Assembly: GCF_947500075.1 (NCBI RefSeq)
Contig: NZ_CANMQS010000005.1
Span: forward strand, 248,001 to 312,000
DNA from: an uncultured Sulfitobacter sp.
GTDB lineage: Bacteria > Pseudomonadota > Alphaproteobacteria > Rhodobacterales > Rhodobacteraceae
Direction of reading: 5' to 3'
Length of the DNA stretch: 64,000 bases
A program made the translations under genes and the position numbers. Numbering within the stretch: position 1 is the first letter of the stretch; the number at the start of each line of letters is the position of its first letter. Below are positions 1 through 64,000 of this stretch, piece by piece. The notes below the pieces were generated by a model, which saw only the letters and a list, made by a program, of their open reading frames with translations, searched no databases and had not been told where the DNA came from.

Positions 1-906
1 GTCGGAAAATCCTTCGCCCTTGATGGTTTTGAGGATCGTGTTCAACTCGGATTTGGTGTTGGCGGGACCGACGACAACGCGCCAGAAAGCCTTGCCGTTG
101 ATCTCGGACCGTTTGACGGTTGGCAGCAGGCCCGCGCTCTGCATTTGTTTGGCGGCGCGGTTGGCGTTGGCTTCCACACTGAAAATGCCAATCTGGATGA
201 AGGGTTTGGCCAGACTGGAGGGTTTGGGCGCTGGTTTCGGCGCAGGGGCGGGCGCTGCGGCAGCCGTTTCGGTGGTGGTTGGTTCTGCGGCTTCGATTGC
301 GGCGCCTGCGGAGGCAATGGGGTCGAGGGTGGTTTCAGCCACCTCAGCCGGGGCATCGACACCGGCCACGGTGGTGATGTCCTCAGGCGCTGTTTCGGCA
401 GCAGGCACTTCCGCCTCTTCCCGGCGCAGGGCCGTCACGTTCAACGGGGCAGGTGCACCAGCAAGGATATCAAGAGACGCCGCCGCGTCAGAAGAGATCT
501 GCAACCGTGGGCCGGGCAGATCACGCTCGCGCCGGAACAAAGCGCCGATCACGAATTTACCGTTTGCTTCGTTGCGGATGATCACCCGCTCAGGCTCTTT
601 CACATCCGGGTGCGCGACCCAGACCCCGCCCAGAGAGGGCCGGCCATCCCAAAGCCCCTGATCGGAGACGTTGAAGACATCCGGTGCCTCAACATCACGC
701 TCCACCGTCTGGCCGGAGGGGGCGGCACTGCCTGAGGCGCTTTCGGTGCTGTTGCCGCCGCCGAAACTGGGCATCGACAGGCTGAAGTTGCCCGCATCAT
801 CACATCCCGCCAGAAGGGCTGCGGTGGCCAGGCCAAGCGCACAGAGCCTTGCCCGCAGGAAAGGGCGGTGTGTCGCGTCCATGGTGCTGGTCGAGGTGCT
901 GCTCAT
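1..906 (-). CDS. SPOR-domain lipoprotein, 3' end outside window
   Basis: The minus-strand reading frame begins at an ATG at 904-906 and stays open to base 1, giving 302 codons with no stop, so the C-terminus lies outside the window. Residues 21-35 form a lipoprotein signal ending in LAGC (Cys35), so the protein is probably anchored in a membrane and faces the periplasm. A long Pro/Ala-rich linker (about residues 165-232) leads into a SPOR domain (about 235-302, with the PFIQIGIFS start), which in known families binds denuded septal peptidoglycan. A second ATG eight codons downstream is an alternative start. In many Rhodobacterales a gene of this type precedes a D-Ala-D-Ala carboxypeptidase gene; that neighbour would lie beyond base 1 and is not visible here. 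The exact role is not known. Confidence 0.8.
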   Translation of the reverse strand, partial: MSSTSTSTMDATHRPFLRARLCALGLATAALLAGCDDAGNFSLSMPSFGGGNSTESASGSAAPSGQTVERDVEAPDVFNVSDQGLWDGRPSLGGVWVAHPDVKEPERVIIRNEANGKFVIGALFRRERDLPGPRLQISSDAAASLDILAGAPAPLNVTALRREEAEVPAAETAPEDITTVAGVDAPAEVAETTLDPIASAGAAIEAAEPTTTETAAAAPAPAPKPAPKPSSLAKPFIQIGIFSVEANANRAAKQMQSAGLLPTVKRSEINGKAFWRVVVGPANTKSELNTILKTIKGEGFSD

Positions 907-1143
907 CTGTGGTTGTCCTTGCCTGCTGGCTCAAAGCAACGCTTTTGCGTCTGTCTGAGCGTGCCTGTTTGTCCCCTGACGAGGATCTTGTCGACAGCAT
1001 AACCTGTGAAGGAAGGCCTGAAAAGACAAGCCTGCCGAGATAAGCAATTTTCCCCTCCGCGTTTGCCGGTGCGATTTGATGCTGTGATCGGTGCAAAGTG
1101 CATTTGCCGAATCGCGATTGGGCCAGTAGGAGGGGCGGGCTGC

Positions 1144-1233
1144 GGAGGTTTGGCAGAGTGGTCGAATGCACCGGTCTTGAAAACCGGCGGGCGTGAAAGC
1201 GTCCCCAGGGTTCGAATCCCTGAGCCTCCGCCA
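1144..1233 (+). tRNA. tRNA-Ser (anticodon UGA), encoded CCA end
   Basis: The acceptor strands GGAGGTT and AGCCTCC pair over 7 bp and are followed by discriminator G and an encoded CCA (1231-1233). The anticodon stem CCGGT/ACCGG (1171-1175 with 1183-1187) holds the loop CTTGAAA with anticodon TGA at 1178-1180, which reads UCA. A long variable arm (GGCGTGAAAGCGTCC region) and the TTCGAATCC T-loop fit a class II serine tRNA. The 3' end of this gene is the apparent integration target of the island that follows. Confidence 0.95.
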
Positions 1234-1235
1234 GC
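1220..1235 (+). repeat. Attachment-site copy at tRNA-Ser 3' end (attL/attB-like)
   Basis: The 16 bases CTGAGCCTCCGCCAGC span the 3' end of tRNA-Ser and the two bases after its CCA. The same 16 bases recur at 24908-24923, and 14 of them recur at 31210-31223, all in the same orientation. An integrase gene starts about 150 bp downstream and points away from the tRNA, which is the usual layout for P4-type islands. The crossover itself has not been shown. Confidence 0.75.
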
Positions 1236-1382
1236 CCACCATTTATCTGAGTTCGGACGGATCGCCATTGGTGGCATTTTTCTATTGTTTATTTGGCTAT
1301 AGCGCGCCGCATCACTTTCCTTGAGTTACTTTCGATGATCCCTATATTCGTTCCTTGAGTGGTATGGAGTGTGGTATTCTCA

Positions 1383-2591
1383 ATGGCCCTAACTGGTAAG
1401 CTGACAAAGAATCTGGTCGAGAACCTTGGCGCTGGGCGGCATGGCGATGGGGGTGGGTTGTATCTGGTGGTTGATCCATCGGGAGCGCGGCGATGGATTG
1501 TGCGTGTGGTGGTCAAAGGTCAGAAAAATAGAAATGGCGCACCGCTTAGAACTGACTTTGGTTTGGGCGGTGCTGATGTTGTGACGCTCAACCAAGCGCG
1601 TGAGCGGGCGTTGGAGTATCGTAGGATGGCCAAGCAAGGTCTGAATCCGCGCTTCAATGCACGTCAAGAGGTGCCAACCTTTGAAGAGGTAGCGCAACAG
1701 GTCCACATCGACCGGATGCCTACATGGAAGAACGCCAAACATGGGCAACAGTGGATCAACACCCTGCGCGATTATGCTTTCCCCAAGATTGGGCGAATGC
1801 CAGTTGACAGCATAGGTCAGCCGGAAGTGATGATGTGTCTTGCGCCAATCTGGACCGAAAAGCACGAGACAGCCCGCCGTCTCGCCCAACGCATCAAAAC
1901 GGTTCTGGACGTAGCGCGATCAAAGGGCTTTCGTTCAGGTGAAAACCCCGTAACCGCAATCAAAGACGCTCAGGCCTTGCCTAAGGTCAAAGCAAAGCCG
2001 AAGCACCACAAGGCTATGCGATGGCAAGATGTCCCCGATTTCTATGCTAGTTTGCGTGGGCGAAATGCGATGGCGGCAAAGGCATTGATGTTTACCTGCC
2101 TTACGGGTTCGAGGACAGGTGAGGTACTTGGTCTGCGTTGGGCAGAGATTGATGTTGAGGCGCGTCTTTGGACATGTCCTGCTGAACGGATGAAGACCGG
2201 TGAAGAGCATCGTGTTCCGCTCACGAATGAAATGCTGGGAATCATGGAGCCACTTCGCGCTTTGAATTCGGACTACGTTTTTGAAGGTCAGAAACGAAAC
2301 AAGCCGCTGTCAAACATGTCGATGCTTATGCTGTTGCGCCGAATGAATGTTGCGGGTGTGACTGTACATGGCTTTCGTTCCACTTTCCGCGACTGGGCTT
2401 CTGAGGTAGCGAACGCGCCACGCGAAGTCGCCGAATTGAGCTTGTCACATCAAGTTGGCTCTGATGTTGAGCGCGCCTATGCGCGATCTGACTTGTTGGA
2501 AAAGCGGCGGATTTTGATGGATCGCTGGTCGAGGTATGTTTCGGAAGCGAACTGTGACGTGATTGAGTTGGTTCACGGCATAAGAGAGTAA
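1383..2591 (+). CDS. P4-type tyrosine integrase
   Basis: A 402-residue site-specific recombinase with the N-terminal DUF4102-type arm-binding region (GRHGDGGGLYL, near residue 20) typical of integrases that use tRNA genes. The catalytic set is complete: Arg244 (TGSRTGE), His329 and Arg332 (HGFR), His356 (LSHQ) and Tyr366 (RAYAR), so the enzyme looks active. ATG 1383 is preferred over the upstream GTG at 1359 because the conserved N-terminus begins here. The gene lies 150 bp after tRNA-Ser and reads away from it, and it most likely catalyses insertion and excision at the tRNA-Ser repeat. Confidence 0.9.
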   Translation: MALTGKLTKNLVENLGAGRHGDGGGLYLVVDPSGARRWIVRVVVKGQKNRNGAPLRTDFGLGGADVVTLNQARERALEYRRMAKQGLNPRFNARQEVPTFEEVAQQVHIDRMPTWKNAKHGQQWINTLRDYAFPKIGRMPVDSIGQPEVMMCLAPIWTEKHETARRLAQRIKTVLDVARSKGFRSGENPVTAIKDAQALPKVKAKPKHHKAMRWQDVPDFYASLRGRNAMAAKALMFTCLTGSRTGEVLGLRWAEIDVEARLWTCPAERMKTGEEHRVPLTNEMLGIMEPLRALNSDYVFEGQKRNKPLSNMSMLMLLRRMNVAGVTVHGFRSTFRDWASEVANAPREVAELSLSHQVGSDVERAYARSDLLEKRRILMDRWSRYVSEANCDVIELVHGIRE

Positions 2592-2697
2592 ATGCGGAAA
2601 GGCCCTTTGAGCGACACCTTTTCAGAAAAGCCGGGTTCGGTTCGGTTTGTTCTGGTTGGTATTGAAATGTGGTAAGGGGTTCGCCATCTCACCCTTT

Positions 2698-3516
2698 ATG
2701 ACAGACAAATCAACCGACGAATTGATAGAACTGGCTTTGGATGGCCTGATAGGGCAACCAGTAAAGAACGCTCTTGCGCCCGCCTTCTCTGGCGATAGCT
2801 TGCCGCGCTTGGATACCTCAAAGCCAAATTTCCATGACAATAAGCGTGAGTTCCAGTTGGAAAAGGACGTTGTTGCGGCTGTCATCCATCACCTGGAGGG
2901 CATAATTGACCAGTTTGTGTATGAAAATGATGATCATGAACGGTCGAAGATGCGCGACCGGTTAGAGACGGCTGTAGACGAGGCGGCCATTGTTGCTTCG
3001 AGAAGAACGAACGTTCAGACACCGAGGGATTTGGCTGTAAGAAACGTTGCCGAAACGGGTTTCTTCTTGTCGTCAATGTTTGTCATCATTAACACGATGG
3101 AATGCTACAAAATAAGGCTTAGAGACCTCGAGGATCAGGAAAAACAGTTCTGGAGTGTGCCTCATCGTCCGCCAAACTATTACGCTAGGACAATCGCGCT
3201 TCGTTTGGCGCGGCTATACGCAAAAACACATCAAGCAAAGCCCACGTTTGGGATTGCGAGAGATGGGAATCATCCCTCGACCGAATTTGGTCGTGCGCTG
3301 GAACAGATTTTTGCAGCTTTGGAAATCAAAGCGTCTGTCCGCGGGGCCGCGGAGTGGGCGATTGGGCAATTGACAGAGGACGAGATCAATCCGCCTCAGC
3401 GCGGGTTGCTGGGGGCTCTGCTGGGTTCTCCGGGCGATCCACCATTGCCAAAAAAGTCTTCGAATAATGCGACGTGTGATATCGTGGAGGCCTTGTTAAA
3501 AGGTCAGAGTACTTAG
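2698..3516 (+). CDS. Hypothetical protein of the island's integrase end
   Basis: I do not recognise this family. From ATG 2698 the product is 272 residues; an upstream in-frame start at 2647 would add 17. It is mostly charged and helical, without a signal peptide or convincing membrane segment apart from one hydrophobic stretch (GFFLSSMFVIINTM). The C-terminal third has a conserved-looking patch that begins FGRALEQIFAALEI. It lies about 100 bp after the integrase on the same strand and has lower GC than the polysaccharide genes, which suits island cargo. No function can be assigned. Confidence 0.55.
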   Translation: MTDKSTDELIELALDGLIGQPVKNALAPAFSGDSLPRLDTSKPNFHDNKREFQLEKDVVAAVIHHLEGIIDQFVYENDDHERSKMRDRLETAVDEAAIVASRRTNVQTPRDLAVRNVAETGFFLSSMFVIINTMECYKIRLRDLEDQEKQFWSVPHRPPNYYARTIALRLARLYAKTHQAKPTFGIARDGNHPSTEFGRALEQIFAALEIKASVRGAAEWAIGQLTEDEINPPQRGLLGALLGSPGDPPLPKKSSNNATCDIVEALLKGQST

Positions 3517-3613
3517 CCCTTTTCAAAGCTGTCATTCCGGCTTTCCCCGCTTGTTCTCAAGGCAAATCAACGGTGCTTAAACGGTTCCAGTCCCAACAAA
3601 GAGGATTGGATCA

Positions 3614-3823
3614 ATGAAAGCACTTTTTGAACAAAACCGTAACTATGCTCTGGGCGACCCGGAACTGGACCTCATTGGCGACCGCGACAAGCTGGCGCAA
3701 TGGCGTCACAAGGGCGTCGGGCCAGCTTTCTACAAGCTTGGTCGTAAGGTTATCTACAGCGGCGCTGATCTCAACGCATGGGCAGACGCACAACGTGTTG
3801 AGCCGGGCACCGAGCGCCAGTAA
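3614..3823 (+). CDS. Small HTH protein, excisionase-like
   Basis: The 69-residue product has the length and layout of a MerR/excisionase-type winged helix: a DRDKLAQWRHKGVGPAF helix-turn-helix followed by a YKLGRKVIYSGADLNAWADAQ wing and helix, the usual form of HTH_17 proteins that act as recombination directionality factors or repressors. A good ribosome site (GAGGAT) precedes ATG 3614. Its stop codon overlaps the ATG of the next gene (TAATG at 3821-3825), so the two are probably translationally coupled. They are followed by a tyrosine recombinase, and the three genes look like one recombination module. The directionality role is inferred. Confidence 0.65.
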   Translation: MKALFEQNRNYALGDPELDLIGDRDKLAQWRHKGVGPAFYKLGRKVIYSGADLNAWADAQRVEPGTERQ

Positions 3824-4242
3824 TGGCGTCGCGCTTTAAAACGCAGAGCATCAAAGCCAACAAGACCTATGAGGTCGCAGAGCTGGCAGATGCGGCCTGT
3901 GTTTCGATTCCAACTGTCCGCAATTGGCTCAAGGCCGGAATGCAGAAAGTTGATGATCAGCGCCCTACTATGATCATGGGCTTTCAAGCACTCGAGTTTC
4001 TCAAGACCCGCAAGGTCAAAGGAAAGCGCCCCATGGCCAAAGGCGAGTTCTTTTGCATGCGCTGCAAGGACCGCAGAGAGCCTCTTGGAGCGATGGCCGA
4101 CTACGAGCAGACAAGTGCGACAGGCGGGCGTTTGAAGGCCTTCTGCGCGGTTTGCGAGTGCCCTTGCAACCGGAACATAAGCGCACGTGATCTGCCCAAC
4201 ATCCTCAAAATTTTGGATGTCGCAATCAGGAGCAGTTCGTGA
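3823..4242 (+). CDS. HTH and Cys-rich (zinc-ribbon-like) protein
   Basis: The product has 139 residues. Residues about 15-60 form a helix-turn-helix (YEVAELADAACVSIPTVRNWLKAG), and the C-terminal half has four or more paired cysteines (CMRCKDR, then CAVCECPC) spaced like a zinc ribbon. It starts inside the stop codon of the excisionase-like gene and ends 58 bp before the tyrosine recombinase at 4301. A DNA-binding regulator or accessory factor of that recombinase is the simplest reading. I cannot name a characterised homologue. Confidence 0.6.
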   Translation: MASRFKTQSIKANKTYEVAELADAACVSIPTVRNWLKAGMQKVDDQRPTMIMGFQALEFLKTRKVKGKRPMAKGEFFCMRCKDRREPLGAMADYEQTSATGGRLKAFCAVCECPCNRNISARDLPNILKILDVAIRSSS

Positions 4243-4300
4243 CCCTAAAGGAACCCTTCAACTCCCTCTTAAACTAGCACTTCAGGAAGGACGCTGAGTC

Positions 4301-5335
4301 ATGCGGAGATACAATGCAGCAAATGAGCGCTTGAAGCGCTGTTACGAACAATATCTTAGAGAAGCCAAAGGCCAGGATGACAAGTCAATCGACAAGGTCC
4401 GGGCCGCGTTGGTAAAGTTCGAAGAAAGCACCAAGTTCAAGCCCTTTAGAGCATTCCGTATTGATCAGGCGCGGCAATTCAAAGATGCATTGAGCCGTGC
4501 CAAAACCACCAAAGGCAAGCCTTTAAGCCTCACTACGACGGACGCTACCCTGCGGTTGGTTAAGGGGTTCTTTCACTGGCTGGCTGGCCAGCAAGGGTTC
4601 AAGAAGGTTCTGAGCTATGCGGACGTTGAATACTTCAACAACAACCGCAAAGACGCACGGGCAGCCCATGCCCAACGCCCGGTTCACTTCCCTTCTAAAC
4701 AGGCGGCCTATCACGCGTTTCAGGCGATGGTTGACAGAACGGAACTGGAACGGCGTGACAAGGCCATGTTCGCCTTCGTGATGATCACAGGCGCGCGCGT
4801 TGCCGCTGTGGCTTCTCTGCGATTGAAGCATATCAATCTAGTTGATGGGTTGGTTCATCAGGATGGGCGGGAGGTTCAAACCAAAGGGGGAAAGACAATC
4901 ACGACTTGGTTTTTTCCTATGCATCCTCAGTATTTGGTCTGCTTCACTAATTGGGTGACCTTTCTGCGGAATGACAAAATGTTTGGGCAGGAAGATGCAT
5001 TGTTCCCACGACCGGAGCGGCGGCTCGTGAACGGCAAGTTCGCATTCGATACGCTTTCCCGCAGAAACTACGCTAACGGAGCAAAAGTGAATGAGGTGTT
5101 TCGGGGAGCCTTTGAGCAGGTCCAGATGCATCCTTACGGCGCACACTCTGCCCGCAAGACGCTGGGGCAAGAACTCAGCGACCGGAACCTTCCTCTAGCA
5201 ACACAAAAGGCGTGGTCACAGAACTTAGGACATGAGAGATTTACAACGACTGTGTCCAACTACCTGCCGGTTTCTACGCAACAACAGGGTGAGCTAATCA
5301 AGGGGCTTGATCAAGGCAAGATTCCTCACAATTAA
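4301..5335 (+). CDS. Second tyrosine recombinase/integrase
   Basis: A 344-residue recombinase, clearly different from the integrase at 1383. The catalytic residues are Arg166 (TGARVAAV), His282 and Arg285 (HSAR), His311 (LGHE) and Tyr321 (SNYL), so it appears intact. The N-terminal part (residues 10-110) fits a SAM-like core-binding domain. A ribosome site (AGGAAGGA) lies just before ATG 4301. It follows two small HTH genes and probably forms a small mobile module with them inside the larger island. Its own attachment sites were not found. Confidence 0.8.
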   Translation: MRRYNAANERLKRCYEQYLREAKGQDDKSIDKVRAALVKFEESTKFKPFRAFRIDQARQFKDALSRAKTTKGKPLSLTTTDATLRLVKGFFHWLAGQQGFKKVLSYADVEYFNNNRKDARAAHAQRPVHFPSKQAAYHAFQAMVDRTELERRDKAMFAFVMITGARVAAVASLRLKHINLVDGLVHQDGREVQTKGGKTITTWFFPMHPQYLVCFTNWVTFLRNDKMFGQEDALFPRPERRLVNGKFAFDTLSRRNYANGAKVNEVFRGAFEQVQMHPYGAHSARKTLGQELSDRNLPLATQKAWSQNLGHERFTTTVSNYLPVSTQQQGELIKGLDQGKIPHN

Positions 5336-5418
5336 CAGCAGGCTGAGCCTGTTCCTTCCCGACCCGTTCCATGACCGCAGTTCTGTCGGTGTTAATAGAG
5401 ACTGCCGCAATTTTTGTT

Positions 5419-5740
5419 TCAGTCCTTGGGGCGCGCCCCGAGACTTCTGGCAAGCTACGACTGACCATGCCTACTAGCGACTTAGTGGTGATCCCAAACG
5501 TCGTTCGTACATAAGGTCGCGATAGTTCAGAAGCCCGCTTCGATCACAATGTCTCCGCGCGCACGTGTCGAGTAGTTGACGATCGTGAAGAAGAAACTGG
5601 CAGCCAAGTCTGGCAAAACAGCAATTCGACAAAAGGTGACGGATCAAATTCAGATCTGAAAGGTATGCGCGGTCAACAGCATGAAGACCGCAAATTCCAG
5701 CAACGGCGCATCACGCGGCCGCAATTGCTGAACCAATGTC
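5419..5740 (-). pseudogene. Decayed two-TM potassium channel gene
   Basis: Read on the minus strand, this stretch aligns from about a third of the way in to the stop codon with the intact channel gene at 25019-25468. Recognisable pieces are EFAVFMLLTAHTFQI, LPDLAASFFFTIV and GDIVIEAG, against AVFVLVSAHTVQV, LPDLAASFYFATV and GDIVLDAD in the intact copy. Both tryptophans of the intact VWTW motif are TGA stops here, a third stop follows the pore, a small deletion shifts the frame, and the selectivity filter TLGYGD is degraded to STRARGD. The first third is missing or unrecognisable. It is therefore a dead paralogue, and it lies directly before the polysaccharide locus. Confidence 0.8.
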
Positions 5741-5753
5741 CATCTTCCCGAAT

Positions 5754-5769
5754 CTATCCCTTTGCATAG
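5754..5769. promoter_or_regulatory. Palindromic operator 1, before the porin-algFIJX operon
   Basis: The bases CTATCC-CTTT-GCATAG form an inverted repeat with a 4-base spacer, ending 104 bp before the porin start. The following CCCCGCT matches the flank of operator 4. The same architecture occurs before four other transcription units of this locus (11506, 14720, 17894, 19558). Binding by the local response regulator is inferred. Confidence 0.7.
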
Positions 5770-5873
5770 CCCCGCTAGACCAATCGCGCATCCGGTAGCC
5801 CTTTGGCCGTCTGTGTTCGACACCCCCTCAATCGTATTCAGGCACCAGAACTTTCAGTGTGAGGACTGTGGTG

Positions 5874-7118
5874 ATGATAAAGAGTATTAGCAAAGCGTTC
5901 GCGTTAGTGAGCATCCTGGCGGTGGCAATCGCATTGGCCCCGCTCCCGGCGGATGCAGGCAGCAAGAAGGATAAGCCGCTGAGTGCGCCGTCCGTTTTCA
6001 ATGCCGAAAAACGCAAATCGACGAGAAACAAATGGGGCCAGCGGCTTTCCTATAGCGGCTATGCGCAGTTCAAAGCACAGGGGGAAACGAACCTGGGCCG
6101 GGATGACGCGATCCTGGACAGGCGGGACGAGATGGCGCTCTACCTTGGTTTGGTGGGGCGGGTTGATCTGGGGCGCCGTGCCATTGGCTTTGCGCATGGC
6201 CAGTTGAAATGGACGCGCAAACAGTCTCACACCACAGATTATGACCCGACGCTGCAATGGATCACGAAAGAAGCGTTTGTGTCTTTCCAACTGTCTGCAA
6301 AGCAGCGGTTAACCGTCGGGCGAATGCGATTTTCAGACCTGACCCGCTGGGTCGTGGATGCATCCGTCGACGGTGTTCATTTTGCCCATCGCAGCCCGGA
6401 TCAGGTTACCGAAGTTGCAGCCTTTGCCGCGACCGGCGACGACGAGGGTCGTTTTGTGATGGTCCATCATGGCCGGGTGCTGAACAAACTGCGGTACGGT
6501 GCAATTGCGCTGTTGGAAGACCTGCCGAATGACCGCCGCCTGAGGGTGTCGGGATATGCGCTTGGCCAAATGTCAAAGCAAACTTCCTTTGAAGCGAATG
6601 TCGCCGCCACGATGAGCGATGCGGCGGGCACCGGTTTGGCGTTCGATGTCCGGACCACACATAAATTCGGCGCCAGCCGCCTCAAGCCGCAAGTGTTGCT
6701 TGGGTTTGCCGCTGGCACCGCTGATTTTCGCCAATCCGGTGTGCATAGCAACAAGACCTACAATGGCGGGCAAACGCAGGTGCACCGCTATGGCTATGTG
6801 TTTCAACCGGACCTGACGAACCTTGCTGTCGGCACTGTTGCGGTGGGGCTGCGGCCCTCCAGAAACTTCTCTGTCGATCTTGGGCTGCATGTCTACGGCC
6901 AGGTCCAGAAATCACGGAGTGCGCCTGTGGCACGGTTCTCTGGCGCGATGACGGGGGACAGCCGTTTTGTGGGGACCGAAGTCAGCCTTGTCGGGGCATG
7001 GCGGCCCAACAAACGCTCTAAGGTCGATTTTAGGGTGGGGCGTTTCAAACCGGGCCGCGCGTTTGCCGACCGCTCTGACGTCACCCGGGTTTCCATCCGC
7101 CTGACTACAACTTTCTGA
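5874..7118 (+). CDS. AlgE-like outer-membrane polysaccharide porin
   Basis: The product is 414 residues with a signal peptide (hydrophobic stretch to ADA at about residue 28) and a long body of alternating amphipathic strands ending in TTTF, as in outer-membrane beta-barrels with a terminal Phe. Position and length fit the alginate export family, somewhat shorter than the roughly 490-residue AlgE of Pseudomonas. ATG 5874 is chosen because GAGG lies about 9 bp upstream and the signal peptide begins here; GTG 5859 is possible. It heads the operon with algF, algI, algJ-like and algX-like genes and should form the exit channel for the polymer. Confidence 0.75.
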   Translation: MIKSISKAFALVSILAVAIALAPLPADAGSKKDKPLSAPSVFNAEKRKSTRNKWGQRLSYSGYAQFKAQGETNLGRDDAILDRRDEMALYLGLVGRVDLGRRAIGFAHGQLKWTRKQSHTTDYDPTLQWITKEAFVSFQLSAKQRLTVGRMRFSDLTRWVVDASVDGVHFAHRSPDQVTEVAAFAATGDDEGRFVMVHHGRVLNKLRYGAIALLEDLPNDRRLRVSGYALGQMSKQTSFEANVAATMSDAAGTGLAFDVRTTHKFGASRLKPQVLLGFAAGTADFRQSGVHSNKTYNGGQTQVHRYGYVFQPDLTNLAVGTVAVGLRPSRNFSVDLGLHVYGQVQKSRSAPVARFSGAMTGDSRFVGTEVSLVGAWRPNKRSKVDFRVGRFKPGRAFADRSDVTRVSIRLTTTF

Positions 7119-7128
7119 GGATAATCAC

Positions 7129-7716
7129 ATGACACGTTTTAGCTTTCTTACGACCCTGTTTCTTATTGCTGCCCCACAATGTGTTCTGGCTGATACCAGC
7201 CTCTATGCTGAGGCAGCGCCGGCGGATGCCAGCTTTGTGCGCTTTATCGGGTTCGATGGTGCCAACGAGGCGGAGTTTGACGGCTTTACTTTTGCGCTAA
7301 ACGGCGATGTTGGGGAGGCATACATCCCCGTGTCCGCCGCCCTTTTGAAGGGCACAGAGCCGGGCCGCTATGTTTCTGTTTTCCGCCGCGCAGATGGTGA
7401 AATCCGGACGATCACCGAAGGGGCGCGCGCAAGTCGGTCCAAAGTGTCTCTGCTGATGGTGAACGCGGGCGATACGCCTGTGCATCTGCGGCTTGCCGAT
7501 GGCAGCGTTCCAGTGGTCGAAGACGTGGGCCCCAACAGCGCCGCCCAGCGCGATGTCAATCCTGTTGCCATCTCGCTTGGGGTCTTTTCCGACAGTGCAG
7601 AGGCGCCTCTGGCGGTTTTCGATGTGGCGCTGCACCGTGGTCAGAACCTCAGCTTCGTCGTGGACGCAGGCAGCGTCCGTCTTATTGAAAATCAATTCGC
7701 GCCAGTTGCGAAGTAA
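7129..7716 (+). CDS. algF: AlgF-like polysaccharide O-acetylation protein
   Basis: A 195-residue periplasmic protein with a cleavable signal peptide (to VLA at residue 21) and a beta-rich body, matching AlgF in size and in motifs such as SLYAEAAPADASFVRF and the SFVVDAGSVRLIEN end. AlgF works with AlgI, AlgJ and AlgX to place acetyl groups on polymannuronate in the periplasm. It begins 10 bp after the porin gene and is followed 24 bp later by algI. All four acetylation genes are present in this operon, so the polymer should be acetylated. Confidence 0.8.
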   Translation: MTRFSFLTTLFLIAAPQCVLADTSLYAEAAPADASFVRFIGFDGANEAEFDGFTFALNGDVGEAYIPVSAALLKGTEPGRYVSVFRRADGEIRTITEGARASRSKVSLLMVNAGDTPVHLRLADGSVPVVEDVGPNSAAQRDVNPVAISLGVFSDSAEAPLAVFDVALHRGQNLSFVVDAGSVRLIENQFAPVAK

Positions 7717-7740
7717 GTCCAGACCTCCGGGATCAAGCAG

Positions 7741-9138
7741 ATGATTTTTTCCAGTGTATTCTTCGTCTTCGGGTTTCTGCCTTTGTTTCTGACGCTCTAT
7801 TATCTGGCGCCGCATCGGGCGCGTTCCTTGATGATCCTGCTGGGCAGCTACGCGTTTTATGGCTGGTGGCGGCTGGATTATCTGGCGGTGGTCTTTGGCA
7901 TCTCGATGTTCAGCTTTCTCGCAGCGCATGTCGCGGCGAACGTTCAAAGCCAAACGGCGCGGATCTGGGCGGTACGGGTTGGGGTGACCGTCGATCTGCT
8001 GGTTTTGGGGTTTTTCAAATACACGATGTTTGTGCTCGGCGGGTTGAGCGATCTGTCGCAGGCTTTTGGCGGTGCTTCTATCGCTGTGCCTGCCATCATC
8101 CTGCCGATCGGGATTTCGTTCCACACATTCCAGTCTATCAGTTACATCATCGACGTGGCGCGAAAGGATGCGCCGCCTGCACGAAATCTGATAGATTTTC
8201 TGGCCTTCGGTGCGCTATTTCCACAGCTCATTGCGGGTCCGGTGTTGCGCTACAAGGATTTGGCGGAGCAATTCTCAGACCGCAGCCACACAGCCGCGAA
8301 ATTTGTCGAAGGCATTGGCCGGTTCGCACAAGGCCTGGCGATGAAAGTCCTGATTGCGGACAACGTCGCACCCGTGGTGGACCGCGTGTTCGCAATGACG
8401 ACCCCGACGGGCGGCGAGGCTTGGCTGGGGGCGCTGGCCTATACGATCCAGCTGTTTTTTGACTTTGCCGGATATTCCGCCATGGCCATTGGTCTGGGGC
8501 TGATGATTGGCTTTCGGTTTATCGAGAATTTCGACGCGCCCTACACCAGCCGATCCATCACGGAATTCTGGCGTCGCTGGCATATCAGCCTGTCATTGTG
8601 GCTGCGCGACTATCTCTATCTGCCGCTGGGGGGCAACCGGCGGGGGCCGCTGCGGACATATCTGAACCTGTCGCTGACGATGGTGCTGGGCGGGCTGTGG
8701 CACGGTGCAAACTGGACCTTCCTTTTGTGGGGGGCATGGCACGGGTTCTGGCTGGCCGTGGAGCGCGCACTGGGGTCAAAAACTAAGGGTACCGTTTGGC
8801 CGCATGTGATGGCTTGGCCCTTCACAATGGCACTGGTTGTTGTGGGATGGGTGATGTTCCGTGCCGCGACGGTGCGCGAAGCCTTTGCGCTCTATTCAGG
8901 CATGATTGGTCTGAATGGCTGGGTAATCGGCGAAGGTATGGCCTGGCAGTTTCAACCGACTGAGGGTGTTGCACTGTTGATCGGTGGTGTGATCGCCCTT
9001 GGCGGCAAACCGATGGCCGTCGCAATCCTACGGATCCCGCGCAGCTTCCGTCTTGCCGGAACTGCAAGCCTGATGGGTTTGGCCTGCACGGCGCTGATGG
9101 CGCAATCGCACTCCCCTTTTTTGTATTTCCAGTTTTAG
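7741..9138 (+). CDS. algI: AlgI-like membrane-bound O-acyltransferase (MBOAT)
   Basis: A 465-residue multi-pass protein of the MBOAT family. Its opening MIFSSVFFVFGFLPLFL, the ITEFWRRWHISLSLWLRDY block and the active-site LWHGANWTFLLWGAWHG with His321 are all typical of AlgI. It moves acetyl groups across the inner membrane to AlgF/AlgJ/AlgX-type partners. It is the third gene of the operon, close to algF and 10 bp before the algJ-like gene. Length and motifs are normal and the assignment is firm at family level. Confidence 0.92.
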   Translation: MIFSSVFFVFGFLPLFLTLYYLAPHRARSLMILLGSYAFYGWWRLDYLAVVFGISMFSFLAAHVAANVQSQTARIWAVRVGVTVDLLVLGFFKYTMFVLGGLSDLSQAFGGASIAVPAIILPIGISFHTFQSISYIIDVARKDAPPARNLIDFLAFGALFPQLIAGPVLRYKDLAEQFSDRSHTAAKFVEGIGRFAQGLAMKVLIADNVAPVVDRVFAMTTPTGGEAWLGALAYTIQLFFDFAGYSAMAIGLGLMIGFRFIENFDAPYTSRSITEFWRRWHISLSLWLRDYLYLPLGGNRRGPLRTYLNLSLTMVLGGLWHGANWTFLLWGAWHGFWLAVERALGSKTKGTVWPHVMAWPFTMALVVVGWVMFRAATVREAFALYSGMIGLNGWVIGEGMAWQFQPTEGVALLIGGVIALGGKPMAVAILRIPRSFRLAGTASLMGLACTALMAQSHSPFLYFQF

Positions 9139-9148
9139 GAGACGGACC

Positions 9149-10186
9149 ATGACACCCGACCAAAACCGCAGTGACCTGATGGTCAGCCTGGGATTTGTCA
9201 GCGCCCTGGCCCTCATTGGAGCGTCCGCGCATCTGTCCATGAAGCAGCCTGACCCGAAGGTGGGCTTCACGGATGGGGCGTATCAAACGCTCTACGAAGA
9301 ACGCTTTACCGACACCAATCCCGTGAACGACCTGGCGATCCATGCTTTCAGCGCGTTAAAACTGGCGGCCCTCGGACAGGTGTCGCAAGGGGCCGTTCGG
9401 GGCGTAGACAATTGGCTCTTCACCGCAGAAGAATTCGAGGTGCATGCCGGTTTCGAGGAAAACCTGATGGCGTCCGCGCAGGAGATTGCCCGCGTCAAAG
9501 ATGTTTTGTCCCAGCGCGGTATCTCCCTGTTGCCTGTCATTGTGCCGGACAAGGCAGAGGTGGCTGCGCAATACGTGCAGACGCCCCGGCATGCCCGCGT
9601 CGCGTCCCGGCACAAGACCTTCTTGGCACATCTGGCAGCGCTGGATGTCTCTTATCTGGATGCAACAGCGGCGCTGGAGCAGGTTGGCGTTGCCAGTTTT
9701 GTGAAAGACGACACGCATTGGTCGCCAGCAGGCAGTCAAGCGGTGGCAGAGGCCGTGGCCGAACGGACCGGCACCATGCCTCTCAATCTCACGAAGGCGC
9801 AGGTCACAACAGAGCCGATGGGCGAAACCTCCTTTGACGGCGACCTCTTGCGATATGTGCCAACCGGCATGTTCCGCCCACTTGTCGGCCCGCCGCAACA
9901 GCGCCTAGCAAGATTCGAAACCACGCTCCAGTCAGATACGGGTCTGTTCGGGGATGCGCAGGTCGATGTGGCACTGGTCGGTACCAGTTTCAGCGCCAAA
10001 GACGAATGGCATTTCGCCGGTTTTTTGCGCCAAGGCCTTCAAGCCGATCTTCTCAATTTCGCCAGCGAAGGGCAGGGGCCCTTTGCGCCGATGCAGTCTT
10101 TTCTGGCGTCCGCCACCCTGCGGGACAAACCCCCCAAACTCGTCATCTGGGAAATCCCGGCCCGCTATACATCAAAGGAATTGTAA
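9149..10186 (+). CDS. algJ: AlgJ-like acetyltransferase (SGNH/AlgX-like fold)
   Basis: The product has 345 residues with an N-terminal membrane anchor or uncleaved signal (about residues 12-27). Catalytic features of the AlgJ/AlgX group are visible: Asp188-x-His190 in DDTHWSPAG and Ser280 in LVGTSFS. It acts in the periplasm and transfers acetyl groups toward the mannuronate chain. It lies between algI and a second member of the same fold. I call this one AlgJ because it has no C-terminal carbohydrate-binding module; the names AlgJ and AlgX could be debated at this distance. Confidence 0.78.
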   Translation: MTPDQNRSDLMVSLGFVSALALIGASAHLSMKQPDPKVGFTDGAYQTLYEERFTDTNPVNDLAIHAFSALKLAALGQVSQGAVRGVDNWLFTAEEFEVHAGFEENLMASAQEIARVKDVLSQRGISLLPVIVPDKAEVAAQYVQTPRHARVASRHKTFLAHLAALDVSYLDATAALEQVGVASFVKDDTHWSPAGSQAVAEAVAERTGTMPLNLTKAQVTTEPMGETSFDGDLLRYVPTGMFRPLVGPPQQRLARFETTLQSDTGLFGDAQVDVALVGTSFSAKDEWHFAGFLRQGLQADLLNFASEGQGPFAPMQSFLASATLRDKPPKLVIWEIPARYTSKEL

Positions 10187-10188
10187 CC

Positions 10189-11493
10189 ATGACATCTATT
10201 CTCAAAACTCTGAGCGTTGCCCTATCTCTTGCAGTCGCCTTGCCGGTTGCGGCAGATCCGTATTGCGCTGCGCTGGGGGATGCAGATCAACTGCCCAAAA
10301 AGTACCAGAAAAAGGGACCATTCTATATTGATGCGACAAGTGGCTGGATTGTCGGGCGGGATCAATTGAAAAGCGATTTTGCCGTGACAGCAGAAACTAG
10401 CGCCCTGTGGCGGGACATCCGCGAGGCCTTTGCTGAAAGAGGGGCGCAGCTTGTTGTGCTGGCGGCACCACCACGTCCGCTTTTTGCACCTGAGCACATG
10501 GCTTTGCCTGCGACCTATGACCGATTGAAACAGCAGCAGGATTTCTCGGACTACATCGCGGCGTTGAATGCTGCGGGGATCGCGACACCCGATCTATCGG
10601 GTTTTCACAGCATGGTTGATGAATACTACTTTGCCCGCGACACCCATTGGACGCCCATGGGGGCCTTTCACTCCGTGGTGCACCTCAAACGGGCCATGGG
10701 AGAGCAAACAAACCGTGGGGCCGGTGATGATATCGAGGCGGAAGGCACCTACACCGAAAAAGGATCGCTCTCCGCTGTGGTGGAGGCGACATGTGGCGCG
10801 CGGCCTGTGGCAGAAACCGTCCCTGCGGCCACCTATGTACAGCAAGGCGGTGCCGCGGCCCTGCTTGGGGATGACATGTCGCAGGACAAAATCGCCCTTG
10901 TCGGCACAAGCTTTTCGGACCGCTATCAACGCGATGCCTATCAAGTGGCTGACGCGCTGTCCTTTGTTATGGATCGGCCAGTCGACAATTATGCAGTCAC
11001 CGGCGGCGGATTGACCGGGGCGTTGGAAGCCTTCCTGAACACCGAAAGCCTTGCGACGGCAGAGTACAAAACCGTCGTCTGGGAGGTTCCCTACACGTCC
11101 CCTCTGACACAGGTTGACGGTCTGCGACAGGTGCTGGGCAATTTGCACCGCCCGGTCGGGGCAGCGATGGAAACCAGGACACTCACGTTGGATGACACGT
11201 GGACAACTGTGGACCATGAGTTTTCCTTGTCAGAGGTTTCGGTCATAGAAGTCGAGACTCCAGGTGTCGATACGGGTAAATTGGTGATCGAGTTGATTGA
11301 CCGTGACGGCACCAAGATCCGAAACAGGCTGACAAAGTCGGATCGTATCGACAGCGCGTCAAGATCACCGAATTGGACCATGGCAACCGACCATATGCCG
11401 ATCAAGGACATCGCGCGGATCAAAGTGCGCCTGACGGGTGTGAAGTCACAAAGCACTGCAACCATTAAGTTTTTCTACGATCAAACAAGCTGA
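10189..11493 (+). CDS. algX: AlgX-like O-acetyltransferase with carbohydrate-binding end
   Basis: A 434-residue periplasmic protein with a signal peptide (to AVALPVAA at residue 22). The SGNH-like domain carries Asp151-x-His153 (RDTHWTP) and Ser241 (LVGTSFS), the active-site pattern of AlgX. After about residue 330 a beta-sandwich tail, rich in strands and ending TIKFFYDQ, matches the place of the AlgX carbohydrate-binding module. The ATG at 10189 is two bases after the algJ stop and begins the signal peptide, so longer upstream readings are rejected. It is the last gene of the operon. Confidence 0.8.
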   Translation: MTSILKTLSVALSLAVALPVAADPYCAALGDADQLPKKYQKKGPFYIDATSGWIVGRDQLKSDFAVTAETSALWRDIREAFAERGAQLVVLAAPPRPLFAPEHMALPATYDRLKQQQDFSDYIAALNAAGIATPDLSGFHSMVDEYYFARDTHWTPMGAFHSVVHLKRAMGEQTNRGAGDDIEAEGTYTEKGSLSAVVEATCGARPVAETVPAATYVQQGGAAALLGDDMSQDKIALVGTSFSDRYQRDAYQVADALSFVMDRPVDNYAVTGGGLTGALEAFLNTESLATAEYKTVVWEVPYTSPLTQVDGLRQVLGNLHRPVGAAMETRTLTLDDTWTTVDHEFSLSEVSVIEVETPGVDTGKLVIELIDRDGTKIRNRLTKSDRIDSASRSPNWTMATDHMPIKDIARIKVRLTGVKSQSTATIKFFYDQTS

Positions 11494-11505
11494 CCGAGGG
11501 GCGGG

Positions 11506-11521
11506 CTATACTTTGGTATAG
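11506..11521. promoter_or_regulatory. Palindromic operator 2, before the sensor pair
   Basis: CTATAC-TTTG-GTATAG is a perfect inverted repeat, followed 4 bases later by a further half-site CTATAC at 11526-11531. It ends 79 bp before the start at 11601. A -10-like TTATGTAAT follows at 11541-11549, about 30 bp from the palindrome centre, a spacing that would suit an activator overlapping the -35 region. It is one of five such sites in the locus. Confidence 0.7.
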
Positions 11522-11600
11522 TTCGCTATACCCTTACCCGTTATGTAATTGCGCCACGGCTTGCTAGGAGAAGCCAAACCCTCAAGCCTTGGAGCACATC

Positions 11601-12110
11601 ATGAACGTTCTTACCCCGCTAAGCGCCCTGATCCTCGTCGGACTTTCCTACGGAAGTGCTGTTGCTGAGACGTTGACGGCACCCAAAGGTGAGGTACTGC
11701 TCAGCATCTCAGGGGCGATCACGCAGGACAATGGTAATGGCGTTGTCAGCCTCGATCTGGATCAGTTGCAGGCGATGGAGACCATGGAGTTCACAACCTC
11801 TACGATCTGGATGGAAGACGAGGTGACCTTCACCGGCGTCAGCCTGAGCGCGCTGCTCGATCTTGCGGGGGCCGAGGGCACGGCGATAAACGCTATTGCC
11901 TTGAACGATTATAAAGTTGAGATTCCAGTGGATGAGATCACGGAAGAGGCGCCCATCGTTGCCTACCTGATGAATGGTGAAGAAATGTCACCACGGGGCA
12001 AAGGCCCGCTTTGGGTTGTTTATCCATATGACGCGGATCCCGCCTACCGGTCAGAGGTTGTCTTTTCGCGATCCATCTGGCAGCTGGACCGGATCGAAGT
12101 AACCGACTGA
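11601..12110 (+). CDS. Periplasmic molybdopterin-fold (SUOX-like) small protein
   Basis: The product has 169 residues with a signal peptide (to SAVA near residue 21). The core resembles the oxidoreductase molybdopterin-binding fold, with motifs such as VTFTGVSLSALLDLAG and GPLWVVYPYDADPAYRSE. No cysteine that could bind molybdenum is seen, so it is more likely a ligand- or redox-sensing or structural domain than an enzyme. It ends 11 bp before a hybrid sensor kinase and shares its promoter, which suggests it feeds the kinase a periplasmic signal. ATG 11601 has GGAG at good spacing. Confidence 0.65.
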   Translation: MNVLTPLSALILVGLSYGSAVAETLTAPKGEVLLSISGAITQDNGNGVVSLDLDQLQAMETMEFTTSTIWMEDEVTFTGVSLSALLDLAGAEGTAINAIALNDYKVEIPVDEITEEAPIVAYLMNGEEMSPRGKGPLWVVYPYDADPAYRSEVVFSRSIWQLDRIEVTD

Positions 12111-12120
12111 GGCGCGTGCG

Positions 12121-14718
12121 GTGCGGCCTCTCGACGTAAGGATTGCGCCACGGGTGTTGGACCGTAGAACAAAGCTTCGCCAGTTTCTACCGCCTGCGGT
12201 GATGATCTTGGGCATTTGCCTGCTGGCGGGGCTGGCCTTTGTCATCACACAGCGCATGACCGAGCTGCGCGAAGCGCCCGGTGATAATCTGACCTGGACA
12301 TTGTCGCAGGTTGAAGTGGACGTGCTGGTCCTGATGGATGAGACCTTGCTTGCCCAACAGCGCAACACGGTCGATCCCGCTGACATCCGGCGGCGGTTTA
12401 ACAACCTCTACAGCCGGACCAGCACGTTGCGCGAAGCGCCGGTGTTTGCGCAGATGCGGCAGGATCCAACCTTCCTGTCACAGCTTGAAACGCTTGAGAG
12501 GTGCCTCGAAAAGCTCGCCGTGATCATCGACAGCCCGGATGATGTCCTTGTCCAGCGGCTGCCCGAGGTGGTGGAGGAGCTGTTGCGCATCCGCGAAGAT
12601 GCCCATGCCATCGCGCTGACCGGGATCGGGTTACGGTCGCAGTACTCGGATGCCGAACGCGCCTCGCTCGCGGGCTTGTTGCTGACGGCGGCTTTTACCA
12701 GTCTGGCGCTGATCCTTTTTCTGGTGTTCGTCCTGCTGGTGATCCGGCGTCAGTATCATGAACACAAGGAAACAACTGAAGAGGTGAACCGAGCAAATGC
12801 TCGGATCAAATCCATCTTCGATGTCTCTCTCGACGCCATTGTGGTTGCCAATGATGACGGCGTTATTCTTGAGTTCAATTCTGCCGCCGAACAGGTGTTC
12901 GGGTTCACTTCCGAAGAAGCTATCGGGCAGGAGATGTCCGAGCTGATCATCCCCCATCATCTGCGGGATGCGCACAAGGCGGGGATGGAACGGTTCAACC
13001 GCACCAAAGAGCCGCATCTTGTAGGCAAGGGCAGGATTGAGGTGACAGCCCTGCGCAAATCGGGTGAGGAATTCCCCGTCGAGATCTCCATCGGCATGTC
13101 CACTGATCACCGCGGCACAATCTTTGTGTCCTACCTGCGCGACATCACCAAACGTCTGGCTGCGGAGGATTCCCTAAAAACCGCGCGTGACGAAGCCTTG
13201 GCGGCAGAACGGGCCAAATCGAATTTCCTGGCTGTCATGAGCCATGAGATGCGCACCCCGTTGAACGGAATCTTTGGCACGTTAGAGCTGTTGGGGAACT
13301 CTGACGTGGATGACAAACAGCGCGGTTATCTCGACATTGCCAAGCGGTCGGGCGACATCCTGTTGCACCACGTAAACGACGTGTTGGATCTGTCCCGGAT
13401 CGACGCGGGCAAGATGGATCTGGTCGAAGACAGCATTGATCTGGAGGCTTTCTTTCGCGATGCCGTTGCCACCAACGAGGCGACAGCGGACGCCCAAAGC
13501 AACGTGCTTGAACTGCAACTGGGGGTCATGCCCGAGTCAAGGGTGATGATGGATGAACAACGTCTGCGCCAGATCGTCTACAACCTGATCAGCAATGCGC
13601 TGAAGTTCACCAAGGATGGAAAGGTAACAGTCCGCGCCGCCACCGATCAGACCGACACGGGGGAGAGGTGGTTGCGTTTTGATGTGGAAGACACCGGCGT
13701 CGGGATTCATCCAGACGAACAACAGCATGTTTTTGATCGCTTCTACACACAAGAACGCTCGTATGATCGCTTCGCCTCCGGCGCTGGGCTGGGCTTGTCC
13801 ATTAGCAAACAGTTGGTGGAAATGATGGGGGGGCAAATCACCCTCAAGAGTATCCCGTCCAAGGGCAGCGTCTTTTCGGTTTCCGTTCCCTTCGAACCCG
13901 ATCTTGCGCCCCATGACAGCCACAGCGTGACAGCGCCAAACCTCGATGCGTCCCCCTTGCGCGATGTTGAGATTTTGCTGGTGGAGGACAATGAGATCAA
14001 CCGGCTGATCGTGCATGAAATGCTGCGCTCCAACGGGCTGGTGGTACATGAGGCCCACAATGGCCAGCAAGCGGTCGAACTGGCGTCGCAGCAAAGGTAT
14101 GCGGCGATCTTGATGGATGTCAGCATGCCGGTGATGAACGGTGTGGATGCAACGCACGCCATACGCGGGTCCCAAGGTCCGAACCAGCATACCAGGATCA
14201 TTGGTCTGACGGCGCATGCCTTGGCGGAGGAGCAGGCGCGTTTCCTTGATGCGGGGATGGACCGGTGCCTGAACAAGCCCGTGTCTCAGGAAATGCTGGT
14301 CGATGCCCTTCTAGATGTGGTTCAGGGGGCCGCTGCACCGCAAGCGCCTGATGCAGATGGGGTGCCGGTGGATCTGCTTGCAGAAGAAACGATCTTGGGT
14401 CTGGAAGACCTGCTACCGGCAGAGCGGCTGCACCGTGTGGTGGCCGACTACATGCGCGAAGTGGATGCTTTGATCGCGCATCTCCCGGCCTTGCTGGAAC
14501 AGGACGATCTGGGCGAGGTTGCCGCATGTGTGCACAAATGCATTGGGTCTTCCGGCATGATCGGAGCGGAGATGTTTCAAAAGGACCTGCGCAATCTGGA
14601 AACGGCTGCAAAATCAGGACAGAAGCCGCAGTTGCCCGGGCTGGTGGCCGCCGTAGAAACCGCATGGCCACAGACGCAGGCCGCCTTGCGCGCAAGGGTG
14701 CTGACCCCCAGAAGCTGA
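12121..14718 (+). CDS. Hybrid sensor histidine kinase (PAS-HisKA-HATPase-REC-HPt)
   Basis: The product has 865 residues. Two membrane helices (about 24-43 and 183-205) bracket a periplasmic sensor region of about 140 residues. A PAS domain follows (about 225-345), then HisKA with His375 (SHEMRTPLNG), HATPase with N (SNALKFTKDG), G1 (DTGVGI) and G2 (GAGLGLS) boxes, a receiver with Asp666 (ILMDVSMPVMNG), and an HPt domain with His805 (VHKCIGSSG). It can therefore run a full His-Asp-His relay. The separate LuxR-type regulator at 23847 is the obvious final acceptor. The start is a GTG next to the preceding gene; an internal start is possible. Confidence 0.88.
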   Translation: MRPLDVRIAPRVLDRRTKLRQFLPPAVMILGICLLAGLAFVITQRMTELREAPGDNLTWTLSQVEVDVLVLMDETLLAQQRNTVDPADIRRRFNNLYSRTSTLREAPVFAQMRQDPTFLSQLETLERCLEKLAVIIDSPDDVLVQRLPEVVEELLRIREDAHAIALTGIGLRSQYSDAERASLAGLLLTAAFTSLALILFLVFVLLVIRRQYHEHKETTEEVNRANARIKSIFDVSLDAIVVANDDGVILEFNSAAEQVFGFTSEEAIGQEMSELIIPHHLRDAHKAGMERFNRTKEPHLVGKGRIEVTALRKSGEEFPVEISIGMSTDHRGTIFVSYLRDITKRLAAEDSLKTARDEALAAERAKSNFLAVMSHEMRTPLNGIFGTLELLGNSDVDDKQRGYLDIAKRSGDILLHHVNDVLDLSRIDAGKMDLVEDSIDLEAFFRDAVATNEATADAQSNVLELQLGVMPESRVMMDEQRLRQIVYNLISNALKFTKDGKVTVRAATDQTDTGERWLRFDVEDTGVGIHPDEQQHVFDRFYTQERSYDRFASGAGLGLSISKQLVEMMGGQITLKSIPSKGSVFSVSVPFEPDLAPHDSHSVTAPNLDASPLRDVEILLVEDNEINRLIVHEMLRSNGLVVHEAHNGQQAVELASQQRYAAILMDVSMPVMNGVDATHAIRGSQGPNQHTRIIGLTAHALAEEQARFLDAGMDRCLNKPVSQEMLVDALLDVVQGAAAPQAPDADGVPVDLLAEETILGLEDLLPAERLHRVVADYMREVDALIAHLPALLEQDDLGEVAACVHKCIGSSGMIGAEMFQKDLRNLETAAKSGQKPQLPGLVAAVETAWPQTQAALRARVLTPRS

Positions 14719-14719
14719 C

Positions 14720-14735
14720 CTATGCTTCCGCATAG
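14720..14735. promoter_or_regulatory. Palindromic operator 3, before alg44-alg8
   Basis: CTATGC-TTCC-GCATAG is a perfect inverted repeat directly after the kinase gene, with another half-site CTATGC at 14742-14747. It ends 119 bp before the Alg44-like start. It has the same shape as operators 1, 2, 4 and 5. Confidence 0.7.
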
Positions 14736-14854
14736 GGTGCTCTATGCACAATAGCGCTGTTCTGCGCTGTCGCGCACCCGACAGAAAACACCATCCCAGA
14801 TAGAAAACCCAGGTGAGAGTCGCCGATTTTCGGTAAAAAAATCTGGAGTATGTA

Positions 14855-16279
14855 ATGAACATTCGTCACGAATGTCCGTTGCCCGATCTGTCTTTTTCAG
14901 TGACGGCACCGCTGTCCGTTACCAAAGCCAATGGGCGCAAGTTTGTTGCGCAGCGTTGGTCTTTGGCAGGGCTGTGGTGCGATGAAGACGCGGGCGACAT
15001 GACAGGCGACGTTTTTCTGTCTGTGCCATTCCAAGGCGTTGATGTCTCTTTTCAGGTCACCCTCACATCCACCGATATGCCCGGATTTTTTGCTTTCCAA
15101 GACCTGACTGTGCGCCAGCGGGAGACATTGGGCCTTTTCCATCAAAGCCTGCTGGCCGGTCGCATGGTCTCTGCAGGGGAGATGATCACGGCACTGGACA
15201 CGCCTGTGGATCTTGTTCCCATGGGAGAGACCGAAGAAGAGCAAATCGTAGGCGAGGCCAAGGCCAAACCACGCGGCGCACGCATCTTGTGGAACGCAGT
15301 CAGCTATGTGTTGATCGCCCTGTTTCTGGTGACCTTTCTTGGCACGCAAATCTGGCAGCGGCTATCCTATATCGCACTCGATCATGGCAGGTTCATCGCC
15401 CCCGTTGTGGCCTATGAGGCACCGCAGGCAGGGTATGTGGGCAAAGTCGCCGTCGCGGTTGGGGATCAGGTCAAAGCAGGCGATATCCTTGTGCGACTGG
15501 AAGACCCGGACCGGCAAAGCGACGTCGAAGAAGTCCGGGCCGAGATTTTGCTGGCCGAACAACAGTTGCGCATGGCACAGGACCGTTTGGCCCGCCACAT
15601 CGCCCGCCGGGCCGCCGAAAAGGCGGCTTTGCAGCGCGCCTTTGATGTCCTGTGGGGGCCGTGGCAGCACAATGATCCGCATCTGCAGACCTATCCGGCT
15701 GAGATCGAAGCGGCACGCCTGACGCTCTACAACTTTGACCGAGGACGCGATGCGGAGGCGCTGATGCATCTCGACATGGTGCAGACCCTGCAGGATGCCG
15801 CGCACCAGCGCGAATTGGAACTGCGCCGCTGGAAACGCGAGCTGCGCCACCGCAAGGCCGCCGCGGATGAGCTGGTGGTGCGGGCAAAGTCCAACGGCAC
15901 CGTGCATCATCTGCATACGGTCAAAGGCAGCTACGTTGCCCGCGGCGCTTTGGTTGTTGAAGTCGAAGACAATGCGCCGCGACTTGCCATGGGGTGGGTC
16001 GATGATGATTTGGCCGCATCGGTCTTTGTTGGCATGCAGGCTGAGGTTGCCTTTATGCATCGCGGCCAATCTAAACGCATGCTGGGCGTCGTGAGTGATC
16101 TTCAGGCGGGCACACATACCGCCCAGCCGGACCGGTTTGGCTTGGTTGTCACGATCAAGGCCCAGGACACGGGCGTTAAAAACAGCCGCAAGTGGTTCCG
16201 TCGCAATGCCCCGGCGCAGCTGCGCCTGAAACGCGACATGTTCGCGGGATGGTTTGGGGGCGCAGATGAAAGCCCCTGA
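14855..16279 (+). CDS. alg44: Alg44-like PilZ and membrane-fusion polymerase subunit
   Basis: The product has 474 residues. The N-terminal 120 have the place and strand pattern of a PilZ domain, then one membrane helix (about 144-167), then a HlyD-like periplasmic adaptor with a barrel (GKVAVAVGDQVKAGDILV) and a long coiled-coil hairpin (about 220-345). This is the layout of Alg44, the c-di-GMP receptor that activates Alg8. The PilZ ligand motifs look altered: Arg34 stands where [D/N]xSxxG has Asp or Asn (QRWSLAG), and no clear RxxxR precedes it. The end overlaps the alg8 start by 14 bp, as expected for two subunits of one synthase. Confidence 0.8.
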   Translation: MNIRHECPLPDLSFSVTAPLSVTKANGRKFVAQRWSLAGLWCDEDAGDMTGDVFLSVPFQGVDVSFQVTLTSTDMPGFFAFQDLTVRQRETLGLFHQSLLAGRMVSAGEMITALDTPVDLVPMGETEEEQIVGEAKAKPRGARILWNAVSYVLIALFLVTFLGTQIWQRLSYIALDHGRFIAPVVAYEAPQAGYVGKVAVAVGDQVKAGDILVRLEDPDRQSDVEEVRAEILLAEQQLRMAQDRLARHIARRAAEKAALQRAFDVLWGPWQHNDPHLQTYPAEIEAARLTLYNFDRGRDAEALMHLDMVQTLQDAAHQRELELRRWKRELRHRKAAADELVVRAKSNGTVHHLHTVKGSYVARGALVVEVEDNAPRLAMGWVDDDLAASVFVGMQAEVAFMHRGQSKRMLGVVSDLQAGTHTAQPDRFGLVVTIKAQDTGVKNSRKWFRRNAPAQLRLKRDMFAGWFGGADESP

Positions 16280-17852
16280 TACGGTCTACGGCTTTGAAAA
16301 ACATCTGGACGGTTGGCTGTCTGATCTTGCTGGCCCCGCGCCAAAGGGGCTACAGAAATGGCGACCACACTTCATTGCACAAGCTGTAATCCTGTTTGCC
16401 CTTCTGGCTGCGGCCATGGTGTTCCTGCCCAACACCTTCTTTCATCCCGACTTGATGTTCATCACGTTCTCGCTGGGCGCATTGGGCTTCTGGCGCTTTG
16501 GCTGGTGGTTCACCCATGCAGTCCGAGCCGAGATTTTCGCCCGCGCTGTCTTTCCCAAGATGCGCCGCGAGGCCGATGCGGTCTGGCGAGCGGGCTGGCG
16601 TCCGGGGCGTTTGCACATCCAGATGACCACCTATTATGAAGAACCTGCCATCACCCGGCGGGTGATCGGCTCCATCCTTGGGCAGATCCGGCGCGAAGGC
16701 ATTCCGACCACGCTGTGGATTGGGACAGGGTCGTCTTATGACGAGGAGATCATTACCGAATTCGTGCGCACCCATGGCGCGGATGTGGACGCGGATCTGG
16801 TGTTTTTGCGCCAGAACCAACCCGGCAAACGCATGGCCATTGGGATGATCCTGCGTGCGATGAACCGCGCAGGCGTGCGGCCGGATGATCTGGTGATCTT
16901 TATGGATGGCGATGCGGTTTACGGCATCGACGTGCTGGAAAAAACCTGTTCGATGTTTGGCGCAGATCCAGATCTGCATGCGCTAACCACCAATGAAGAG
17001 GTCATCTGCTATGGCCCTGATTGGATCCAAAGCTGGCTGTCCATGCGGTTCGCCCAGCGGCGGTTGGCGATGCAAAGCCACGCTTTGTCCAAGCGGGTGC
17101 TGACGCTAACCGGGCGCATGTCCGTCTTCCGAGCGCGTTTTATCACCGATGAGAAGTTCATCCGCACCATTGAAGCCGACCATCTGGATCACTGGCTCTG
17201 GGGGCGGTTCCGATTTCTGTCCGGCGATGACAAAAGCACCTGGTATTACCTTTTGTCCAAACGCGCCAAGATGACCTACGTGCCAGATGCCTGCGTCTAT
17301 ACGATTGAGCAGATCGAAGGCTCTGGCACGGGCCGGATGGTACAGAACTTCCGCCGCTGGTCTGGTAACATGCTGCGCAACGGATCGCGCGCCATCGCGC
17401 TTGGCCCTCGGGTCGCTGTTCCTTTCATTTGGTGGTGTTTGGTCGATCAGCGCATTGCGATGTGGACCATGCTGGTCAGCCCGACACTGGCCGTGCTGTC
17501 GGTCTTTGTAGCTCCGATCTATCTGCTGAATTGCCTGATCTGGATCGTGCTCAGCCGATTGATCCTGTGCCTGTTTCTGTTCCGCTATGCCCGAAAGCCG
17601 GACATGACATGGCCGTTCATTCTGTATTTCAACCAGATCATCAACGCGAGCGTGAAGGTCTATATGATCTTTCACCTGAGCAAGCAGAAATGGTCCAACC
17701 GGGGCAATCAAAGCGCGGGGGGCGGCACTGCGTTGATTGACCGGGTAAAAAACGCGGTGGCCCTGTCGCAGATGATCACTACGGTTGTGGCCTTTGTCAC
17801 CGGCTTGGCTGTCTACATCGGTGTGCTGCATCTGCCTGCACCTCTTTTCTGA
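16266..17852 (+). CDS. alg8: Alg8-like polymannuronate synthase (GT2)
   Basis: A 528-residue processive family 2 glycosyltransferase with N-terminal and C-terminal membrane helices. Visible signatures are the DGD metal-binding motif at Asp214-Asp216 (FMDGDAVYG), an EADHLDHW acceptor motif and QNFRRW in place of QxxRW. The whole sequence pattern (TTYYEEP, GTGSSYDEE) fits Alg8 better than cellulose or hyaluronan synthases. It should polymerise GDP-mannuronate and pass the chain out through the inner membrane. ATG 16266 lies inside the 3' end of alg44; the upstream start at 16254 is less likely. Confidence 0.88.
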   Translation: MKAPDTVYGFEKHLDGWLSDLAGPAPKGLQKWRPHFIAQAVILFALLAAAMVFLPNTFFHPDLMFITFSLGALGFWRFGWWFTHAVRAEIFARAVFPKMRREADAVWRAGWRPGRLHIQMTTYYEEPAITRRVIGSILGQIRREGIPTTLWIGTGSSYDEEIITEFVRTHGADVDADLVFLRQNQPGKRMAIGMILRAMNRAGVRPDDLVIFMDGDAVYGIDVLEKTCSMFGADPDLHALTTNEEVICYGPDWIQSWLSMRFAQRRLAMQSHALSKRVLTLTGRMSVFRARFITDEKFIRTIEADHLDHWLWGRFRFLSGDDKSTWYYLLSKRAKMTYVPDACVYTIEQIEGSGTGRMVQNFRRWSGNMLRNGSRAIALGPRVAVPFIWWCLVDQRIAMWTMLVSPTLAVLSVFVAPIYLLNCLIWIVLSRLILCLFLFRYARKPDMTWPFILYFNQIINASVKVYMIFHLSKQKWSNRGNQSAGGGTALIDRVKNAVALSQMITTVVAFVTGLAVYIGVLHLPAPLF

Positions 17853-17893
17853 TATTCACTCGAAAACAGCATCTTATGAGGTTTTCGCCCATC

Positions 17894-17909
17894 CTATCCT
17901 TCCGGATAG
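17894..17909. promoter_or_regulatory. Palindromic operator 4, before algA
   Basis: CTATCC-TTCC-GGATAG is a perfect inverted repeat, followed by CCCCGCT exactly as at operator 1. It ends 130 bp before the algA ATG in a 187-bp gap between alg8 and algA. It is one of the five locus palindromes. Confidence 0.72.
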
Positions 17910-18039
17910 CCCCGCTCTGCGGATGCGCGATCTTCTGTCCTTGCGAGGCCGCGCAATTGAATCGGGCAGGGCGTACCACACTCCCATCAAGCGGGATTGG
18001 CCCGCGCTCTCTAAGTGTGTGAGTAAGAGGAGACGAACA

Positions 18040-19467
18040 ATGATTTACCCAGTTATCCTATGCGGTGGGAGCGGCAGCCGGTTGTGGCCACTGTCGCGCA
18101 AAAGCTACCCAAAGCAGTTTGTGGCTTTGGACGCTGACCGCAGCCTGTTTCAACAAACCGTTGCGCGTGTTCAGCACGCAAACTTTGGCAAGCCGGTGAT
18201 CGTCACCAATGCGGATTACCGCTTTATCGTGGCCGAACAATTGGGCGCTGAGGGCGTCGAGGGCGCGCGCATCATGATCGAACCCGAAGGTCGGAACACC
18301 GCGCCTGCCGTTCTGGTCGCGGCCCTGAGCCTGCAGCAGGAGCCGGACGCGATGATGCTGGTCATGCCATCAGATCATGCGATTGACGACACCGAAGCTT
18401 TCCTTGCCGCCGTTGCCACCGGCCAGCAGGCTGCGCAGGCGGGTGATCTGGTGACCTTTGGCATCACACCGACCCGCGCCGAAACGGGATATGGCTATCT
18501 CGAAACCGAAGTTAAGGTGGTGGCGCAGACAGATGGCGTGGTGCCGCTCAAAGCCTTCGTTGAAAAGCCAAACGCCGATCTGGCCTCTGTCTTTGCCCAG
18601 TCAGGTCACCATCTATGGAACGCAGGCATCTTCATGTTCCGCGTCAAGGACATCATCGCCGCATTTGAGGCCCATTGCCCAGGTCTGATGATGCCCTGTC
18701 GCCGTGCAGTTGATGGCGCACGCCACGATCTCGATTTCATCCGTCTCGATGAAACACCGTATCAGACGGCCCAGGACATCTCGATTGATTTTGCGGTGAT
18801 GGAAAACAGCAGAAACCTCAGCGTCGTGCCGCTGGCCTGCGGCTGGTCTGACATGGGCAGCTGGTCTTCGGTCTGGGAGCGGGGCGAGGCGGACGCGCAT
18901 GGCGTTGTTCAGACTGGAAACACCACGGCGATCGGGTGTGAAAACACGTTGCTGCGGTCTGACAGTGATGGTGTTGAACTGGTGGGTATTGGGCTGAACG
19001 GGATCAGCGCGATTGCGATGGGGGATGCGGTGCTCGTGGCGGATATGTCCTGCAGTGAGACGGTCAAAACTGCGGTGAAAACCCTCAAGGCGCGAGAGGT
19101 CAAACAGGCCGAGCAGTTCCCCAAAGATCACCGCCCGTGGGGGCATTTCGAAACGCTCTCTCTGGGCAAACGGTTTCAGGTAAAACAGATCGTGGTCCAC
19201 CCCGGCGCGGCCCTGTCCCTGCAAAGCCACGTGCACCGCTCAGAGCATTGGGTCGTGGTGGCGGGTTCGGCCAGTGTGACTGTGGGCGAAGACGTGAAAC
19301 TCTTGGGGGAGAACCAGTCTGTCTACATTCCCCTTGGTGAAATCCACCGTTTGGAAAATCCGGGCAAAGTGCCACTGCATCTCATTGAAGTGCAGACCGG
19401 CGCGTACCTCGGGGAAGACGATATCGTGCGCTACGAAGACATCTACGCGCGCGATGAAGCTGCATAA
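18040..19467 (+). CDS. algA: AlgA: mannose-1-P guanylyltransferase / mannose-6-P isomerase
   Basis: A 475-residue bifunctional enzyme. The N-terminal nucleotidyltransferase has the GGSGSRLWPLSRKSYPKQ signature and a FVEKPN motif, and the C-terminal type II phosphomannose isomerase cupin contains QSHVHRSEHWVVV and IPLGEIHRLENPG. It supplies mannose-1-phosphate and GDP-mannose for the polymer. The start at 18040 is chosen because AAGAGGAG lies just upstream and homologues begin with MIYPVILCGGSG; the longer upstream reading frame has no support. A terminator follows, so algA is probably its own unit under operator 4. Confidence 0.93.
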   Translation: MIYPVILCGGSGSRLWPLSRKSYPKQFVALDADRSLFQQTVARVQHANFGKPVIVTNADYRFIVAEQLGAEGVEGARIMIEPEGRNTAPAVLVAALSLQQEPDAMMLVMPSDHAIDDTEAFLAAVATGQQAAQAGDLVTFGITPTRAETGYGYLETEVKVVAQTDGVVPLKAFVEKPNADLASVFAQSGHHLWNAGIFMFRVKDIIAAFEAHCPGLMMPCRRAVDGARHDLDFIRLDETPYQTAQDISIDFAVMENSRNLSVVPLACGWSDMGSWSSVWERGEADAHGVVQTGNTTAIGCENTLLRSDSDGVELVGIGLNGISAIAMGDAVLVADMSCSETVKTAVKTLKAREVKQAEQFPKDHRPWGHFETLSLGKRFQVKQIVVHPGAALSLQSHVHRSEHWVVVAGSASVTVGEDVKLLGENQSVYIPLGEIHRLENPGKVPLHLIEVQTGAYLGEDDIVRYEDIYARDEAA

Positions 19468-19500
19468 ACCAAAAACAATAAGCACTCTCACACCACCTCA

Positions 19501-19531
19501 AACGGCGTCCCCCCCGGCGCCGTTTTTTTTT
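19501..19531 (+). terminator. Rho-independent terminator after algA
   Basis: The stem AACGGCG (19501-19507) pairs with CGCCGTT (19518-19524) across a C-rich loop and runs into a tract of nine T. It lies 33 bp after the algA stop and separates algA from algD. Confidence 0.88.
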
Positions 19532-19557
19532 GTCTCCGATCAATTCTTTTTGGGCCG

Positions 19558-19573
19558 CTATCCCAAAGCATAG
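19558..19573. promoter_or_regulatory. Palindromic operator 5, before algD
   Basis: CTATCC-CAAA-GCATAG has one mismatch between its arms, and a CATACCC element follows 6 bases later. It starts 26 bp after the algA terminator and ends 99 bp before algD, so it sits in the algD promoter region. An AT-rich stretch (19609-19629) that could hold the -10 region lies between the site and the gene. Confidence 0.65.
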
Positions 19574-19672
19574 GCGGGGCATACCCAAGATGCTTCAAGT
19601 AGTCTTTGGCGAAATATATTTATATAAAACAGGTGGATACGGTGTCTTCAGAGATTGATTAGGAGACTGTAA

Positions 19673-21073
19673 ATGTTTGATATCCACCCCCAATACGCCG
19701 CCCTTGCCACCGCAGTACCTTTGCGGGTGATCCAAGAGAAACCCTCCATCTCTGTTGTCGGGCTGGGCTATGTCGGCGCGGTGTCCACGGCTTGTTTGTC
19801 CAGCCTGGGACATCGCGTCATCGGGGTAGATATTGATCCCGCGAAGGTCGCCTGTATCGGGGAGGGGCGCTCGCCCATCCATGAACAGGATCTCGAAGAG
19901 ATGCTGCAAGCGGGCGTCGCCGATGGCTTTGTCACGGCGTCAACGGATCTTGAGCAAGCGGTCGTGGACACCGATGTGACCTTCGTCTCCGTTGGCACCC
20001 CCACCAGCGCGGATGGCGGCTGTGATCATTCCTATATTGATGCAGCGGCACGCGCGATTGGGGCAGGGCTCCGGCGCAAGAACGCCTACCATGTGGTGGT
20101 GATGCGGTGCTCCATCCCGCCCGGGGTGACCATGGGGTTCATGGCCCCGATCATTGAAGAAGTCAGCGGCCTGAAACTGGGCGAGGACTTTGGTGTCTGT
20201 TTCAATCCTGAATTCCTGCGCGAAGGCGTGGCGATTGAAGACTTCTATGCGCCGCCCAAGACGGTTATTGGCGCCAATGATCAACGCAGTGCTGCCATCC
20301 TGACGCGCATCTTCGAAGCCGTTGATCCCACGCCCATCGTCACCTCCATTGAGACGGCTGAGATGGTCAAATACGTCGACAACATTTGGCACGCGACAAA
20401 AGTGTGTTTTGCCAATGAAGTGGGGCGTTTGTGCAAGCCATTGGGGGTCGACAGCCATGATGTGATGGATGTCTTTGTGCAAGACACCAAGCTCAACCTG
20501 TCACCCTATTACCTCAAACCCGGCTTTGCCTTTGGCGGCTCCTGCCTGCCCAAGGAAGTCCGTGCGGTGGCGCATATCGCCAAGGAACAAGGCGTCAGCC
20601 TGCCGCTGATCGAAAGCCTCACCACCTCCAATGAGACCCATGTCGAAGAGGCGATCCGCATGGTGCGGGCAACCGGAGCAAAGACCGTTGGCGTCTTTGG
20701 TCTGGCCTTCAAACCCGGCACGGATGATTTGCGCGAAAGCCCGATTCTGGAGGTGATTGCCGTCCTCAACGCAGAGGGCGTGAAGGTTGTGGTCCATGAT
20801 CCGGCCATCACCGCCCAGACCCCGCTGGAGGGGCAGCTGGCCTATGTGCGCCACGGCAGCAGCGGGCTGCAGGCTTTGGCCGCTGATCTGCCCGGCATGT
20901 TGCGGTCGACCCCTGCGGAAGTGGCCAAAGATGCGGAGGCGTTGATCGTGACGCACGCCAACCCGCTCTACCTACAGGCCATTGCCGATGCTGGCCCGGT
21001 GCCAGTGATCGATTTGGTGCGCATCCAAGATGATGCGGCGGCCGCCCCCAACATCAATGGCATCGGCTGGTAG
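19673..21073 (+). CDS. algD: AlgD: GDP-mannose 6-dehydrogenase
   Basis: The product has 466 residues. It starts with a short extension, then an NAD-binding Rossmann motif (VVGLGYVGAVSTACLSSLG), then the catalytic loop GGSCLPKEVRA with the nucleophile Cys291, and a C-terminal UDP/GDP-sugar dehydrogenase domain. The match to AlgD is better than to UDP-glucose dehydrogenases because of motifs such as KTVIGANDQRS and the FGGSCLPKEVRA context. It oxidises GDP-mannose to GDP-mannuronate, the committed step. The RTX gene follows 50 bp later and may share its transcript. Confidence 0.9.
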   Translation: MFDIHPQYAALATAVPLRVIQEKPSISVVGLGYVGAVSTACLSSLGHRVIGVDIDPAKVACIGEGRSPIHEQDLEEMLQAGVADGFVTASTDLEQAVVDTDVTFVSVGTPTSADGGCDHSYIDAAARAIGAGLRRKNAYHVVVMRCSIPPGVTMGFMAPIIEEVSGLKLGEDFGVCFNPEFLREGVAIEDFYAPPKTVIGANDQRSAAILTRIFEAVDPTPIVTSIETAEMVKYVDNIWHATKVCFANEVGRLCKPLGVDSHDVMDVFVQDTKLNLSPYYLKPGFAFGGSCLPKEVRAVAHIAKEQGVSLPLIESLTTSNETHVEEAIRMVRATGAKTVGVFGLAFKPGTDDLRESPILEVIAVLNAEGVKVVVHDPAITAQTPLEGQLAYVRHGSSGLQALAADLPGMLRSTPAEVAKDAEALIVTHANPLYLQAIADAGPVPVIDLVRIQDDAAAAPNINGIGW

Positions 21074-21123
21074 CCGGATGCCACAGCACTCCACCCCAAC
21101 CCTGTATTTGAAAGAGTAAACAC

Positions 21124-23829
21124 ATGCCTACATCTACACAAAACCCAACTGTGCTTGGCACAGATTTTGCCGACACGCTCACCGGCTCTGACGGTAGTGA
21201 CGCGATCTTTGGCCTGACCGGGGATGATACGATCACCTCCGGCGACGGTGATGACCGCACCTATGGTGACTTCTCGAATGAGAACTTGCTGGACGGCACA
21301 CAGAACGCCACCAGCTTTGCCCAATATGGTGAAACCGGCGCTTGGGCGATTGACGCGCAAGGCGACGGCCACACCAGCATGACCCAATCCATTGAGACGC
21401 TGGCCGGGGAGACCTATGGCATTAGCTTTGATCTGGCCGCGAACTACGGCGCGCAATCGGTCAGCGGCGCGGTAGAGGTGCTGTGGAACGGCGTTGTCAT
21501 CGACAGTTTTGACACCAACAGCGCTGAGTTCTCTGCCCATAGCGTGAATTTCACCGGCACCGGCGGCCCCGGCGCGCTGACCTTCCGGTCCATCGACAGC
21601 ACGGCGGATCAGGGGCCGGTCATCGATACCGATGGCCCGATTTATCACTACGACCAAGACATGCAGATCGGCGGCGCTGATGTGACCGTTAAGGCCTTCG
21701 CCGAAGGGCAGTCCAACATCTATCAGGTCATCAACGGCACCCTGCAGGTCTTTGACCCGGTGGAGGGCACCTATACCCAGGCGGGCAGCGACGCGACCGT
21801 GACTGTTAACGCCATTGGCTTCAATGTTGAAGACAACCTGATCTACGGTCTGGCCGTCTCCAATGGGGTCGACAGTCAGGGCAATGCCGTCAGCAGCAGC
21901 GATCTGGTCATGCTGGATGCTGCAGGCGACAGCTATCTGGTGGGCCATACGCCCTATCGCTCATGGACGGGTGACTTTGATGCAGATGGCAATCTCTGGG
22001 CGTTCCAGTCCAGCATGGATCAGATCACAATGATTGATGTCGATGCCGTGGACGCCAATGGCAATATGGCTACCCAGACGTTCAAGTTCCCCAAGTCGAT
22101 GATCACCGATCAGCTGTGGGATGTTGCTTACGACGCTGAAACGGAGTCCTTCTACGGCGTCACGCGGCCTTCCAGCGAAGGTGCGCCAAGCACGCTTTAC
22201 CAGATCGATGTTTCTGCGGTGCCGTCCGGCGGCGCGCCTGTGTTTGAGACCTTCACCGTGACCGGAACGCTGATCGACGGCGTGATGCAGGCCGGAGTGC
22301 CCGCCATCACTTTCGGCGCGGCAATCCATGACGCGGATGGCAACCTCTATGTAGCGGGTAACAGCGGCGATCATGACATGAATGACGCCACGGGAAGCGC
22401 GGGCGGTATCTACAAGGTTGTGCGCGATCCTGACGTGGGCACTGTGACGCTTGAGTTGATGGCCTCCAGCCCGCGCTCTTACTCCAATGATGGCACCGCC
22501 GATCCGCGCGCGATGGACCCCTTTACAGAGGTGGACACGTCAGCCTCCGTGCTGATCCGCAACCTTGGTGTGGTGCAGACTGCAGACGCCGACCGCAGCT
22601 ATGATGATGACATTGGCAACGGCGCAGGCGCGGATTTCGCGGACGGTGGCCTCGGGCAAGACACGCTGGCAGGACAAAGCGGCAATGACACGCTGATGGG
22701 CGGCAGCGGTGACGATGCGCTTTTCGGCGGCAACGCCAATCCAACCGGTCCCGTGGTGATCTACACATATGATGCCGACGGCAACCGCTACGATCCACTG
22801 GGCAATCTGATGCCCGAAGAGAACGACCGCCTTGAGGGTGGCGAAGGAAATGACAGTCTGCATGGCGGTTCAGGCCATGACTATCTTGACGGAGGCACAG
22901 GACATGACGATCTCAATGGCGGTTCGGGTTTTGACACGTTGGACGGTGGACAGGGCAATGATGTTCTGGCTTCTGGCGCTGGCGATGATGTTCTGTTTGG
23001 CGGGGACGGGGACGACCATCTTGTCGGCGGAACAGGCGATGATGACCTTGCAGGTGGAGATGGCGCAGACGCACTCCGCGGCGGCGAAGGGGCGGACCTT
23101 TTGCAAGGGGGGCAGGGCAACGATCTGCTGAACGGCGGGATCGGGGACGATACGCTGGAAGGCGGGACGGGCGACGACCTACTTGAAGGAAGCACCGGCA
23201 ATGACACGCTCACCGACCTTTTTGGGGAAAACACGCTTGATGGCGGGTCCGGGGACGATGTCCTGACCGGCGGGGCCGATGTGGATCAGCTGATTGGCGG
23301 ATCCGGGAACGACTGGCTGTCCGGCGGCGGCCAACGCGACATCCTCAAAGGCGGCACGGGGGATGACCACCTTCACGGCGGCGCGGACAAGGACAAGCTT
23401 TACGGCGGTGATGGGAATGACCTCATCGACGGTGGATCAGGCAGCGACTACATCAATGCGGGTCGGGGCGATGATACGATCATGGCGGGCGACGGCCGCG
23501 ACAAGATCCTGATGGGCACAGGCGCGGATGAGGTCTGGGGCGGGGCGGATACCGACTGGTTCGTGTTCCGAACGTCTGACGTGGATGGCACCACCGACAC
23601 GATCCGCGATTACACCCATTCCGGTGGTGAGAACGACCGTCTGGATCTGCGGGCCTTCGATGTGCTGAGCAACGGCGAGAGCCGCGAGACTTGGTTAGAG
23701 ATGCACGTCACCCAGAACGCGGATTTCAGCGTGCGGATTGATCTGGGAAACCACTGGATTGATCTGGACGACCATTCCGGCCTGCAATCACAGTTCTACT
23801 ATGACGTGCTGGATGGGATCGCCCTCTGA
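21124..23829 (+). CDS. Large RTX calcium-binding secreted protein
   Basis: A 901-residue acidic protein without a signal peptide. Order of parts: a short RTX block (about 12-50), a beta-rich jelly-roll-like domain (about 50-175), a propeller-like region with regularly spaced aspartates (about 175-480), more than a dozen GGxGxDxL nonapeptides (about 500-800), and a C-terminal ending typical of type I secretion substrates. It shows no epimerase or lyase active-site motif, so it is probably a matrix or adhesion protein that binds calcium and perhaps the polymer. It follows algD on the same strand and ends at a shared terminator with the response regulator. No type I transporter is encoded nearby. 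Confidence 0.75.
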   Translation: MPTSTQNPTVLGTDFADTLTGSDGSDAIFGLTGDDTITSGDGDDRTYGDFSNENLLDGTQNATSFAQYGETGAWAIDAQGDGHTSMTQSIETLAGETYGISFDLAANYGAQSVSGAVEVLWNGVVIDSFDTNSAEFSAHSVNFTGTGGPGALTFRSIDSTADQGPVIDTDGPIYHYDQDMQIGGADVTVKAFAEGQSNIYQVINGTLQVFDPVEGTYTQAGSDATVTVNAIGFNVEDNLIYGLAVSNGVDSQGNAVSSSDLVMLDAAGDSYLVGHTPYRSWTGDFDADGNLWAFQSSMDQITMIDVDAVDANGNMATQTFKFPKSMITDQLWDVAYDAETESFYGVTRPSSEGAPSTLYQIDVSAVPSGGAPVFETFTVTGTLIDGVMQAGVPAITFGAAIHDADGNLYVAGNSGDHDMNDATGSAGGIYKVVRDPDVGTVTLELMASSPRSYSNDGTADPRAMDPFTEVDTSASVLIRNLGVVQTADADRSYDDDIGNGAGADFADGGLGQDTLAGQSGNDTLMGGSGDDALFGGNANPTGPVVIYTYDADGNRYDPLGNLMPEENDRLEGGEGNDSLHGGSGHDYLDGGTGHDDLNGGSGFDTLDGGQGNDVLASGAGDDVLFGGDGDDHLVGGTGDDDLAGGDGADALRGGEGADLLQGGQGNDLLNGGIGDDTLEGGTGDDLLEGSTGNDTLTDLFGENTLDGGSGDDVLTGGADVDQLIGGSGNDWLSGGGQRDILKGGTGDDHLHGGADKDKLYGGDGNDLIDGGSGSDYINAGRGDDTIMAGDGRDKILMGTGADEVWGGADTDWFVFRTSDVDGTTDTIRDYTHSGGENDRLDLRAFDVLSNGESRETWLEMHVTQNADFSVRIDLGNHWIDLDDHSGLQSQFYYDVLDGIAL

Positions 23830-23840
23830 CCCTGCGCAGG

Positions 23841-23867
23841 GGCCGGTCAGAACAGACCGGCCTCTTT
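23841..23867. terminator. Bidirectional terminator between RTX gene and response regulator
   Basis: GGCCGGTC (23841-23848) and GACCGGCC (23855-23862) form a perfect 8-bp stem with a 6-base loop, followed by TCTTT. It lies between two convergent genes and covers the stop codon of the minus-strand gene. Confidence 0.7.
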
Positions 23868-24461
23868 CGCGATCATCGCCGCATGGGTGCGGTTCTTGGC
23901 GTCCAGCTTGCGACACAGCGTTTTGACATGCAGCTTGATCGTCACTTCCTGCAGGTCGATCTCGCGCGCGATCTCCTTGTTGGCCAAGCCACGGGTCAGG
24001 CAGGACAAGACCTGAAGCTCCCGGGCGGTCAGCAGCTCTTTCAACGGATGCGCCGTTTCTTCATCTTCCTTGGTCATAAAGTCGATTGGGGCGAACTGTT
24101 CACCCATGGCCATGAACTTGATGGCATTGACTAAAGACTTGGCGGCCATGGTTTTGGGCAGAAAGCCGCCCGCACCACGTTCCAACACTTCTTCGGCAAT
24201 CGCCTTATTGGCAGAGCCAGAGATCAGGGCGACAGGTCTGGGGCGCGTGGCCTCCAGAATTTTGTCCAGCCCTTCAAGCCCGTTCATACCCGGCATCTCG
24301 TAATCGAGAAGGACCAGATCAAAGGGATCATGGGCAACCAATGCCTTTTCAACGCTCATCAAGTCGGCGCATTGCACAACCTTGAAACTGCCGTCGCTTT
24401 CCAGAAACGCCGCGATGGTTTCGCGCACAAGTTCATGGTCGTCCGCTATCAGAATTCTCAC
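23847..24461 (-). CDS. LuxR/NarL-type response regulator
   Basis: A 204-residue two-domain regulator. The receiver has the acidic pocket (IADDHE), phosphoacceptor Asp53 (LLDYEMPGMNG) and Lys103 (GFLPKTM). A LuxR-type HTH covers about residues 143-204 (LTARELQVLSCLTRGLANKEIAREI). It is encoded opposite to the polysaccharide genes but at the end of the same locus, and no kinase gene accompanies it. The hybrid kinase at 12121 is the likely phosphate donor. LuxR-type regulators bind inverted repeats as dimers, so this protein is the first candidate for the five CTATNC-N4-GNATAG sites. That link is inferred. Confidence 0.87.
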   Translation of the reverse strand: MRILIADDHELVRETIAAFLESDGSFKVVQCADLMSVEKALVAHDPFDLVLLDYEMPGMNGLEGLDKILEATRPRPVALISGSANKAIAEEVLERGAGGFLPKTMAAKSLVNAIKFMAMGEQFAPIDFMTKEDEETAHPLKELLTARELQVLSCLTRGLANKEIAREIDLQEVTIKLHVKTLCRKLDAKNRTHAAMIAKEAGLF

Positions 24462-25018
24462 AACGCCCTCGTTTCAATCATTTGCCTACCCTAGCAGCTT
24501 GAAGCTGGCCGTTGAACCCGTGTCTGGCCTTTGATGGTTAGAATACCTTTGACGGTCTGTTTTCTACATACAGTTGTTCTGACGGTTGAGGAGCTCAGAA
24601 TAGGGCAATGGGAACAACACTTTGAAACTACTGATTGAGTTTCCGCATTTCTTGATTTCAATTGCGTCGTTTGAAAGAAGCTGCGCAAATCTGGCTCGTC
24701 ATCTCATCAGTGATCATCTAGGTTTCATAGCCCTTTAACAGGGTGATCGATTGTGCTGTCGTGCTCAAAACTCAAAGATTTGGACAAATCGAGCTCGACT
24801 GATGTGCCTGAGTTTGCTGATGTGCTGAGGTATTATTTGTGGTACATATAATAGATGCTTTTTCAGATATATTTAGATTTAGTAGCTTATGCAAATTATT
24901 CGGCGGACTGAGCCTCCGCCAGCAAGCTTTCCTTCCAATCAAGCGGCCTGCCACGTGTTTCGGGCAATGGGGGATCGCAATGCTGTTCCGGTGTGAAGAG
25001 GGCTACCACATCTGAGTT
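24462..25018. other. Gene-free AT-rich stretch at the island junction
   Basis: No credible gene was found in these 557 bases. GC is clearly lower than on either side, especially at 24620-24900. The stretch contains the upstream region of the response regulator and, at 24908-24923, the second copy of the tRNA-Ser attachment repeat. No clear locus palindrome was found in front of the regulator; a single half-site-like CATAGCCC near 24726 is the closest. Confidence 0.6.
24908..24923 (+). repeat. Attachment-site copy 2 (junction of islands 1 and 2)
   Basis: CTGAGCCTCCGCCAGC is identical to the 16 bases at the 3' end of tRNA-Ser (1220-1235) and has the same orientation. It lies in a gene-free, AT-rich stretch, as expected for the far end of a tRNA-integrated island. 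It is preceded by GGCGGA, which could pair with TCCGCC inside the repeat, but no T-tract follows, so a terminator is unlikely. Confidence 0.75.
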
Positions 25019-25468
25019 TTAACCCTTCGGGGAACCCGCTGAGACATCCGGCAGGATACGACCGACGACGCCGACCAGCAGCGCCGTGCTGATCCCGAAC
25101 GTCAGCAGACCGTTGATCGCGCAAAACGTGGCGACAATACGGGAGTCGGCATCCAGAACAATGTCGCCGTAGCCAAGTGTCGTATAGGTAACGGTTGCAA
25201 AGTAGAAACTGGCCGCCAAGTCAGGCAAATCGGTGATCCAGAGGAAGGCGACCGACCAGGTCCAAACCTGTACCGTATGCGCAGATACCAGCACAAAAAC
25301 GGCAAACGTCAGCAACAGGGCGGAACGCAATCTGGGGTGTCGGGCCATGTCAAGGAATTGCGCCAGCGTTGAGAAGTACGGGATGCTCCACGCAATCGCG
25401 CCGACATGGAACACTGCGCCGAAGGTCAGAAACGCGGTGCCAAGGAGAATTTGCTGAATGGCACCCAT
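25019..25468 (-). CDS. Two-TM potassium channel family protein
   Basis: A 149-residue membrane protein of the Ion_trans_2 type. One or two hydrophobic segments (about 5-30 and 48-68) precede the pore loop with selectivity filter TLGYGD (about residue 95-100), and a last helix follows (about 110-135). There is no RCK/TrkA-N regulatory domain, so it is a pore module only, probably acting as a tetramer in the inner membrane. It is divergent from the RND operon with 75 bp between them. A dead copy of the same gene lies at 5419-5740, so this gene family was once present twice here. Confidence 0.8.
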   Translation of the reverse strand: MGAIQQILLGTAFLTFGAVFHVGAIAWSIPYFSTLAQFLDMARHPRLRSALLLTFAVFVLVSAHTVQVWTWSVAFLWITDLPDLAASFYFATVTYTTLGYGDIVLDADSRIVATFCAINGLLTFGISTALLVGVVGRILPDVSAGSPKG

Positions 25469-25543
25469 GGTGTGTCTTCCGCTTTGTGTTTAGGCTTTTG
25501 GTCATTGGGATAGAGACACAGAGAATAGTCAGGAGCAACCGCG

Positions 25544-26791
25544 ATGGGTCGATGCAGCATTCTAGGTATCGTTGGGTTAATTGGTGTGTTGAGCGCTGCT
25601 GGAGCGACCGCGCAAGAGGGCACGCCGCGCCCGGCCAAGGTAACGCAGGTCACAGCGAGTGAGGAGACTGTGTCACGCCGGTATCCGGCTGTCGTTCTGC
25701 CATCCCGCGAGATTGAGCTGTCGTTCAAGGTTTCCGGTCAGGTCATTGACCTGCCCGTACGTGCCGCATCCGAAGTTGTCGCAGGCGATACGATTGCCCA
25801 GATTGATACCCGCGATTTTGAGAACCAGATCACCCAGCTTCAGAGCAGTCGGGAACAGGCGGTTGCCCAGCTTGACGCGTTGCGCGCAGGGGCACGGCCC
25901 GAAGAGATTGCAGCGTTGGAAGCGGCGGTGCAATCAGCTCAGGCACAGGTTGAGCAGGCCGATGAAGCACTTGTGCGGGCGGAGGCCCTGCTGGAGCGCG
26001 GCGTCGCGACCAGAGCGCAGGTCGAAAGCGCGCAGGCCAATGCCCGTGTCGCACAGGCCAATCTGCGCGCACAGGAAGAGCAGTTGCGGATCGGTGAGAT
26101 CGGTGGCCGCCCGGAAGAGATTGCGGGCGCCGAGGCTGCGCTCAGGGGGATCGATGCGCAGATCAAGGTCGCGCAAGACAGCCTGTCGGATGCCACCCTA
26201 AAGGCCCCCTTCGATGGCATCATCGCGCGCCGCGACATTGAGAATTTCTCCAACGTCTCGGCGGGCCAGAGCATCGTCTTGCTACAGGCGCTCGACGTGG
26301 TCCATCTTGCCTTCGACATCCCCAGTCTTGATGTCACGGAACTGACCCGCAATGGTCGAGGCACGATAAAGAACCTTGCGTTTTTTGACTCCTTACCGGG
26401 GCAGGAATTCGAAACGGAATTGGTTGAATTCTCTGTGCAGGCCGACAGGGCGACGCAGACATACCGGGGCCGGGTCTCCGTGACAGTGCCGGAAGACGCC
26501 TTCATCTTGCCCGGAATGGTGGCAAGCGTGGTTTCCTCGGCGCCAGGAGCCGCGGTGCAGGTTACCGCACCGCTGTCCGCAATCGCATCGGAGGCTGATG
26601 GGTCCCCCTTTGTCTGGGTGGTTGATGATGCAGGCGTGGTCTCCGCTGCGATGGTGTCACTTGGCGAGGCGCGTGGCACAATGGTCGTGATCGAAGACGG
26701 GCTTTCCGATGGTGATACAATCGTCTCTGCCGGGGTCAGCGAAATCATCGAGGGCATGACCATACGTCCGATCACGCAAGTCGGGAACTAA
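25544..26791 (+). CDS. RND efflux periplasmic adaptor subunit
   Basis: A 415-residue membrane-fusion protein with a signal peptide (to AGATA near residue 21), a lipoyl/barrel-sandwich half (SFKVSGQVIDLPVRAASEVVAGD), a long coiled-coil hairpin (about 100-200), the second lipoyl half (ATLKAPFDGIIARR) and a C-terminal beta-barrel. It joins an RND pump to an outer-membrane channel. It ends 3 bp before the pump gene, so the two form an operon. AGGAG lies at good distance from ATG 25544. The substrate cannot be read from the sequence. Confidence 0.9.
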   Translation: MGRCSILGIVGLIGVLSAAGATAQEGTPRPAKVTQVTASEETVSRRYPAVVLPSREIELSFKVSGQVIDLPVRAASEVVAGDTIAQIDTRDFENQITQLQSSREQAVAQLDALRAGARPEEIAALEAAVQSAQAQVEQADEALVRAEALLERGVATRAQVESAQANARVAQANLRAQEEQLRIGEIGGRPEEIAGAEAALRGIDAQIKVAQDSLSDATLKAPFDGIIARRDIENFSNVSAGQSIVLLQALDVVHLAFDIPSLDVTELTRNGRGTIKNLAFFDSLPGQEFETELVEFSVQADRATQTYRGRVSVTVPEDAFILPGMVASVVSSAPGAAVQVTAPLSAIASEADGSPFVWVVDDAGVVSAAMVSLGEARGTMVVIEDGLSDGDTIVSAGVSEIIEGMTIRPITQVGN

Positions 26792-26794
26792 ACA

Positions 26795-29700
26795 ATGGAT
26801 CTGGCTCGTTTCGCGCTTGAAAAGCGCCTCATCTCCGCTGTTGCGACGGTTCTGATCCTTTTGGCGGGATACTTCGCCTACACGGCGTTGCCGCGTTTTG
26901 AAGACCCTGAATTCGTCATCCGCCAAGCGCAGATTGTAACACCCTATCCAGGTGCCTCAGCCGAAGAAGTAGCCGAGGAAGTCACCGACGTGGTGGAGAA
27001 TGCCCTGCAACAGCTGCCGGGCATTGATGAGGTAAGATCGGTTTCGGCACCGGGATTAAGCACGGTCACGGTCGAATTCACCATTGCCGAGACGCCCACA
27101 TATACCGAACTTGATCAGACGTTTTCCAAGATGCGGGCGAAGGTTTCTGACGCGCAGTCGCAGTTGCCGCCCAACGCGCTTGGGTCCCGGGTCTTTGACG
27201 ATTTTGGTGACGTCTATGCGCAATACTACGCGATCACGGGGGAGGGGTTCACGATCTCCGACCTCTATGAATATGCCAAAGATCTGCAACGCGAACTGGT
27301 GACCGTCGATGGGGTGTCAAAGGTCGTTCTGAACGGTGTGCAGGAAGAGGTGATCTACGTCGAATACGCCCCTGCGCGCTTGACCGAACTGGGGCTGTCG
27401 CCGCAACAGATCCAGCAACTTCTTGAAGGTCAGAACCTTGTGACACCTGCGGGGTCTGTGGTGGCAGGCATGTCGCGTCTGACAGTGAGGCCGGAAACTG
27501 CGGTCGGGTCTATTGACGCGATCAAGAACCTGTTGATCAGCAATGGGCAGTCGGGAACATCCTTCCGGCTGGGTGACATCGCTACGGTCTCAAGAGGGCT
27601 CAAGGAACCTGCAAGCACGCTGCTTTTCCGCAATGGGGAGCCCGCCATCGGGCTGGGCATTTCCAACACGCGTGGCGGCAATGTGGTGAACATGAGCAAC
27701 GCGGTCAAAGAACGGATCGCGGAACTGCTGGATGAACGACCCATTGGGATCAACGTGCTGCCGATTTCGGATCAGGGGGCGGCCGTGAAGGTTTCCGTGG
27801 ATGATTTCGTCGTGAATGTCGGGCTGGCTTTGGCCATTGTTGTGGGGACCCTGCTGATCTTCATGGGATTGCGCTCCGGGATTCTGATGGGGGGCATTCT
27901 ACTGGTCACGATCGCCGGGACGCTCTTTGGGATGTACATGTACGGTTTGGACATGCAACGCATTTCTCTTGGGGCATTGATCATCGCGCTGGGGATGTTG
28001 GTGGACAACGCCATTGTCGTCGTCGAAGGCACTCTGGTGCGTGTTCAACGCGGAGAGGATGCGGGCAAAGCGTCACGCGCCGTGGTCAAGCAAACCATGT
28101 GGCCCTTGTTGGGCGGGACGGTTGTGGGCATCCTTGCGTTTTCTCCCATCGGCTTTTCACCCGACAACACGGGTGAATACGCAGGCAGCCTTTTCTGGAC
28201 CATCGGCATTGCGCTCTTGTTCTCATGGCTCGTCGCGATCTGGCTGACGCCATACTACTGCACGGTTCTGCTCAAGCAGGGCAAGACGGATGGTAAGGCC
28301 GGGGAGAACCCGGTCCTCAAAGCATATCGATCCTTGCTGTCGCTTGCGATCCGGGTCCGCTGGATCACAGTTGGGATTACTGTGGCGCTTTTCGTATCCG
28401 CCGTTGCGATGTTCAGCGCTGTGCCGCCGGGCTTCTTCCCGTCTTCGACTCGCGATCAATTCGTGATCGACTATTTCCTGCCGCAAGGCGCAGACATCAC
28501 CCGCACCGAAGCGGACCTCAAAGAGATCGCAGAGTACGCGCGTGGTCTTGAGGGTGTGACAGGGACAAATACGGTTGTCGGCGGCGGTCACCTGCGTTTC
28601 ATGCTGATCTACGAGGCTGAAAACGGCAATGCAGCCTACGGGCAGGTTCTGGTCGATGTGGAAGATTATTCCATCATCGATGACCTGCGTACGGATCTGC
28701 AAACGCATATCGATGAGACATATCCGGAATCCAACACCAAGGTATGGAAGTTCGTGCTTGGGCCGGGCGGCGGGTCGAAGGTTGAGGCGCGTTTCTTCGG
28801 CGCTGACCCCGCCGTTCTGCGCGGTCTTGCTGGGCAGGCCAAAACGATCATGTCTGAGGCCGGTGCGGTCGCCGTGAAAGACGACTGGCGCGAACAGGTG
28901 CAGGTGGTGCGTCCGGTGATTGATACCGAAAACGCCCGCCGTCTGGGGCTGACACAGGGTGAGATTTCCAACGCCATCTACAGTCATCTCACAGGCACAA
29001 CACTGGGCGTGTATCGCGAACAGGATGAATTGCGCGATATCGTGATGCGCCCCGTGGAAGAGGCCAGAGACGACATTGCTCAGCTGCGCGACATCCAAGT
29101 GTATAGTTCCGCGATCGGCGGCTACATCCCGATTTCTCAGGTTGTGGACAGCTTCGACATTGTTTTCGAAGCAGGCAACCTGCGCCGCATTGACCGTGCT
29201 TTGGCCATCACCGCGCAGTCGGACAATGCGCCGGGTGTCCTGTCAGGTGATCTGTTCGACAAGGTCAAGGAACCGATTGAGAACATTACACTGCCGCCCG
29301 GCTACAGCCTTGAATGGAAAGGTGAGTACGGCAGCAGTCAGGAAGCCAACGCCGGGCTTGCATCCACCATGCCGCTGGGATTTGGGGCGATGTTCATCGT
29401 GGTTCTGTTCCTGTTCAACGCATGGCGGCAGACGATCATCATCTGTCTGGTGGTGCCATTGGCGTTGATCGGGGTGATCTACGGTCTGGCCGGGACACAG
29501 ACGCCGCTGGAGTTTATGGCCATCCTCGGCATTCTGTCGCTGACGGGGATGCTGATCAAGAACGCCATCGTTCTGATTGATGAGACAGATTCCCAGATCA
29601 AGGATGGGAAGGCACGCATGTCCGCCGTGGTGGATGCGGCCGTGAGCCGTGTGCGCCCTGTCTCTTTGGGTGTCTTGACCACGGTGCTTGGCGTTGTGCC

Positions 29701-29845
29701 GCTGCTTTGGGACCCGTTCTTCAAATCCCTTGCTGTGGTGATCATCTGCGGGCTGAGCTTTGCAACCATCCTGACCCTGATCGTTGTACCCGCGCTCTAC
29801 ACGATGTTCTTCAAAGTGAACCAGTCGGAAACGGCGGAAGGGTAG
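26795..29845 (+). CDS. RND-family efflux permease
   Basis: A 1016-residue inner-membrane proton antiporter of the AcrB/MMPL class with the usual 12-helix plan: one N-terminal helix (about 10-28), a large periplasmic part, helices 2-6 around residues 335-500, a second periplasmic part and helices 8-12 near the end. The typical membrane motif GALIIALGMLVDNAIVVVEG carries the conserved Asp. It is full length and intact. It works with the adaptor before it. No outer-membrane factor gene is nearby, so a shared TolC-like channel must be supplied from elsewhere. Substrate is unknown. Confidence 0.92.
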   Translation: MDLARFALEKRLISAVATVLILLAGYFAYTALPRFEDPEFVIRQAQIVTPYPGASAEEVAEEVTDVVENALQQLPGIDEVRSVSAPGLSTVTVEFTIAETPTYTELDQTFSKMRAKVSDAQSQLPPNALGSRVFDDFGDVYAQYYAITGEGFTISDLYEYAKDLQRELVTVDGVSKVVLNGVQEEVIYVEYAPARLTELGLSPQQIQQLLEGQNLVTPAGSVVAGMSRLTVRPETAVGSIDAIKNLLISNGQSGTSFRLGDIATVSRGLKEPASTLLFRNGEPAIGLGISNTRGGNVVNMSNAVKERIAELLDERPIGINVLPISDQGAAVKVSVDDFVVNVGLALAIVVGTLLIFMGLRSGILMGGILLVTIAGTLFGMYMYGLDMQRISLGALIIALGMLVDNAIVVVEGTLVRVQRGEDAGKASRAVVKQTMWPLLGGTVVGILAFSPIGFSPDNTGEYAGSLFWTIGIALLFSWLVAIWLTPYYCTVLLKQGKTDGKAGENPVLKAYRSLLSLAIRVRWITVGITVALFVSAVAMFSAVPPGFFPSSTRDQFVIDYFLPQGADITRTEADLKEIAEYARGLEGVTGTNTVVGGGHLRFMLIYEAENGNAAYGQVLVDVEDYSIIDDLRTDLQTHIDETYPESNTKVWKFVLGPGGGSKVEARFFGADPAVLRGLAGQAKTIMSEAGAVAVKDDWREQVQVVRPVIDTENARRLGLTQGEISNAIYSHLTGTTLGVYREQDELRDIVMRPVEEARDDIAQLRDIQVYSSAIGGYIPISQVVDSFDIVFEAGNLRRIDRALAITAQSDNAPGVLSGDLFDKVKEPIENITLPPGYSLEWKGEYGSSQEANAGLASTMPLGFGAMFIVVLFLFNAWRQTIIICLVVPLALIGVIYGLAGTQTPLEFMAILGILSLTGMLIKNAIVLIDETDSQIKDGKARMSAVVDAAVSRVRPVSLGVLTTVLGVVPLLWDPFFKSLAVVIICGLSFATILTLIVVPALYTMFFKVNQSETAEG

Positions 29846-29877
29846 ACCCTATGGATCGAGGCTGAGGGAGAGGCGTC

Positions 29878-31062
29878 ATGCCGGAGATCATCGTACCCGC
29901 ATTTGTCTCGGTCACACTTGGTTTCGTCGTGTTCTTTCTTGGGGTCTTCCTGACCCGCAAGATTGCGTTTTTGGGAGACTATAACATCCCCGAGCCTGTC
30001 TCAGGGGGTCTTGCCGTTGCGGTTCTGACTTGGGTGTTCTTTGCAGTCACAGGCCGGCAGATCACCTTTGATCTTGAAGTGCGGGATTATCTTCTGGTGG
30101 TGTTCTTTGCCACCATCGGGTTGAACGCGCGCATATCTGATCTGTTCAGAGGCGGGCGTCTGTTGGTGCTCCTGCTGGCATTGACGCTCACGTTCATGGT
30201 GTTGCAAAACGTCATTGGTCTGGTTGGGGTGAGCCTCTTTGGATTGCCGGCGGCCACATCCGTTTTGGCCGGCTCTGCGTCGCTGATCGGCGGGCATGGC
30301 ACGGCGATCGCGTGGGGTCCGCAGATCGAAGAGCTGACCGGGTTCGGTGCCGCACCCGAGATGGGGGTTGCCGCTGCCACGCTGGGGCTGATCCTTGCAG
30401 CGGTGCTGGGCGGCCCGACTGCGAAACGGCTGATCGGCCGCAATGACCTCAAGGCCGAACAGATGGAGGCACCGATTGTCGGGCTTGAGTTTGAGGACAA
30501 GGAAAACCCTGACGACCTGATCAACCACGTCAGTCTGATGCGCGGGATGCTTGCGGTCCATGTGGCGATCTAATTGGGGTACATGCTGCATCTTTGGATC
30601 ATCGCGGCGGGTGTGAAACTGCCGCTGTTTGTGCCCTGTCTGTTGGTGGGGATCGCGATGTCCAATACGGTGCCCTTCCTGCTCCCCAGGATCACATGGC
30701 CTGCGCGCACCAAATCGCTCGCGGTCATCTCGGACTATTGCCTCTCGGTCTTTCTCGCGATGTCGTTGATGAGCCTTCAACTCTGGACGTTGGTCGAACT
30801 GGGCGGGCCAATTCTGGCCGTCCTTGTGCTGCAAATGGTGATGACCGTTGCCTTCATTCTGGTGATCTTTTTCCGCCTCATGGGGCGCAACTATCAAGGG
30901 GCCGTCCTCAGCGCGGGTTTCGCTGGTTTCACGCTTGGGGCGACCCCCACGGCAATCGCCAACATGTCCTCGGTCACAAAGCGCTATGGCCCGGCACCGC
31001 TGGCATTCATTCTCCTGCCGCTCGTTTCAGCGTTTTCGTCGATCTTGCAAATGCGGTCATAA
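29878..31062 (+). pseudogene. gltS-like Na+/glutamate symporter gene with in-frame stop
   Basis: Two open stretches (29878-30573 and 30574-31062) lie in the same frame and together make a normal-length glutamate:Na+ symporter (about 394 codons). They are split by a TAA at 30571-30573 inside the sequence LAVHVAI-stop-LGYMLHLW, in a region that should continue a membrane domain. Nothing else is disturbed: both halves keep GltS motifs such as GGHGTAIAWGP and GFTLGATPTAIANMSS. A recent nonsense mutation or a sequencing error are the two readings. The gene follows the RND operon by 32 bp. Confidence 0.82.
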
Positions 31063-31416
31063 TTCAGTTCTTCGTCAGTCTCTGATTGCCCTGTGCTTGA
31101 AGGACTGACGGGTCGAGTTGAGCGTTCTTCGATGTTGAGGTGGTATGAAGGTTCTGCTTTCGGAATTTATACAGCAGAAACAGAATGCTGCGCGGGAAAT
31201 TTTGCGCATTGAGCCTCCGCCAGTATCGACCATCCTAACCGTATGATCCCGCAGCTCAAAATGGTCCTGCTTTTCAAGTCCCATCGTGATCGGCCTTGTC
31301 GGACTAGCGCTGCCATCGCCGGGATCACTTTGACCCCTCCAACCGCTTCGCTTAAGAGTTGAACGCGCCCTGGCCGGATGAGGGGCCTCATCTGACGATC
31401 CCGAAAGCGGAGCGGA
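31063..31416. other. Gene-free stretch with third attachment copy
   Basis: These 354 bases hold no credible gene. A weak long-loop inverted repeat (GTCAGTC near 31072 and GACTGAC near 31104) follows the gltS end. The third tRNA-Ser end repeat lies at 31210-31223. The rest is probably the promoter region of the sigma factor that starts at 31417. Confidence 0.6.
31210..31223 (+). repeat. Attachment-site copy 3 (right end)
   Basis: TGAGCCTCCGCCAG matches 14 of the 16 bases shared by the tRNA-Ser end and the copy at 24908, in the same orientation. It lies in a gene-free gap. A match of this length by chance in a 64-kb window is unlikely, and the position after a short cargo segment fits a stacked island. 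Confidence 0.65.
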
Positions 31417-31962
31417 ATGGCACCAATGGATGACAGCGATCTGATAAGGGACGTGGCGTCGGGCGACAAACGTGCCATGCGGGCGCTCTATCTTCGCTAT
31501 AACAACGCGGTCTATGCCTTTGCCGTGTCGCGCTGCGGAAATGAGGAACTGGCGTCCGATTGTGTGCATGACACCATGCTGGATGTGTGGCGCACAGCGG
31601 ACCGTTTTGCGGGAAAATCCAGTGTCAAAACCTGGCTCTTCTCGATTGCGCGGAACAAGCTGGTTGATGCGATTCGCAGGCGGAGCAAGGTGTCTTATGT
31701 GGAGAAGGTCCCGGAAGTGGAGGATTCCGCACCCAACCCCGAAGCCGCGGCTATTGCGGCGGCCGAGAAGGCGCAACTGCACGCCTGCCTTCAGAAGTTG
31801 AGCGAAACGCATCTTTCTGCGGTGCGTCTGGCCTTTCTGGAGGACATGACCTACCCGGAGATCGCGGAAGTCGAGGCGGTTCCCCTAGGCACCATCAAGA
31901 CCCGGATTTTCCACGCGAAACAGGCATTGATGCGCTGTCTGGAAAATAGTCTGAGACGCTGA
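31417..31962 (+). CDS. ECF-type RNA polymerase sigma factor
   Basis: A 181-residue sigma-70 family protein. Region 2 is seen in YNNAVYAFAVSRCGNEELA and in VKTWLFSIARNKLVDAIRR, and region 4 in LSETHLSAVRLAFLEDMTYPEIAEVEAVPLGTIKTR. A purine-rich ribosome site (GCGGAG) precedes ATG 31417; ATG 31426 is an alternative. It converges with the anti-sigma-like gene with only one base between the stops. It probably controls a small regulon that may include the neighbouring protease gene. Confidence 0.9.
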   Translation: MAPMDDSDLIRDVASGDKRAMRALYLRYNNAVYAFAVSRCGNEELASDCVHDTMLDVWRTADRFAGKSSVKTWLFSIARNKLVDAIRRRSKVSYVEKVPEVEDSAPNPEAAAIAAAEKAQLHACLQKLSETHLSAVRLAFLEDMTYPEIAEVEAVPLGTIKTRIFHAKQALMRCLENSLRR

Positions 31963-31963
31963 A

Positions 31964-32533
31964 TTACTGCGCCTGAACCAGTTCGACCAACTCCGGGCGG
32001 GTGCGCAGCAGTGCCAGCGCTTCCTGCATAAGCTGCGCGTCGGGAAAGGACACCTGCACCAACCCCAATGCGCTTGGACCATCGGTAATCCTGCCGTCCA
32101 ACGAAGTCAGCAGAGCCGTGATGTCGCCCAGTGTTGCCGTATCGACAAAGCGGATTTGAAGGGCCGGGAGGGCGGATTGCTCACTCGCGGCCTCGAACTC
32201 ACCGGGTTGATCGGTGATCTGGGGAACGATGGCGAAATGCCAACCCATCACCGCGACAAGGGCAACGGCTGCGTATTGCAGAACCTGTCGCCAGGGGCTG
32301 CGGTTGTCGTTGGCGGGCAGGGGGGCTGCTTCCATCGCGGAGGACAACCGATCCCAGACCGCATCAGCCTTCTTGTGAACGGGCCCGTTTTCAAGGTCCA
32401 TACGCACCGCGCGCATCAGCTCGACTTCAGCAGCCAGCGCCGGTTCCTTTGCCATGGATTGCTCAAACTGCGCCCGCTCCGCAGGAGAGAGGCGGTTCTG
32501 CATGTAGTCCATTATCCTGTCGTCGCGGTCCAT
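31964..32533 (-). CDS. Anti-sigma-like single-pass membrane protein
   Basis: The product from ATG 32533 has 189 residues: a cytoplasmic helical part with the MDYMQNRLSPAERAQFE opening seen in anti-sigma proteins, one membrane helix (about 84-102, VLQYAAVALVAVMGWHFAI), and a periplasmic tail of about 85 residues. There is no zinc-binding HxxxCxxC motif, so it is not a ZAS-type factor. The longer upstream reading frame runs into the protease promoter and is rejected. It is convergent with the ECF sigma gene rather than co-transcribed, which is unusual for such a pair. The anti-sigma role is inferred from its form and position. Confidence 0.65.
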   Translation of the reverse strand: MDRDDRIMDYMQNRLSPAERAQFEQSMAKEPALAAEVELMRAVRMDLENGPVHKKADAVWDRLSSAMEAAPLPANDNRSPWRQVLQYAAVALVAVMGWHFAIVPQITDQPGEFEAASEQSALPALQIRFVDTATLGDITALLTSLDGRITDGPSALGLVQVSFPDAQLMQEALALLRTRPELVELVQAQ

Positions 32534-32711
32534 GATTGCCTGCCTTCGGTTTGCAAGGTCCTGACCTTTGTCGCATACTTCGGGCAGAAGGTTCAAAATG
32601 ATTGCGGACACGCTATTTTGACTGCGTTCTCCTGATCTGAAAATTTGTACAAACGAATGGGGTACCGCGTGCCTCTGCCTTATCCGCGCCAATCCTGACA
32701 GGAGACCTCTT

Positions 32712-33881
32712 GTGCCCGACGTTGCCCGTTTTTTGCGCAGTTTTTTCGTGATCAGCCTTTCGCTGGCGGTGCTGAGTTGCGCGCCGGTGTCGCACACGGC
32801 TTTGACAGGAGGGAGCAGGGCTGCTGATGTTGTGGGCCCGCGCAAGGTTATTGCGTTGCTGCCGGATGCGCGCAGCGTGACGCAGATCCGTGCGGCAGCG
32901 CGGGCGGAAGGGTACCGGGAGCTTGATGTGACCCGTTTGCGCGCCCTTGATCTGACAATGGTGACCTTTCGGATGGCCGATGGGGTGACAGGGCCAGAGG
33001 CAATTGCCGCGCTGGAGGGTGCTGTGCCGGCCTCAACAGTGGGTATCAACCATGCCTACCGGTTCCAGCAACAGGCCAGCGCGGCCAGATCGCTGGACTA
33101 TGCCGCCGAGATGATGAGTTGGACACCGGGCGGCTGCCGGGCTCTGGCGCCCATCGGGGTGATTGATGCGGCCATTGATGCGTCGTCGCCTGCATTGGCG
33201 GGCGCTCAGATCCGGACACGCAGCTTTTTTGACGGGCCTGCTGCCGCCACGTCACATGGTACGGACGTCGCGCACATCCTTGTGGGTCCGGACCGGCTGC
33301 GGGATGCGCGGATTTATGGCGCGAACGTCTTTGGGCAAAGCGACGGACGTGGCCCGAAGGCAGGTGCCGACGCGCTTGTGCGTGCGCTGGACTGGTTGGC
33401 CGAGGAGGATGTGCATTTTGTAAACCTCGCGCTTGCGGGGCCTTACAACAAGCTGCTCGATCTGGCGGTGGAGCGCGCGACGTCCCGTGGGCTGATCCTT
33501 GTGGCGGCAGTCGGCAATGAGGGGCCGGAGGTCGATCCGCTCTATCCCGCGGGGTTCGAGCGGGTCATTGCGGTGACGGCTGTGGATGTCAGCGGGCGTC
33601 TTTACCGGAATGCGGTGCGGGGTCCGCATGTGGACGTTGCGGCCCCCGGTGTGGAGGTCCTTGTGCCGTCAGGCAGCGGCGCGCGGTTTGTGACAGGCAC
33701 GTCCATCGCGACACCCTTTGTCACGGCACGCCTGGCGGCTGATCCATCGCTGCGCAATACCCGCGATGTTGCCGCCGTGCGCAGGCAGCTTTCCCGCACC
33801 AGTGCAGAGCTTGGGCCAGCAGGCCGCGATCCAATGTTCGGATATGGTCTGGCGCTGGCGGACGGGTTGTGCGGGGATTGA
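32712..33881 (+). CDS. S8 (subtilisin-like) serine protease, lipoprotein
   Basis: A 389-residue exported protease. The N-terminus ends in a lipobox (LAVLSC, Cys near residue 22). The catalytic triad is visible as Asp (GVIDAAID), His (SHGTDVAHI) and Ser (GTSIATPFV), with the oxyanion Asn in AAVGNEG. A pro-region of about 100 residues precedes the catalytic domain. Start is GTG 32712 with AGGAG upstream. It is divergent from the anti-sigma-like gene, and sigma, anti-sigma and protease sets of this kind often work together in envelope stress, though that link is not shown here. Confidence 0.85.
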   Translation: MPDVARFLRSFFVISLSLAVLSCAPVSHTALTGGSRAADVVGPRKVIALLPDARSVTQIRAAARAEGYRELDVTRLRALDLTMVTFRMADGVTGPEAIAALEGAVPASTVGINHAYRFQQQASAARSLDYAAEMMSWTPGGCRALAPIGVIDAAIDASSPALAGAQIRTRSFFDGPAAATSHGTDVAHILVGPDRLRDARIYGANVFGQSDGRGPKAGADALVRALDWLAEEDVHFVNLALAGPYNKLLDLAVERATSRGLILVAAVGNEGPEVDPLYPAGFERVIAVTAVDVSGRLYRNAVRGPHVDVAAPGVEVLVPSGSGARFVTGTSIATPFVTARLAADPSLRNTRDVAAVRRQLSRTSAELGPAGRDPMFGYGLALADGLCGD

Positions 33882-33964
33882 GAGCTGAATTTGGCCGCTG
33901 GGTCCTCTGCGCAGCGCCATGACGGCAAAGTACAGGCCGCATCACCCCGGATCAAACGGACTGA

Positions 33965-33989
33965 CCCCGCCAGCCACATGCAGGCGGGG
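33965..33989. terminator. Hairpin between protease and RTX genes
   Basis: CCCCGCC (33965-33971) pairs with GGCGGGG (33983-33989) over an 11-base loop, between the ends of two convergent genes. T-tracts on both sides are weak, so it is a possible bidirectional terminator only. Confidence 0.45.
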
Positions 33990-34014
33990 CCCAACGCCTT
34001 TGCTAAAATGCAGA

Positions 34015-35610
34015 TTACATGATCAGAAAATCATCGGCGCTGAAATCGGCAATCGACGTGTTTTCGAAGGTGACCACCTTGTTGTTCAGGGTCATATCCA
34101 CGTGGTCCCCGTTTTGGGTCATGTTGCCCAACAGGTTCTCTGTGGTGACGTCCGGGTCAGTTGTGAAGAAGGCGAGGCTGTCGACCCCCAACTCGAAATC
34201 GAGGATGACATCGACGCCCTGGTCTTCTTCAAAGAACACGAAGGTATCGGCCCCTTCGCCGCCCTGCATCACGTCGTTTCCAGCACCGCCGCGGATGACG
34301 TTATCCTGATCGTCACCGGTGATGGTATCGTCAAATGCAGTGCCTTCGATGTTCTCGAAATTGACGGCGGTTGAGGTTTTTGTGCCGCCCGCGCTGGCCA
34401 TCGTGCCCGCAGCCAGATCGACCTCCACGGCGGAGGACAGCTGACTGAAGTCCAGCGTATCAATGCCGGCACCGCCATCCAGATCCAGAACGATCTTGTC
34501 GAGAATGTTATCCACCAGCACGGCCGTGTCCTCACCGCCGCCAAAGTTGGTCTCCAGCGTCTCGGTGTTGCGCACATCCAGGTTGAACAGCCCGCGCTCA
34601 GTCTGGTCGTTGACCTCGATGCGGGCAAATGCCACGCCTTTGTCGGTGACGGAGAATTCAGCGACGTCCTTGTTTTGCAGATCATCATTCACAAGGTCCG
34701 TGTCAAAGTTCACCTGAACCAGATCGTTGCCCTTGCCACCATCCATCAGGTCAGAGCCATCGCCGTTGTTCCAGACAAGGTCATCATCGCCCTGTCCGCC
34801 TTTGACAATGTCATCGCCTTTGCCGCCCACAAGAGTGTCATCGCCCGAGCGACCAAAGATCTTGTCCGCGCCATCAAGACCGGAGATTTCGTTGTCCTGA
34901 TTGTCCCCCTTGATGGTGTCATCATACGCGGTGCCGATGACGTTCTCGAAGTTCTGCGCGGTGGAACCGTCCAGCTTGCCGGCCTTGAGGTTGACGTTAA
35001 CACCGTCTGCAACCTGCGATAGGTCCAGCGTGTCCACACCTTTGCCGCCATCCAGATCCAGATAGATGTCGTTCAGCACATCCCCTTTGAGAACGGCCGT
35101 ATCATCGCCACCGCCGAAATTCGTCTCCAGCGTTTCGGTGTTGCGGATGTCGAGCTGGAAGAGGCCACGTTCGGTCTGGTCGTTCACTTCAATGCGCGCG
35201 AACTGCACGCCGTATTCCGTGGACGAGAATTCCGCGACGTCCTTGTTCTGCAAATCGTCGTTCACAAGGTCCGTGTTGAAATTGACCTGAACCGCATCAT
35301 AGCCCTTGCCGCCGTCCATCAGGTCTGACCCGTCGCCGTTGTTCCACACCAGCAGGTCGTTGCCGTGCCCGCCAAACATCTTGTCGTTGCCCTTGTTGCC
35401 GACAATGACGTCGTTGCCGGAGCCACCATCAAGATGATCTTCGCCGTCACCACCTGAAATCTTGTCATCGCCGAACAGACCAAAGATCAGGTCGTCGCCT
35501 CCGTTCCCGTTGAGGTGATCCTTGCCGAAGGTGCCGATGATCAGATCGCTCTTGTCTGAGCCATTGACGTTGTTGCCGAAGAGGAAATTGTAAAAGTTGA
35601 AAAAAGGCAT
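34015..35610 (-). CDS. RTX calcium-binding protein with internal duplication
   Basis: The product from ATG 35610 has 531 residues, no signal peptide and a strongly acidic, glycine-rich sequence. An RTX nonapeptide block opens the protein (about 20-90), followed by two copies of a roughly 200-residue unit. Each copy has VWNNGDGSDLMDGGKG, NTDLVNDDLQNKDVAEFS or its close variant, ARIEVNDQTERGLF and NTETLETNFGGG. A C-terminal QGGEGADTFVFFEEDQG region and hydrophobic tail fit type I secretion. The start is set at MPFFNFYNF because the upstream extension is unlike protein. Function is unknown; cell-surface or matrix protein is likely. Confidence 0.78.
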   Translation of the reverse strand: MPFFNFYNFLFGNNVNGSDKSDLIIGTFGKDHLNGNGGDDLIFGLFGDDKISGGDGEDHLDGGSGNDVIVGNKGNDKMFGGHGNDLLVWNNGDGSDLMDGGKGYDAVQVNFNTDLVNDDLQNKDVAEFSSTEYGVQFARIEVNDQTERGLFQLDIRNTETLETNFGGGDDTAVLKGDVLNDIYLDLDGGKGVDTLDLSQVADGVNVNLKAGKLDGSTAQNFENVIGTAYDDTIKGDNQDNEISGLDGADKIFGRSGDDTLVGGKGDDIVKGGQGDDDLVWNNGDGSDLMDGGKGNDLVQVNFDTDLVNDDLQNKDVAEFSVTDKGVAFARIEVNDQTERGLFNLDVRNTETLETNFGGGEDTAVLVDNILDKIVLDLDGGAGIDTLDFSQLSSAVEVDLAAGTMASAGGTKTSTAVNFENIEGTAFDDTITGDDQDNVIRGGAGNDVMQGGEGADTFVFFEEDQGVDVILDFELGVDSLAFFTTDPDVTTENLLGNMTQNGDHVDMTLNNKVVTFENTSIADFSADDFLIM

Positions 35611-35906
35611 TTGGTTTCTCCAGTTGTAACTTGATTTCACTCGTTTTCTCCCCGCTGCCCGGTTGGCGATTGCCGTGGCTTTCAAAGCACCCGGCACCCG
35701 CACCTTTGATCAACGAGATGCCCTTGGTCGCACCCGGTTCGAAAACGGTTCAAAAAAAGATTCTGGCGTGGACAGGCGGGCAAAGAGCCGTCTCTGCCCG
35801 TGCTCAATCAGTGTGCATCGCACGGCTGCGGGGACCGCAGCACGCGGGCGTCAAAGCTCTGGTTTGGGCAGGGTGTCACGGAGGGGCGTCCCGCAGGACG
35901 GCGGCT

Positions 35907-36869
35907 CTATTCGGCCAGATGACAGGCCACGCGGGACGCATTCAGTTTGCGCATCACGGGCCGTTCCATCTTGCAGATGTCGGTCGCAATCGGGCAACGC
36001 GGATGGAAGGCGCAGCCGGTCGGTGGATTGATGGGATCGGGGATCTCCCCCTCCGGCAATTCCGCTTCGCGGCCAAACCCGTCCATGCGCGGGGCGGCTT
36101 CCAGCAGCATCTTGGTGTAGGGGTGTTTGGTGTTGGCAAACAGATCCTCGGGGCTGGCTTCTTCAACCAACCGGCCCAGATAGAGAACGCCAATGCGGTC
36201 CGCCATATGCTGTACGACGGTCAGGTCATGGCTGATCAACACATAGGTCAGGCCGAAGTTGTCCTTCAGGTCGCTCATCAGGTTAAGCACCTGCGCCTGT
36301 ACCGATACGTCGAGCGCCGATGTCGGCTCATCGCAGACAATCAGCTTTGGCTCCGACGACAGCGCGCGGGCGATACAAATCCGCTGACGCTGCCCGCCTG
36401 AGAACTCATGCGGGAACTTGCCTGCATCAAGGGCGGACAGGCCGACCTGTTCCAGCAGTTTTTCCGCCAGACCCGTGGCATCCCCACCCCGCGCGACAAC
36501 GGGTTCGACGATGATATCCCGCACCCGCCAGCGCGGGTTGAGAGAGGCAAAGGGGTCCTGAAAGATCATCTGGATGTCAGAGCGGATCAGATCCACCTTG
36601 CTGGCGTCTGTTTCACTGGCAAGGTTCACGCCGTTGATCTCAACCGTGCCGGATGTCGGTGTCAGCAACCCGACCAGCATGCGCCCGATGGTGGATTTGC
36701 CGGAACCGCTTTCCCCCACAAGCGCGTAGGTGCTGCGTTCCTCCACCTCGAAATCCACATCTGACACCGCTGTCAGGAATGCCTTCGCCCGCCGCTCGAT
36801 CACGCGGTTCAGCCAGGGTTTGGACACGTCAAAGACGCGGGTGAGAGATTTGACGGAAATCAGAGTCAT
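35907..36869 (-). CDS. Oligopeptide-type ABC transporter ATPase (DppF/OppF-like)
   Basis: A 320-residue ATPase with Walker A (GESGSGKST), ABC signature (FSGGQRQR), Walker B (LIVCDEPTSALD) and the C-terminal oligopeptide-family cluster (GCAFHPRCPIATDIC). ATG 36869 overlaps the stop of the preceding ATPase gene (TAATG), so the longer upstream reading is rejected. It is the last gene of the operon 43071-35907 and, with the other ATPase, powers import through the two permeases. Confidence 0.93.
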   Translation of the reverse strand: MTLISVKSLTRVFDVSKPWLNRVIERRAKAFLTAVSDVDFEVEERSTYALVGESGSGKSTIGRMLVGLLTPTSGTVEINGVNLASETDASKVDLIRSDIQMIFQDPFASLNPRWRVRDIIVEPVVARGGDATGLAEKLLEQVGLSALDAGKFPHEFSGGQRQRICIARALSSEPKLIVCDEPTSALDVSVQAQVLNLMSDLKDNFGLTYVLISHDLTVVQHMADRIGVLYLGRLVEEASPEDLFANTKHPYTKMLLEAAPRMDGFGREAELPEGEIPDPINPPTGCAFHPRCPIATDICKMERPVMRKLNASRVACHLAE

Positions 36870-37843
36870 TACGATGCCTTTGCTGCGACCATCGGGAACC
36901 AGCAGGCGGCATGGCCTTCCGCGATTTGCGGGGCAGGGGCGCCCTTGCACTTGGCCTGCGCGTAGGCGCAGCGGGGGTGGAAAGCGCAGCCTTCGGGCAC
37001 CTTGTTGAGCCGGGGCATCGCACCTTCGATCTGGTGGAGCCGTTCCTTGCCCTGGGACGCCAGCGGGGTAGAGGCCATCAGACCGTGTGTATAGGGATGG
37101 CGTGGCGCAGTCAGCACATCGCGCACCGCGCCCAGTTCTGCCAGTCGTCCCGCGTACATCACCGCCACGCGGTCCGCCGCTTCGGCAATCACGCCCATGT
37201 CGTGGGTGATCAGCATCACTGCCGTGCCCCGGTCGCGGCAGAGCCGCTTCAGCAGCGCAATGATCTGCGCCTGAACGGAGACATCCAGCGCCGTCGTGGG
37301 TTCATCCGCGATGATCAGCGAGGGTTCAGCGCAGAGGGCAAGGGCGATCACCACACGCTGCCGCATGCCGCCGCTGAACTCATGCGGGTAGCTGTCGATC
37401 CGTTCGGCCGCACCCGGAATGCCAACTTCTTCGAGGGCTGCGATAGCGCGTTTGTCCGCCTCCGCGCGGCTGATGTCGAGGTGGGTCAGCATCGTTTCGG
37501 TCAGTTGATCTCCGACGGTCAGCAGCGGGTTGAGCGAAGTCAGCGGGTCCTGAAACACCATCCCGATGTGCTTGCCACGCAAGCGGCGCATGTCTTCGCC
37601 CTTGAGCGCGTCGATGCGCGCGCCATTGAGCCAGATTTCCCCCGCCGCAATATGGGCGGGCGGGCTGAGCAGGCCGATCACGGCATTGCCCGCCATGGAT
37701 TTGCCCGCGCCGCTTTCGCCCACAACGCCCAGAATTTCGCCCGCGCGGATGTCATAGCTCACCCCGTCGACGGGTTTGACAATGCCCGCACGGGTGGGGA
37801 TTTCGACGGACAGCCCGCGGATCGACAGAACAACCTCAGACAT
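36869..37843 (-). CDS. Oligopeptide-type ABC transporter ATPase (DppD/OppD-like)
   Basis: A 324-residue ATPase with Walker A (GESGAGKSM), signature (FSGGMRQR), Walker B (LIIADEPTTALD) and the Cys-containing C-terminal motif (CAFHPRCAYAQAKC) of peptide/nickel importers. The start at 37843 overlaps the stop of the permease gene by ATGA. It pairs with the DppF-like protein to form the heterodimeric motor. Confidence 0.93.
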   Translation of the reverse strand: MSEVVLSIRGLSVEIPTRAGIVKPVDGVSYDIRAGEILGVVGESGAGKSMAGNAVIGLLSPPAHIAAGEIWLNGARIDALKGEDMRRLRGKHIGMVFQDPLTSLNPLLTVGDQLTETMLTHLDISRAEADKRAIAALEEVGIPGAAERIDSYPHEFSGGMRQRVVIALALCAEPSLIIADEPTTALDVSVQAQIIALLKRLCRDRGTAVMLITHDMGVIAEAADRVAVMYAGRLAELGAVRDVLTAPRHPYTHGLMASTPLASQGKERLHQIEGAMPRLNKVPEGCAFHPRCAYAQAKCKGAPAPQIAEGHAACWFPMVAAKAS

Positions 37844-38802
37844 CAGCGCAACCTCGGGTTCAGCGCATCGCGCAGCCAGTCGCCCAGCAGGTTGACGCTG
37901 AGCGCCAGCAGCAAAAGCGTGCAGGCGGGGAAAAGCAGGATCCACCATTCGCCGGAGAACAGGAACCCTTGCCCGATGCGGATCAAAGTGCCAAGCGACG
38001 GCTGCGTGGCCGGCGCCCCCACGCCCAGAAAGCTGAGCGTGGCTTCGGCAATGATCGCCAGCGCGAGCGAGATTGTCGCGATCACCAGCACCGGGGAAAG
38101 CACGTTGGGCAGGATGTGGCGCAGCATGATCGCATAAGGCGTGCGGCCAATCAGGCGGGCCGCTTCGACGTATTCCTTGCGTTTCTCAACCAGTGTGGCC
38201 CCGCGCACGACACGCGCGAACTGCACCCAATCGCTGAGGCCAATGGCGAGGATCAGCACCCAGATCGCCATCTGGTCGCGGTATTCAACGGGGGTAAACC
38301 CTTTGGCGACGCCAAAGATCAACATCGCCACAAGGATCGAAGGGAAAGTCAGCTGCACGTCTGCCGTGCGCATGATGATCGTTTCCGTCCAGCCCCCCAC
38401 ATAGCCGGAGATCAGCCCCAGCGTGATGCCCAGTACCATCGCAAAGAGCACCGCCGCCACCCCGACAAAGAGCGAGACCCGCATGCCGTAGAGGATGGTC
38501 GAATAGACATCGCGTCCCTGATCATCGGTGCCCAGCCAGAAGCTGTCTCCGGTAAAGGCGTTGGGTGCCATGGGTGGCGTGAAGCCGTTCATCAGGTTCA
38601 GCGACGCGGGATCGAACGGATTGGTTGGGGCAATCAGCGGGGCAAAGACCGCAGACAGCACAAGGATCAGCACCACGACGGTCGAGGCGACCGCCACAGG
38701 CGAGCGTTTGAACATGTAGAAGATGTCACTGTCGAGAAACACGCGCAGGCGTGATTGCTCCACCGGTTTTGCAGGCATTTCTTTTGCAGGCATATCGGTC
38801 AT
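37843..38802 (-). CDS. Peptide-type ABC permease (DppC-like)
   Basis: A 319-residue inner-membrane permease with an N-terminal cytoplasmic extension, a first helix near residues 36-57 and the typical LGTDDQGRDVYSTILYGMRVSL block, then five further helices with the EAA loop (EAARLIGRTPYAIMLRHILPN) for contact with the ATPases. Its start follows directly on the end of the DppB-like gene (overlapping by one base). Confidence 0.93.
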   Translation of the reverse strand: MTDMPAKEMPAKPVEQSRLRVFLDSDIFYMFKRSPVAVASTVVVLILVLSAVFAPLIAPTNPFDPASLNLMNGFTPPMAPNAFTGDSFWLGTDDQGRDVYSTILYGMRVSLFVGVAAVLFAMVLGITLGLISGYVGGWTETIIMRTADVQLTFPSILVAMLIFGVAKGFTPVEYRDQMAIWVLILAIGLSDWVQFARVVRGATLVEKRKEYVEAARLIGRTPYAIMLRHILPNVLSPVLVIATISLALAIIAEATLSFLGVGAPATQPSLGTLIRIGQGFLFSGEWWILLFPACTLLLLALSVNLLGDWLRDALNPRLR

Positions 38803-39782
38803 CAGTGCCCTCCCGCACGGTCAACGCGCAGACGCGGGTCGATGAAGAAGTAAAGAATATCAACGATCAGGTTGATGCCCACGAACATCACCGAAATCAG
38901 CATCAGATAGGCGGCCATCACCGGGATATCGACAAATTGCACTGCGTTGATGAACAGCAATCCAACGCCCGGCCATTGGAACACCGTCTCTGTGATGATC
39001 GCGAAGGCGATGATCGCGCCCAGTTGCAGGCCAATGACGGTGATCACCGGCACCATCGTGTTCTTGAGCGCATGGCGGAAGTTGATCGCGCGCTCCTGCA
39101 AGCCGCGCGCGCGGGCGAAGCGGATGTAGTCCTGCCGGAGCACCTCCAGCATCTCGGACCGGACCAGCCGCATGATCAGGGTCATCTGGTACAGGCCCAG
39201 CGTGATGGACGGCAGGATCAGCGCCTTGAGGCCGGATGCCGTCAGCAATCCCGTCGACCAATTGCCCACCTGCACCGTATCGCCGCGCCCGAAACTGGGC
39301 AGCCAGCCCAGCTCAACCGAGAAGATGTAGATCAACAGGATCCCGATCAGGAAGGTCGGCAGCGATACGCCAATGAGAGAGGCGGACATGATGAAATTCG
39401 CCACAAAACCGTCGCGCCGGATCGCGGTAAAGACGCCAAAGGCGATGCCAAACACAATGGCGAGGATGCCTGAGACAGCAGCCAGTTCCAGTGTCGCGGG
39501 GGCACGTTCCAGCAGGATTTCCGCCACAGGACGTCCCTGCCGGTAACTGACCCCGAAGTTGCCCTGCACGGCTTCCTGCAGGAACTTGTAGTATTGCACA
39601 GGGAAAGACCGGTCGAGGCCAAGCTGCGCGCGCAACCGGTCGATGTCCTCCTGCGTGCGTTCCTGCCCCAGCATATTGTCGATGGGATCGCCGACAAAAT
39701 GGAACATCGCAAAGGCCACCAGCCCGACAATCAGCAGGACAAGTGCTGACTGCACAATGCGACGAATGATATAGGCCAGCAT
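38802..39782 (-). CDS. Peptide-type ABC permease (DppB-like)
   Basis: A 326-residue permease with the N-terminal helix (RRIVQSALVLLIVGLVAFAMF), a periplasmic loop that includes the DPIDNMLG motif, and the ATPase-contact loop (RARGLQERAINFRHALKN). It is the upstream permease of the pair and lies 50 bp after the second binding-protein gene. Confidence 0.93.
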   Translation of the reverse strand: MLAYIIRRIVQSALVLLIVGLVAFAMFHFVGDPIDNMLGQERTQEDIDRLRAQLGLDRSFPVQYYKFLQEAVQGNFGVSYRQGRPVAEILLERAPATLELAAVSGILAIVFGIAFGVFTAIRRDGFVANFIMSASLIGVSLPTFLIGILLIYIFSVELGWLPSFGRGDTVQVGNWSTGLLTASGLKALILPSITLGLYQMTLIMRLVRSEMLEVLRQDYIRFARARGLQERAINFRHALKNTMVPVITVIGLQLGAIIAFAIITETVFQWPGVGLLFINAVQFVDIPVMAAYLMLISVMFVGINLIVDILYFFIDPRLRVDRAGGH

Positions 39783-39832
39783 GATGGTGAACTTCCCAAG
39801 GGTCGGCGGGCTGACGCGCCCTCCGGATGGAC

Positions 39833-41398
39833 TTAGTTAACAGTGACCCAGCGCAGGATAAAGAAGTTATCCGGGCGTTGTACCAAATCAATATTGGCGC
39901 GTGTCCCCCAGACCAGTGGCTGGACGTATAGCGGCACGTAGGCCGTCTCATCCTGCAAGGTCTGTGCGACCTCATCCAGCATCGCCTGACGTTTGGGTTC
40001 ATCAATTTCCGACTGGATCATGGGCAGCAGCTCATCCACGCGCGCGTTTGAATAGCCACCGAAGTTCCAGCTGCCCAGACGTTTTTCCTCATTCGGGGTC
40101 GAGGCGAGGAAACGGATGGGGTGTTCGGCGTCAAAGGTGCCGGGGGACCAGCCCAGAAGATACATGTCGAAGTTGTCAGCCCGCAGTTCCGGCCAGTAGT
40201 TCTGCACCGGCATCGCATCCAGCGTGGCGCGTATGCCGACCTGTGCCAGCATCCCGGTGATCGCCTGACAGACCGCCTCGTCGTTGAGGTAACGATCGTT
40301 GGGGCATTTGAGGCCGAAGGAGAACCCATCAGCATACCCAGCTTCGGCCAGCAGGGCGCGGGCGGCGTCCGGATCATAGGCGGCATCATTGCTGAGCGCC
40401 TTGGAATAGCCGCGCATCGCAGGGCTGACCAATTGGTTCACCGCTTTGGCATTGCCGCGCATCGTGGTTTGCAGGATCGCGGGCACGTTGATGGCATGGG
40501 CCACCGCGCGGCGCACGCGCGCATCGGCAAAGGGATTGGCATCCGTGGTTTCGGCAGAATACTTCAGCGCATCCACTTCATGCGGGAAGCCCAGCATGAT
40601 CACGCGCGCCTCGATCCCCTGAATGACCTTCACGTTCGCGTCGCTTTTCAGGCGTGCGACGTCCTGTACCGGCACGGGGTTGATGAAATCCACATCCCCC
40701 GACAGCAATGCGGCCAAAGCGGTCGCCGGATTCTGGATCGGCGTCAGTTCGGCGCGGGTAATGTTATGTGTGGCGTCCCCCCACCATCCTGCATGTGGCT
40801 CCAGCACGGTGCGCAGGCCCGGTTCCCGGTTGGTGATGGCAAAAGCGCCCGTGCCGTTGGTGTTCAGCGTCGCGTAATTGCCGCTTTCCTTGTTCGGGCG
40901 CGTGGCATCGTTGGCCGCCGCCCAATCACTGTCCATGATCATCCAGTTCGCAATGCTGTCCGGGAAGATCGGGTTGGGGGAGGTGGTCATGATATCAACG
41001 GTGTAGTCATCCACCACGATCACGTCCGACACCGGAGAGAACCAGCTGCGGGTATCGGCTTCCTCGCTTGAGGCGCGCTGATACGAAAACAGAACGTCGG
41101 CGGCGGTGAAGGCCGCACCGTCTTGAAAGGTCACCCCCTCGCGCAGTTTGAAACGCCAGCCTGCGCCGGCACCTATCGGTTCCCAGCTTGTGGCAAGCGC
41201 GGGTTCAATTGCCATGTCCTGCCCGCGTCGGACCAACCCTTCGTAGACGTTGTTGAGAAAGCCCAGAACCGGGGCGGAGTTCACGGCATGGGGGTCCATC
41301 GTCTGCGGATCGGTCGTGACCGCCCATGTGAAGTCCGCTGCCTGCACGGCAGGGGCCATCGCGGCAATGAGGGCTGCATAGCTGAGGGTGCGTAACAT
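39833..41398 (-). CDS. Second family 5 solute-binding protein of the importer
   Basis: A 521-residue periplasmic protein with a signal peptide (to AVQA near residue 20) and the SBP_bac_5 pattern (TTDPQTMDPHAVNSAP at the start, GWRFKLREGVTFQDG, and NDRYLNDEAVCQAI near residue 370). It is related to, but clearly different from, the first binding protein encoded upstream, so one transporter may serve two sets of ligands. A long perfect hairpin (41454-41482) separates the two binding-protein genes. Ligands cannot be predicted; peptides, opines or similar compounds are possible. Confidence 0.9.
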   Translation of the reverse strand: MLRTLSYAALIAAMAPAVQAADFTWAVTTDPQTMDPHAVNSAPVLGFLNNVYEGLVRRGQDMAIEPALATSWEPIGAGAGWRFKLREGVTFQDGAAFTAADVLFSYQRASSEEADTRSWFSPVSDVIVVDDYTVDIMTTSPNPIFPDSIANWMIMDSDWAAANDATRPNKESGNYATLNTNGTGAFAITNREPGLRTVLEPHAGWWGDATHNITRAELTPIQNPATALAALLSGDVDFINPVPVQDVARLKSDANVKVIQGIEARVIMLGFPHEVDALKYSAETTDANPFADARVRRAVAHAINVPAILQTTMRGNAKAVNQLVSPAMRGYSKALSNDAAYDPDAARALLAEAGYADGFSFGLKCPNDRYLNDEAVCQAITGMLAQVGIRATLDAMPVQNYWPELRADNFDMYLLGWSPGTFDAEHPIRFLASTPNEEKRLGSWNFGGYSNARVDELLPMIQSEIDEPKRQAMLDEVAQTLQDETAYVPLYVQPLVWGTRANIDLVQRPDNFFILRWVTVN

Positions 41399-41453
41399 CT
41401 GAGGTCCTTCCCTGGGCCCAGGCCCATGGCTTTGCGGGTGCGTGAAACAGAGA

Positions 41454-41482
41454 GCGGCGCGCCGGGATGTCCGGCGCGCCGC
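41454..41482 (-). terminator. Strong hairpin between the two binding-protein genes
   Basis: GCGGCGCGCCGG (41454-41465) and CCGGCGCGCCGC (41471-41482) form a perfect 12-bp stem with loop GATGT. On the minus strand it is followed by a T-rich but broken tract (CTCTCTGTTTC). It probably acts as a partial terminator or mRNA-stabilising element that raises the level of the first binding protein relative to the rest of the operon. Confidence 0.7.
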
Positions 41483-41490
41483 GTCTGAGG

Positions 41491-43071
41491 TTACTTCATG
41501 GTGAAGTATTTGACCTTTGGCTGATCCTCGGGATCAACTTCGATGCCGACTTTTTCCGACATGCCCCAGTTCAGAACCTGGTGGTGGATCGGGATGTACA
41601 GCTGCTCATCCTGCACGACCCGCCAGATCTTGGCGATGTCGGCATTGCGCGCCTCCAGATCGGTGTTGGAGGCCAGTGATTTGATCATGCCATCCACGTC
41701 GTCATTGTCAAAACCGGTACCGTTCCATGTGCCGATATCGGATTCACGGCCGTGCACGAGGAAGTTGAAGATATACTCGGAATCGTAGGTCGGCACGCCC
41801 CAGCCCAGCATGTAGAAGTCGGTCTTGCCATCGGTGATCTTGGGGAAGTGCTGCGCCTTGGGGATCGCATCAAGGTTCACGGTGATGCCGATCTGGCCCA
41901 GCATGCCAACGGCCGCCTGACAGATGCCTTCGTCGTTGATGTAACGATCGTTCGGGCAATCCAGCCGGATGGAGAACCCATCGCCGTAGCCCGCTTCGGC
42001 CATCAGCGCCTTGGCACCTTCGATGTCCGTGGAGGATTCACCGTCCATCGCAGCCGTCCATCCGTTGACGAAAGGCGGTGCGATCATGCCCGCAGGCTCA
42101 CTTTGGCCGCGCATCACAACCTGACGGATCGCATCGCGGTTGATCGCCATGGACATCGCCTTGCGCACGCGCACGTCTGCCAATGGGTTTTTCCCATCGA
42201 CGTTGTCGGCTTCGATGTCATCGGCCCCCTGGTTCATCCCAAAGAAGATCACCCGGTTCTGCGGGGCCTGTTTGACCACCAGACCGTCAGCGGCATTCAC
42301 GCGCTCAAGGTCCTGCACCGGCATGTCCTGAAGGAAGTCGATCTCACCTGACAGCATCGCGGCCACGCGGGTCGCAGCGTTCTGAATGGGGGTGTAGACA
42401 ATCTCGCTCACTTCCAGCGGGAACTGATCACGGCCCCAGTAGTTTTCATTCCGCGCCATGACGGTTTTGACGTCGGGCTCGCGGCTGACCAGCGTGTAAG
42501 GGCCGGTGCCGTTTACATTGGTGGTGGCAAAAGTGATCTCACCGCCTTCGAAATCCTGCACGTTGACGGTGTTGTTCGCCTCCGTCCAACCTTTGTCCAT
42601 CATGTAGAGGTTTGTCAGGTTCGAGGGCAGGATCGGGTTCGGACCATCGGTCACGATCTCAACAGTATAATCGCCCACCGCGCGCACTTCGGCGATGGAG
42701 CCGATGAGCTCTTTCATATCCGAGTTGGGCTGCTTGGCGCGCTCAAAGCTGAACACCACGTCTTCGGCATTGAAATCCGCACCGTCGTGGAATTTCACGC
42801 CCTGACGCAGGTTGAACACCCAGACGTTCGGATCGTCGGCTTTTGGTGCCCAATCGGTCGCCAGTGCAGGTTCAAACGCGCCAGTCACGTCGCGGATGAT
42901 CAGCGGCTCATACATCTGGTGCCGGATCGTGTGCGTCGGTCCTTCGTTCTGCGAATGCGGGTCAAGCGTCAGCGCGTCGCCAGAGCGCGCCCAGCGTAGC
43001 GTTTCCGCGCTCAGCGGTGCGGCTGTGGTCAGCAGCATCGCCGCGACTGTCAGTGCCGTTGTCGATTTCAT
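41491..43071 (-). CDS. First family 5 solute-binding protein of the importer
   Basis: A 526-residue periplasmic protein with a signal peptide (to APLSA near residue 22), then TLRWARSGDALTLDPHSQNE, VWVFNLRQGVKFHDGADF and CPNDRYINDEGICQA, which are typical of SBP_bac_5. It heads the ABC operon and is followed by a strong hairpin, so it is likely the most abundant product. An AraC-type regulator gene is divergent from it with about 180 bp between the genes and may control it. Confidence 0.92.
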   Translation of the reverse strand: MKSTTALTVAAMLLTTAAPLSAETLRWARSGDALTLDPHSQNEGPTHTIRHQMYEPLIIRDVTGAFEPALATDWAPKADDPNVWVFNLRQGVKFHDGADFNAEDVVFSFERAKQPNSDMKELIGSIAEVRAVGDYTVEIVTDGPNPILPSNLTNLYMMDKGWTEANNTVNVQDFEGGEITFATTNVNGTGPYTLVSREPDVKTVMARNENYWGRDQFPLEVSEIVYTPIQNAATRVAAMLSGEIDFLQDMPVQDLERVNAADGLVVKQAPQNRVIFFGMNQGADDIEADNVDGKNPLADVRVRKAMSMAINRDAIRQVVMRGQSEPAGMIAPPFVNGWTAAMDGESSTDIEGAKALMAEAGYGDGFSIRLDCPNDRYINDEGICQAAVGMLGQIGITVNLDAIPKAQHFPKITDGKTDFYMLGWGVPTYDSEYIFNFLVHGRESDIGTWNGTGFDNDDVDGMIKSLASNTDLEARNADIAKIWRVVQDEQLYIPIHHQVLNWGMSEKVGIEVDPEDQPKVKYFTMK

Positions 43072-43278
43072 TTTCAGATCCCCTGTGTTGTTGTTTTTTT
43101 ACAGCCTGTAAACTTCGCTGATTTTCCGCCAATGGCAAGGGCTATGGGGCGTCTGCCTGACGGATTTCCCGATTTTTTTTGGCGCGGCCGAGGCTGATCT
43201 CTTCTGAAATCCGAAGGAGATGCCCTGCCGTGCAAAGGGGCTGGTCAAGGTGTGGCGGTTCTCACTACTGTGCGGAGC

Positions 43279-44301
43279 ATGTCCGCATTCCCAATAGCAT
43301 GGCTGGTCAGCGTCTCATTGTGTGTCGCTGCCTATGTGCTTGCTTGGAATACACGCATACCACGCCGGTCGCGGGTCTTTTTCTGCCTGTTCCTGCTGTG
43401 TCTGACCTGTGTCACGGTGTTTCTGGGCATGCGGGTTACGTTCGACTGGAACTGGCCTGCGCGGATGCAGCCCTATGCTGCGATCTTGGCGGCGCCTTTT
43501 GCCTATCTTGGGTTTGCGGGACTGATGGAGGACACGGCCGCAGGCTGGCGCCGGACGTTGGTGCGCCATGGTGGGGTTGTTCTGGTTGGGCTGGCAGGGC
43601 TGGCGGCACCGTTTCAGGTCTCCGCCGATGTGTTCATCCTTGCCATCAACTGCATCTATCTCGTCTGTCTTGCCCGGCTGCTGGGATATCGACCTGATGC
43701 GTTCATATCGGTGCCGCAGCATGCCGTTGGTCTGTGGCGCATGGCCATCTACGTGACCATTGCGCTGCTGGGTCTGATGGTGGCCGCAGATGCGCTGGTG
43801 TTTGCGATCAGCCTTGTGGCGCGGGATGCGCAGTTGATGACGCTGCTCACCGGAGTGTCGGGGCTTTTTGCCGGGTTTGTCCTTGTTGTGGCCTTGGCGG
43901 GTGTGCCGCTGATCTGGCAGACCGCGCAGGGTGTTGGCGCAGGTGTTGCCGCGCCGTCCGATGGGGACAAAGCTCTGGTGCAGGCCTTTGACGCGATCCT
44001 GAAGGACAAGGCCTTGTTCCGCGACAGCAACCTGACACTGGCCCGGAGCGCAAAGCGTCTGTCGGTCCCGGCGCGGGACCTTTCAGGTGCGATCAATCGG
44101 GTCACGTCACAGAATTTCTCGCGGTTTATCAACGGCTACCGTATCGAATACGCGACCTGCGCCTTGCGCGACACCGATCTGCCCGTCACGGAAATCATGT
44201 TCGAAGCCGGTTTTCTGTCGAAATCCAACTTCAACACAGAGTTTCGCCGCGTGACGGGGCAGACCCCCTCGGCCTTTCGAAAACAGACCGCAACCGAATA
44301 G
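43279..44301 (+). CDS. Membrane-anchored AraC-family regulator
   Basis: The product from ATG 43279 has 340 residues; GTG 43252 would add 9. About six or seven hydrophobic segments occupy residues 5-215, and an AraC-type HTH domain lies at about 240-336 (ITSQNFSRFING-like first part, then the typical AGFLSKSNFNTEFRRVTGQTPSAFRK). Membrane AraC regulators sense a ligand in or across the membrane. It is divergent from the peptide ABC operon, which is a plausible target. No operator was recognised. Confidence 0.8.
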   Translation: MSAFPIAWLVSVSLCVAAYVLAWNTRIPRRSRVFFCLFLLCLTCVTVFLGMRVTFDWNWPARMQPYAAILAAPFAYLGFAGLMEDTAAGWRRTLVRHGGVVLVGLAGLAAPFQVSADVFILAINCIYLVCLARLLGYRPDAFISVPQHAVGLWRMAIYVTIALLGLMVAADALVFAISLVARDAQLMTLLTGVSGLFAGFVLVVALAGVPLIWQTAQGVGAGVAAPSDGDKALVQAFDAILKDKALFRDSNLTLARSAKRLSVPARDLSGAINRVTSQNFSRFINGYRIEYATCALRDTDLPVTEIMFEAGFLSKSNFNTEFRRVTGQTPSAFRKQTATE

Positions 44302-44329
44302 GTCACCTGCGGTCTGCTTTCACGGCCAA

Positions 44330-44917
44330 TCAAACGCTGTGGCAGGAAACGCGGTGGGTTCTGACGCCGAAGATGTCTCCCAGGATATTGCGACCGGGGT
44401 TGATGACAAACCCAAAGCTCTCCTCCAATCCGGACTGCATGAGGATATCGGTGTGCGGGGTCATCCGCGTGCTGACGTCGAAACTGTCGCTTACCACATC
44501 GCGGCCATGGGCCAGCGCCCGTGCGGCACGTCGGCTTTTGATCACCAGATGGATCGGCTCGGACAGATGGCCTGAAATCTGATCCCCGCTGAGATCGCCG
44601 GCAACAAAACGGACGGGAAAAGTCAGGCAAATGCCCGGCGCATCCGTGCGCAGGACAGCCCTGCCGCTGCCTGCGATGCCGCGCAGCTGCAACAGCGTGA
44701 CTTCGCGGGGGCGCGGCACAATGAGAAAGCCGAACGCGCCGACCGGAATGCTATGCCCGGCGCTCGTCTGAACGGCATGCCGGGTCGCAATGGCGTCTGT
44801 CGGGTGGGGCACATCGGCTGTTGCCGGGCTGTTTGTTGATGCGCAAAAGGCAAAAACGGCGAGGGTTCGATTGATGAAGTTTGGGAAAGACATGGTGTAA
44901 TCCTGTGTTGGTGTCAT
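44330..44917 (-). CDS. Exported protein of unknown function
   Basis: I do not recognise this family. The product has 195 residues with a signal peptide (hydrophobic NRTLAVFAFCAS, about residues 16-27) and a beta-rich body that contains the stretches VGAFGFLIVPRPREVTLLQ and ESFGFVINPGRNILGDIFG. ATG 44917 is chosen for its strong GGGAGG site five bases upstream; ATG 44893, with AGGA, is possible. It lies on the same strand as nnrS, 105 bp downstream, with a repeat-rich gap between them (see 44984-45015). Confidence 0.55.
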   Translation of the reverse strand: MTPTQDYTMSFPNFINRTLAVFAFCASTNSPATADVPHPTDAIATRHAVQTSAGHSIPVGAFGFLIVPRPREVTLLQLRGIAGSGRAVLRTDAPGICLTFPVRFVAGDLSGDQISGHLSEPIHLVIKSRRAARALAHGRDVVSDSFDVSTRMTPHTDILMQSGLEESFGFVINPGRNILGDIFGVRTHRVSCHSV

Positions 44918-44983
44918 ATCGGCCTCCCGGACGGGGCGGCGACCTCCAACAAAGCGGTCCGGCGCGCAATCTTCGCCCGGAGA

Positions 44984-45015
44984 CGCGATTCAGAACGTCC
45001 TGAATCGCGATTCAG
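44984..45015. repeat. Alternating CGATTCAG/CTGAATCG repeats
   Basis: CGCGATTCAG (44984-44993) is followed by the perfect 16-base palindrome CTGAATCGCGATTCAG (45000-45015). Three alternating 8-base half-sites result. It lies just after the nnrS stop and about 70-100 bp before the start of the unknown exported protein, so it could be an operator for that gene or a transcript end for nnrS. No T-tract is seen on the minus strand. Confidence 0.5.
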
Positions 45016-45021
45016 ACATGT

Positions 45022-46227
45022 CTAGTCAGAAGCGGATGAACGGCTCAGCAGCAAGAGCCGTCCATAGTGTATGGCAAAACCCAGAAAGGCCGTGACCCAG
45101 AGAACCGCAGCGGCCCAGTAAAAAGGGGTCGCAAGGCCGGGCCAGACGCCCGCAAAGACGCGCAGGACAACGGCAAGGATCAGCGCGCCGTAGATCATGA
45201 CCGTCCCGCCGGTCGCGGTGAGCGGCTGTCCAGTGTGACCCAGCGTTGCACGGGTCATAATCGCAAGTGTCATCAACCCAATCGCGCCCGCCATCCACAG
45301 GTGCTGCACCGTTCCACGACCTGCCGTGCCGGGGATCAGGATTTCCAAAGCAAGGGCCATCGCGCCGAGCGGGACAAAGGCATAGGCAACATGCAGCACC
45401 GCGATCAGCGGTTCGGCAAGCGTCCATCTGCCGGCCCAGCGCGCCAGCCGCAGGATATGCAGCACACCGGCCACCGCCAGCAGCGCAGCCACCCAACGGG
45501 CATCCGGCATCGCGACCCAACCGGTCAAAGCCACTAGCATCGCCAGCAAGGCGATCTTGTCGAAGCGCTGCATCGGCGGAACCGGCAGGGTTGTCGCGTT
45601 CTGCTTGGCCAGCCAGTTGCGTGTGAAGGAGGGGACGACCCGCCCGCCGATGACGCTGATCATCAAAATACCCGCGCCAAGGCCGATGCGCAGGCCATAG
45701 CCCTGAGCGGGATATGCGCCTGAGGCGGCTTCCCAGTGAAAGACTGCGTCGCCGATCATGATGAGCACCAGCATGCCCAGCACCATCAGGTTGCGCCAGT
45801 TGCGGCCCGCGATGATCTCTCGGGCGATGACTGCGGTCAGGGCCACGGGCATGGCCAGATCAATCAGGGCAGTGGCAAAGGGGGGCAGGTAAGATGACAG
45901 GGCAACCGCCGCGCGTCCGGCGATCCAGAGCGCAAACAGCAGCGCAAGCGGCCAGCCGACAATCGGCAGGCGCCCGGTCCAGTTGGGGACCGCTGTCAGC
46001 AAAAAGCCTGCCACGACAGCCAGCAGGTATCCAAACAAGAAGGCATGTGCGTGCCAGGACACCGGGTCAAACGCCGTGGGCAGGGTCACGCCACCGGTCA
46101 TCATCGGCACCCACAAAAGCATCGCAATCACCGCCCACAGGGCCGCCCCAAGAAAGAAGGGTCGAAAGCCGTAGCTGAGCAATGCCGGACCATGCCAGTG
46201 GCGCATTTGTTCGACCGTGCGGGCCAT
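45022..46227 (-). CDS. nnrS: NnrS family heme/copper membrane protein
   Basis: A 401-residue polytopic protein with about 12 helices and the NnrS pattern (LLSYGFRPFFLGAALWA, WHAHAFLFGYL, GGRVVPSFTRNW). In denitrifiers NnrS relieves nitric oxide stress and is induced by NO-responsive FNR-type regulators. ATG 46227 has AGGA upstream; longer readings upstream are rejected. A DNR-like box lies at 46311-46324, about 84 bp before the start. It is divergent from nosR. Confidence 0.88.
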   Translation of the reverse strand: MARTVEQMRHWHGPALLSYGFRPFFLGAALWAVIAMLLWVPMMTGGVTLPTAFDPVSWHAHAFLFGYLLAVVAGFLLTAVPNWTGRLPIVGWPLALLFALWIAGRAAVALSSYLPPFATALIDLAMPVALTAVIAREIIAGRNWRNLMVLGMLVLIMIGDAVFHWEAASGAYPAQGYGLRIGLGAGILMISVIGGRVVPSFTRNWLAKQNATTLPVPPMQRFDKIALLAMLVALTGWVAMPDARWVAALLAVAGVLHILRLARWAGRWTLAEPLIAVLHVAYAFVPLGAMALALEILIPGTAGRGTVQHLWMAGAIGLMTLAIMTRATLGHTGQPLTATGGTVMIYGALILAVVLRVFAGVWPGLATPFYWAAAVLWVTAFLGFAIHYGRLLLLSRSSASD

Positions 46228-46310
46228 ATGTTGTCCTACCATTCCTGTACGCCCCAAGCATCCGGGCGCACCACACACTGCTTTATCCACCGAAGGGTCA
46301 GGGCAAGGCT

Positions 46311-46324
46311 TTGATCTCACTCAA
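46311..46324. promoter_or_regulatory. FNR/DNR-like box before nnrS
   Basis: TTGAT-CTCA-CTCAA is one mismatch from the palindrome TTGAT-N4-ATCAA. It lies about 84 bp before nnrS on the minus strand and 114 bp before nosR on the plus strand. Confidence 0.65.
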
Positions 46325-46376
46325 ATCGCGGCCCCTTTCTGTCCAGAGCTTCCGACGGTTTCGCGCCCGCGTTGCC

Positions 46377-46390
46377 TTGACTTTGGTTAA
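46377..46390. promoter_or_regulatory. FNR/DNR-like box before nosR
   Basis: TTGAC-TTTG-GTTAA has the FNR-family form with one arm mismatch, and ends 47 bp before the nosR ATG. The box before norC is nearly identical when read on its own strand (TTGAC-TTTC-GTTAA), which supports a shared regulator. Confidence 0.7.
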
Positions 46391-46437
46391 GGATAAAGAC
46401 GCCCATTCCCTGAATAGTCGCGCGGAGGAGCCTCCGC

Positions 46438-48597
46438 ATGTTTCCATTCAGGGTTGTTGTCGCAGTGTGCTGCGTTTTTCTGGTGAGCCTTTTGGCCACA
46501 GCGCGCAGCAGTGCTGCCGACACATTGGCAACCTTCCTGCCGAACCTCAGCGCGGCCGACTTCGCCGAGGGCGCTGATGGGTTCGGCGCGATTGACCCCG
46601 ACACAAAAGTCGCCGCTGTTCTCAAGGGTGGCGCGACGGTTGGCTACGTTTTCCTGACCTCTGACTTCGTCGGCACAACGGGGTATTCCGGCAAGCCCAT
46701 CCACGTGGTGGCGGGCATCGACCCGGATGCCAACCTGATGGCGGCGCATCTGGTCAAACACTCCGAACCCATCGTGCTGATCGGCATCCCGGATCGCAAG
46801 ATCAAGGCGCTTACCGAAGGGTATCGGGGCCTCGACCTGAAAGTTGAGGCTGAGACGGGGGGCGCAGGGCATGAGCTGGACATCATCTCTGGTGCCACGG
46901 TCACGATCATGGTGATCGACGACAGCATCGTGCGCGCAGGCATCAAGGTGGCGCGGATGCTGGCACTTGGGGGCCTTGCCCCGTCAGTGGCCGTCCCCCG
47001 TCGGGAGATTGACCGCACCAGTGATGCAACGGCGGACTGGATGACGCTGACGGGCGATGGATCAGTGCGGCAGCTGGCCCTGGACATCGGTCAGGTCAAC
47101 CGCGCGTTTGAACAGGGCGGGGATGAAAAAGCCATCGCGCGCCCCGAACCCGGCGCGGCAGAGGACACCTTTATCGAGATGACGGCAGCGATTGTCAGCA
47201 TCCCCGAGATTGGCCGCACCCTGCTGGGCGAAGCGGAATACGCCAACCTGACGGAGTGGCTGGAGGAGGGCGAAGAAGCGATCCTTGTCACCGGGCGGGG
47301 CACGTATTCCTTCAAGGGCTCGGGTTACGTGCGGGGCGGCATCTTTGACCGTATTCAGCTTATTCAAGGCGACCGCGCCGTGCGGTTCTTTGACCGCGAT
47401 CACAAGCGGCTGGGCCGTCTGGCCCCCGAAGATGCGCCTGCCTTTGTCGAACTGGACCTTTTCAAGATCCCTGCCGATGCCGAGTTTGATCCGGCGGCGC
47501 CGTGGCGGCTGCAACTGCTGGTCCAGCGCGCCACCGGCGCGGTCAGCAAGGCGTTTGTGACATCTGATCTGGGCTACCAATTGCCGGAACGTTTCATCAA
47601 GGCGGCACCTGTCACCCATCCCGTGGTAGAGGATGAGGCCGCCGCCAAAGCCGCGCTCTGGCAGCGGGTGTGGCGCGACAAACAGGTTGAGATCGGCATT
47701 CTGGCTGCCATGCTGGGCGTGCTGACCGGCATCTTCTTTTTCCAGAAACAGATCACCCGCAACGCCCGGTTTTTCTACTGGCTGCGGGTTGGCTATCTGA
47801 CCGTGACGCTGGTGTTCCTTGGCTGGATGATGAACGCGCAATTGTCGGTGGTGAACCTGCTGGCGCTGGGTGGCGCGATGCGGTCGGGGTTCTCATGGGA
47901 TGCTTTCCTGCTGGACCCGCTGGTGTTCATCCAGTGGTTCGCGATTGCAGCCGCATTGCTGTTCTGGGGCAGGGGGGCCTATTGCGGCTGGCTGTGTCCT
48001 TTCGGCGCCTTGCAGGAGTTGTCCAACAAGATCGCGCGGGCGGTGAAAATCCCGCAATTCGATCTGCCATGGGGCCTGCATGAGCGGTTATGGCCTGCCA
48101 AGTACATGATCTTCCTCGGCCTCTTTGCCGTTTCGCTCACCTCATTGCCCCGCGCCGAAGCGCTGGCAGAGGTGGAGCCGTTCAAGACCGCGATCATCCT
48201 GAAATTCGCCCGCGACTGGCCTTTCGTGGTTTTTGCGCTGGGGATGCTGGCGATTGGGCTGTTCGTGGAGCGTTTCTATTGCCGCTACGTCTGCCCGCTG
48301 GGGGCGGCGCTGGCGATCCCTGCGCGCATCCGCATGTTCGACTGGCTCAAACGCTACCGCGACTGCGGCAACCCTTGCCACACCTGCGCCAATGAATGCC
48401 CCGTTCAGGCGATCCACCCAACCGGAGAGATCAACCCGAACGAATGTGTGAACTGCCTGCATTGTCAGGTGCTCTACCAGTCCGAGGCCAAATGCCCGGT
48501 GATCATCAAACAAGTCAGACGCCGCGCCAAAAGTGCGGCCAGCACGGAGGCACTGGAGGCCTTCACCAAGAAACCACCTGTTTTGGAAACGCAATAA
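46438..48597 (+). CDS. nosR: NosR: membrane iron-sulfur flavoprotein for N2O reduction
   Basis: A 719-residue protein with a signal-like first helix, a periplasmic FMN-binding domain (about 60-180, with DIISGATVTIMV near residue 155), helices in the middle, two CxxxCP motifs (WLCPFGALQE and YVCPLGAALAIP) and a C-terminal ferredoxin-like domain (CGNPCHTCANECP and NPNECVNCLHC). NosR supplies electrons to, and is needed for expression of, N2O reductase. It heads nosRZDFYLX with a DNR-like box upstream. Length is normal. Confidence 0.95.
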   Translation: MFPFRVVVAVCCVFLVSLLATARSSAADTLATFLPNLSAADFAEGADGFGAIDPDTKVAAVLKGGATVGYVFLTSDFVGTTGYSGKPIHVVAGIDPDANLMAAHLVKHSEPIVLIGIPDRKIKALTEGYRGLDLKVEAETGGAGHELDIISGATVTIMVIDDSIVRAGIKVARMLALGGLAPSVAVPRREIDRTSDATADWMTLTGDGSVRQLALDIGQVNRAFEQGGDEKAIARPEPGAAEDTFIEMTAAIVSIPEIGRTLLGEAEYANLTEWLEEGEEAILVTGRGTYSFKGSGYVRGGIFDRIQLIQGDRAVRFFDRDHKRLGRLAPEDAPAFVELDLFKIPADAEFDPAAPWRLQLLVQRATGAVSKAFVTSDLGYQLPERFIKAAPVTHPVVEDEAAAKAALWQRVWRDKQVEIGILAAMLGVLTGIFFFQKQITRNARFFYWLRVGYLTVTLVFLGWMMNAQLSVVNLLALGGAMRSGFSWDAFLLDPLVFIQWFAIAAALLFWGRGAYCGWLCPFGALQELSNKIARAVKIPQFDLPWGLHERLWPAKYMIFLGLFAVSLTSLPRAEALAEVEPFKTAIILKFARDWPFVVFALGMLAIGLFVERFYCRYVCPLGAALAIPARIRMFDWLKRYRDCGNPCHTCANECPVQAIHPTGEINPNECVNCLHCQVLYQSEAKCPVIIKQVRRRAKSAASTEALEAFTKKPPVLETQ

Positions 48598-48612
48598 AGA
48601 AGGAGACGCACC

Positions 48613-50526
48613 ATGTCTGAAGAAGAACGCAAGTCAAAGATGCGATTGAACCGCCGCCAATTGATGGGGGCAACTGCCGGAGGGGCTGCATTGGCTGCTG
48701 CGGGCGGGGCAGGATTGCTGGGCAGTGCAACGCCCGCCCATGCGGCGGAAGGCAACTTCAACCTCGCGCCCGGTGAGCTGGATGAATACTACGGCTTCTG
48801 GTCGTCTGGTCAGACGGGCGAAGTGCGTATCCTGGGCTTTCCGTCCATGCGCGAGTTGATGCGCATTCCGGTCTTCAACCGGTGCTCCGCCACCGGCTGG
48901 GGTCAGACCAACGAGAGCCTTCAGGTCCTGACCGAAGGCCTGCTGCCAGAGACCAAGGAAATGCTCGCCAAGCGCGGCATGAAAACCTACGACAATGGCG
49001 ATCTGCACCACCCGCATATGTCGTTCACCGACGGCACCTATGATGGTCGTTACATCTTCGCCAATGACAAGGCGAACACGCGGGTCGCGCGTATCCGTTG
49101 TGACATCATGAAATGCGACAAGATCATTGAGATCCCCAATGCCCAGGACATCCACGGCATGCGGCCGCAAAAGTATCCGCGCACCGGATATATCTTTGCC
49201 AATGGCGAACACGAAGTGCCCTTGGTGAACGATGGCAAAGTGCTCGACAAGCCAGAGGAATACGTGAACATCTTCACCGCCATTGATGGCGATGAGATGA
49301 AAGTCGCCTGGCAGGTGATCGTCAGCGGCAACCTTGATAACTGCGATGCGGATTATCAGGGCAAATACGCTTTTGCGACCTCCTATAACTCTGAGATGGG
49401 GATGAACCTTGCCGAAATGACGGCGAATGAGACGGATCACTGCGTGGTCTTCAACATCAAGGCCATCGAAGCAGCGGTCGCCGCTGGCGAAGGTCAGATG
49501 CTGAACGGCGTGCGGGTGCTCGACGGGCGCAAGACGGCGGGCAGCCAGCTCACCCGCTACATCCCGATCCCGAACAGCCCGCACGGCTGTAACGCGGCCC
49601 CCGACAAGCAGCATATCGTGATCAACGGCAAACTGTCGCCCACGGTATCGGTGATCGATGTCACAAAGGTCGATGCGGTGTTTGAAGGCGCGGACCCACG
49701 GTCTGCCATCGTGGCGGAGCCTGAGCTGGGTCTGGGCCCGCTTCACACGGCGTTTGACGGCAAAGGCAACTGCTTTACCACGCTGTTCCTTGATAGCCAG
49801 GTGGTCAAGTGGAACATGGCGAAAGCCATTGAGGCCTACGGTGGGGCGGATGTGGATCCGATCATTTCCAAAGTCGATGTGCATTACCAGCCGGGCCACA
49901 ACTCCACCTCTATGGGGGAGACGGCGGAAGCCGACGGCAAATGGCTGATCTCGATGAACAAGTTTTCCAAGGACCGGTTCCTGAACACAGGGCCGCTGAA
50001 GCCGGAGAACGAGCAGTTGATCGACATCTCAAGCGATCAGATGAAGGTGGTGCATGACGGCCCGACTTTTGCCGAACCGCATGACAGTATCATCGTACAT
50101 GCCTCAAAGGTGAACCCGGTCAACATCTACAGCCGCGATGATCCGGGCTGGGAAGCCGCGCGTCGGCAGGCGGCAGCGGATGGTGTGGATCTTGAGGACG
50201 GGCATCCCGAACCCATCCGGGATGGCAACAAGGTGCGGGTCTACATGTACTCCATCGCGCCTGAGTTCAGCCTTGAGAAGTTCACTGTGCAGCAGGGGGA
50301 TGAGGTGACGATCTATGTCACCAATCTGGATGACATCGACGATGTGACCCATGGTTTCTGCCTGTCCAACCACGGGATCGCGATGGAAGTGGGACCGCAG
50401 CAGACGTCTTCGGTCACGTTCACAGCGGACCGTCCGGGCGTGCATTGGTACTACTGCCAGTGGTTCTGCCATGCCCTCCACATGGAGATGCGCGGCCGGA
50501 TGTTCGTCGAACCCCGGTCGGCTTGA
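48613..50526 (+). CDS. nosZ: NosZ: nitrous-oxide reductase, Tat-exported
   Basis: A 637-residue periplasmic enzyme that reduces N2O to N2. The Tat signal (LNRRQLMGA, about residues 12-45) makes it a clade I NosZ. The C-terminal CuA domain has C615-x3-C619-x3-H623-x2-M626, and histidine-rich motifs of the CuZ domain are spread through the propeller part ([18 protein letters not shown]). It begins 15 bp after nosR. Confidence 0.97.
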
Positions 50527-50530
50527 AGCG

Positions 50531-51778
50531 ATGGGTCTGTTGAGGGTGATCCTGTTGGTATTGATCGGCGCTGTCCCTGCGCTGGCCGGTACCGGCACGC
50601 CCTTGCAGCCCATGGTGGACGCCGCTCCACCGGGTGCGGTGTTGCGGCTGGCGCCGGGCCTTTACGAAGGCCCGGTGCATATCTCACGTGGCATAAAGCT
50701 GATCGGCGGGGACGGGGTCCGGGTTACCGGGACCGGGCAAGGCTCGGTCGTGACGGTGGATGCGCCGGGTGTCGTCGTCGAGGGGTTGCTGATCAGCGGA
50801 TCGGGTGATGATCACGAAACGAAGGACGCTGGCATCACCCTGACGAAAGCCGCCATGGGCGCGGTGATTGCGGGGAATGTCCTGCACGGGAACCTCTACG
50901 GCATTGATGTGCACGGCGCGCGGGATGCGGTGATCCGCGGCAATGTCATCGAAGGCCGCCAAGGCCACCGGATGAACCAGCGCGGCAACGGCATCTACGT
51001 CTGGAATGCGCCGGGTACGATTGTCGAAGGCAACGATGTGCGCTGGGGCCGGGATGGCATCTTCGTCAATACCTCCAAGCGCAACATCTTTCGCGGCAAC
51101 CGGTTCCGCGACCTGCGGTTTGCGGTGCACTACATGTATGCCAACGAAAGCGAGGTCAGCGGAAACCTCTCGATGGGCAACCACCTCGGCTTTGCAGTGA
51201 TGTATTCCAAACGGGTCAAGGTGCTGGACAATGTCTCTATCAATGACCGGGACCACGGGGTGATGCTGAACTTCACCAACCGGTCCGAGGTGCGCGGCAA
51301 CTACGTGCAGGACGGCGCGAAGAAGTGCCTCTTCGTCTACAACGCCCACAAGAACACGATTGAAGACAACCGGTTCGAACGCTGCGGCATCGGCATCCAT
51401 TTCACCGCCGGGTCCGAGCGGAACACAGTGACCGGCAACGCCTTTGTCGGCAACCGGACGCAGGTCAAATACGTCTCCACCAAATGGCTCGACTGGGCGA
51501 CAGAGGGTCGGGGGAACTACTGGTCCGATTTCGTGGCAACCGATCTGGATGGCAACGGGATCGCCGACGGCACCTACCGGCCCAATGACAGCATTGATCA
51601 GGTCTTGTGGAGCCAACCCGCCGCCCGGCTTTTGCTGGGATCGCCAGCGGTGCAACTGGTGCAATGGGCGCAGTCGGCGTTTCCCGCGCTGACCCCCGGC
51701 GGGGTGATGGACAGCGCACCTTTGATGCGCCCGGTGGAGATTTCCGTGCCGGACTGGGGGGCAGGCTATGGTGGATAG
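50531..51778 (+). CDS. nosD: NosD: periplasmic copper-cluster assembly protein
   Basis: A 415-residue protein with a signal peptide (to ALAG near residue 19) and a right-handed beta-helix of CASH repeats (GNVLHGNLYGIDVHG, GNRFRDLRFAVHYMYAN). With NosF and NosY it matures the CuZ centre of NosZ. ATG 50531 is 4 bp after the nosZ stop; longer upstream readings are rejected. The 3' end overlaps nosF by 11 bp. Confidence 0.95.
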   Translation: MGLLRVILLVLIGAVPALAGTGTPLQPMVDAAPPGAVLRLAPGLYEGPVHISRGIKLIGGDGVRVTGTGQGSVVTVDAPGVVVEGLLISGSGDDHETKDAGITLTKAAMGAVIAGNVLHGNLYGIDVHGARDAVIRGNVIEGRQGHRMNQRGNGIYVWNAPGTIVEGNDVRWGRDGIFVNTSKRNIFRGNRFRDLRFAVHYMYANESEVSGNLSMGNHLGFAVMYSKRVKVLDNVSINDRDHGVMLNFTNRSEVRGNYVQDGAKKCLFVYNAHKNTIEDNRFERCGIGIHFTAGSERNTVTGNAFVGNRTQVKYVSTKWLDWATEGRGNYWSDFVATDLDGNGIADGTYRPNDSIDQVLWSQPAARLLLGSPAVQLVQWAQSAFPALTPGGVMDSAPLMRPVEISVPDWGAGYGG

Positions 51779-52670
51779 ATCCGTTCTTGAGGTGGCGAAC
51801 CTCACCCGGCGCTTCAAAGGCGATGGCGGTGTGTCAGATGTGTCGCTTACTGTTCAGGCAGGAGAGCGCGTTGCGCTCCTGGGGCACAACGGCGCGGGCA
51901 AATCGACCTTGATGAAAGGCATCCTCGGCCTGCTGCCGATTGACCGTGGCCGCGTGCTGATTGCAGGGCACGCGATCGGCAGTGCAGCGGCGCGGGCGGC
52001 GGTGGCCTATCTGCCCGAAGCGGTGGCGTTTCATCCCGCGCTGACGGGACGCGAGCAATTGCGGCTTTTTGCCAAGCTGGCCAGAGTACACCGCAAGGAA
52101 GCGGATGATTTGCTGGATCACGTGGGGCTGGGCCACGCCGCCGACCGGCGCATCGGCACCTACTCCAAGGGCATGCGCCAGCGCCTTGGCATGGCGCAGG
52201 TGTTTCTGGGCAAACCCGCACTGGCGCTGCTGGATGAGCCGACTAGCGGGCTGGACCCGATTGCGCGGCATGATCTTTACACGCTGATCGACGGGTTGGC
52301 CGCGCAGGGCACTGGCGTCATGATCGCCTCCCATGCCCTGACAGAGATTGAAGCCCGCACCGACCGCATTGCCATCCTGCGCAGGGGTGCGCTGGTGGCG
52401 GATGCGCCCTTGCCCACGCTTTTTGCGCGCGCCGGGTTGCCCATCCGTATCCGGGTTGAGGCGCCGGGTGATGCAGGCGCGCTCTTTGCCCGGTTTGGCG
52501 GGCAGCGGATCAATGGGGCGCGGGTGGAATTTGCTGTGACCCCGGATAAAAAGATGGCGCGGCTGGCTGAAGTAACGGCGCTGGGCGCGGAAGTCGCGGA
52601 TATGGAAATCATTCCGCCCTCGCTCGAAGACCTCTACCGCCACTATTCGCAACAGGAGAGCAGCGCATGA
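51768..52670 (+). CDS. nosF: NosF: ABC ATPase of the Nos maturation system
   Basis: A 300-residue ATPase with Walker A (GHNGAGKST), signature (YSKGMRQRLG) and Walker B (LALLDEPTSGLD). It pairs with NosY to drive copper-site assembly through NosD. It overlaps nosD at its start and nosY at its end (ATGA-type overlap), so expression is coupled. Confidence 0.95.
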   Translation: MVDRSVLEVANLTRRFKGDGGVSDVSLTVQAGERVALLGHNGAGKSTLMKGILGLLPIDRGRVLIAGHAIGSAAARAAVAYLPEAVAFHPALTGREQLRLFAKLARVHRKEADDLLDHVGLGHAADRRIGTYSKGMRQRLGMAQVFLGKPALALLDEPTSGLDPIARHDLYTLIDGLAAQGTGVMIASHALTEIEARTDRIAILRRGALVADAPLPTLFARAGLPIRIRVEAPGDAGALFARFGGQRINGARVEFAVTPDKKMARLAEVTALGAEVADMEIIPPSLEDLYRHYSQQESSA

Positions 52671-53488
52671 GCATGATCCTTGCCATCGCCGGGGTGGAGT
52701 TCCGCATCCTGCGCCGCAACCGCTGGCTGGTGATCGCCACGGCATTGCTGGCGGTCTTTGCGCTTGCCCTGACTCTGGCCGGGGCCACGACGTCTGGTGC
52801 GCTGGGCGTTGATCTGCTGACGGTGTCGGTCGCGTCGATGACAACGCTTGCGGTCTATCTGGTGCCCTTGGTGGCGCTGTTGATGTCGTTTGAAGCCATC
52901 GCGGGGGACGCTGAACGGGGATCGCTGGCGCTGGTGCTGACCTATCCGGTGTCGCGGGGAACGCTGTTGCTGGGCAAGTTCAGCGCGCATCTGGCGGGTT
53001 TGGCCATTGCGGTGGTGATGGGGTTTGGCGTGGCGGGTGTGCTGGCCTTCGCCCTTGGGGGGGCGGGCGTGGACAGCGGGCTGGCGCTGGTGCGGCTGAT
53101 GGCGGGTTCGGTCCTGTTGGGGGCGGCGTTTCTGGCTTTCGGCTACGTTGTGTCCAGTTTCAGCAGATCAGTTGCTGCGGCCGCAGGCGGCGCCGGGTTC
53201 GTCTGGCTGATCCTTGTGGTGCTCTATGATCTGGTGCTGCTGGCGTTGGTGGTCTGGGACAATGGCGGCACGTTCAGCCGACAGGTGTTCCCCTGGGTGC
53301 TGGCCGCCAACCCCGCCGATGCGCTGCGGCTCTTCAGTGTGACGGCATCCGCCGATCAGGCCTTGGTCAGTGGCATGGGCTCGGCAGTTGCGGCTTTGCC
53401 GCAGGGGGCCGCACTGGTGTCGCTGTTTGCATGGCCTTTGGTCGGCTTGATGCTGGCGCGGCTGGTTTTTGGACGGAGGGTTCCATGA
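52667..53488 (+). CDS. nosY: NosY: ABC permease of the Nos maturation system
   Basis: A 273-residue membrane protein with about six helices (TALLAVFALALTLAGA and later segments) and the NosY motif GDAERGSLALVLTYPVSRGTLLLGKF. It is the partner of NosF. It overlaps nosF and nosL by 4 bases each. Confidence 0.95.
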   Translation: MSMILAIAGVEFRILRRNRWLVIATALLAVFALALTLAGATTSGALGVDLLTVSVASMTTLAVYLVPLVALLMSFEAIAGDAERGSLALVLTYPVSRGTLLLGKFSAHLAGLAIAVVMGFGVAGVLAFALGGAGVDSGLALVRLMAGSVLLGAAFLAFGYVVSSFSRSVAAAAGGAGFVWLILVVLYDLVLLALVVWDNGGTFSRQVFPWVLAANPADALRLFSVTASADQALVSGMGSAVAALPQGAALVSLFAWPLVGLMLARLVFGRRVP

Positions 53489-53997
53489 GAGTGCTTTTGG
53501 TATTGTCGCTGGCCCTGCTTGCGGCCTGCAAGGATGAGGTCGCGGAAGCCCCCGATCCCTTACCGCTGACCGCTGAAAACGTGGCGTATTACTGCATGAT
53601 GGACATCTCCGAACATCCCGGTCCCAAGGCGCAGATCTTTCTCGATGGCATGCCCGATCCGATCTTCTTTGCGCAGGTTCGTGATGCCTTCACCTATGTC
53701 GCCAGCGCAGAGCAGGAAGGCTATATCGCGGCCATCTACGTGAATGACATGGCGCAAGCCCCCTGGGAGACGCCCGGTGCGGACAACTGGATGCACGCCA
53801 ATGACGCCCATTTCGTGATCGGGTCCGGCAAGGTCGGTGGCATGGGCGCGCCGGAACTGGTGCCCTTCTCTGATCCCGCCGCAGCGCAGAGCTTTGCGGC
53901 GCGCCATGGCGGCACAATCTACCGCATGGATGCGGTCCCCGATGAAGCCTTTCTGGCACCCGTAGAACTGGTGTTTCGGCAGGAGGAGTCCCAATGA
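53485..53997 (+). CDS. nosL: NosL: outer-membrane copper chaperone lipoprotein
   Basis: A 170-residue lipoprotein (lipobox LLAAC, Cys15) with the copper-binding CMM motif (YYCMMDISEHPG) and conserved methionines further on (NWMHANDAHFVIGSG). It delivers copper for the CuZ site. Both ends overlap neighbours by ATGA. Confidence 0.95.
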   Translation: MRVLLVLSLALLAACKDEVAEAPDPLPLTAENVAYYCMMDISEHPGPKAQIFLDGMPDPIFFAQVRDAFTYVASAEQEGYIAAIYVNDMAQAPWETPGADNWMHANDAHFVIGSGKVGGMGAPELVPFSDPAAAQSFAARHGGTIYRMDAVPDEAFLAPVELVFRQEESQ

Positions 53998-54896
53998 CAC
54001 AGGCAACCGTAACCCGGCGCAGGCTGCTCCAGATATCAGCCGCCGTCCCCTTGGCAGGGCTGAGCGCTCAGGCCGCCGCAGCAGCGCCAGCCGCACATTG
54101 GCAAGGTGTGGCGCTTGGGGCGCCCGCGCAGATCGTGCTGGCCGGGATGACGCAGGATGAAGCAGGGCCGGTCTTTGCCATGGTCCGCGATGAGATTGCC
54201 CGCCTTGAGGCGATTTTCAGCCTCTATCAGACCGGGTCCGCGCTCTCAAAACTGAACGCCGCAGGCCGTCTGACGCAGCCACCGCCCGAACTGCTGGAAG
54301 TGCTGAGCCTGTCTGCGGCTGTCTGGTCGGCCTCGGAAGGGGCCTTTGATCCAAGCATACAGAGGCTGTGGCAGGCGCGCGCGATGGGGGTGCCGGACCC
54401 GAAGGTTCAGGGTGGTTTCGGCGATCTGCGGCTTGCTGCGGATGAGATCGTGTTGCGGCCCAGGACCGCGTTGACACTCAATGGCATCGCACAGGGGTAC
54501 ATCACGGACCGTGTCGCCGCTGTGCTGCGCGGGCAGGGGCTGCGCGATCTGGTTGTCGACGCGGGGGAGCAACGCGCGCTGGGCATGCGGCCGGGTGACG
54601 GCGGCTGGCGGATCGGCATTGCCGCGCCGACAGGAGCGGTTCTGGCACAGGTTTCCCTGCGGGACCGGGCGCTTGCCACATCTTCGCCGGAAGGCACCGT
54701 TCTGCCAGACGGACAGGGACATATCCTTGACCCGCGCACCGGGCGTTCAACGGCGCGCTGGGGGACGGTCAGTGTCCTGCACGACAGTGCCGCCGTTGCC
54801 GATGCGCTTTCAACGGCGGCCTGCTGTCTGAATGCCCAGGACACGCAAATGATGCTCCGCCATTTTGACGGTGCCGCGCTTGCCTACCGGGGATGA
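53994..54896 (+). CDS. nosX: NosX: FAD:protein FMN transferase (ApbE family)
   Basis: A 300-residue periplasmic protein with a signal (to AQAAAA, about residues 1-30, with twin-arginine RRR) and ApbE motifs (LNGIAQGYITDRVA, VDAGEQRALG, and TSSPEGTV in place of the usual TSG). It attaches FMN to the periplasmic domain of NosR. It is the last nos gene and ends one base before the convergent regulator gene. Confidence 0.92.
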   Translation: MTQATVTRRRLLQISAAVPLAGLSAQAAAAAPAAHWQGVALGAPAQIVLAGMTQDEAGPVFAMVRDEIARLEAIFSLYQTGSALSKLNAAGRLTQPPPELLEVLSLSAAVWSASEGAFDPSIQRLWQARAMGVPDPKVQGGFGDLRLAADEIVLRPRTALTLNGIAQGYITDRVAAVLRGQGLRDLVVDAGEQRALGMRPGDGGWRIGIAAPTGAVLAQVSLRDRALATSSPEGTVLPDGQGHILDPRTGRSTARWGTVSVLHDSAAVADALSTAACCLNAQDTQMMLRHFDGAALAYRG

Positions 54897-54897
54897 G

Positions 54898-55590
54898 TCA
54901 GTCTTTTTGTAACATCTCGCGCAGACGGTCTTTGTCCGCGATCTGCGCCACTTGTCCGTCGATCTGAACGCCGAATTTCTGCAATTCGGAAAAGGTCCGG
55001 GACAACTGCTGTGGGCTGGTGCCCAGCTTGGCCGCGATGAGGGATTTGCTGAAAGGCAGAGTGAAGGTTGACGGCTTGTCGTTGCCCTTGGCTTGTTCCA
55101 GCAGGAATTTCGCCAGCCGCTCCCGAAGGGTGCGCGACTTGAGCCATTCGACATTGTCGACCAGCTCATGCAGCTTGCCGTAGACCGACGCCAGCGTCTG
55201 AGCGAGCACATCGCGGTTACCCTGTATGAGAGTGAGCATCATTTCGCCGTTGATGGCGAGGACCCGCAGCGGTGTCATTGCCTGGGCAGAGACAGGGTAA
55301 GGTCTTCCCAGAAAGGCAGGCGCTTCAGCGAGGCTCTCTCCGGTCCGAAAAGTTGCAATCAGCGTTTGACTCCCATCCCGTTCCTCTCTGGTGATCTGCG
55401 CCCAGCCGTCAAGGATCAGAAACAGGTTTTTGGCGCGGGTGCCGCGCTCAAACAGGTATTCCGAGCGTTCAAGAGTGATGATGGAACCTCTGGTGACAAG
55501 ACTGGACATCTCCTCATCGGTCATGGCGGCGCACAGTACGGATTTTTTCAGGATGTGACGATCCTGACCATTCAGTAATGGCGCGTCCAT
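54898..55590 (-). CDS. Crp/Fnr-family regulator (DNR-like), copy 1
   Basis: The product from ATG 55590 has 230 residues with a cyclic-nucleotide-fold sensor domain (about 20-130), a dimer helix and a Crp-type HTH (LTFLPFSKSLIAAKLG region then SPQQLSRTFSELQKFG). No N-terminal cysteine cluster for an iron-sulfur centre is seen, so it is more like DNR/NnrR than FNR, and NO is the likely signal. GGGAG before ATG 55590 supports this start. It converges with nosX and is divergent from the second regulator with an FNR-type box between them. Confidence 0.85.
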   Translation of the reverse strand: MDAPLLNGQDRHILKKSVLCAAMTDEEMSSLVTRGSIITLERSEYLFERGTRAKNLFLILDGWAQITREERDGSQTLIATFRTGESLAEAPAFLGRPYPVSAQAMTPLRVLAINGEMMLTLIQGNRDVLAQTLASVYGKLHELVDNVEWLKSRTLRERLAKFLLEQAKGNDKPSTFTLPFSKSLIAAKLGTSPQQLSRTFSELQKFGVQIDGQVAQIADKDRLREMLQKD

Positions 55591-55699
55591 AGTGGTGCTC
55601 CCTTGAGGCATCATAAGCTGTCGTAGCATGGGGCCCCTGTTGGAAGAACTCAAACCTGATCTGGAGCGCAGGCACTTTTTTCAGCCCCGAACTCCATAT

Positions 55700-55713
55700 T
55701 TGAGATTCCTCAA
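55700..55713. promoter_or_regulatory. FNR/DNR-like box between the two regulators
   Basis: TTGAG-ATTC-CTCAA is a perfect palindrome of FNR-box form. It lies 110 bp before the minus-strand regulator and 38 bp before the plus-strand one, so one or both are probably controlled by a family member, perhaps by themselves. Confidence 0.7.
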
Positions 55714-55751
55714 GGACAGTTTGCCCCGCCGCAGCCATCGTGGAGCACAGG

Positions 55752-56528
55752 ATGGATATTCCATCCATGCGGGAAAAACCCGCCGACGTGGTGCAGCCAT
55801 ACCGCGACAGGGACATAGAAAGAACCGACATGGAAACCATGATCGAGACGGCCAGAGAGGCCGCGATTTTCAATCGTGTGCCGCCAGCAAGAGTGGATGA
55901 TCTGTTAAAACGCGCGGCCCTGCGCAGACTTGACCGCGGGTCGTCGATCTATCTGCAGGGGGAGTGGGCGCATAGTCTTTTCATCATCCTTGACGGATGG
56001 GTCAAAACCTATCGCATGACACCCTGCGGCAACGAAGCTGTTGTGGGGATTCACACCAAGTCAGATACCTTCGGAGAAGAGGCCGCACTGGCCGATCAGG
56101 ACTTTGTCGCCGGTGCCGAAGCGGTGTCAGATGCCATGGTCGTGCAGATTGATGCGCATGTCCTGGCGCAGGCTCTCGCGGATGATCTGGCACTCTGCCA
56201 ATCCGTTCTCTCTGGCGCGATGGAACACAACCGGTGCCTTGTCCAGCATCTCGAACAGCTCAAGTCTCACACCGGCGGCCAGCGGATCGCGGATTTTCTG
56301 CTGTCCCTTTGCAAGGGGAAACATGGCGATTGCACTGTTGTTCTGCCCTACGACAAAGTGCTGATTGCCGCATGGCTCGGCATGAAGCCGGAATCGCTCA
56401 GCCGTGCCTTTCGGCGCCTCAGAAGCTATGGTGTGACCATCAAGAAGGACCACGCCGTCATCGCCTCGGTGGAGCGTCTGGCCCAATACGCGGATGAAGA
56501 CCCCGCAGAAGCATGGAGCGCACGCTGA
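55752..56528 (+). CDS. Crp/Fnr-family regulator (DNR-like), copy 2
   Basis: The product has 258 residues from ATG 55752, which has GGAG six bases upstream; ATG 55830 would give a shorter protein of 232. A cyclic-nucleotide fold (SIYLQGEWAHSLFIILDGWVKTY) and a Crp-type HTH (KVLIAAWLGMKPESLSRAFRRLRSYG) are visible. Cysteines for an iron-sulfur cluster are absent from the N-terminus. It overlaps the start of the DUF4202 gene by one base (TGATG). The two divergent Crp/Fnr proteins share only moderate similarity. Confidence 0.83.
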   Translation: MDIPSMREKPADVVQPYRDRDIERTDMETMIETAREAAIFNRVPPARVDDLLKRAALRRLDRGSSIYLQGEWAHSLFIILDGWVKTYRMTPCGNEAVVGIHTKSDTFGEEAALADQDFVAGAEAVSDAMVVQIDAHVLAQALADDLALCQSVLSGAMEHNRCLVQHLEQLKSHTGGQRIADFLLSLCKGKHGDCTVVLPYDKVLIAAWLGMKPESLSRAFRRLRSYGVTIKKDHAVIASVERLAQYADEDPAEAWSAR

Positions 56529-57115
56529 TGACCAGCAAGCTGAACACCGTCCTTGCCGCCATTGATGCCGCAAACCGTGCTGATCCGAAGGTGGCGCAGG
56601 ATGACGACGGCGCAGACCAGCCTGAGGCTTATCTCTACGGGCTGCGCATGACTGCGGAACTCGACCGGCTTTTTGGGGCGCAGGCCAGCGACGTCCTGCG
56701 CATTGCCGCACGGGGGCAGCACATCGAACGCTGGCTGCTCAAACGGGCGAACTACCCCGAAGGGCGCACAGGCTATCTGACCTGGCGCCGCGATCAGGGG
56801 CGTGCGCACGGTGCGCGGTTGGCGGGTTTGATGGCCGACGCAGGCTATGACGCGCAGGAGTGTGAGCGGGTGGGTGTGTTGCTGCGCAAGGAAGGGATCA
56901 AACGGGATGCCGAGGTGCAGCAGCTTGAGGATGTGATCTGTTTCACCTTTCTGAAGTGGTACTTCGGGCCCTTTGCCGCCAAACATCCGCAGGAAAAGGT
57001 GCTCGATATCGTTGCCAAGACGGCGCGCAAGATGTCTGCCGACGCCCGAACACGGGTGCTGGCGGAGTTTGATCTGCCGGGTGAGCTTGCAGTCGCGGTC
57101 AAGGCCGCCGCGTAA
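56528..57115 (+). CDS. DUF4202 family protein
   Basis: A 195-residue cytoplasmic protein with the DUF4202 pattern (LRIAARGQHIERW, RTGYLTWRRDQGR, QQLEDVICFTFLKWYF). Its biochemical role is unknown; genes of this family often lie beside denitrification genes. ATG 56528 is inside the stop of the regulator gene, so the two are coupled. It ends 8 bp before the convergent norF. Confidence 0.85.
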   Translation: MTSKLNTVLAAIDAANRADPKVAQDDDGADQPEAYLYGLRMTAELDRLFGAQASDVLRIAARGQHIERWLLKRANYPEGRTGYLTWRRDQGRAHGARLAGLMADAGYDAQECERVGVLLRKEGIKRDAEVQQLEDVICFTFLKWYFGPFAAKHPQEKVLDIVAKTARKMSADARTRVLAEFDLPGELAVAVKAAA

Positions 57116-57122
57116 CACGCCG

Positions 57123-57374
57123 TCACGCAGCCAGCAGCAGGACCAGCATCACAGAGATCAACGCGGCAAGGCCGGCAAGGATACCCCCTTGCCAACCCAT
57201 AACGCCTCTCAGCTCCAGATAGTCCAGCAGAATAAGACGCGCCTTCGCCCCGGCGATGATCAGGATCATCACCCCCATCAACGCGGCAGGCAGATCGCTG
57301 AAATGCAGCAGTGTGCTCACAACGGTCAGCGCTGCCAAAAGAACCCATGCCCGCGCAAGATTGTGTTTCGTCAT
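57123..57374 (-). CDS. norF: NorF-like small membrane protein
   Basis: An 83-residue protein with three hydrophobic segments and the cytochrome c oxidase subunit IV-like pattern (LLHFSDLPAALMGVMILIIAGAK, then DYLEL). It is the last gene of norCBQDEF and overlaps the norE stop by ATGA. NorF is thought to help assembly or activity of NO reductase. Confidence 0.82.
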   Translation of the reverse strand: MTKHNLARAWVLLAALTVVSTLLHFSDLPAALMGVMILIIAGAKARLILLDYLELRGVMGWQGGILAGLAALISVMLVLLLAA

Positions 57375-57901
57375 AGCAGATACACCACCGGGAAGAGCAG
57401 AACCCACACCAGATCAACCATATGCCAGAACGCAGCCCCGGTCTGGACCACGCGCGGCACAGCCGACCAACCGACAAGGGCAAGGATCACGATGCCCGCG
57501 ACCACATGGGCGGCATGAAACCCGGTCAGCAGGTAGTAGAACATGAAAAAACTATGCGTCTCAAAGGTGATGCCCGCCGCAGATTTACTGCTGTATTCCA
57601 CCGCTTTGAGGATCAGGAACACGACACCCAGAAGGCTGGCCAATGCCAGCCACAGCCGCGTGGCCGTCACGGTCTGCGCGATCACCGCACGGGCGGCAGC
57701 ATAGCCAGAGGTGACAAGGATGATCGTGTTGACGCCTGCCAGACCCACCATCAGATGCGCCTGCGCGGCTGCAAAACCCGCAGGGTCGGTCAGGCGCATC
57801 GCCATGAAGGCCAGCAATCCCGCCCCGAAGACCGCCAGTTCGGAGAAAATCAGGACCCACATCATCACCTCACCCGGCAGTCCCCGGCGGGTGACGCTCA
57901 T
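57371..57901 (-). CDS. norE: NorE: oxidase subunit III-like protein
   Basis: A 176-residue membrane protein with five helices, of the cytochrome c oxidase subunit III family (EVMMWVLIFSELAVFGAGLLAFM; FYYLLTGFHAAHVVAGIV). It accompanies NO reductase genes and improves its function. It overlaps norD and norF by 4 bases each. Confidence 0.9.
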   Translation of the reverse strand: MSVTRRGLPGEVMMWVLIFSELAVFGAGLLAFMAMRLTDPAGFAAAQAHLMVGLAGVNTIILVTSGYAAARAVIAQTVTATRLWLALASLLGVVFLILKAVEYSSKSAAGITFETHSFFMFYYLLTGFHAAHVVAGIVILALVGWSAVPRVVQTGAAFWHMVDLVWVLLFPVVYLL

Positions 57902-59802
57902 CCGCCGTCTCCGACCAGTTGGCGGTAGAGGGCGGGCAGGGTGGTGGTCAGATGCTCGGGCTGCGCAATCACGGCATAGCCGCCGGGCCCAAACAGGCGC
58001 GGAAACCAGCTTTGTCCTTTCGGATCGACCGTGATGCCGAACACGGACTGGCCCTGCCTGCGCGCCTCAAGCACCGCTTTGCGGGTGTCTTCAATACCGT
58101 GCCGCCCTTCATAATGGTCGATGTCATTGGGTTTGCCATCGGTCAGGACCAGCAGCAGTTTGGAGGTCTGCGGCGTCCCGGACAGGTCAGCAGAGACATG
58201 GCGGATCGCGGCCCCCAGCCGGGTGTAGAACCCCGGCCGCAGGGCTGCCAGCTTGCATTCGATGGCTTCGCTCATGGGGTCGCTGAAGTCCTTGCACCGC
58301 TCCACATAGACCCGGTCCCGCCGCAGGGAGGAGAACCCATGAATGGCCAGCGGATCGCCGCAGGCATGCAGCCCCCAGGCCAGCGCCGTCAGCGCCTCGC
58401 GCTCAATGTCGATGACCGCACGGCCCGTCACAGCACTTTCAGTGCTGCGGGAGGTGTCAATCAGGATGGAAACCGCCAGATCACGCGCCGTCGGGCGGGT
58501 CTGGCACCACAACCGGTCCTGTGCGGACCCGGTGGCGGCCAGATCGGCACGGGCGCGAATGACCGATGACAGGTCCAGTGTGTCGCTGTCAGGCTGCGAT
58601 TTCAACGTGACGGGGCGCGGCCGGAACGCCTCAAACTGGCGGCGCACGGTGCGGATGCGGCGCGCGGCGCGGGCATCTTGCGGGGCGGGGGCCTCCGCCG
58701 GGTCGATGTCGGAGGCATACACACAGCAATGATCCTTGAGGTAGCTGTGCGATTTCACGTCCCACTCATCATAGGTATGTCGGCCCGCAATCGCTTCGCG
58801 GTTCACGTCAGCGGCAGACAGATCAAGGTTCAGTTTGAACTTGGTTGCAGGCGCTTTGGAGATGTCTGTCAGGGACAGTTCATCCAGATCATCCATCGCT
58901 TTCTTGGCGGCATCCAGATCATCATCATCGGTGCGCCGGTTGAGGTTCAGAAAGTCTGCGAAGCTCAAGATCGCCTCGAACTTGTGCAGGATCAGACTGT
59001 CCCGCCGCTCCGTCTGATCGGCGGCTTTGCGTGTGCCCTTCTTGGTCGTGTCCAGCGTTTCCTGCTCTGTGTTTTCTTCGGCTTCCGGGGGCGTATCACT
59101 GGCCTGAAAGGGGCTTGCGTCGGCCGGGATCAACCGTAGCCACAGCGGCACGGGGCGCACTGGGCGGTAGTGGCGCGGCGCAGTATCGGGCAGGGCAGGC
59201 GGCGCGTCCCCTTCGCCAAGGGTGTAGCGGGTGAGCGCCTCAAGCGCGGCTTCGGTACGCGGCAGGGTGTTGCGGGGGCGCGCGGCAAGATGGGCGTTTT
59301 TCAAAGCCGTGTGGAGGGGTCTGAGGCCGGGACAATGTGTCAGCGTGTGCAGGGTGAGGGCTTGTGCGGATTGGATATAGGTCAGGTCGCCCGCAAGCGG
59401 ATCGTCTGAGTAAGCCGGGATCTTCTCTACCCCGGCAGCACAGGCGGTCAGCCATGTGTAAAGGTTGCGGTTCAGAGGGGCGTCATCAAACAGATCAAGC
59501 GTCACGGGCAGGCGCAGGATGCCGCCGTCAAAGCTGGCTTGCGGCACGGTTTCGGCCCATGTGCCCAGCTTGCGGCGAAAGCTCAACCGGTGGTGGCTCG
59601 TCTCCGCCGCGACGGGGCGCAGTTCCACCGATGCGGGGCCGCCAAGGCCACGGAAGAGGACGGCAAGCCGCGCGGTTTCGTTCTCCAGATGCACGGCTGC
59701 TTCGGGGTATTGCGCCTCCGGCGCGTCAAAATGGCTGGCCCAGCGGTGCCAGAGCTTGCCGATGGTTTCTTCCGGCTCCCAGGGTTCGATGGCGTCTGAC
59801 AT
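57898..59802 (-). CDS. norD: NorD: VWA-domain NO reductase activation protein
   Basis: A 634-residue cytoplasmic protein with a C-terminal von Willebrand A domain whose MIDAS motif is DTSRS (ILIDTSRSTES, near residue 460). It works with the AAA protein NorQ to activate NorCB, probably by metal insertion. It lies 4 bp after norQ. Confidence 0.93.
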   Translation of the reverse strand: MSDAIEPWEPEETIGKLWHRWASHFDAPEAQYPEAAVHLENETARLAVLFRGLGGPASVELRPVAAETSHHRLSFRRKLGTWAETVPQASFDGGILRLPVTLDLFDDAPLNRNLYTWLTACAAGVEKIPAYSDDPLAGDLTYIQSAQALTLHTLTHCPGLRPLHTALKNAHLAARPRNTLPRTEAALEALTRYTLGEGDAPPALPDTAPRHYRPVRPVPLWLRLIPADASPFQASDTPPEAEENTEQETLDTTKKGTRKAADQTERRDSLILHKFEAILSFADFLNLNRRTDDDDLDAAKKAMDDLDELSLTDISKAPATKFKLNLDLSAADVNREAIAGRHTYDEWDVKSHSYLKDHCCVYASDIDPAEAPAPQDARAARRIRTVRRQFEAFRPRPVTLKSQPDSDTLDLSSVIRARADLAATGSAQDRLWCQTRPTARDLAVSILIDTSRSTESAVTGRAVIDIEREALTALAWGLHACGDPLAIHGFSSLRRDRVYVERCKDFSDPMSEAIECKLAALRPGFYTRLGAAIRHVSADLSGTPQTSKLLLVLTDGKPNDIDHYEGRHGIEDTRKAVLEARRQGQSVFGITVDPKGQSWFPRLFGPGGYAVIAQPEHLTTTLPALYRQLVGDGG

Positions 59803-59806
59803 CGCC

Positions 59807-60619
59807 TCAGCCGAAGATGGCGGTGACGATGTCGGTCAGGCCCTGTTGCACGTCCGCGTCATCCGACAAAGGCTCAATCATCGCGGCATGGATCGCCTGC
59901 GGCATCGGCATGCCCTTGGCAATCAGCGTCGCGGTATAGATCACCAACCGGGTGGAGACGCCTTCCTCAAGGTCTTGTCCCTTTAACGCCCGGAACTTTC
60001 CCGCAAGCCGCACAAGGTTGTTGCACTTTGCCGGGTCCAGCCCGCTCTCCTGTGCGACAATCTTCGTCTCCTGATCGGGAGGCGGAAAATCGAAGGTGGC
60101 GGACAGGAACCGCTGCCGGGTTGAGGGTTTCAAGGTCTTGAGAATGTTCTGATAGCCGGGGTTGTAGGAGGCCACCAACATGAAGCCGGGTGCTGCTTCC
60201 AGCGTCTCTCCGGTCCGGTCGATGGGCAGGATGCGGCGGTCATCGGTCAGCGGGTGCAGCACCACGGTCACATCCTTGCGCGCCTCCACCACCTCATCCA
60301 GATAACAGATCGCCCCCTCGCGCACCGCGCGGGTCAGCGGCCCATCGGCCCAGACCGTGTCCCCGCCTTTCAGCAGATAACGCCCGATCAGATCAGAAGC
60401 CGACAGATCATCGTGACACGCCACCGTATAGAGCGGCCGCCCCAGGCGCGCGGCCATGTGGGTCACAAACCGCGTCTTGCCGCAGCCCGTGGGCCCTTTG
60501 AGCAGAAGCGGCATTTCATTGCGAAACGCCGCTTCAAAGAGGTCACATTCGGACCCTTGTGCCATGTAAAAGGGGGCGTCTGCCACGCCCCCTGACGTTG
60601 GTGTCCGGGCAAGGTTCAT
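59807..60619 (-). CDS. norQ: NorQ: MoxR/CbbQ-type AAA ATPase
   Basis: A 270-residue ATPase with Walker A (GPTGCGKTRF, near residue 40) and Walker B (AICYLDEVVEA). It is the NorD partner for NO reductase activation. Its start overlaps the norB stop by ATGA. Confidence 0.95.
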   Translation of the reverse strand: MNLARTPTSGGVADAPFYMAQGSECDLFEAAFRNEMPLLLKGPTGCGKTRFVTHMAARLGRPLYTVACHDDLSASDLIGRYLLKGGDTVWADGPLTRAVREGAICYLDEVVEARKDVTVVLHPLTDDRRILPIDRTGETLEAAPGFMLVASYNPGYQNILKTLKPSTRQRFLSATFDFPPPDQETKIVAQESGLDPAKCNNLVRLAGKFRALKGQDLEEGVSTRLVIYTATLIAKGMPMPQAIHAAMIEPLSDDADVQQGLTDIVTAIFG

Positions 60620-61986
60620 TCCGCCGCCACCGGTTGCTTGTCAGCGGGGCTGATGATCTCCTTGCGGGGCAGGGCCACCGCATAGATGAACAAGAGCGCC
60701 CCAATCACCACGGCCACGCCGGAGCCGAAGCGCATCCAGTAGAACACGGTCAGCGCATCCTGCACGTCCATGAAATACTCCCCCTGTACCCGCTGCGCGT
60801 GGGTTTGCACCGTGCCCGCAAAGGTCAGCACAAAGGTCATGAAGGTCATGCCACCGGCCATCAGCCAGAAGGACGCCATGTTCAGCACCTGATTGTAGGG
60901 ATCACGCTGGCGCAGGATCGGGAAGGCGTAGCTGAAGATCGCAAGGTTCAGCGACACATAGGCGCCAAAGAACGCCAGATGCCCGTGGGCGGCGGTGATC
61001 TGCGTGCCGTGGGTGTAGTAGTTGATCCCGTGCAGCGTATGCAGGAACCCCCAGACACCCGCGCCAAAGAACGCCAGCGTCGCACAGCCCAATGACCACA
61101 GCAGTGCCGCCTTGTTCGGGTGATCCTTGCGGCCTTTCCACACCATGACAAAGGCAAAGGCCATCATGCCGAAGAACGGGATCACTTCGAGGCTGGAGAA
61201 TATTGACCCGATCCACTGCCAGTACCCCGGCGTGCCGATCCAATAGTAGTGGTGACCCGTCCCAAGGATGCCGGAGAAAAGGGCGGTGGCCACGATCAGA
61301 TAGAGCCACTTTTCCACGATCTCCCGGTCCACGCCCGTCAGCTTGAGCATCAGAAAGGCGAGGATGGAGGCCATGATCAGCTCCCATGTGCCTTCCACCC
61401 AAAGGTGCACGACATACCACCAGTACTGCTTGTCCAGTGCGAGGTTGGAGGGGTTGTAGAAGGCAAAGAGAAACAGCAGCACCAGACCCCAAAGGCCCAG
61501 CAACAACACGTTGGAGATGGCTGTCTTGCGCCCCTTGAGGGCGGTCATGGTGACGTTGAACATGAAGATGAGCGCGGCCACCACGATGCCCAGCTTGACC
61601 CACAAGGGTTGCTCCAGGAACTCGCGCCCCTCTTTGCCCAGCAGCCAGTTGCCTTCAAACAGGTTGAACACATAGGTCACCACAACGCCCAATGTGCCAA
61701 GCACCAGGATCAGCAGCTGGATATAGGCCAGCGTGGGGGAGTGGATCTCGCATTCGCATTCCTCGGGCAGGACGAAGTACGCAGCACCCATGAACCCCAG
61801 CAAAAGCCAGACGATCAGCGAATTGGTGTGCAGCATCCGCACGATGTTGAAGGGCAGCAGTTCCGACAGAAAATTCGGGCTGACATAGATCCAACCGGCC
61901 AGCAGTCCCCCCAGAACCTGAATGGCAAAAAGCGCGAGGGCTGCGGAAAAATAGACCAGCGCGATGGATTGAGATTGATACTTCAT
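60616..61986 (-). CDS. norB: NorB: nitric-oxide reductase catalytic subunit
   Basis: A 456-residue heme-copper family protein with 12 helices. The heme and FeB ligands are visible in RMLHTNSLIVW, GTGHHYYWIGTP and AAHGHLAFFGAY, together with conserved glutamates (HLWVEGTWELIMA). It reduces NO to N2O in the inner membrane with NorC as electron donor. It begins 12 bp after norC. Confidence 0.97.
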   Translation of the reverse strand: MKYQSQSIALVYFSAALALFAIQVLGGLLAGWIYVSPNFLSELLPFNIVRMLHTNSLIVWLLLGFMGAAYFVLPEECECEIHSPTLAYIQLLILVLGTLGVVVTYVFNLFEGNWLLGKEGREFLEQPLWVKLGIVVAALIFMFNVTMTALKGRKTAISNVLLLGLWGLVLLFLFAFYNPSNLALDKQYWWYVVHLWVEGTWELIMASILAFLMLKLTGVDREIVEKWLYLIVATALFSGILGTGHHYYWIGTPGYWQWIGSIFSSLEVIPFFGMMAFAFVMVWKGRKDHPNKAALLWSLGCATLAFFGAGVWGFLHTLHGINYYTHGTQITAAHGHLAFFGAYVSLNLAIFSYAFPILRQRDPYNQVLNMASFWLMAGGMTFMTFVLTFAGTVQTHAQRVQGEYFMDVQDALTVFYWMRFGSGVAVVIGALLFIYAVALPRKEIISPADKQPVAAE

Positions 61987-61998
61987 GGCTGTGTCCCC

Positions 61999-62451
61999 TT
62001 ACCCTGCATCATTCGGCGGCCAGTCCTGATTTCTGATCCGGTTGGTCCAGAGCAGAAACTCACTGAGCGCGCGGTATTCTTCATCGGTGAGATCGAAATT
62101 CGGCATCTGCCGCCGCCCCTCGATGCCGGTGGGCATCGCGTCCATCCACGCCTTGAGCGTCTCGAACGCCGCTTCGGGATCGTCTTCGACGCCCCAACGC
62201 TTCATCACGTTGCCCACTTCAGGGGCGAAATACGCGCCTTCTCCCAGGATGGTGTGACAGTTGATACAGGCGTTGTGTTCCCAGACACGTTTGCCATGGG
62301 CGACCTCTTCGGTCAGGCCCGCGGTGTCCGTGGACGTGGTGACGATATAGCGGTGGGAATGGACAGACAGTCCGATGAAGATGAGTATGAAAAACAGTGA
62401 CCCGCCATAGAAAATGTTGCGGGCCATGGAAGTCGTGAGAACATCACGCAT
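61999..62451 (-). CDS. norC: NorC: cytochrome c subunit of NO reductase
   Basis: A 150-residue membrane-anchored cytochrome c with one helix (about 13-30) and a heme motif C62-INC-H66. ATG 62451 has a strong AAGGAGG site. It heads norCBQDEF; a DNR-like box lies about 75 bp upstream. Confidence 0.96.
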   Translation of the reverse strand: MRDVLTTSMARNIFYGGSLFFILIFIGLSVHSHRYIVTTSTDTAGLTEEVAHGKRVWEHNACINCHTILGEGAYFAPEVGNVMKRWGVEDDPEAAFETLKAWMDAMPTGIEGRRQMPNFDLTDEEYRALSEFLLWTNRIRNQDWPPNDAG

Positions 62452-62502
62452 CCTATCCTCCTTGTTCTAGGGGCCGGATTTGGGGGCCCTGAAGATAGAA
62501 TG

Positions 62503-62529
62503 GTTAAGGCCGCGCGCGGCGGCCTTAAC
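62503..62529 (-). terminator. Perfect hairpin after the cytochrome c gene
   Basis: GTTAAGGCCG (62503-62512) pairs with CGGCCTTAAC (62520-62529) over a 7-base loop. It lies between the end of the cytochrome c gene and norC, without a good T-tract. Its left arm on the minus strand overlaps the DNR-like box at 62525-62538, so the same bases may serve both as transcript end and as promoter control. Confidence 0.6.
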
Positions 62530-62538
62530 GAAAGTCAA
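62525..62538. promoter_or_regulatory. FNR/DNR-like box before norC
   Basis: On the minus strand the site reads TTGAC-TTTC-GTTAA, one base different from the nosR box. It ends about 74 bp before the norC start. Control by one of the two local Crp/Fnr proteins is likely. Confidence 0.72.
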
Positions 62539-62544
62539 GAAAGC

Positions 62545-62922
62545 TCACTCGAAGGTGGCGAGATAGGCAATGACGTTGTCGATATCCGCCTCCTTGCGCA
62601 GGCCGGGGAAGGACATCTTGGTGCCATCCATGAAATCCTTCGGCTTGGTCAGATAGGCGGTGAGGCTGGCTTCGTCCCAGACCAACCCATCGGCGGCCAT
62701 GGCTTTCAGCGCGTCGGAGTATTTGAAACCCGCGTTTGCGCCAGCGGCGGCATCAACGATCCCATTGAGCATCGGCCCCACCTTGTTCTTGGCACCATCC
62801 CCAACCGCATGGCAGGCTTTGCACTTGCGAAACACCTTTTCGCCCTTGGCGGCATCGCCTTCTGCAAGGGCCGGCGCGGCGAGGGCCAGCGTGAGCAGGC
62901 CGATGGAAAGTTTTTTCAACAT
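62545..62922 (-). CDS. Periplasmic cytochrome c (c-550/c2 type)
   Basis: A 125-residue protein with a signal peptide (to AAPALA, residue 20), one heme motif C34-KAC-H38 and a Met ligand in GTKMSFPGL. It is a class I cytochrome c that could carry electrons from the bc1 complex to nitrite, NO or N2O reductases. ATG 62922 begins the signal peptide. It lies 20 bp after nirI on the same strand. Confidence 0.9.
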   Translation of the reverse strand: MLKKLSIGLLTLALAAPALAEGDAAKGEKVFRKCKACHAVGDGAKNKVGPMLNGIVDAAAGANAGFKYSDALKAMAADGLVWDEASLTAYLTKPKDFMDGTKMSFPGLRKEADIDNVIAYLATFE

Positions 62923-62942
62923 GGGATTTCCTTTCGTTGACG

Positions 62943-64000
62943 TCAGGCCGCGCGGTTGCGGCGTTTGAGAACCGTACAGGTGTGCGGCTCGTGGAAGATC
63001 ATCTGACAGCGAAGACAGAGGATACATTCGTTCGGGTTGATGCGGCCCAGCGGGTCGATGGCGCCCACCGTGCAGTTTTGCTCACACAAGCGGCATTCGC
63101 GCCCGCATTGCGGACGGCGGCGCAGCCAGTCGAAGATCTTGAGCTTGGCCGGGATCGCAAGCGCCGCCCCCAGCGGACAGAGATAGCGGCAATAGGCACG
63201 CTCCACATAAAGACCGACGGTCAGGATCAGACCGACAAACAGCAAGAAGGGCCAGGCGCGGACAAACCGCAACGAAATGGCGGTTTTGAACGGCTCCGCT
63301 TCGGCAAGGATCAGCGCGTCTTTCATCGCATAGAAAGACAGCGCCAGAATGGCAAGGAACAGCGTATACTTGATCACCCACAGGCGTTCATGCACCGCAT
63401 TGGGGACCGCGATCTGCTTGATGCCCAGCTTCTGCGCGGCCTGATTGGTCAGCTCCTGCAACGCGCCAAAGGGGCAAAGCCATCCGCAGAAAACCCCGCG
63501 CCCCCAGAACAGCAGGCCAAGGGCGGTAAAGCCCCACAGGCAGAAGATCAGCGGCTCCAGCAGGAACACTTCCCACCGAAAGCCGCTGAGCAACGCATGG
63601 AAAAACGCGACCACCTGCACCACCGAAAGCTGCGCCCCAAGGCCCATGCCGAGCCACAGGAACGTGGTGAGCAGAAATGCCGTGCGCCCCCACAGCCACA
63701 GGCGCGGGCGTTTGACGAAGGCATCCTGAAAGAACAGGATCACAAAGAGCGTGCCCAGCATGATCCCGAGTGTGATGAGCGGGACAGTCTTGGCCTCCCA
63801 GGCTGCGCGCCACGCGGGCGGCGGCGCGGGTGGTGGGGCTGCGGGGTGCAGGAATGTCTCTCCAAGGGCGAAGGGCAGGGGGATCGGCAGGGTGACTGCA
63901 TCGCGGGTTGCCGTGATGGTCACAGTGAAAGGGCGCGCGATGTCGATCCGGTCGCGGGGGATGGCGAAAAGGCTGGCTTCTTTCACCTGCGGCGCGCCCT
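62943..64000 (-). CDS. nirI: NirI: NosR-like membrane protein, 5' end outside window
   Basis: The reading frame is open at base 64000, so only the C-terminal 350 or so residues are present; a GTG at 63986 is not a convincing start because homology to NosR continues across it. It has several helices, two CxxxCP motifs (WLCPFGALQE and YLCPLGAALAIP) and a ferredoxin-like end (CGRECRLCEQNC and NPNECILCLRC), the same plan as NosR in this window. NirI is needed for expression or electron supply of cytochrome cd1 nitrite reductase, so nirS and the heme d1 genes probably lie beyond the right edge. Confidence 0.87.
   Translation of the reverse strand, partial: GAPQVKEASLFAIPRDRIDIARPFTVTITATRDAVTLPIPLPFALGETFLHPAAPPPAPPPAWRAAWEAKTVPLITLGIMLGTLFVILFFQDAFVKRPRLWLWGRTAFLLTTFLWLGMGLGAQLSVVQVVAFFHALLSGFRWEVFLLEPLIFCLWGFTALGLLFWGRGVFCGWLCPFGALQELTNQAAQKLGIKQIAVPNAVHERLWVIKYTLFLAILALSFYAMKDALILAEAEPFKTAISLRFVRAWPFLLFVGLILTVGLYVERAYCRYLCPLGAALAIPAKLKIFDWLRRRPQCGRECRLCEQNCTVGAIDPLGRINPNECILCLRCQMIFHEPHTCTVLKRRNRAA

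Follow-up and report, generated by a model that had tools for sequence, protein, structure and literature searches.

Gene content and proposed operator sites of the polysaccharide locus

The 64-kb stretch of DNA analyzed here (hereafter, the window) carries a polysaccharide locus whose forward-strand genes begin with an alginate-export-type outer membrane porin (5859–7118; PF13372), an algF-like O-acetylation protein (7129–7716; PF11182), an algI-like MBOAT acyltransferase (7741–9138; PF03062), and two SGNH proteins matching PF16822, one algJ-like (9149–10186) and one algX-like (10006–11493; start codon uncertain, with the longest frame overlapping algJ). A predicted PruR-like periplasmic pterin-binding protein (11601–12110; PF00174) and a probable DTB-type hybrid kinase (12121–14718) come next. 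They are followed by an alg44-like membrane fusion protein (14855–16279; HlyD_3, with the alg44 name taken from synteny), an alg8-like family 2 glycosyltransferase (16254–17852; PF13641), an algA-like mannose-1-P guanylyltransferase / mannose-6-P isomerase (18040–19467; PF00483 and PF01050), an algD-like protein identified by family match as a UDP-glucose/GDP-mannose dehydrogenase (19673–21073), and, 50 bp 3' of algD, an RTX-repeat protein (21124–23829; PF00353 and DUF6923). On the reverse strand lies a NarL-type response regulator (RR; 23847–24461). Among the families found for the locus proteins scanned, algG, algK, and algL were absent. Two tyrosine recombinase genes (1359–2591 and 4301–5335) adjoin the locus.

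A preliminary description of this DNA had reported five copies of the inverted repeat CTATNC-N4-GNATAG, each 79–130 bp ahead of a transcription unit. All five are exact matches where they had been placed, an exact pattern scan of the whole window found no others, and the spacing was borne out by the measured distances to first codons; no strand is assigned to the sites. Operator 1 (5754–5769, CTATCCCTTTGCATAG) precedes porin-algFIJX by 89 or 104 bp, depending on whether GTG 5859 or ATG 5874 is the first codon. Operator 2 (11506–11521, CTATACTTTGGTATAG) lies 79 bp before the ATG at 11601 of the pruR-like gene, which is followed by the hybrid kinase, and operator 3 (14720–14735, CTATGCTTCCGCATAG) lies 119 bp before the ATG of alg44 at 14855, ahead of alg44-alg8. 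Operator 4 (17894–17909, CTATCCTTCCGGATAG) is 130 bp from the ATG of algA at 18040, and operator 5 (19558–19573, CTATCCCAAAGCATAG) is 99 bp from the ATG at 19673 that opens algD and the RTX gene. Three sites (11506, 14720, and 17894) have fully complementary 6-bp arms, and the other two (5754 and 19558) have a single mismatch between the arms. The finer details of the description also held: the flank CCCCGCT is common to the sites at 5754 and 17894, and an extra downstream half-site is found 4 bp past the site at 11506, where it reads CTATAC, and 6 bp past that at 14720.

The exact pattern occurs five times in the organism's own genome (4,859,881 bases), and these are the five locus sites. The count itself is ordinary, because a reversed control pattern likewise gives five exact matches; the positions are not, as all five sites fall inside 13.8 kb (~3 × 10−10 for five random places). 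Thus the motif, for which equal frequency at random genome positions had been named as a test, instead clusters at the polysaccharide locus. When one mismatch was allowed, there was no genome-wide excess (46 sites including the five exact ones, versus 62 for the control), and none of the 6 of 41 one-mismatch sites that we inspected was a clear promoter site, since all six lay inside frames predicted by a simple longest-frame rule. A wider regulon was rejected on these grounds, and the regulon in this genome looks confined to this locus.

Conservation of the proposed operator across related loci

Conservation upstream of orthologous genes, a check proposed in the preliminary description, was evident: 80 Alg8 loci (1.45 Mb) contained 47 exact sites compared with 0 matches to the reversed pattern, and the operators recur at orthologous promoters. 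In 40 RR-containing loci, a count that left out L037 and L019–L032 and from which S. mediterraneus is consequently absent, sites with at most one mismatch were found upstream of PruR in 24/27, alg44 in 23/40, and algD in 16/40. At the same threshold, sites were hardly ever found ahead of internal genes (alg8, 0/40; algI, 0/10; algJ, 0/11; HK, 0/35; rtx, 1/38), and their placement is therefore at operon heads. Sites of algA were undercounted in this tally, as its query had been started too far upstream (17785); after correction, 13 algA promoters had a site. Of 141 upstream regions, 35 contained an exact site and 66 a site with at most one mismatch, against means of 0.28 (maximum 15) and 1.9 (maximum 48), respectively, for 200 permuted motifs, a null set that may include patterns resembling the true motif. 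The permutation statistics, like the tree and co-occurrence statistics, ignore kinship between rows.

The operator before the sensor operon was the best conserved of all, with at most one mismatch within 260 bp upstream in 28 of 33 PruR genes and in all 8 testable genes for the FIST proteins described below, which fits well with the feedback on the sensor pair suggested earlier. Before PruR, four loci (L052, L059, L060, and L119) had only two-mismatch sites and one (L132) had no site within two mismatches. An orthologous porin in genome G002 had an exact site 89 bp upstream, and the porin of G036 had only a two-mismatch site, with none at one mismatch or fewer. In Roseobacter sp. MH60115, the acetylation operon, with algF first, is located on a separate contig, where an exact site precedes it by 73 bp. 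Genome-wide, the loose pattern was not above its reversed control (24 versus 23 exact matches in 7 genomes; 20 versus 26 in 17 genomes), and the evidence for the operator is therefore positional.

The response regulator as candidate reader of the operator

The RR combines a receiver (PF00072) with a GerE domain (PF00196), the receiver plus LuxR-type helix-turn-helix arrangement of NarL/FixJ-type response regulators, and its best solved-structure match is NarL (1a04). Across 42 aligned rows, the receiver residues Asp/Asp/Asp/Ser/Lys are invariant and the recognition helix is nearly so. Two duplicate RR rows were dropped from one of the RR comparisons. Its proposed operator, a 16-bp palindrome, sets it apart from that group; we know of no CTATNC-N4-GNATAG-like site for any named NarL/FixJ member.

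We compared family genomes with and without the RR that had not been selected through alg genes. A stricter form of the pattern was present in 14 of 20 RR-positive versus 2 of 20 RR-negative genomes (Fisher P = 1.2 × 10−4), being missing in six of the former. Sites numbered 20 versus 2 (reversed control, 2 versus 4), and 14 of the 20 sites in RR-positive genomes were within 10 kb of the RR gene. This co-occurrence and proximity lend good support to the RR at 23847 as the likely reader, as had been surmised; together with orthologous-promoter conservation and clustering at the locus, the co-occurrence also supports the earlier reading of the repeats as marking an exopolysaccharide regulon. Five genomes with an Alg8 locus and without an RR match at E ≤ 1 × 10−30 had no exact site in that locus. 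Eight further Alg8 loci (L038, L069, L083, L084, L085, L087, L095, and L098) had no exact site despite an RR relative (46–60% identity) in the genome; a genomic RR is therefore not always accompanied by operators at the alg genes. In Shimia/Thalassovita, an operator arm GGTTAG accompanies a change in the recognition helix from HVKTLCRK to HVRTLCKK, but locus L064 has HVRTLCKK with standard arms, and ancestry confounds the comparison.

A putative PruR-DTB sensor pair and its exchange for FIST-LOV

Beyond the preliminary description, the sequences identify the sensor pair as a putative PruR-DTB system, in which a periplasmic pterin-binding protein is paired with a hybrid kinase, and they point to an exchangeable sensor and a second type of polysaccharide locus. 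The PruR-like protein (169 aa from ATG 11601) is SUOX-like and has the size typical of the class (~170 aa). It has an N-terminus that is hydrophobic on inspection and matches the pterin-binding protein of PDB 7kos (E = 8.3 × 10−36). The key residues, taken from the available text of a review (PMC13259868) and located via the 7kos alignment, are kept in 32/32 aligned PruR rows: a Trp that replaces the Mo-ligating Cys, and the Tyr and Trp that form pterin contacts. The kinase comprises two hydrophobic segments, a periplasmic domain, PAS, HisKA, HATPase, receiver, and Hpt domains.

PruR-DTB systems are reported to be widespread in Proteobacteria. The window pair resembles them (e.g., Ruegeria pomeroyi WP_011045932.1) in its two-gene operon of a PruR-type protein and a DTB-type kinase, and differs in the added Hpt domain and in the periplasmic motif WTLSQVEVD (WX7D), where the class has WX7E. 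Of 39 kinase rows, some of them from kinases unlinked to PruR, 21 have WX7E at this position. Between the hydrophobic segments (about residues 19–47 and 180–213) there are ~130–150 aa, compared with ~190 aa expected for the class. The gene arrangement also recalls PruR-DcpA of Agrobacterium tumefaciens, in which, in the same available text, the gene for a small periplasmic pterin-binding protein lies directly 5' of that for its membrane partner and the output relates to adhesive polysaccharide and biofilm. DcpA, however, is a c-di-GMP enzyme, whereas the partner here is a hybrid kinase whose output would be transcription via the RR and operator.

In other genomes, a FIST protein and a kinase with a LOV signature replace PruR-DTB beside the same RR and operator. 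All five FIST proteins tested had FIST and FIST_C domains; their identification as NosP was ruled out by the scores of the two proteins tested (42.2 and 36.3 bits versus an NCBIfam cut-off of 450). A GxNCRFL-type signature was present in 13 of 15 FIST rows (once as NCRFM), as well as in L196 and L198, and absent from L121 and L124, as judged by a six-frame text search of each locus that counted the kinase or anywhere else in the locus. This signature, with a link to surface life, is known from LOV histidine kinases such as Caulobacter LovK. The LOV-signature kinases here differ in having a FIST protein as their genomic partner and in standing with the RR and operator that the PruR-DTB sister loci also have.

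The module also occurs in a Wzy-type polysaccharide cluster, with operators again ahead of operons. An operator precedes hypE-oagL in six of seven Wzy-type loci, four of which were fetched because of that site. In the site scan of loci including these clusters, a site counted if it had two mismatches or fewer and scored above 13 with the matrix; the RR-bearing loci L122, L125, L126, and L128 had none. A tally over ten loci, without L185, L187, and L192, gave 15 exact and 9 one-mismatch sites (control, 0 and 5), a biased rate in that most loci were fetched for a site already seen.

Proposed circuit and alternative explanations

We consider it probable that the RR at 23847–24461, fed by the PruR-DTB pair, reads the palindrome as its operator, and that RR and operator form a portable module for transcription of surface polysaccharide genes. 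In the model, the PruR-like protein encoded in the sensor operon (11601–14718) would report to the periplasmic domain of the kinase, from which phosphate would reach the RR by way of the kinase's own receiver and Hpt domains. Once phosphorylated, the RR would bind the palindrome as a dimer, often aided by the third half-site a few bp 3', about 50 bp upstream of the transcription start point, and would switch the operons for an acetylated alginate-like polysaccharide together with its own sensor operon. The Pseudomonas alginate operon, regulated by AlgB/AlgR/AmrZ, shares the biosynthetic families of algD, alg8, alg44, algFIJX, and algA; here they are instead distributed over several operons, every one preceded by an operator, that appear tied to a PruR-DTB/NarL-type circuit. 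Going further, it is somewhat favored that RR and operator form the constant part of a cassette in which evolution swaps both the sensor (PruR-DTB for extracytoplasmic pterin, FIST-LOV for blue light) and the controlled genes (acetylated alginate-like or Wzy-type clusters).

The sites might belong to another, unlinked regulator of these loci, with the RR gene merely linked or co-regulated. Such a regulator would account for the several RR-bearing loci without clear sites, for the eight Alg8 loci noted above, and for the single strict site in each of two RR-negative genomes. We think it unlikely: site and RR co-occur family-wide and close together, also in genomes picked only by the RR, five genomes with Alg8 and no RR match have no exact site at the Alg8 locus, and the RR recognition helix is as nearly invariant as the operator. 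The adjoining recombinase genes could hint that the repeat acts at the level of DNA itself, for instance as a mobile palindrome, a terminator, or a recombination site; yet the N positions and flanks vary among copies and species, in contrast to the unchanging half-sites, and a mobile repeat is disfavored by the confinement of exact copies to one locus of their own genome and by their placement at operon heads, leaving this explanation very improbable.

The direction of control is a closer question. The sites could be RR operators that shut polysaccharide genes off, as pterin-bound PruR limits attachment in Agrobacterium; in the available text of PMC13259868, PruR signaling in A. tumefaciens reduces adhesin polysaccharide output. 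Repression would also suit sensor promoters if their third half-site were the −10 box, which would place the operator over the −35. Of 21 algD promoters, however, 15 have a CTATNC −10-like box beginning at +42 (background mean 0.28, maximum 3), and the best four offsets listed for TTG do not include the matching −35 position (+19/+20), TTG being mildly raised at +30 instead (12/111); this layout is that of an activator-dependent promoter. The half-site CTATNC resembles an alphaproteobacterial −10 box, and part of the downstream signal is ambiguous for that reason. We infer activation by the RR and hold repression to be possible but doubtful.

Implications for marine Roseobacters

For DTB systems, the available text of PMC13259868 mentions neither a regulator nor an operator nor targets, and its main text does not use the term "response regulator"; for this class, the locus offers a specific candidate RR, operator, and target operons. 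Among the literature matches listed, no paper concerned the operator, PruR-DTB targets, or FIST-LOV pairs. If correct, the cassette reading would assign the first transcriptional output to PruR-DTB signaling, acting directly on polymer genes and bypassing c-di-GMP. The locus also suggests that the marine Roseobacter group re-wires the trigger for polymer production by placing different sensors ahead of an RR-operator pair that itself stays fixed. Such re-wiring is relevant to how these bacteria form biofilms and attach to particles, and it provides a testable picture of how marine bacteria may decide on a polysaccharide coating.

The operator and its setting in the genome

The palindrome CTATNC-N4-GNATAG (hereafter, operator) was present as exact matches at 5754, 11506, 14720, 17894 and 19558, as the preliminary description had reported, and its distances of 79–130 bp to the first codons agreed on remeasurement. 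Pfam annotation of the locus identified an alginate-type export porin, AlgF, AlgI, two AlgJ/AlgX-type proteins, a fusion protein of HlyD type (Alg44-like), an Alg8-like glycosyltransferase, AlgA, an AlgD-type dehydrogenase, an RTX protein and a regulator with Response_reg and GerE domains (23847–24461, minus strand; hereafter, RR). In the complete-genome search that had been proposed as a check (4,859,881 bases, 28 contigs), these five were the only exact matches, all falling in one 13.8-kb stretch at the polysaccharide locus. Because the reversed pattern used as control also matched five times, the exact-match count is ordinary, but the clustering is not: the chance of five random places sharing 13.8 kb is ~3 × 10−10. 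Allowing one mismatch yielded 46 places versus 62 for the control; of the 41 places beyond the exact five, six were looked at, and each fell inside a frame predicted by a simple longest-frame rule.

An Alg8 match occurred in 12 of 145 genomes in a search of relatives that counted the source genome, and identity above 80% was confined to that genome, G002 and G036 (the last from the same genus), a patchy distribution. Two tyrosine recombinase genes (1359–2591 and 4301–5335) immediately ahead of the polysaccharide locus hint at an island boundary. A glutamate symporter frame (29878–30573) covers ~60% of its family profile (positions 6–229 of 368) and is possibly truncated or frameshifted.

Conservation at Alg8 loci

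We analyzed the best 80 of 130 confirmed Alg8 loci from GTDB species genomes (1.45 Mb), which contained 47 exact operators versus none of the reversed pattern. The operators recurred at orthologous places, bearing out the conservation that the preliminary description had suggested looking for: mostly 90–120 bp upstream of alg44, 90–110 bp upstream of algD, 35–130 bp upstream of the sensor gene, and also upstream of algA and the porin. When a single mismatch was tolerated, 40 loci containing RR had an operator upstream of PruR in 24/27, alg44 in 23/40 and algD in 16/40; the counts for the internal genes were 0/40 for alg8, 0/10 for algI, 0/11 for algJ, 0/35 for the hybrid kinase and 1/38 for rtx. 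At the same threshold, 40 loci lacking RR in the locus stretch gave 6/34 for alg44, 1/25 for algD, 0/2 for PruR and 1/2 for the porin. Those six alg44 sites were in L034, L039, L041, L049, L055 and L074, and RR was found elsewhere in the genome for all five checked (all except L074).

The genomes of L082, L088, L101, L104 and L108 carry Alg8 and gave no RR match at E ≤ 1e-30; none of the five had an exact operator in the Alg8 locus, and two had a single one elsewhere. An RR relative in the genome does not always imply an operator in the Alg8 locus: L038, L069, L083, L084, L085, L087, L095 and L098 had no exact site there, and their genomes carry an RR relative of 46–60% identity. Across whole genomes the loose pattern was no commoner than its control (24 exact versus 23 in 7 genomes; 20 versus 26 in 17). 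Nineteen of the 24 sites in the 7 genomes fell in the alg locus and five elsewhere, including one in Roseobacter sp. MH60115, 73 bp upstream of algF in an acetylation operon that lies on a different contig. On one contig binned as Reyranellaceae (L045), the operators of an Alg8/PruR/RR locus resemble those in Rhodobacterales, reflecting either mis-binning or transfer.

Promoter anatomy

Among 111 distinct sites chosen at one mismatch or fewer, a third half-site started at +21 in 28 (background mean 1.28, maximum 7, all classes), including 22 of 40 sensor promoters. A CTATNC box started at +42 in 26 of the 111, mainly at algD (15/21) and algA (8/13). If this box is read as a −10 element, the operator centre lies near −50 with no recognisable −35, an arrangement that would be typical of an activator-dependent promoter. 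In this set no +42 box was evident at sensor promoters, where repression is possible.

The response regulator as putative reader

The closest solved structure to RR was NarL, and in an alignment of 42 rows five receiver residues never varied and the recognition helix hardly did. RR was detected at E ≤ 1e-60 in 113 of 295 genomes of a family sample. Independently of the alg genes, we compared the first 20 listed RR-positive genomes, excluding the source genome, with the 20 listed RR-negative genomes: a stricter operator pattern occurred in 14 versus 2 (Fisher P = 1.2 × 10−4, relatedness ignored), amounting to 20 versus 2 sites, with 2 and 4 for the reversed controls. Fourteen of the 20 sites lay within 10 kb of the RR gene; the other six were in G062, G074, G175 (two) and G182 (two). 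In 29 stretches of 3.6 kb centred on the closest RR matches there were 7 exact and 12 one-mismatch sites, versus 0 and 3 for the control. This co-occurrence and proximity support the earlier proposal that the LuxR-type regulator at 23847 is the likely reader. No close RR paralogue was found in the source genome (next best, 35% identity), which has one PruR copy.

A PruR–DTB sensor and its exchange

The sensor pair is, by sequence, a predicted PruR–DTB system. Its small member (11601–12110; 169 aa, Oxidored_molyb (SUOX) family) matched the pterin binding protein of PDB entry 7kos (E = 8.3e-36), the PruR of A. tumefaciens (PMC13259868). Three residues as placed here were conserved in 32 of 32 rows: the Tyr in contact with pterin, the C-terminal Trp, and the Trp that stands in place of the Cys that ligates Mo. 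The 865-aa hybrid kinase (12121–14718) has PAS, HisKA, HATPase, receiver and Hpt domains, and two hydrophobic segments flank a region with W-X7-D; the motif described at that place is WX7E (PMC13259868), and E occupied the position in 21 of 39 kinase rows. PruR–DTB systems are described as common, with an example in Ruegeria pomeroyi, in that paper, whose main text does not use the term "response regulator" (PMC13259868).

Many loci without PruR–DTB have, in the same place and in line with RR, a FIST protein and a PAS-rich hybrid kinase. PF08495 and PF10442 were present in all five FIST proteins tested, the LOV signature GxNCRFL/M was found in 13 of 15 FIST loci, and a globin gene was sometimes nearby. 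Two FIST proteins tested as NosP both scored far under the NosP cut-off. Within 260 bp upstream and at one mismatch or fewer, operators preceded 28 of 33 PruR genes (15 exact) and 8 of 8 FIST genes (6 exact; upstream DNA was available for 8 of the 15 FIST rows). An RR tree built from 58 rows requires, on well-supported branches, three or more changes of the FIST label and six or more of the PruR label; part of these counts comes from 11 rows that have neither label, in some cases owing to cut contigs.

A second, Wzy-type cluster and other possible targets

In Sulfitobacter faviae and Ruegeria sp. B32, RR and PruR–DTB are also found on plasmids among polysaccharide genes: those for polysaccharide export (wza), a UTP-glucose uridylyltransferase, a WecB/TagA/CpsF glycosyltransferase, a hypothetical protein that we call hypE and a protein with an O-antigen-ligase domain that we call oagL. 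The arrangement was similar in G235, G288 and G375, in G065 with a FIST sensor, and in part in L125. An operator preceded hypE in six of seven loci (5 exact, 1 one-mismatch; none in L125); L193, L194, L195 and L198 had been chosen for this site, and the proportion among the unselected L183, L184 and L125 was two of three. Sensor and wza sites played no part in this choice: a site was present at PruR or FIST in 6/6 loci (4 exact, 1 one-mismatch, 1 two-mismatch) and at wza in three of five testable loci (L193, L194 and L195; none in L184 or L125). On a Pacificitalea plasmid, a CsgG-like gene neighbours PruR, kinase and RR, and one exact site falls between the PruR and RR genes. The scan that gave the hypE counts found no sites in L122, L125, L126, L128 or L132; L192 (RR, no recognised sensor) had nothing but an off-place site, and L185 had no convincing promoter site.

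Further exact operators lay beside other genes. Those at L139:9758 (Tritonibacter multivorans) and L141:9484 (Roseobacter sp. SK209-2-6) share neighbours named by eye as prolyl aminopeptidase-, UbiG- and MarR-like, with no known target near, and are possibly small-RNA promoters. At L116:2638, on a small contig of G036, the operator is 100 bp upstream of a further histidine kinase (HisKA, HATPase and HAMP domains, with a weak match to Cache), and a receiver-like protein comes next; this may be an additional regulon member. At L115:7004 a frame named by eye as transposase-like separates the operator from the nidogen/VWD/RTX protein that it precedes.

Proposed mechanism

We propose that the hybrid kinase would be set by the state of pterin in the periplasm, or by blue light or a FIST ligand where the sensor has been exchanged, and that phosphate would pass from it to RR; RR would then bind the palindrome and switch the polymer operons together with the operon of its own sensor. 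Within this scheme the data show the sites, their conservation and linkage, the identity of the sensor at sequence level, its exchange and the second cluster; binding, phosphotransfer, the signal and the sign of the switch are predictions. Our search of the open-licence literature found no paper on the operator, on PruR–DTB targets or on FIST–LOV pairs. A palindromic operator under two-component control is of an already known kind; as far as our searches show, what is new is a sensor and targets that are both interchangeable, and the putative link of PruR–DTB to polymer transcription.
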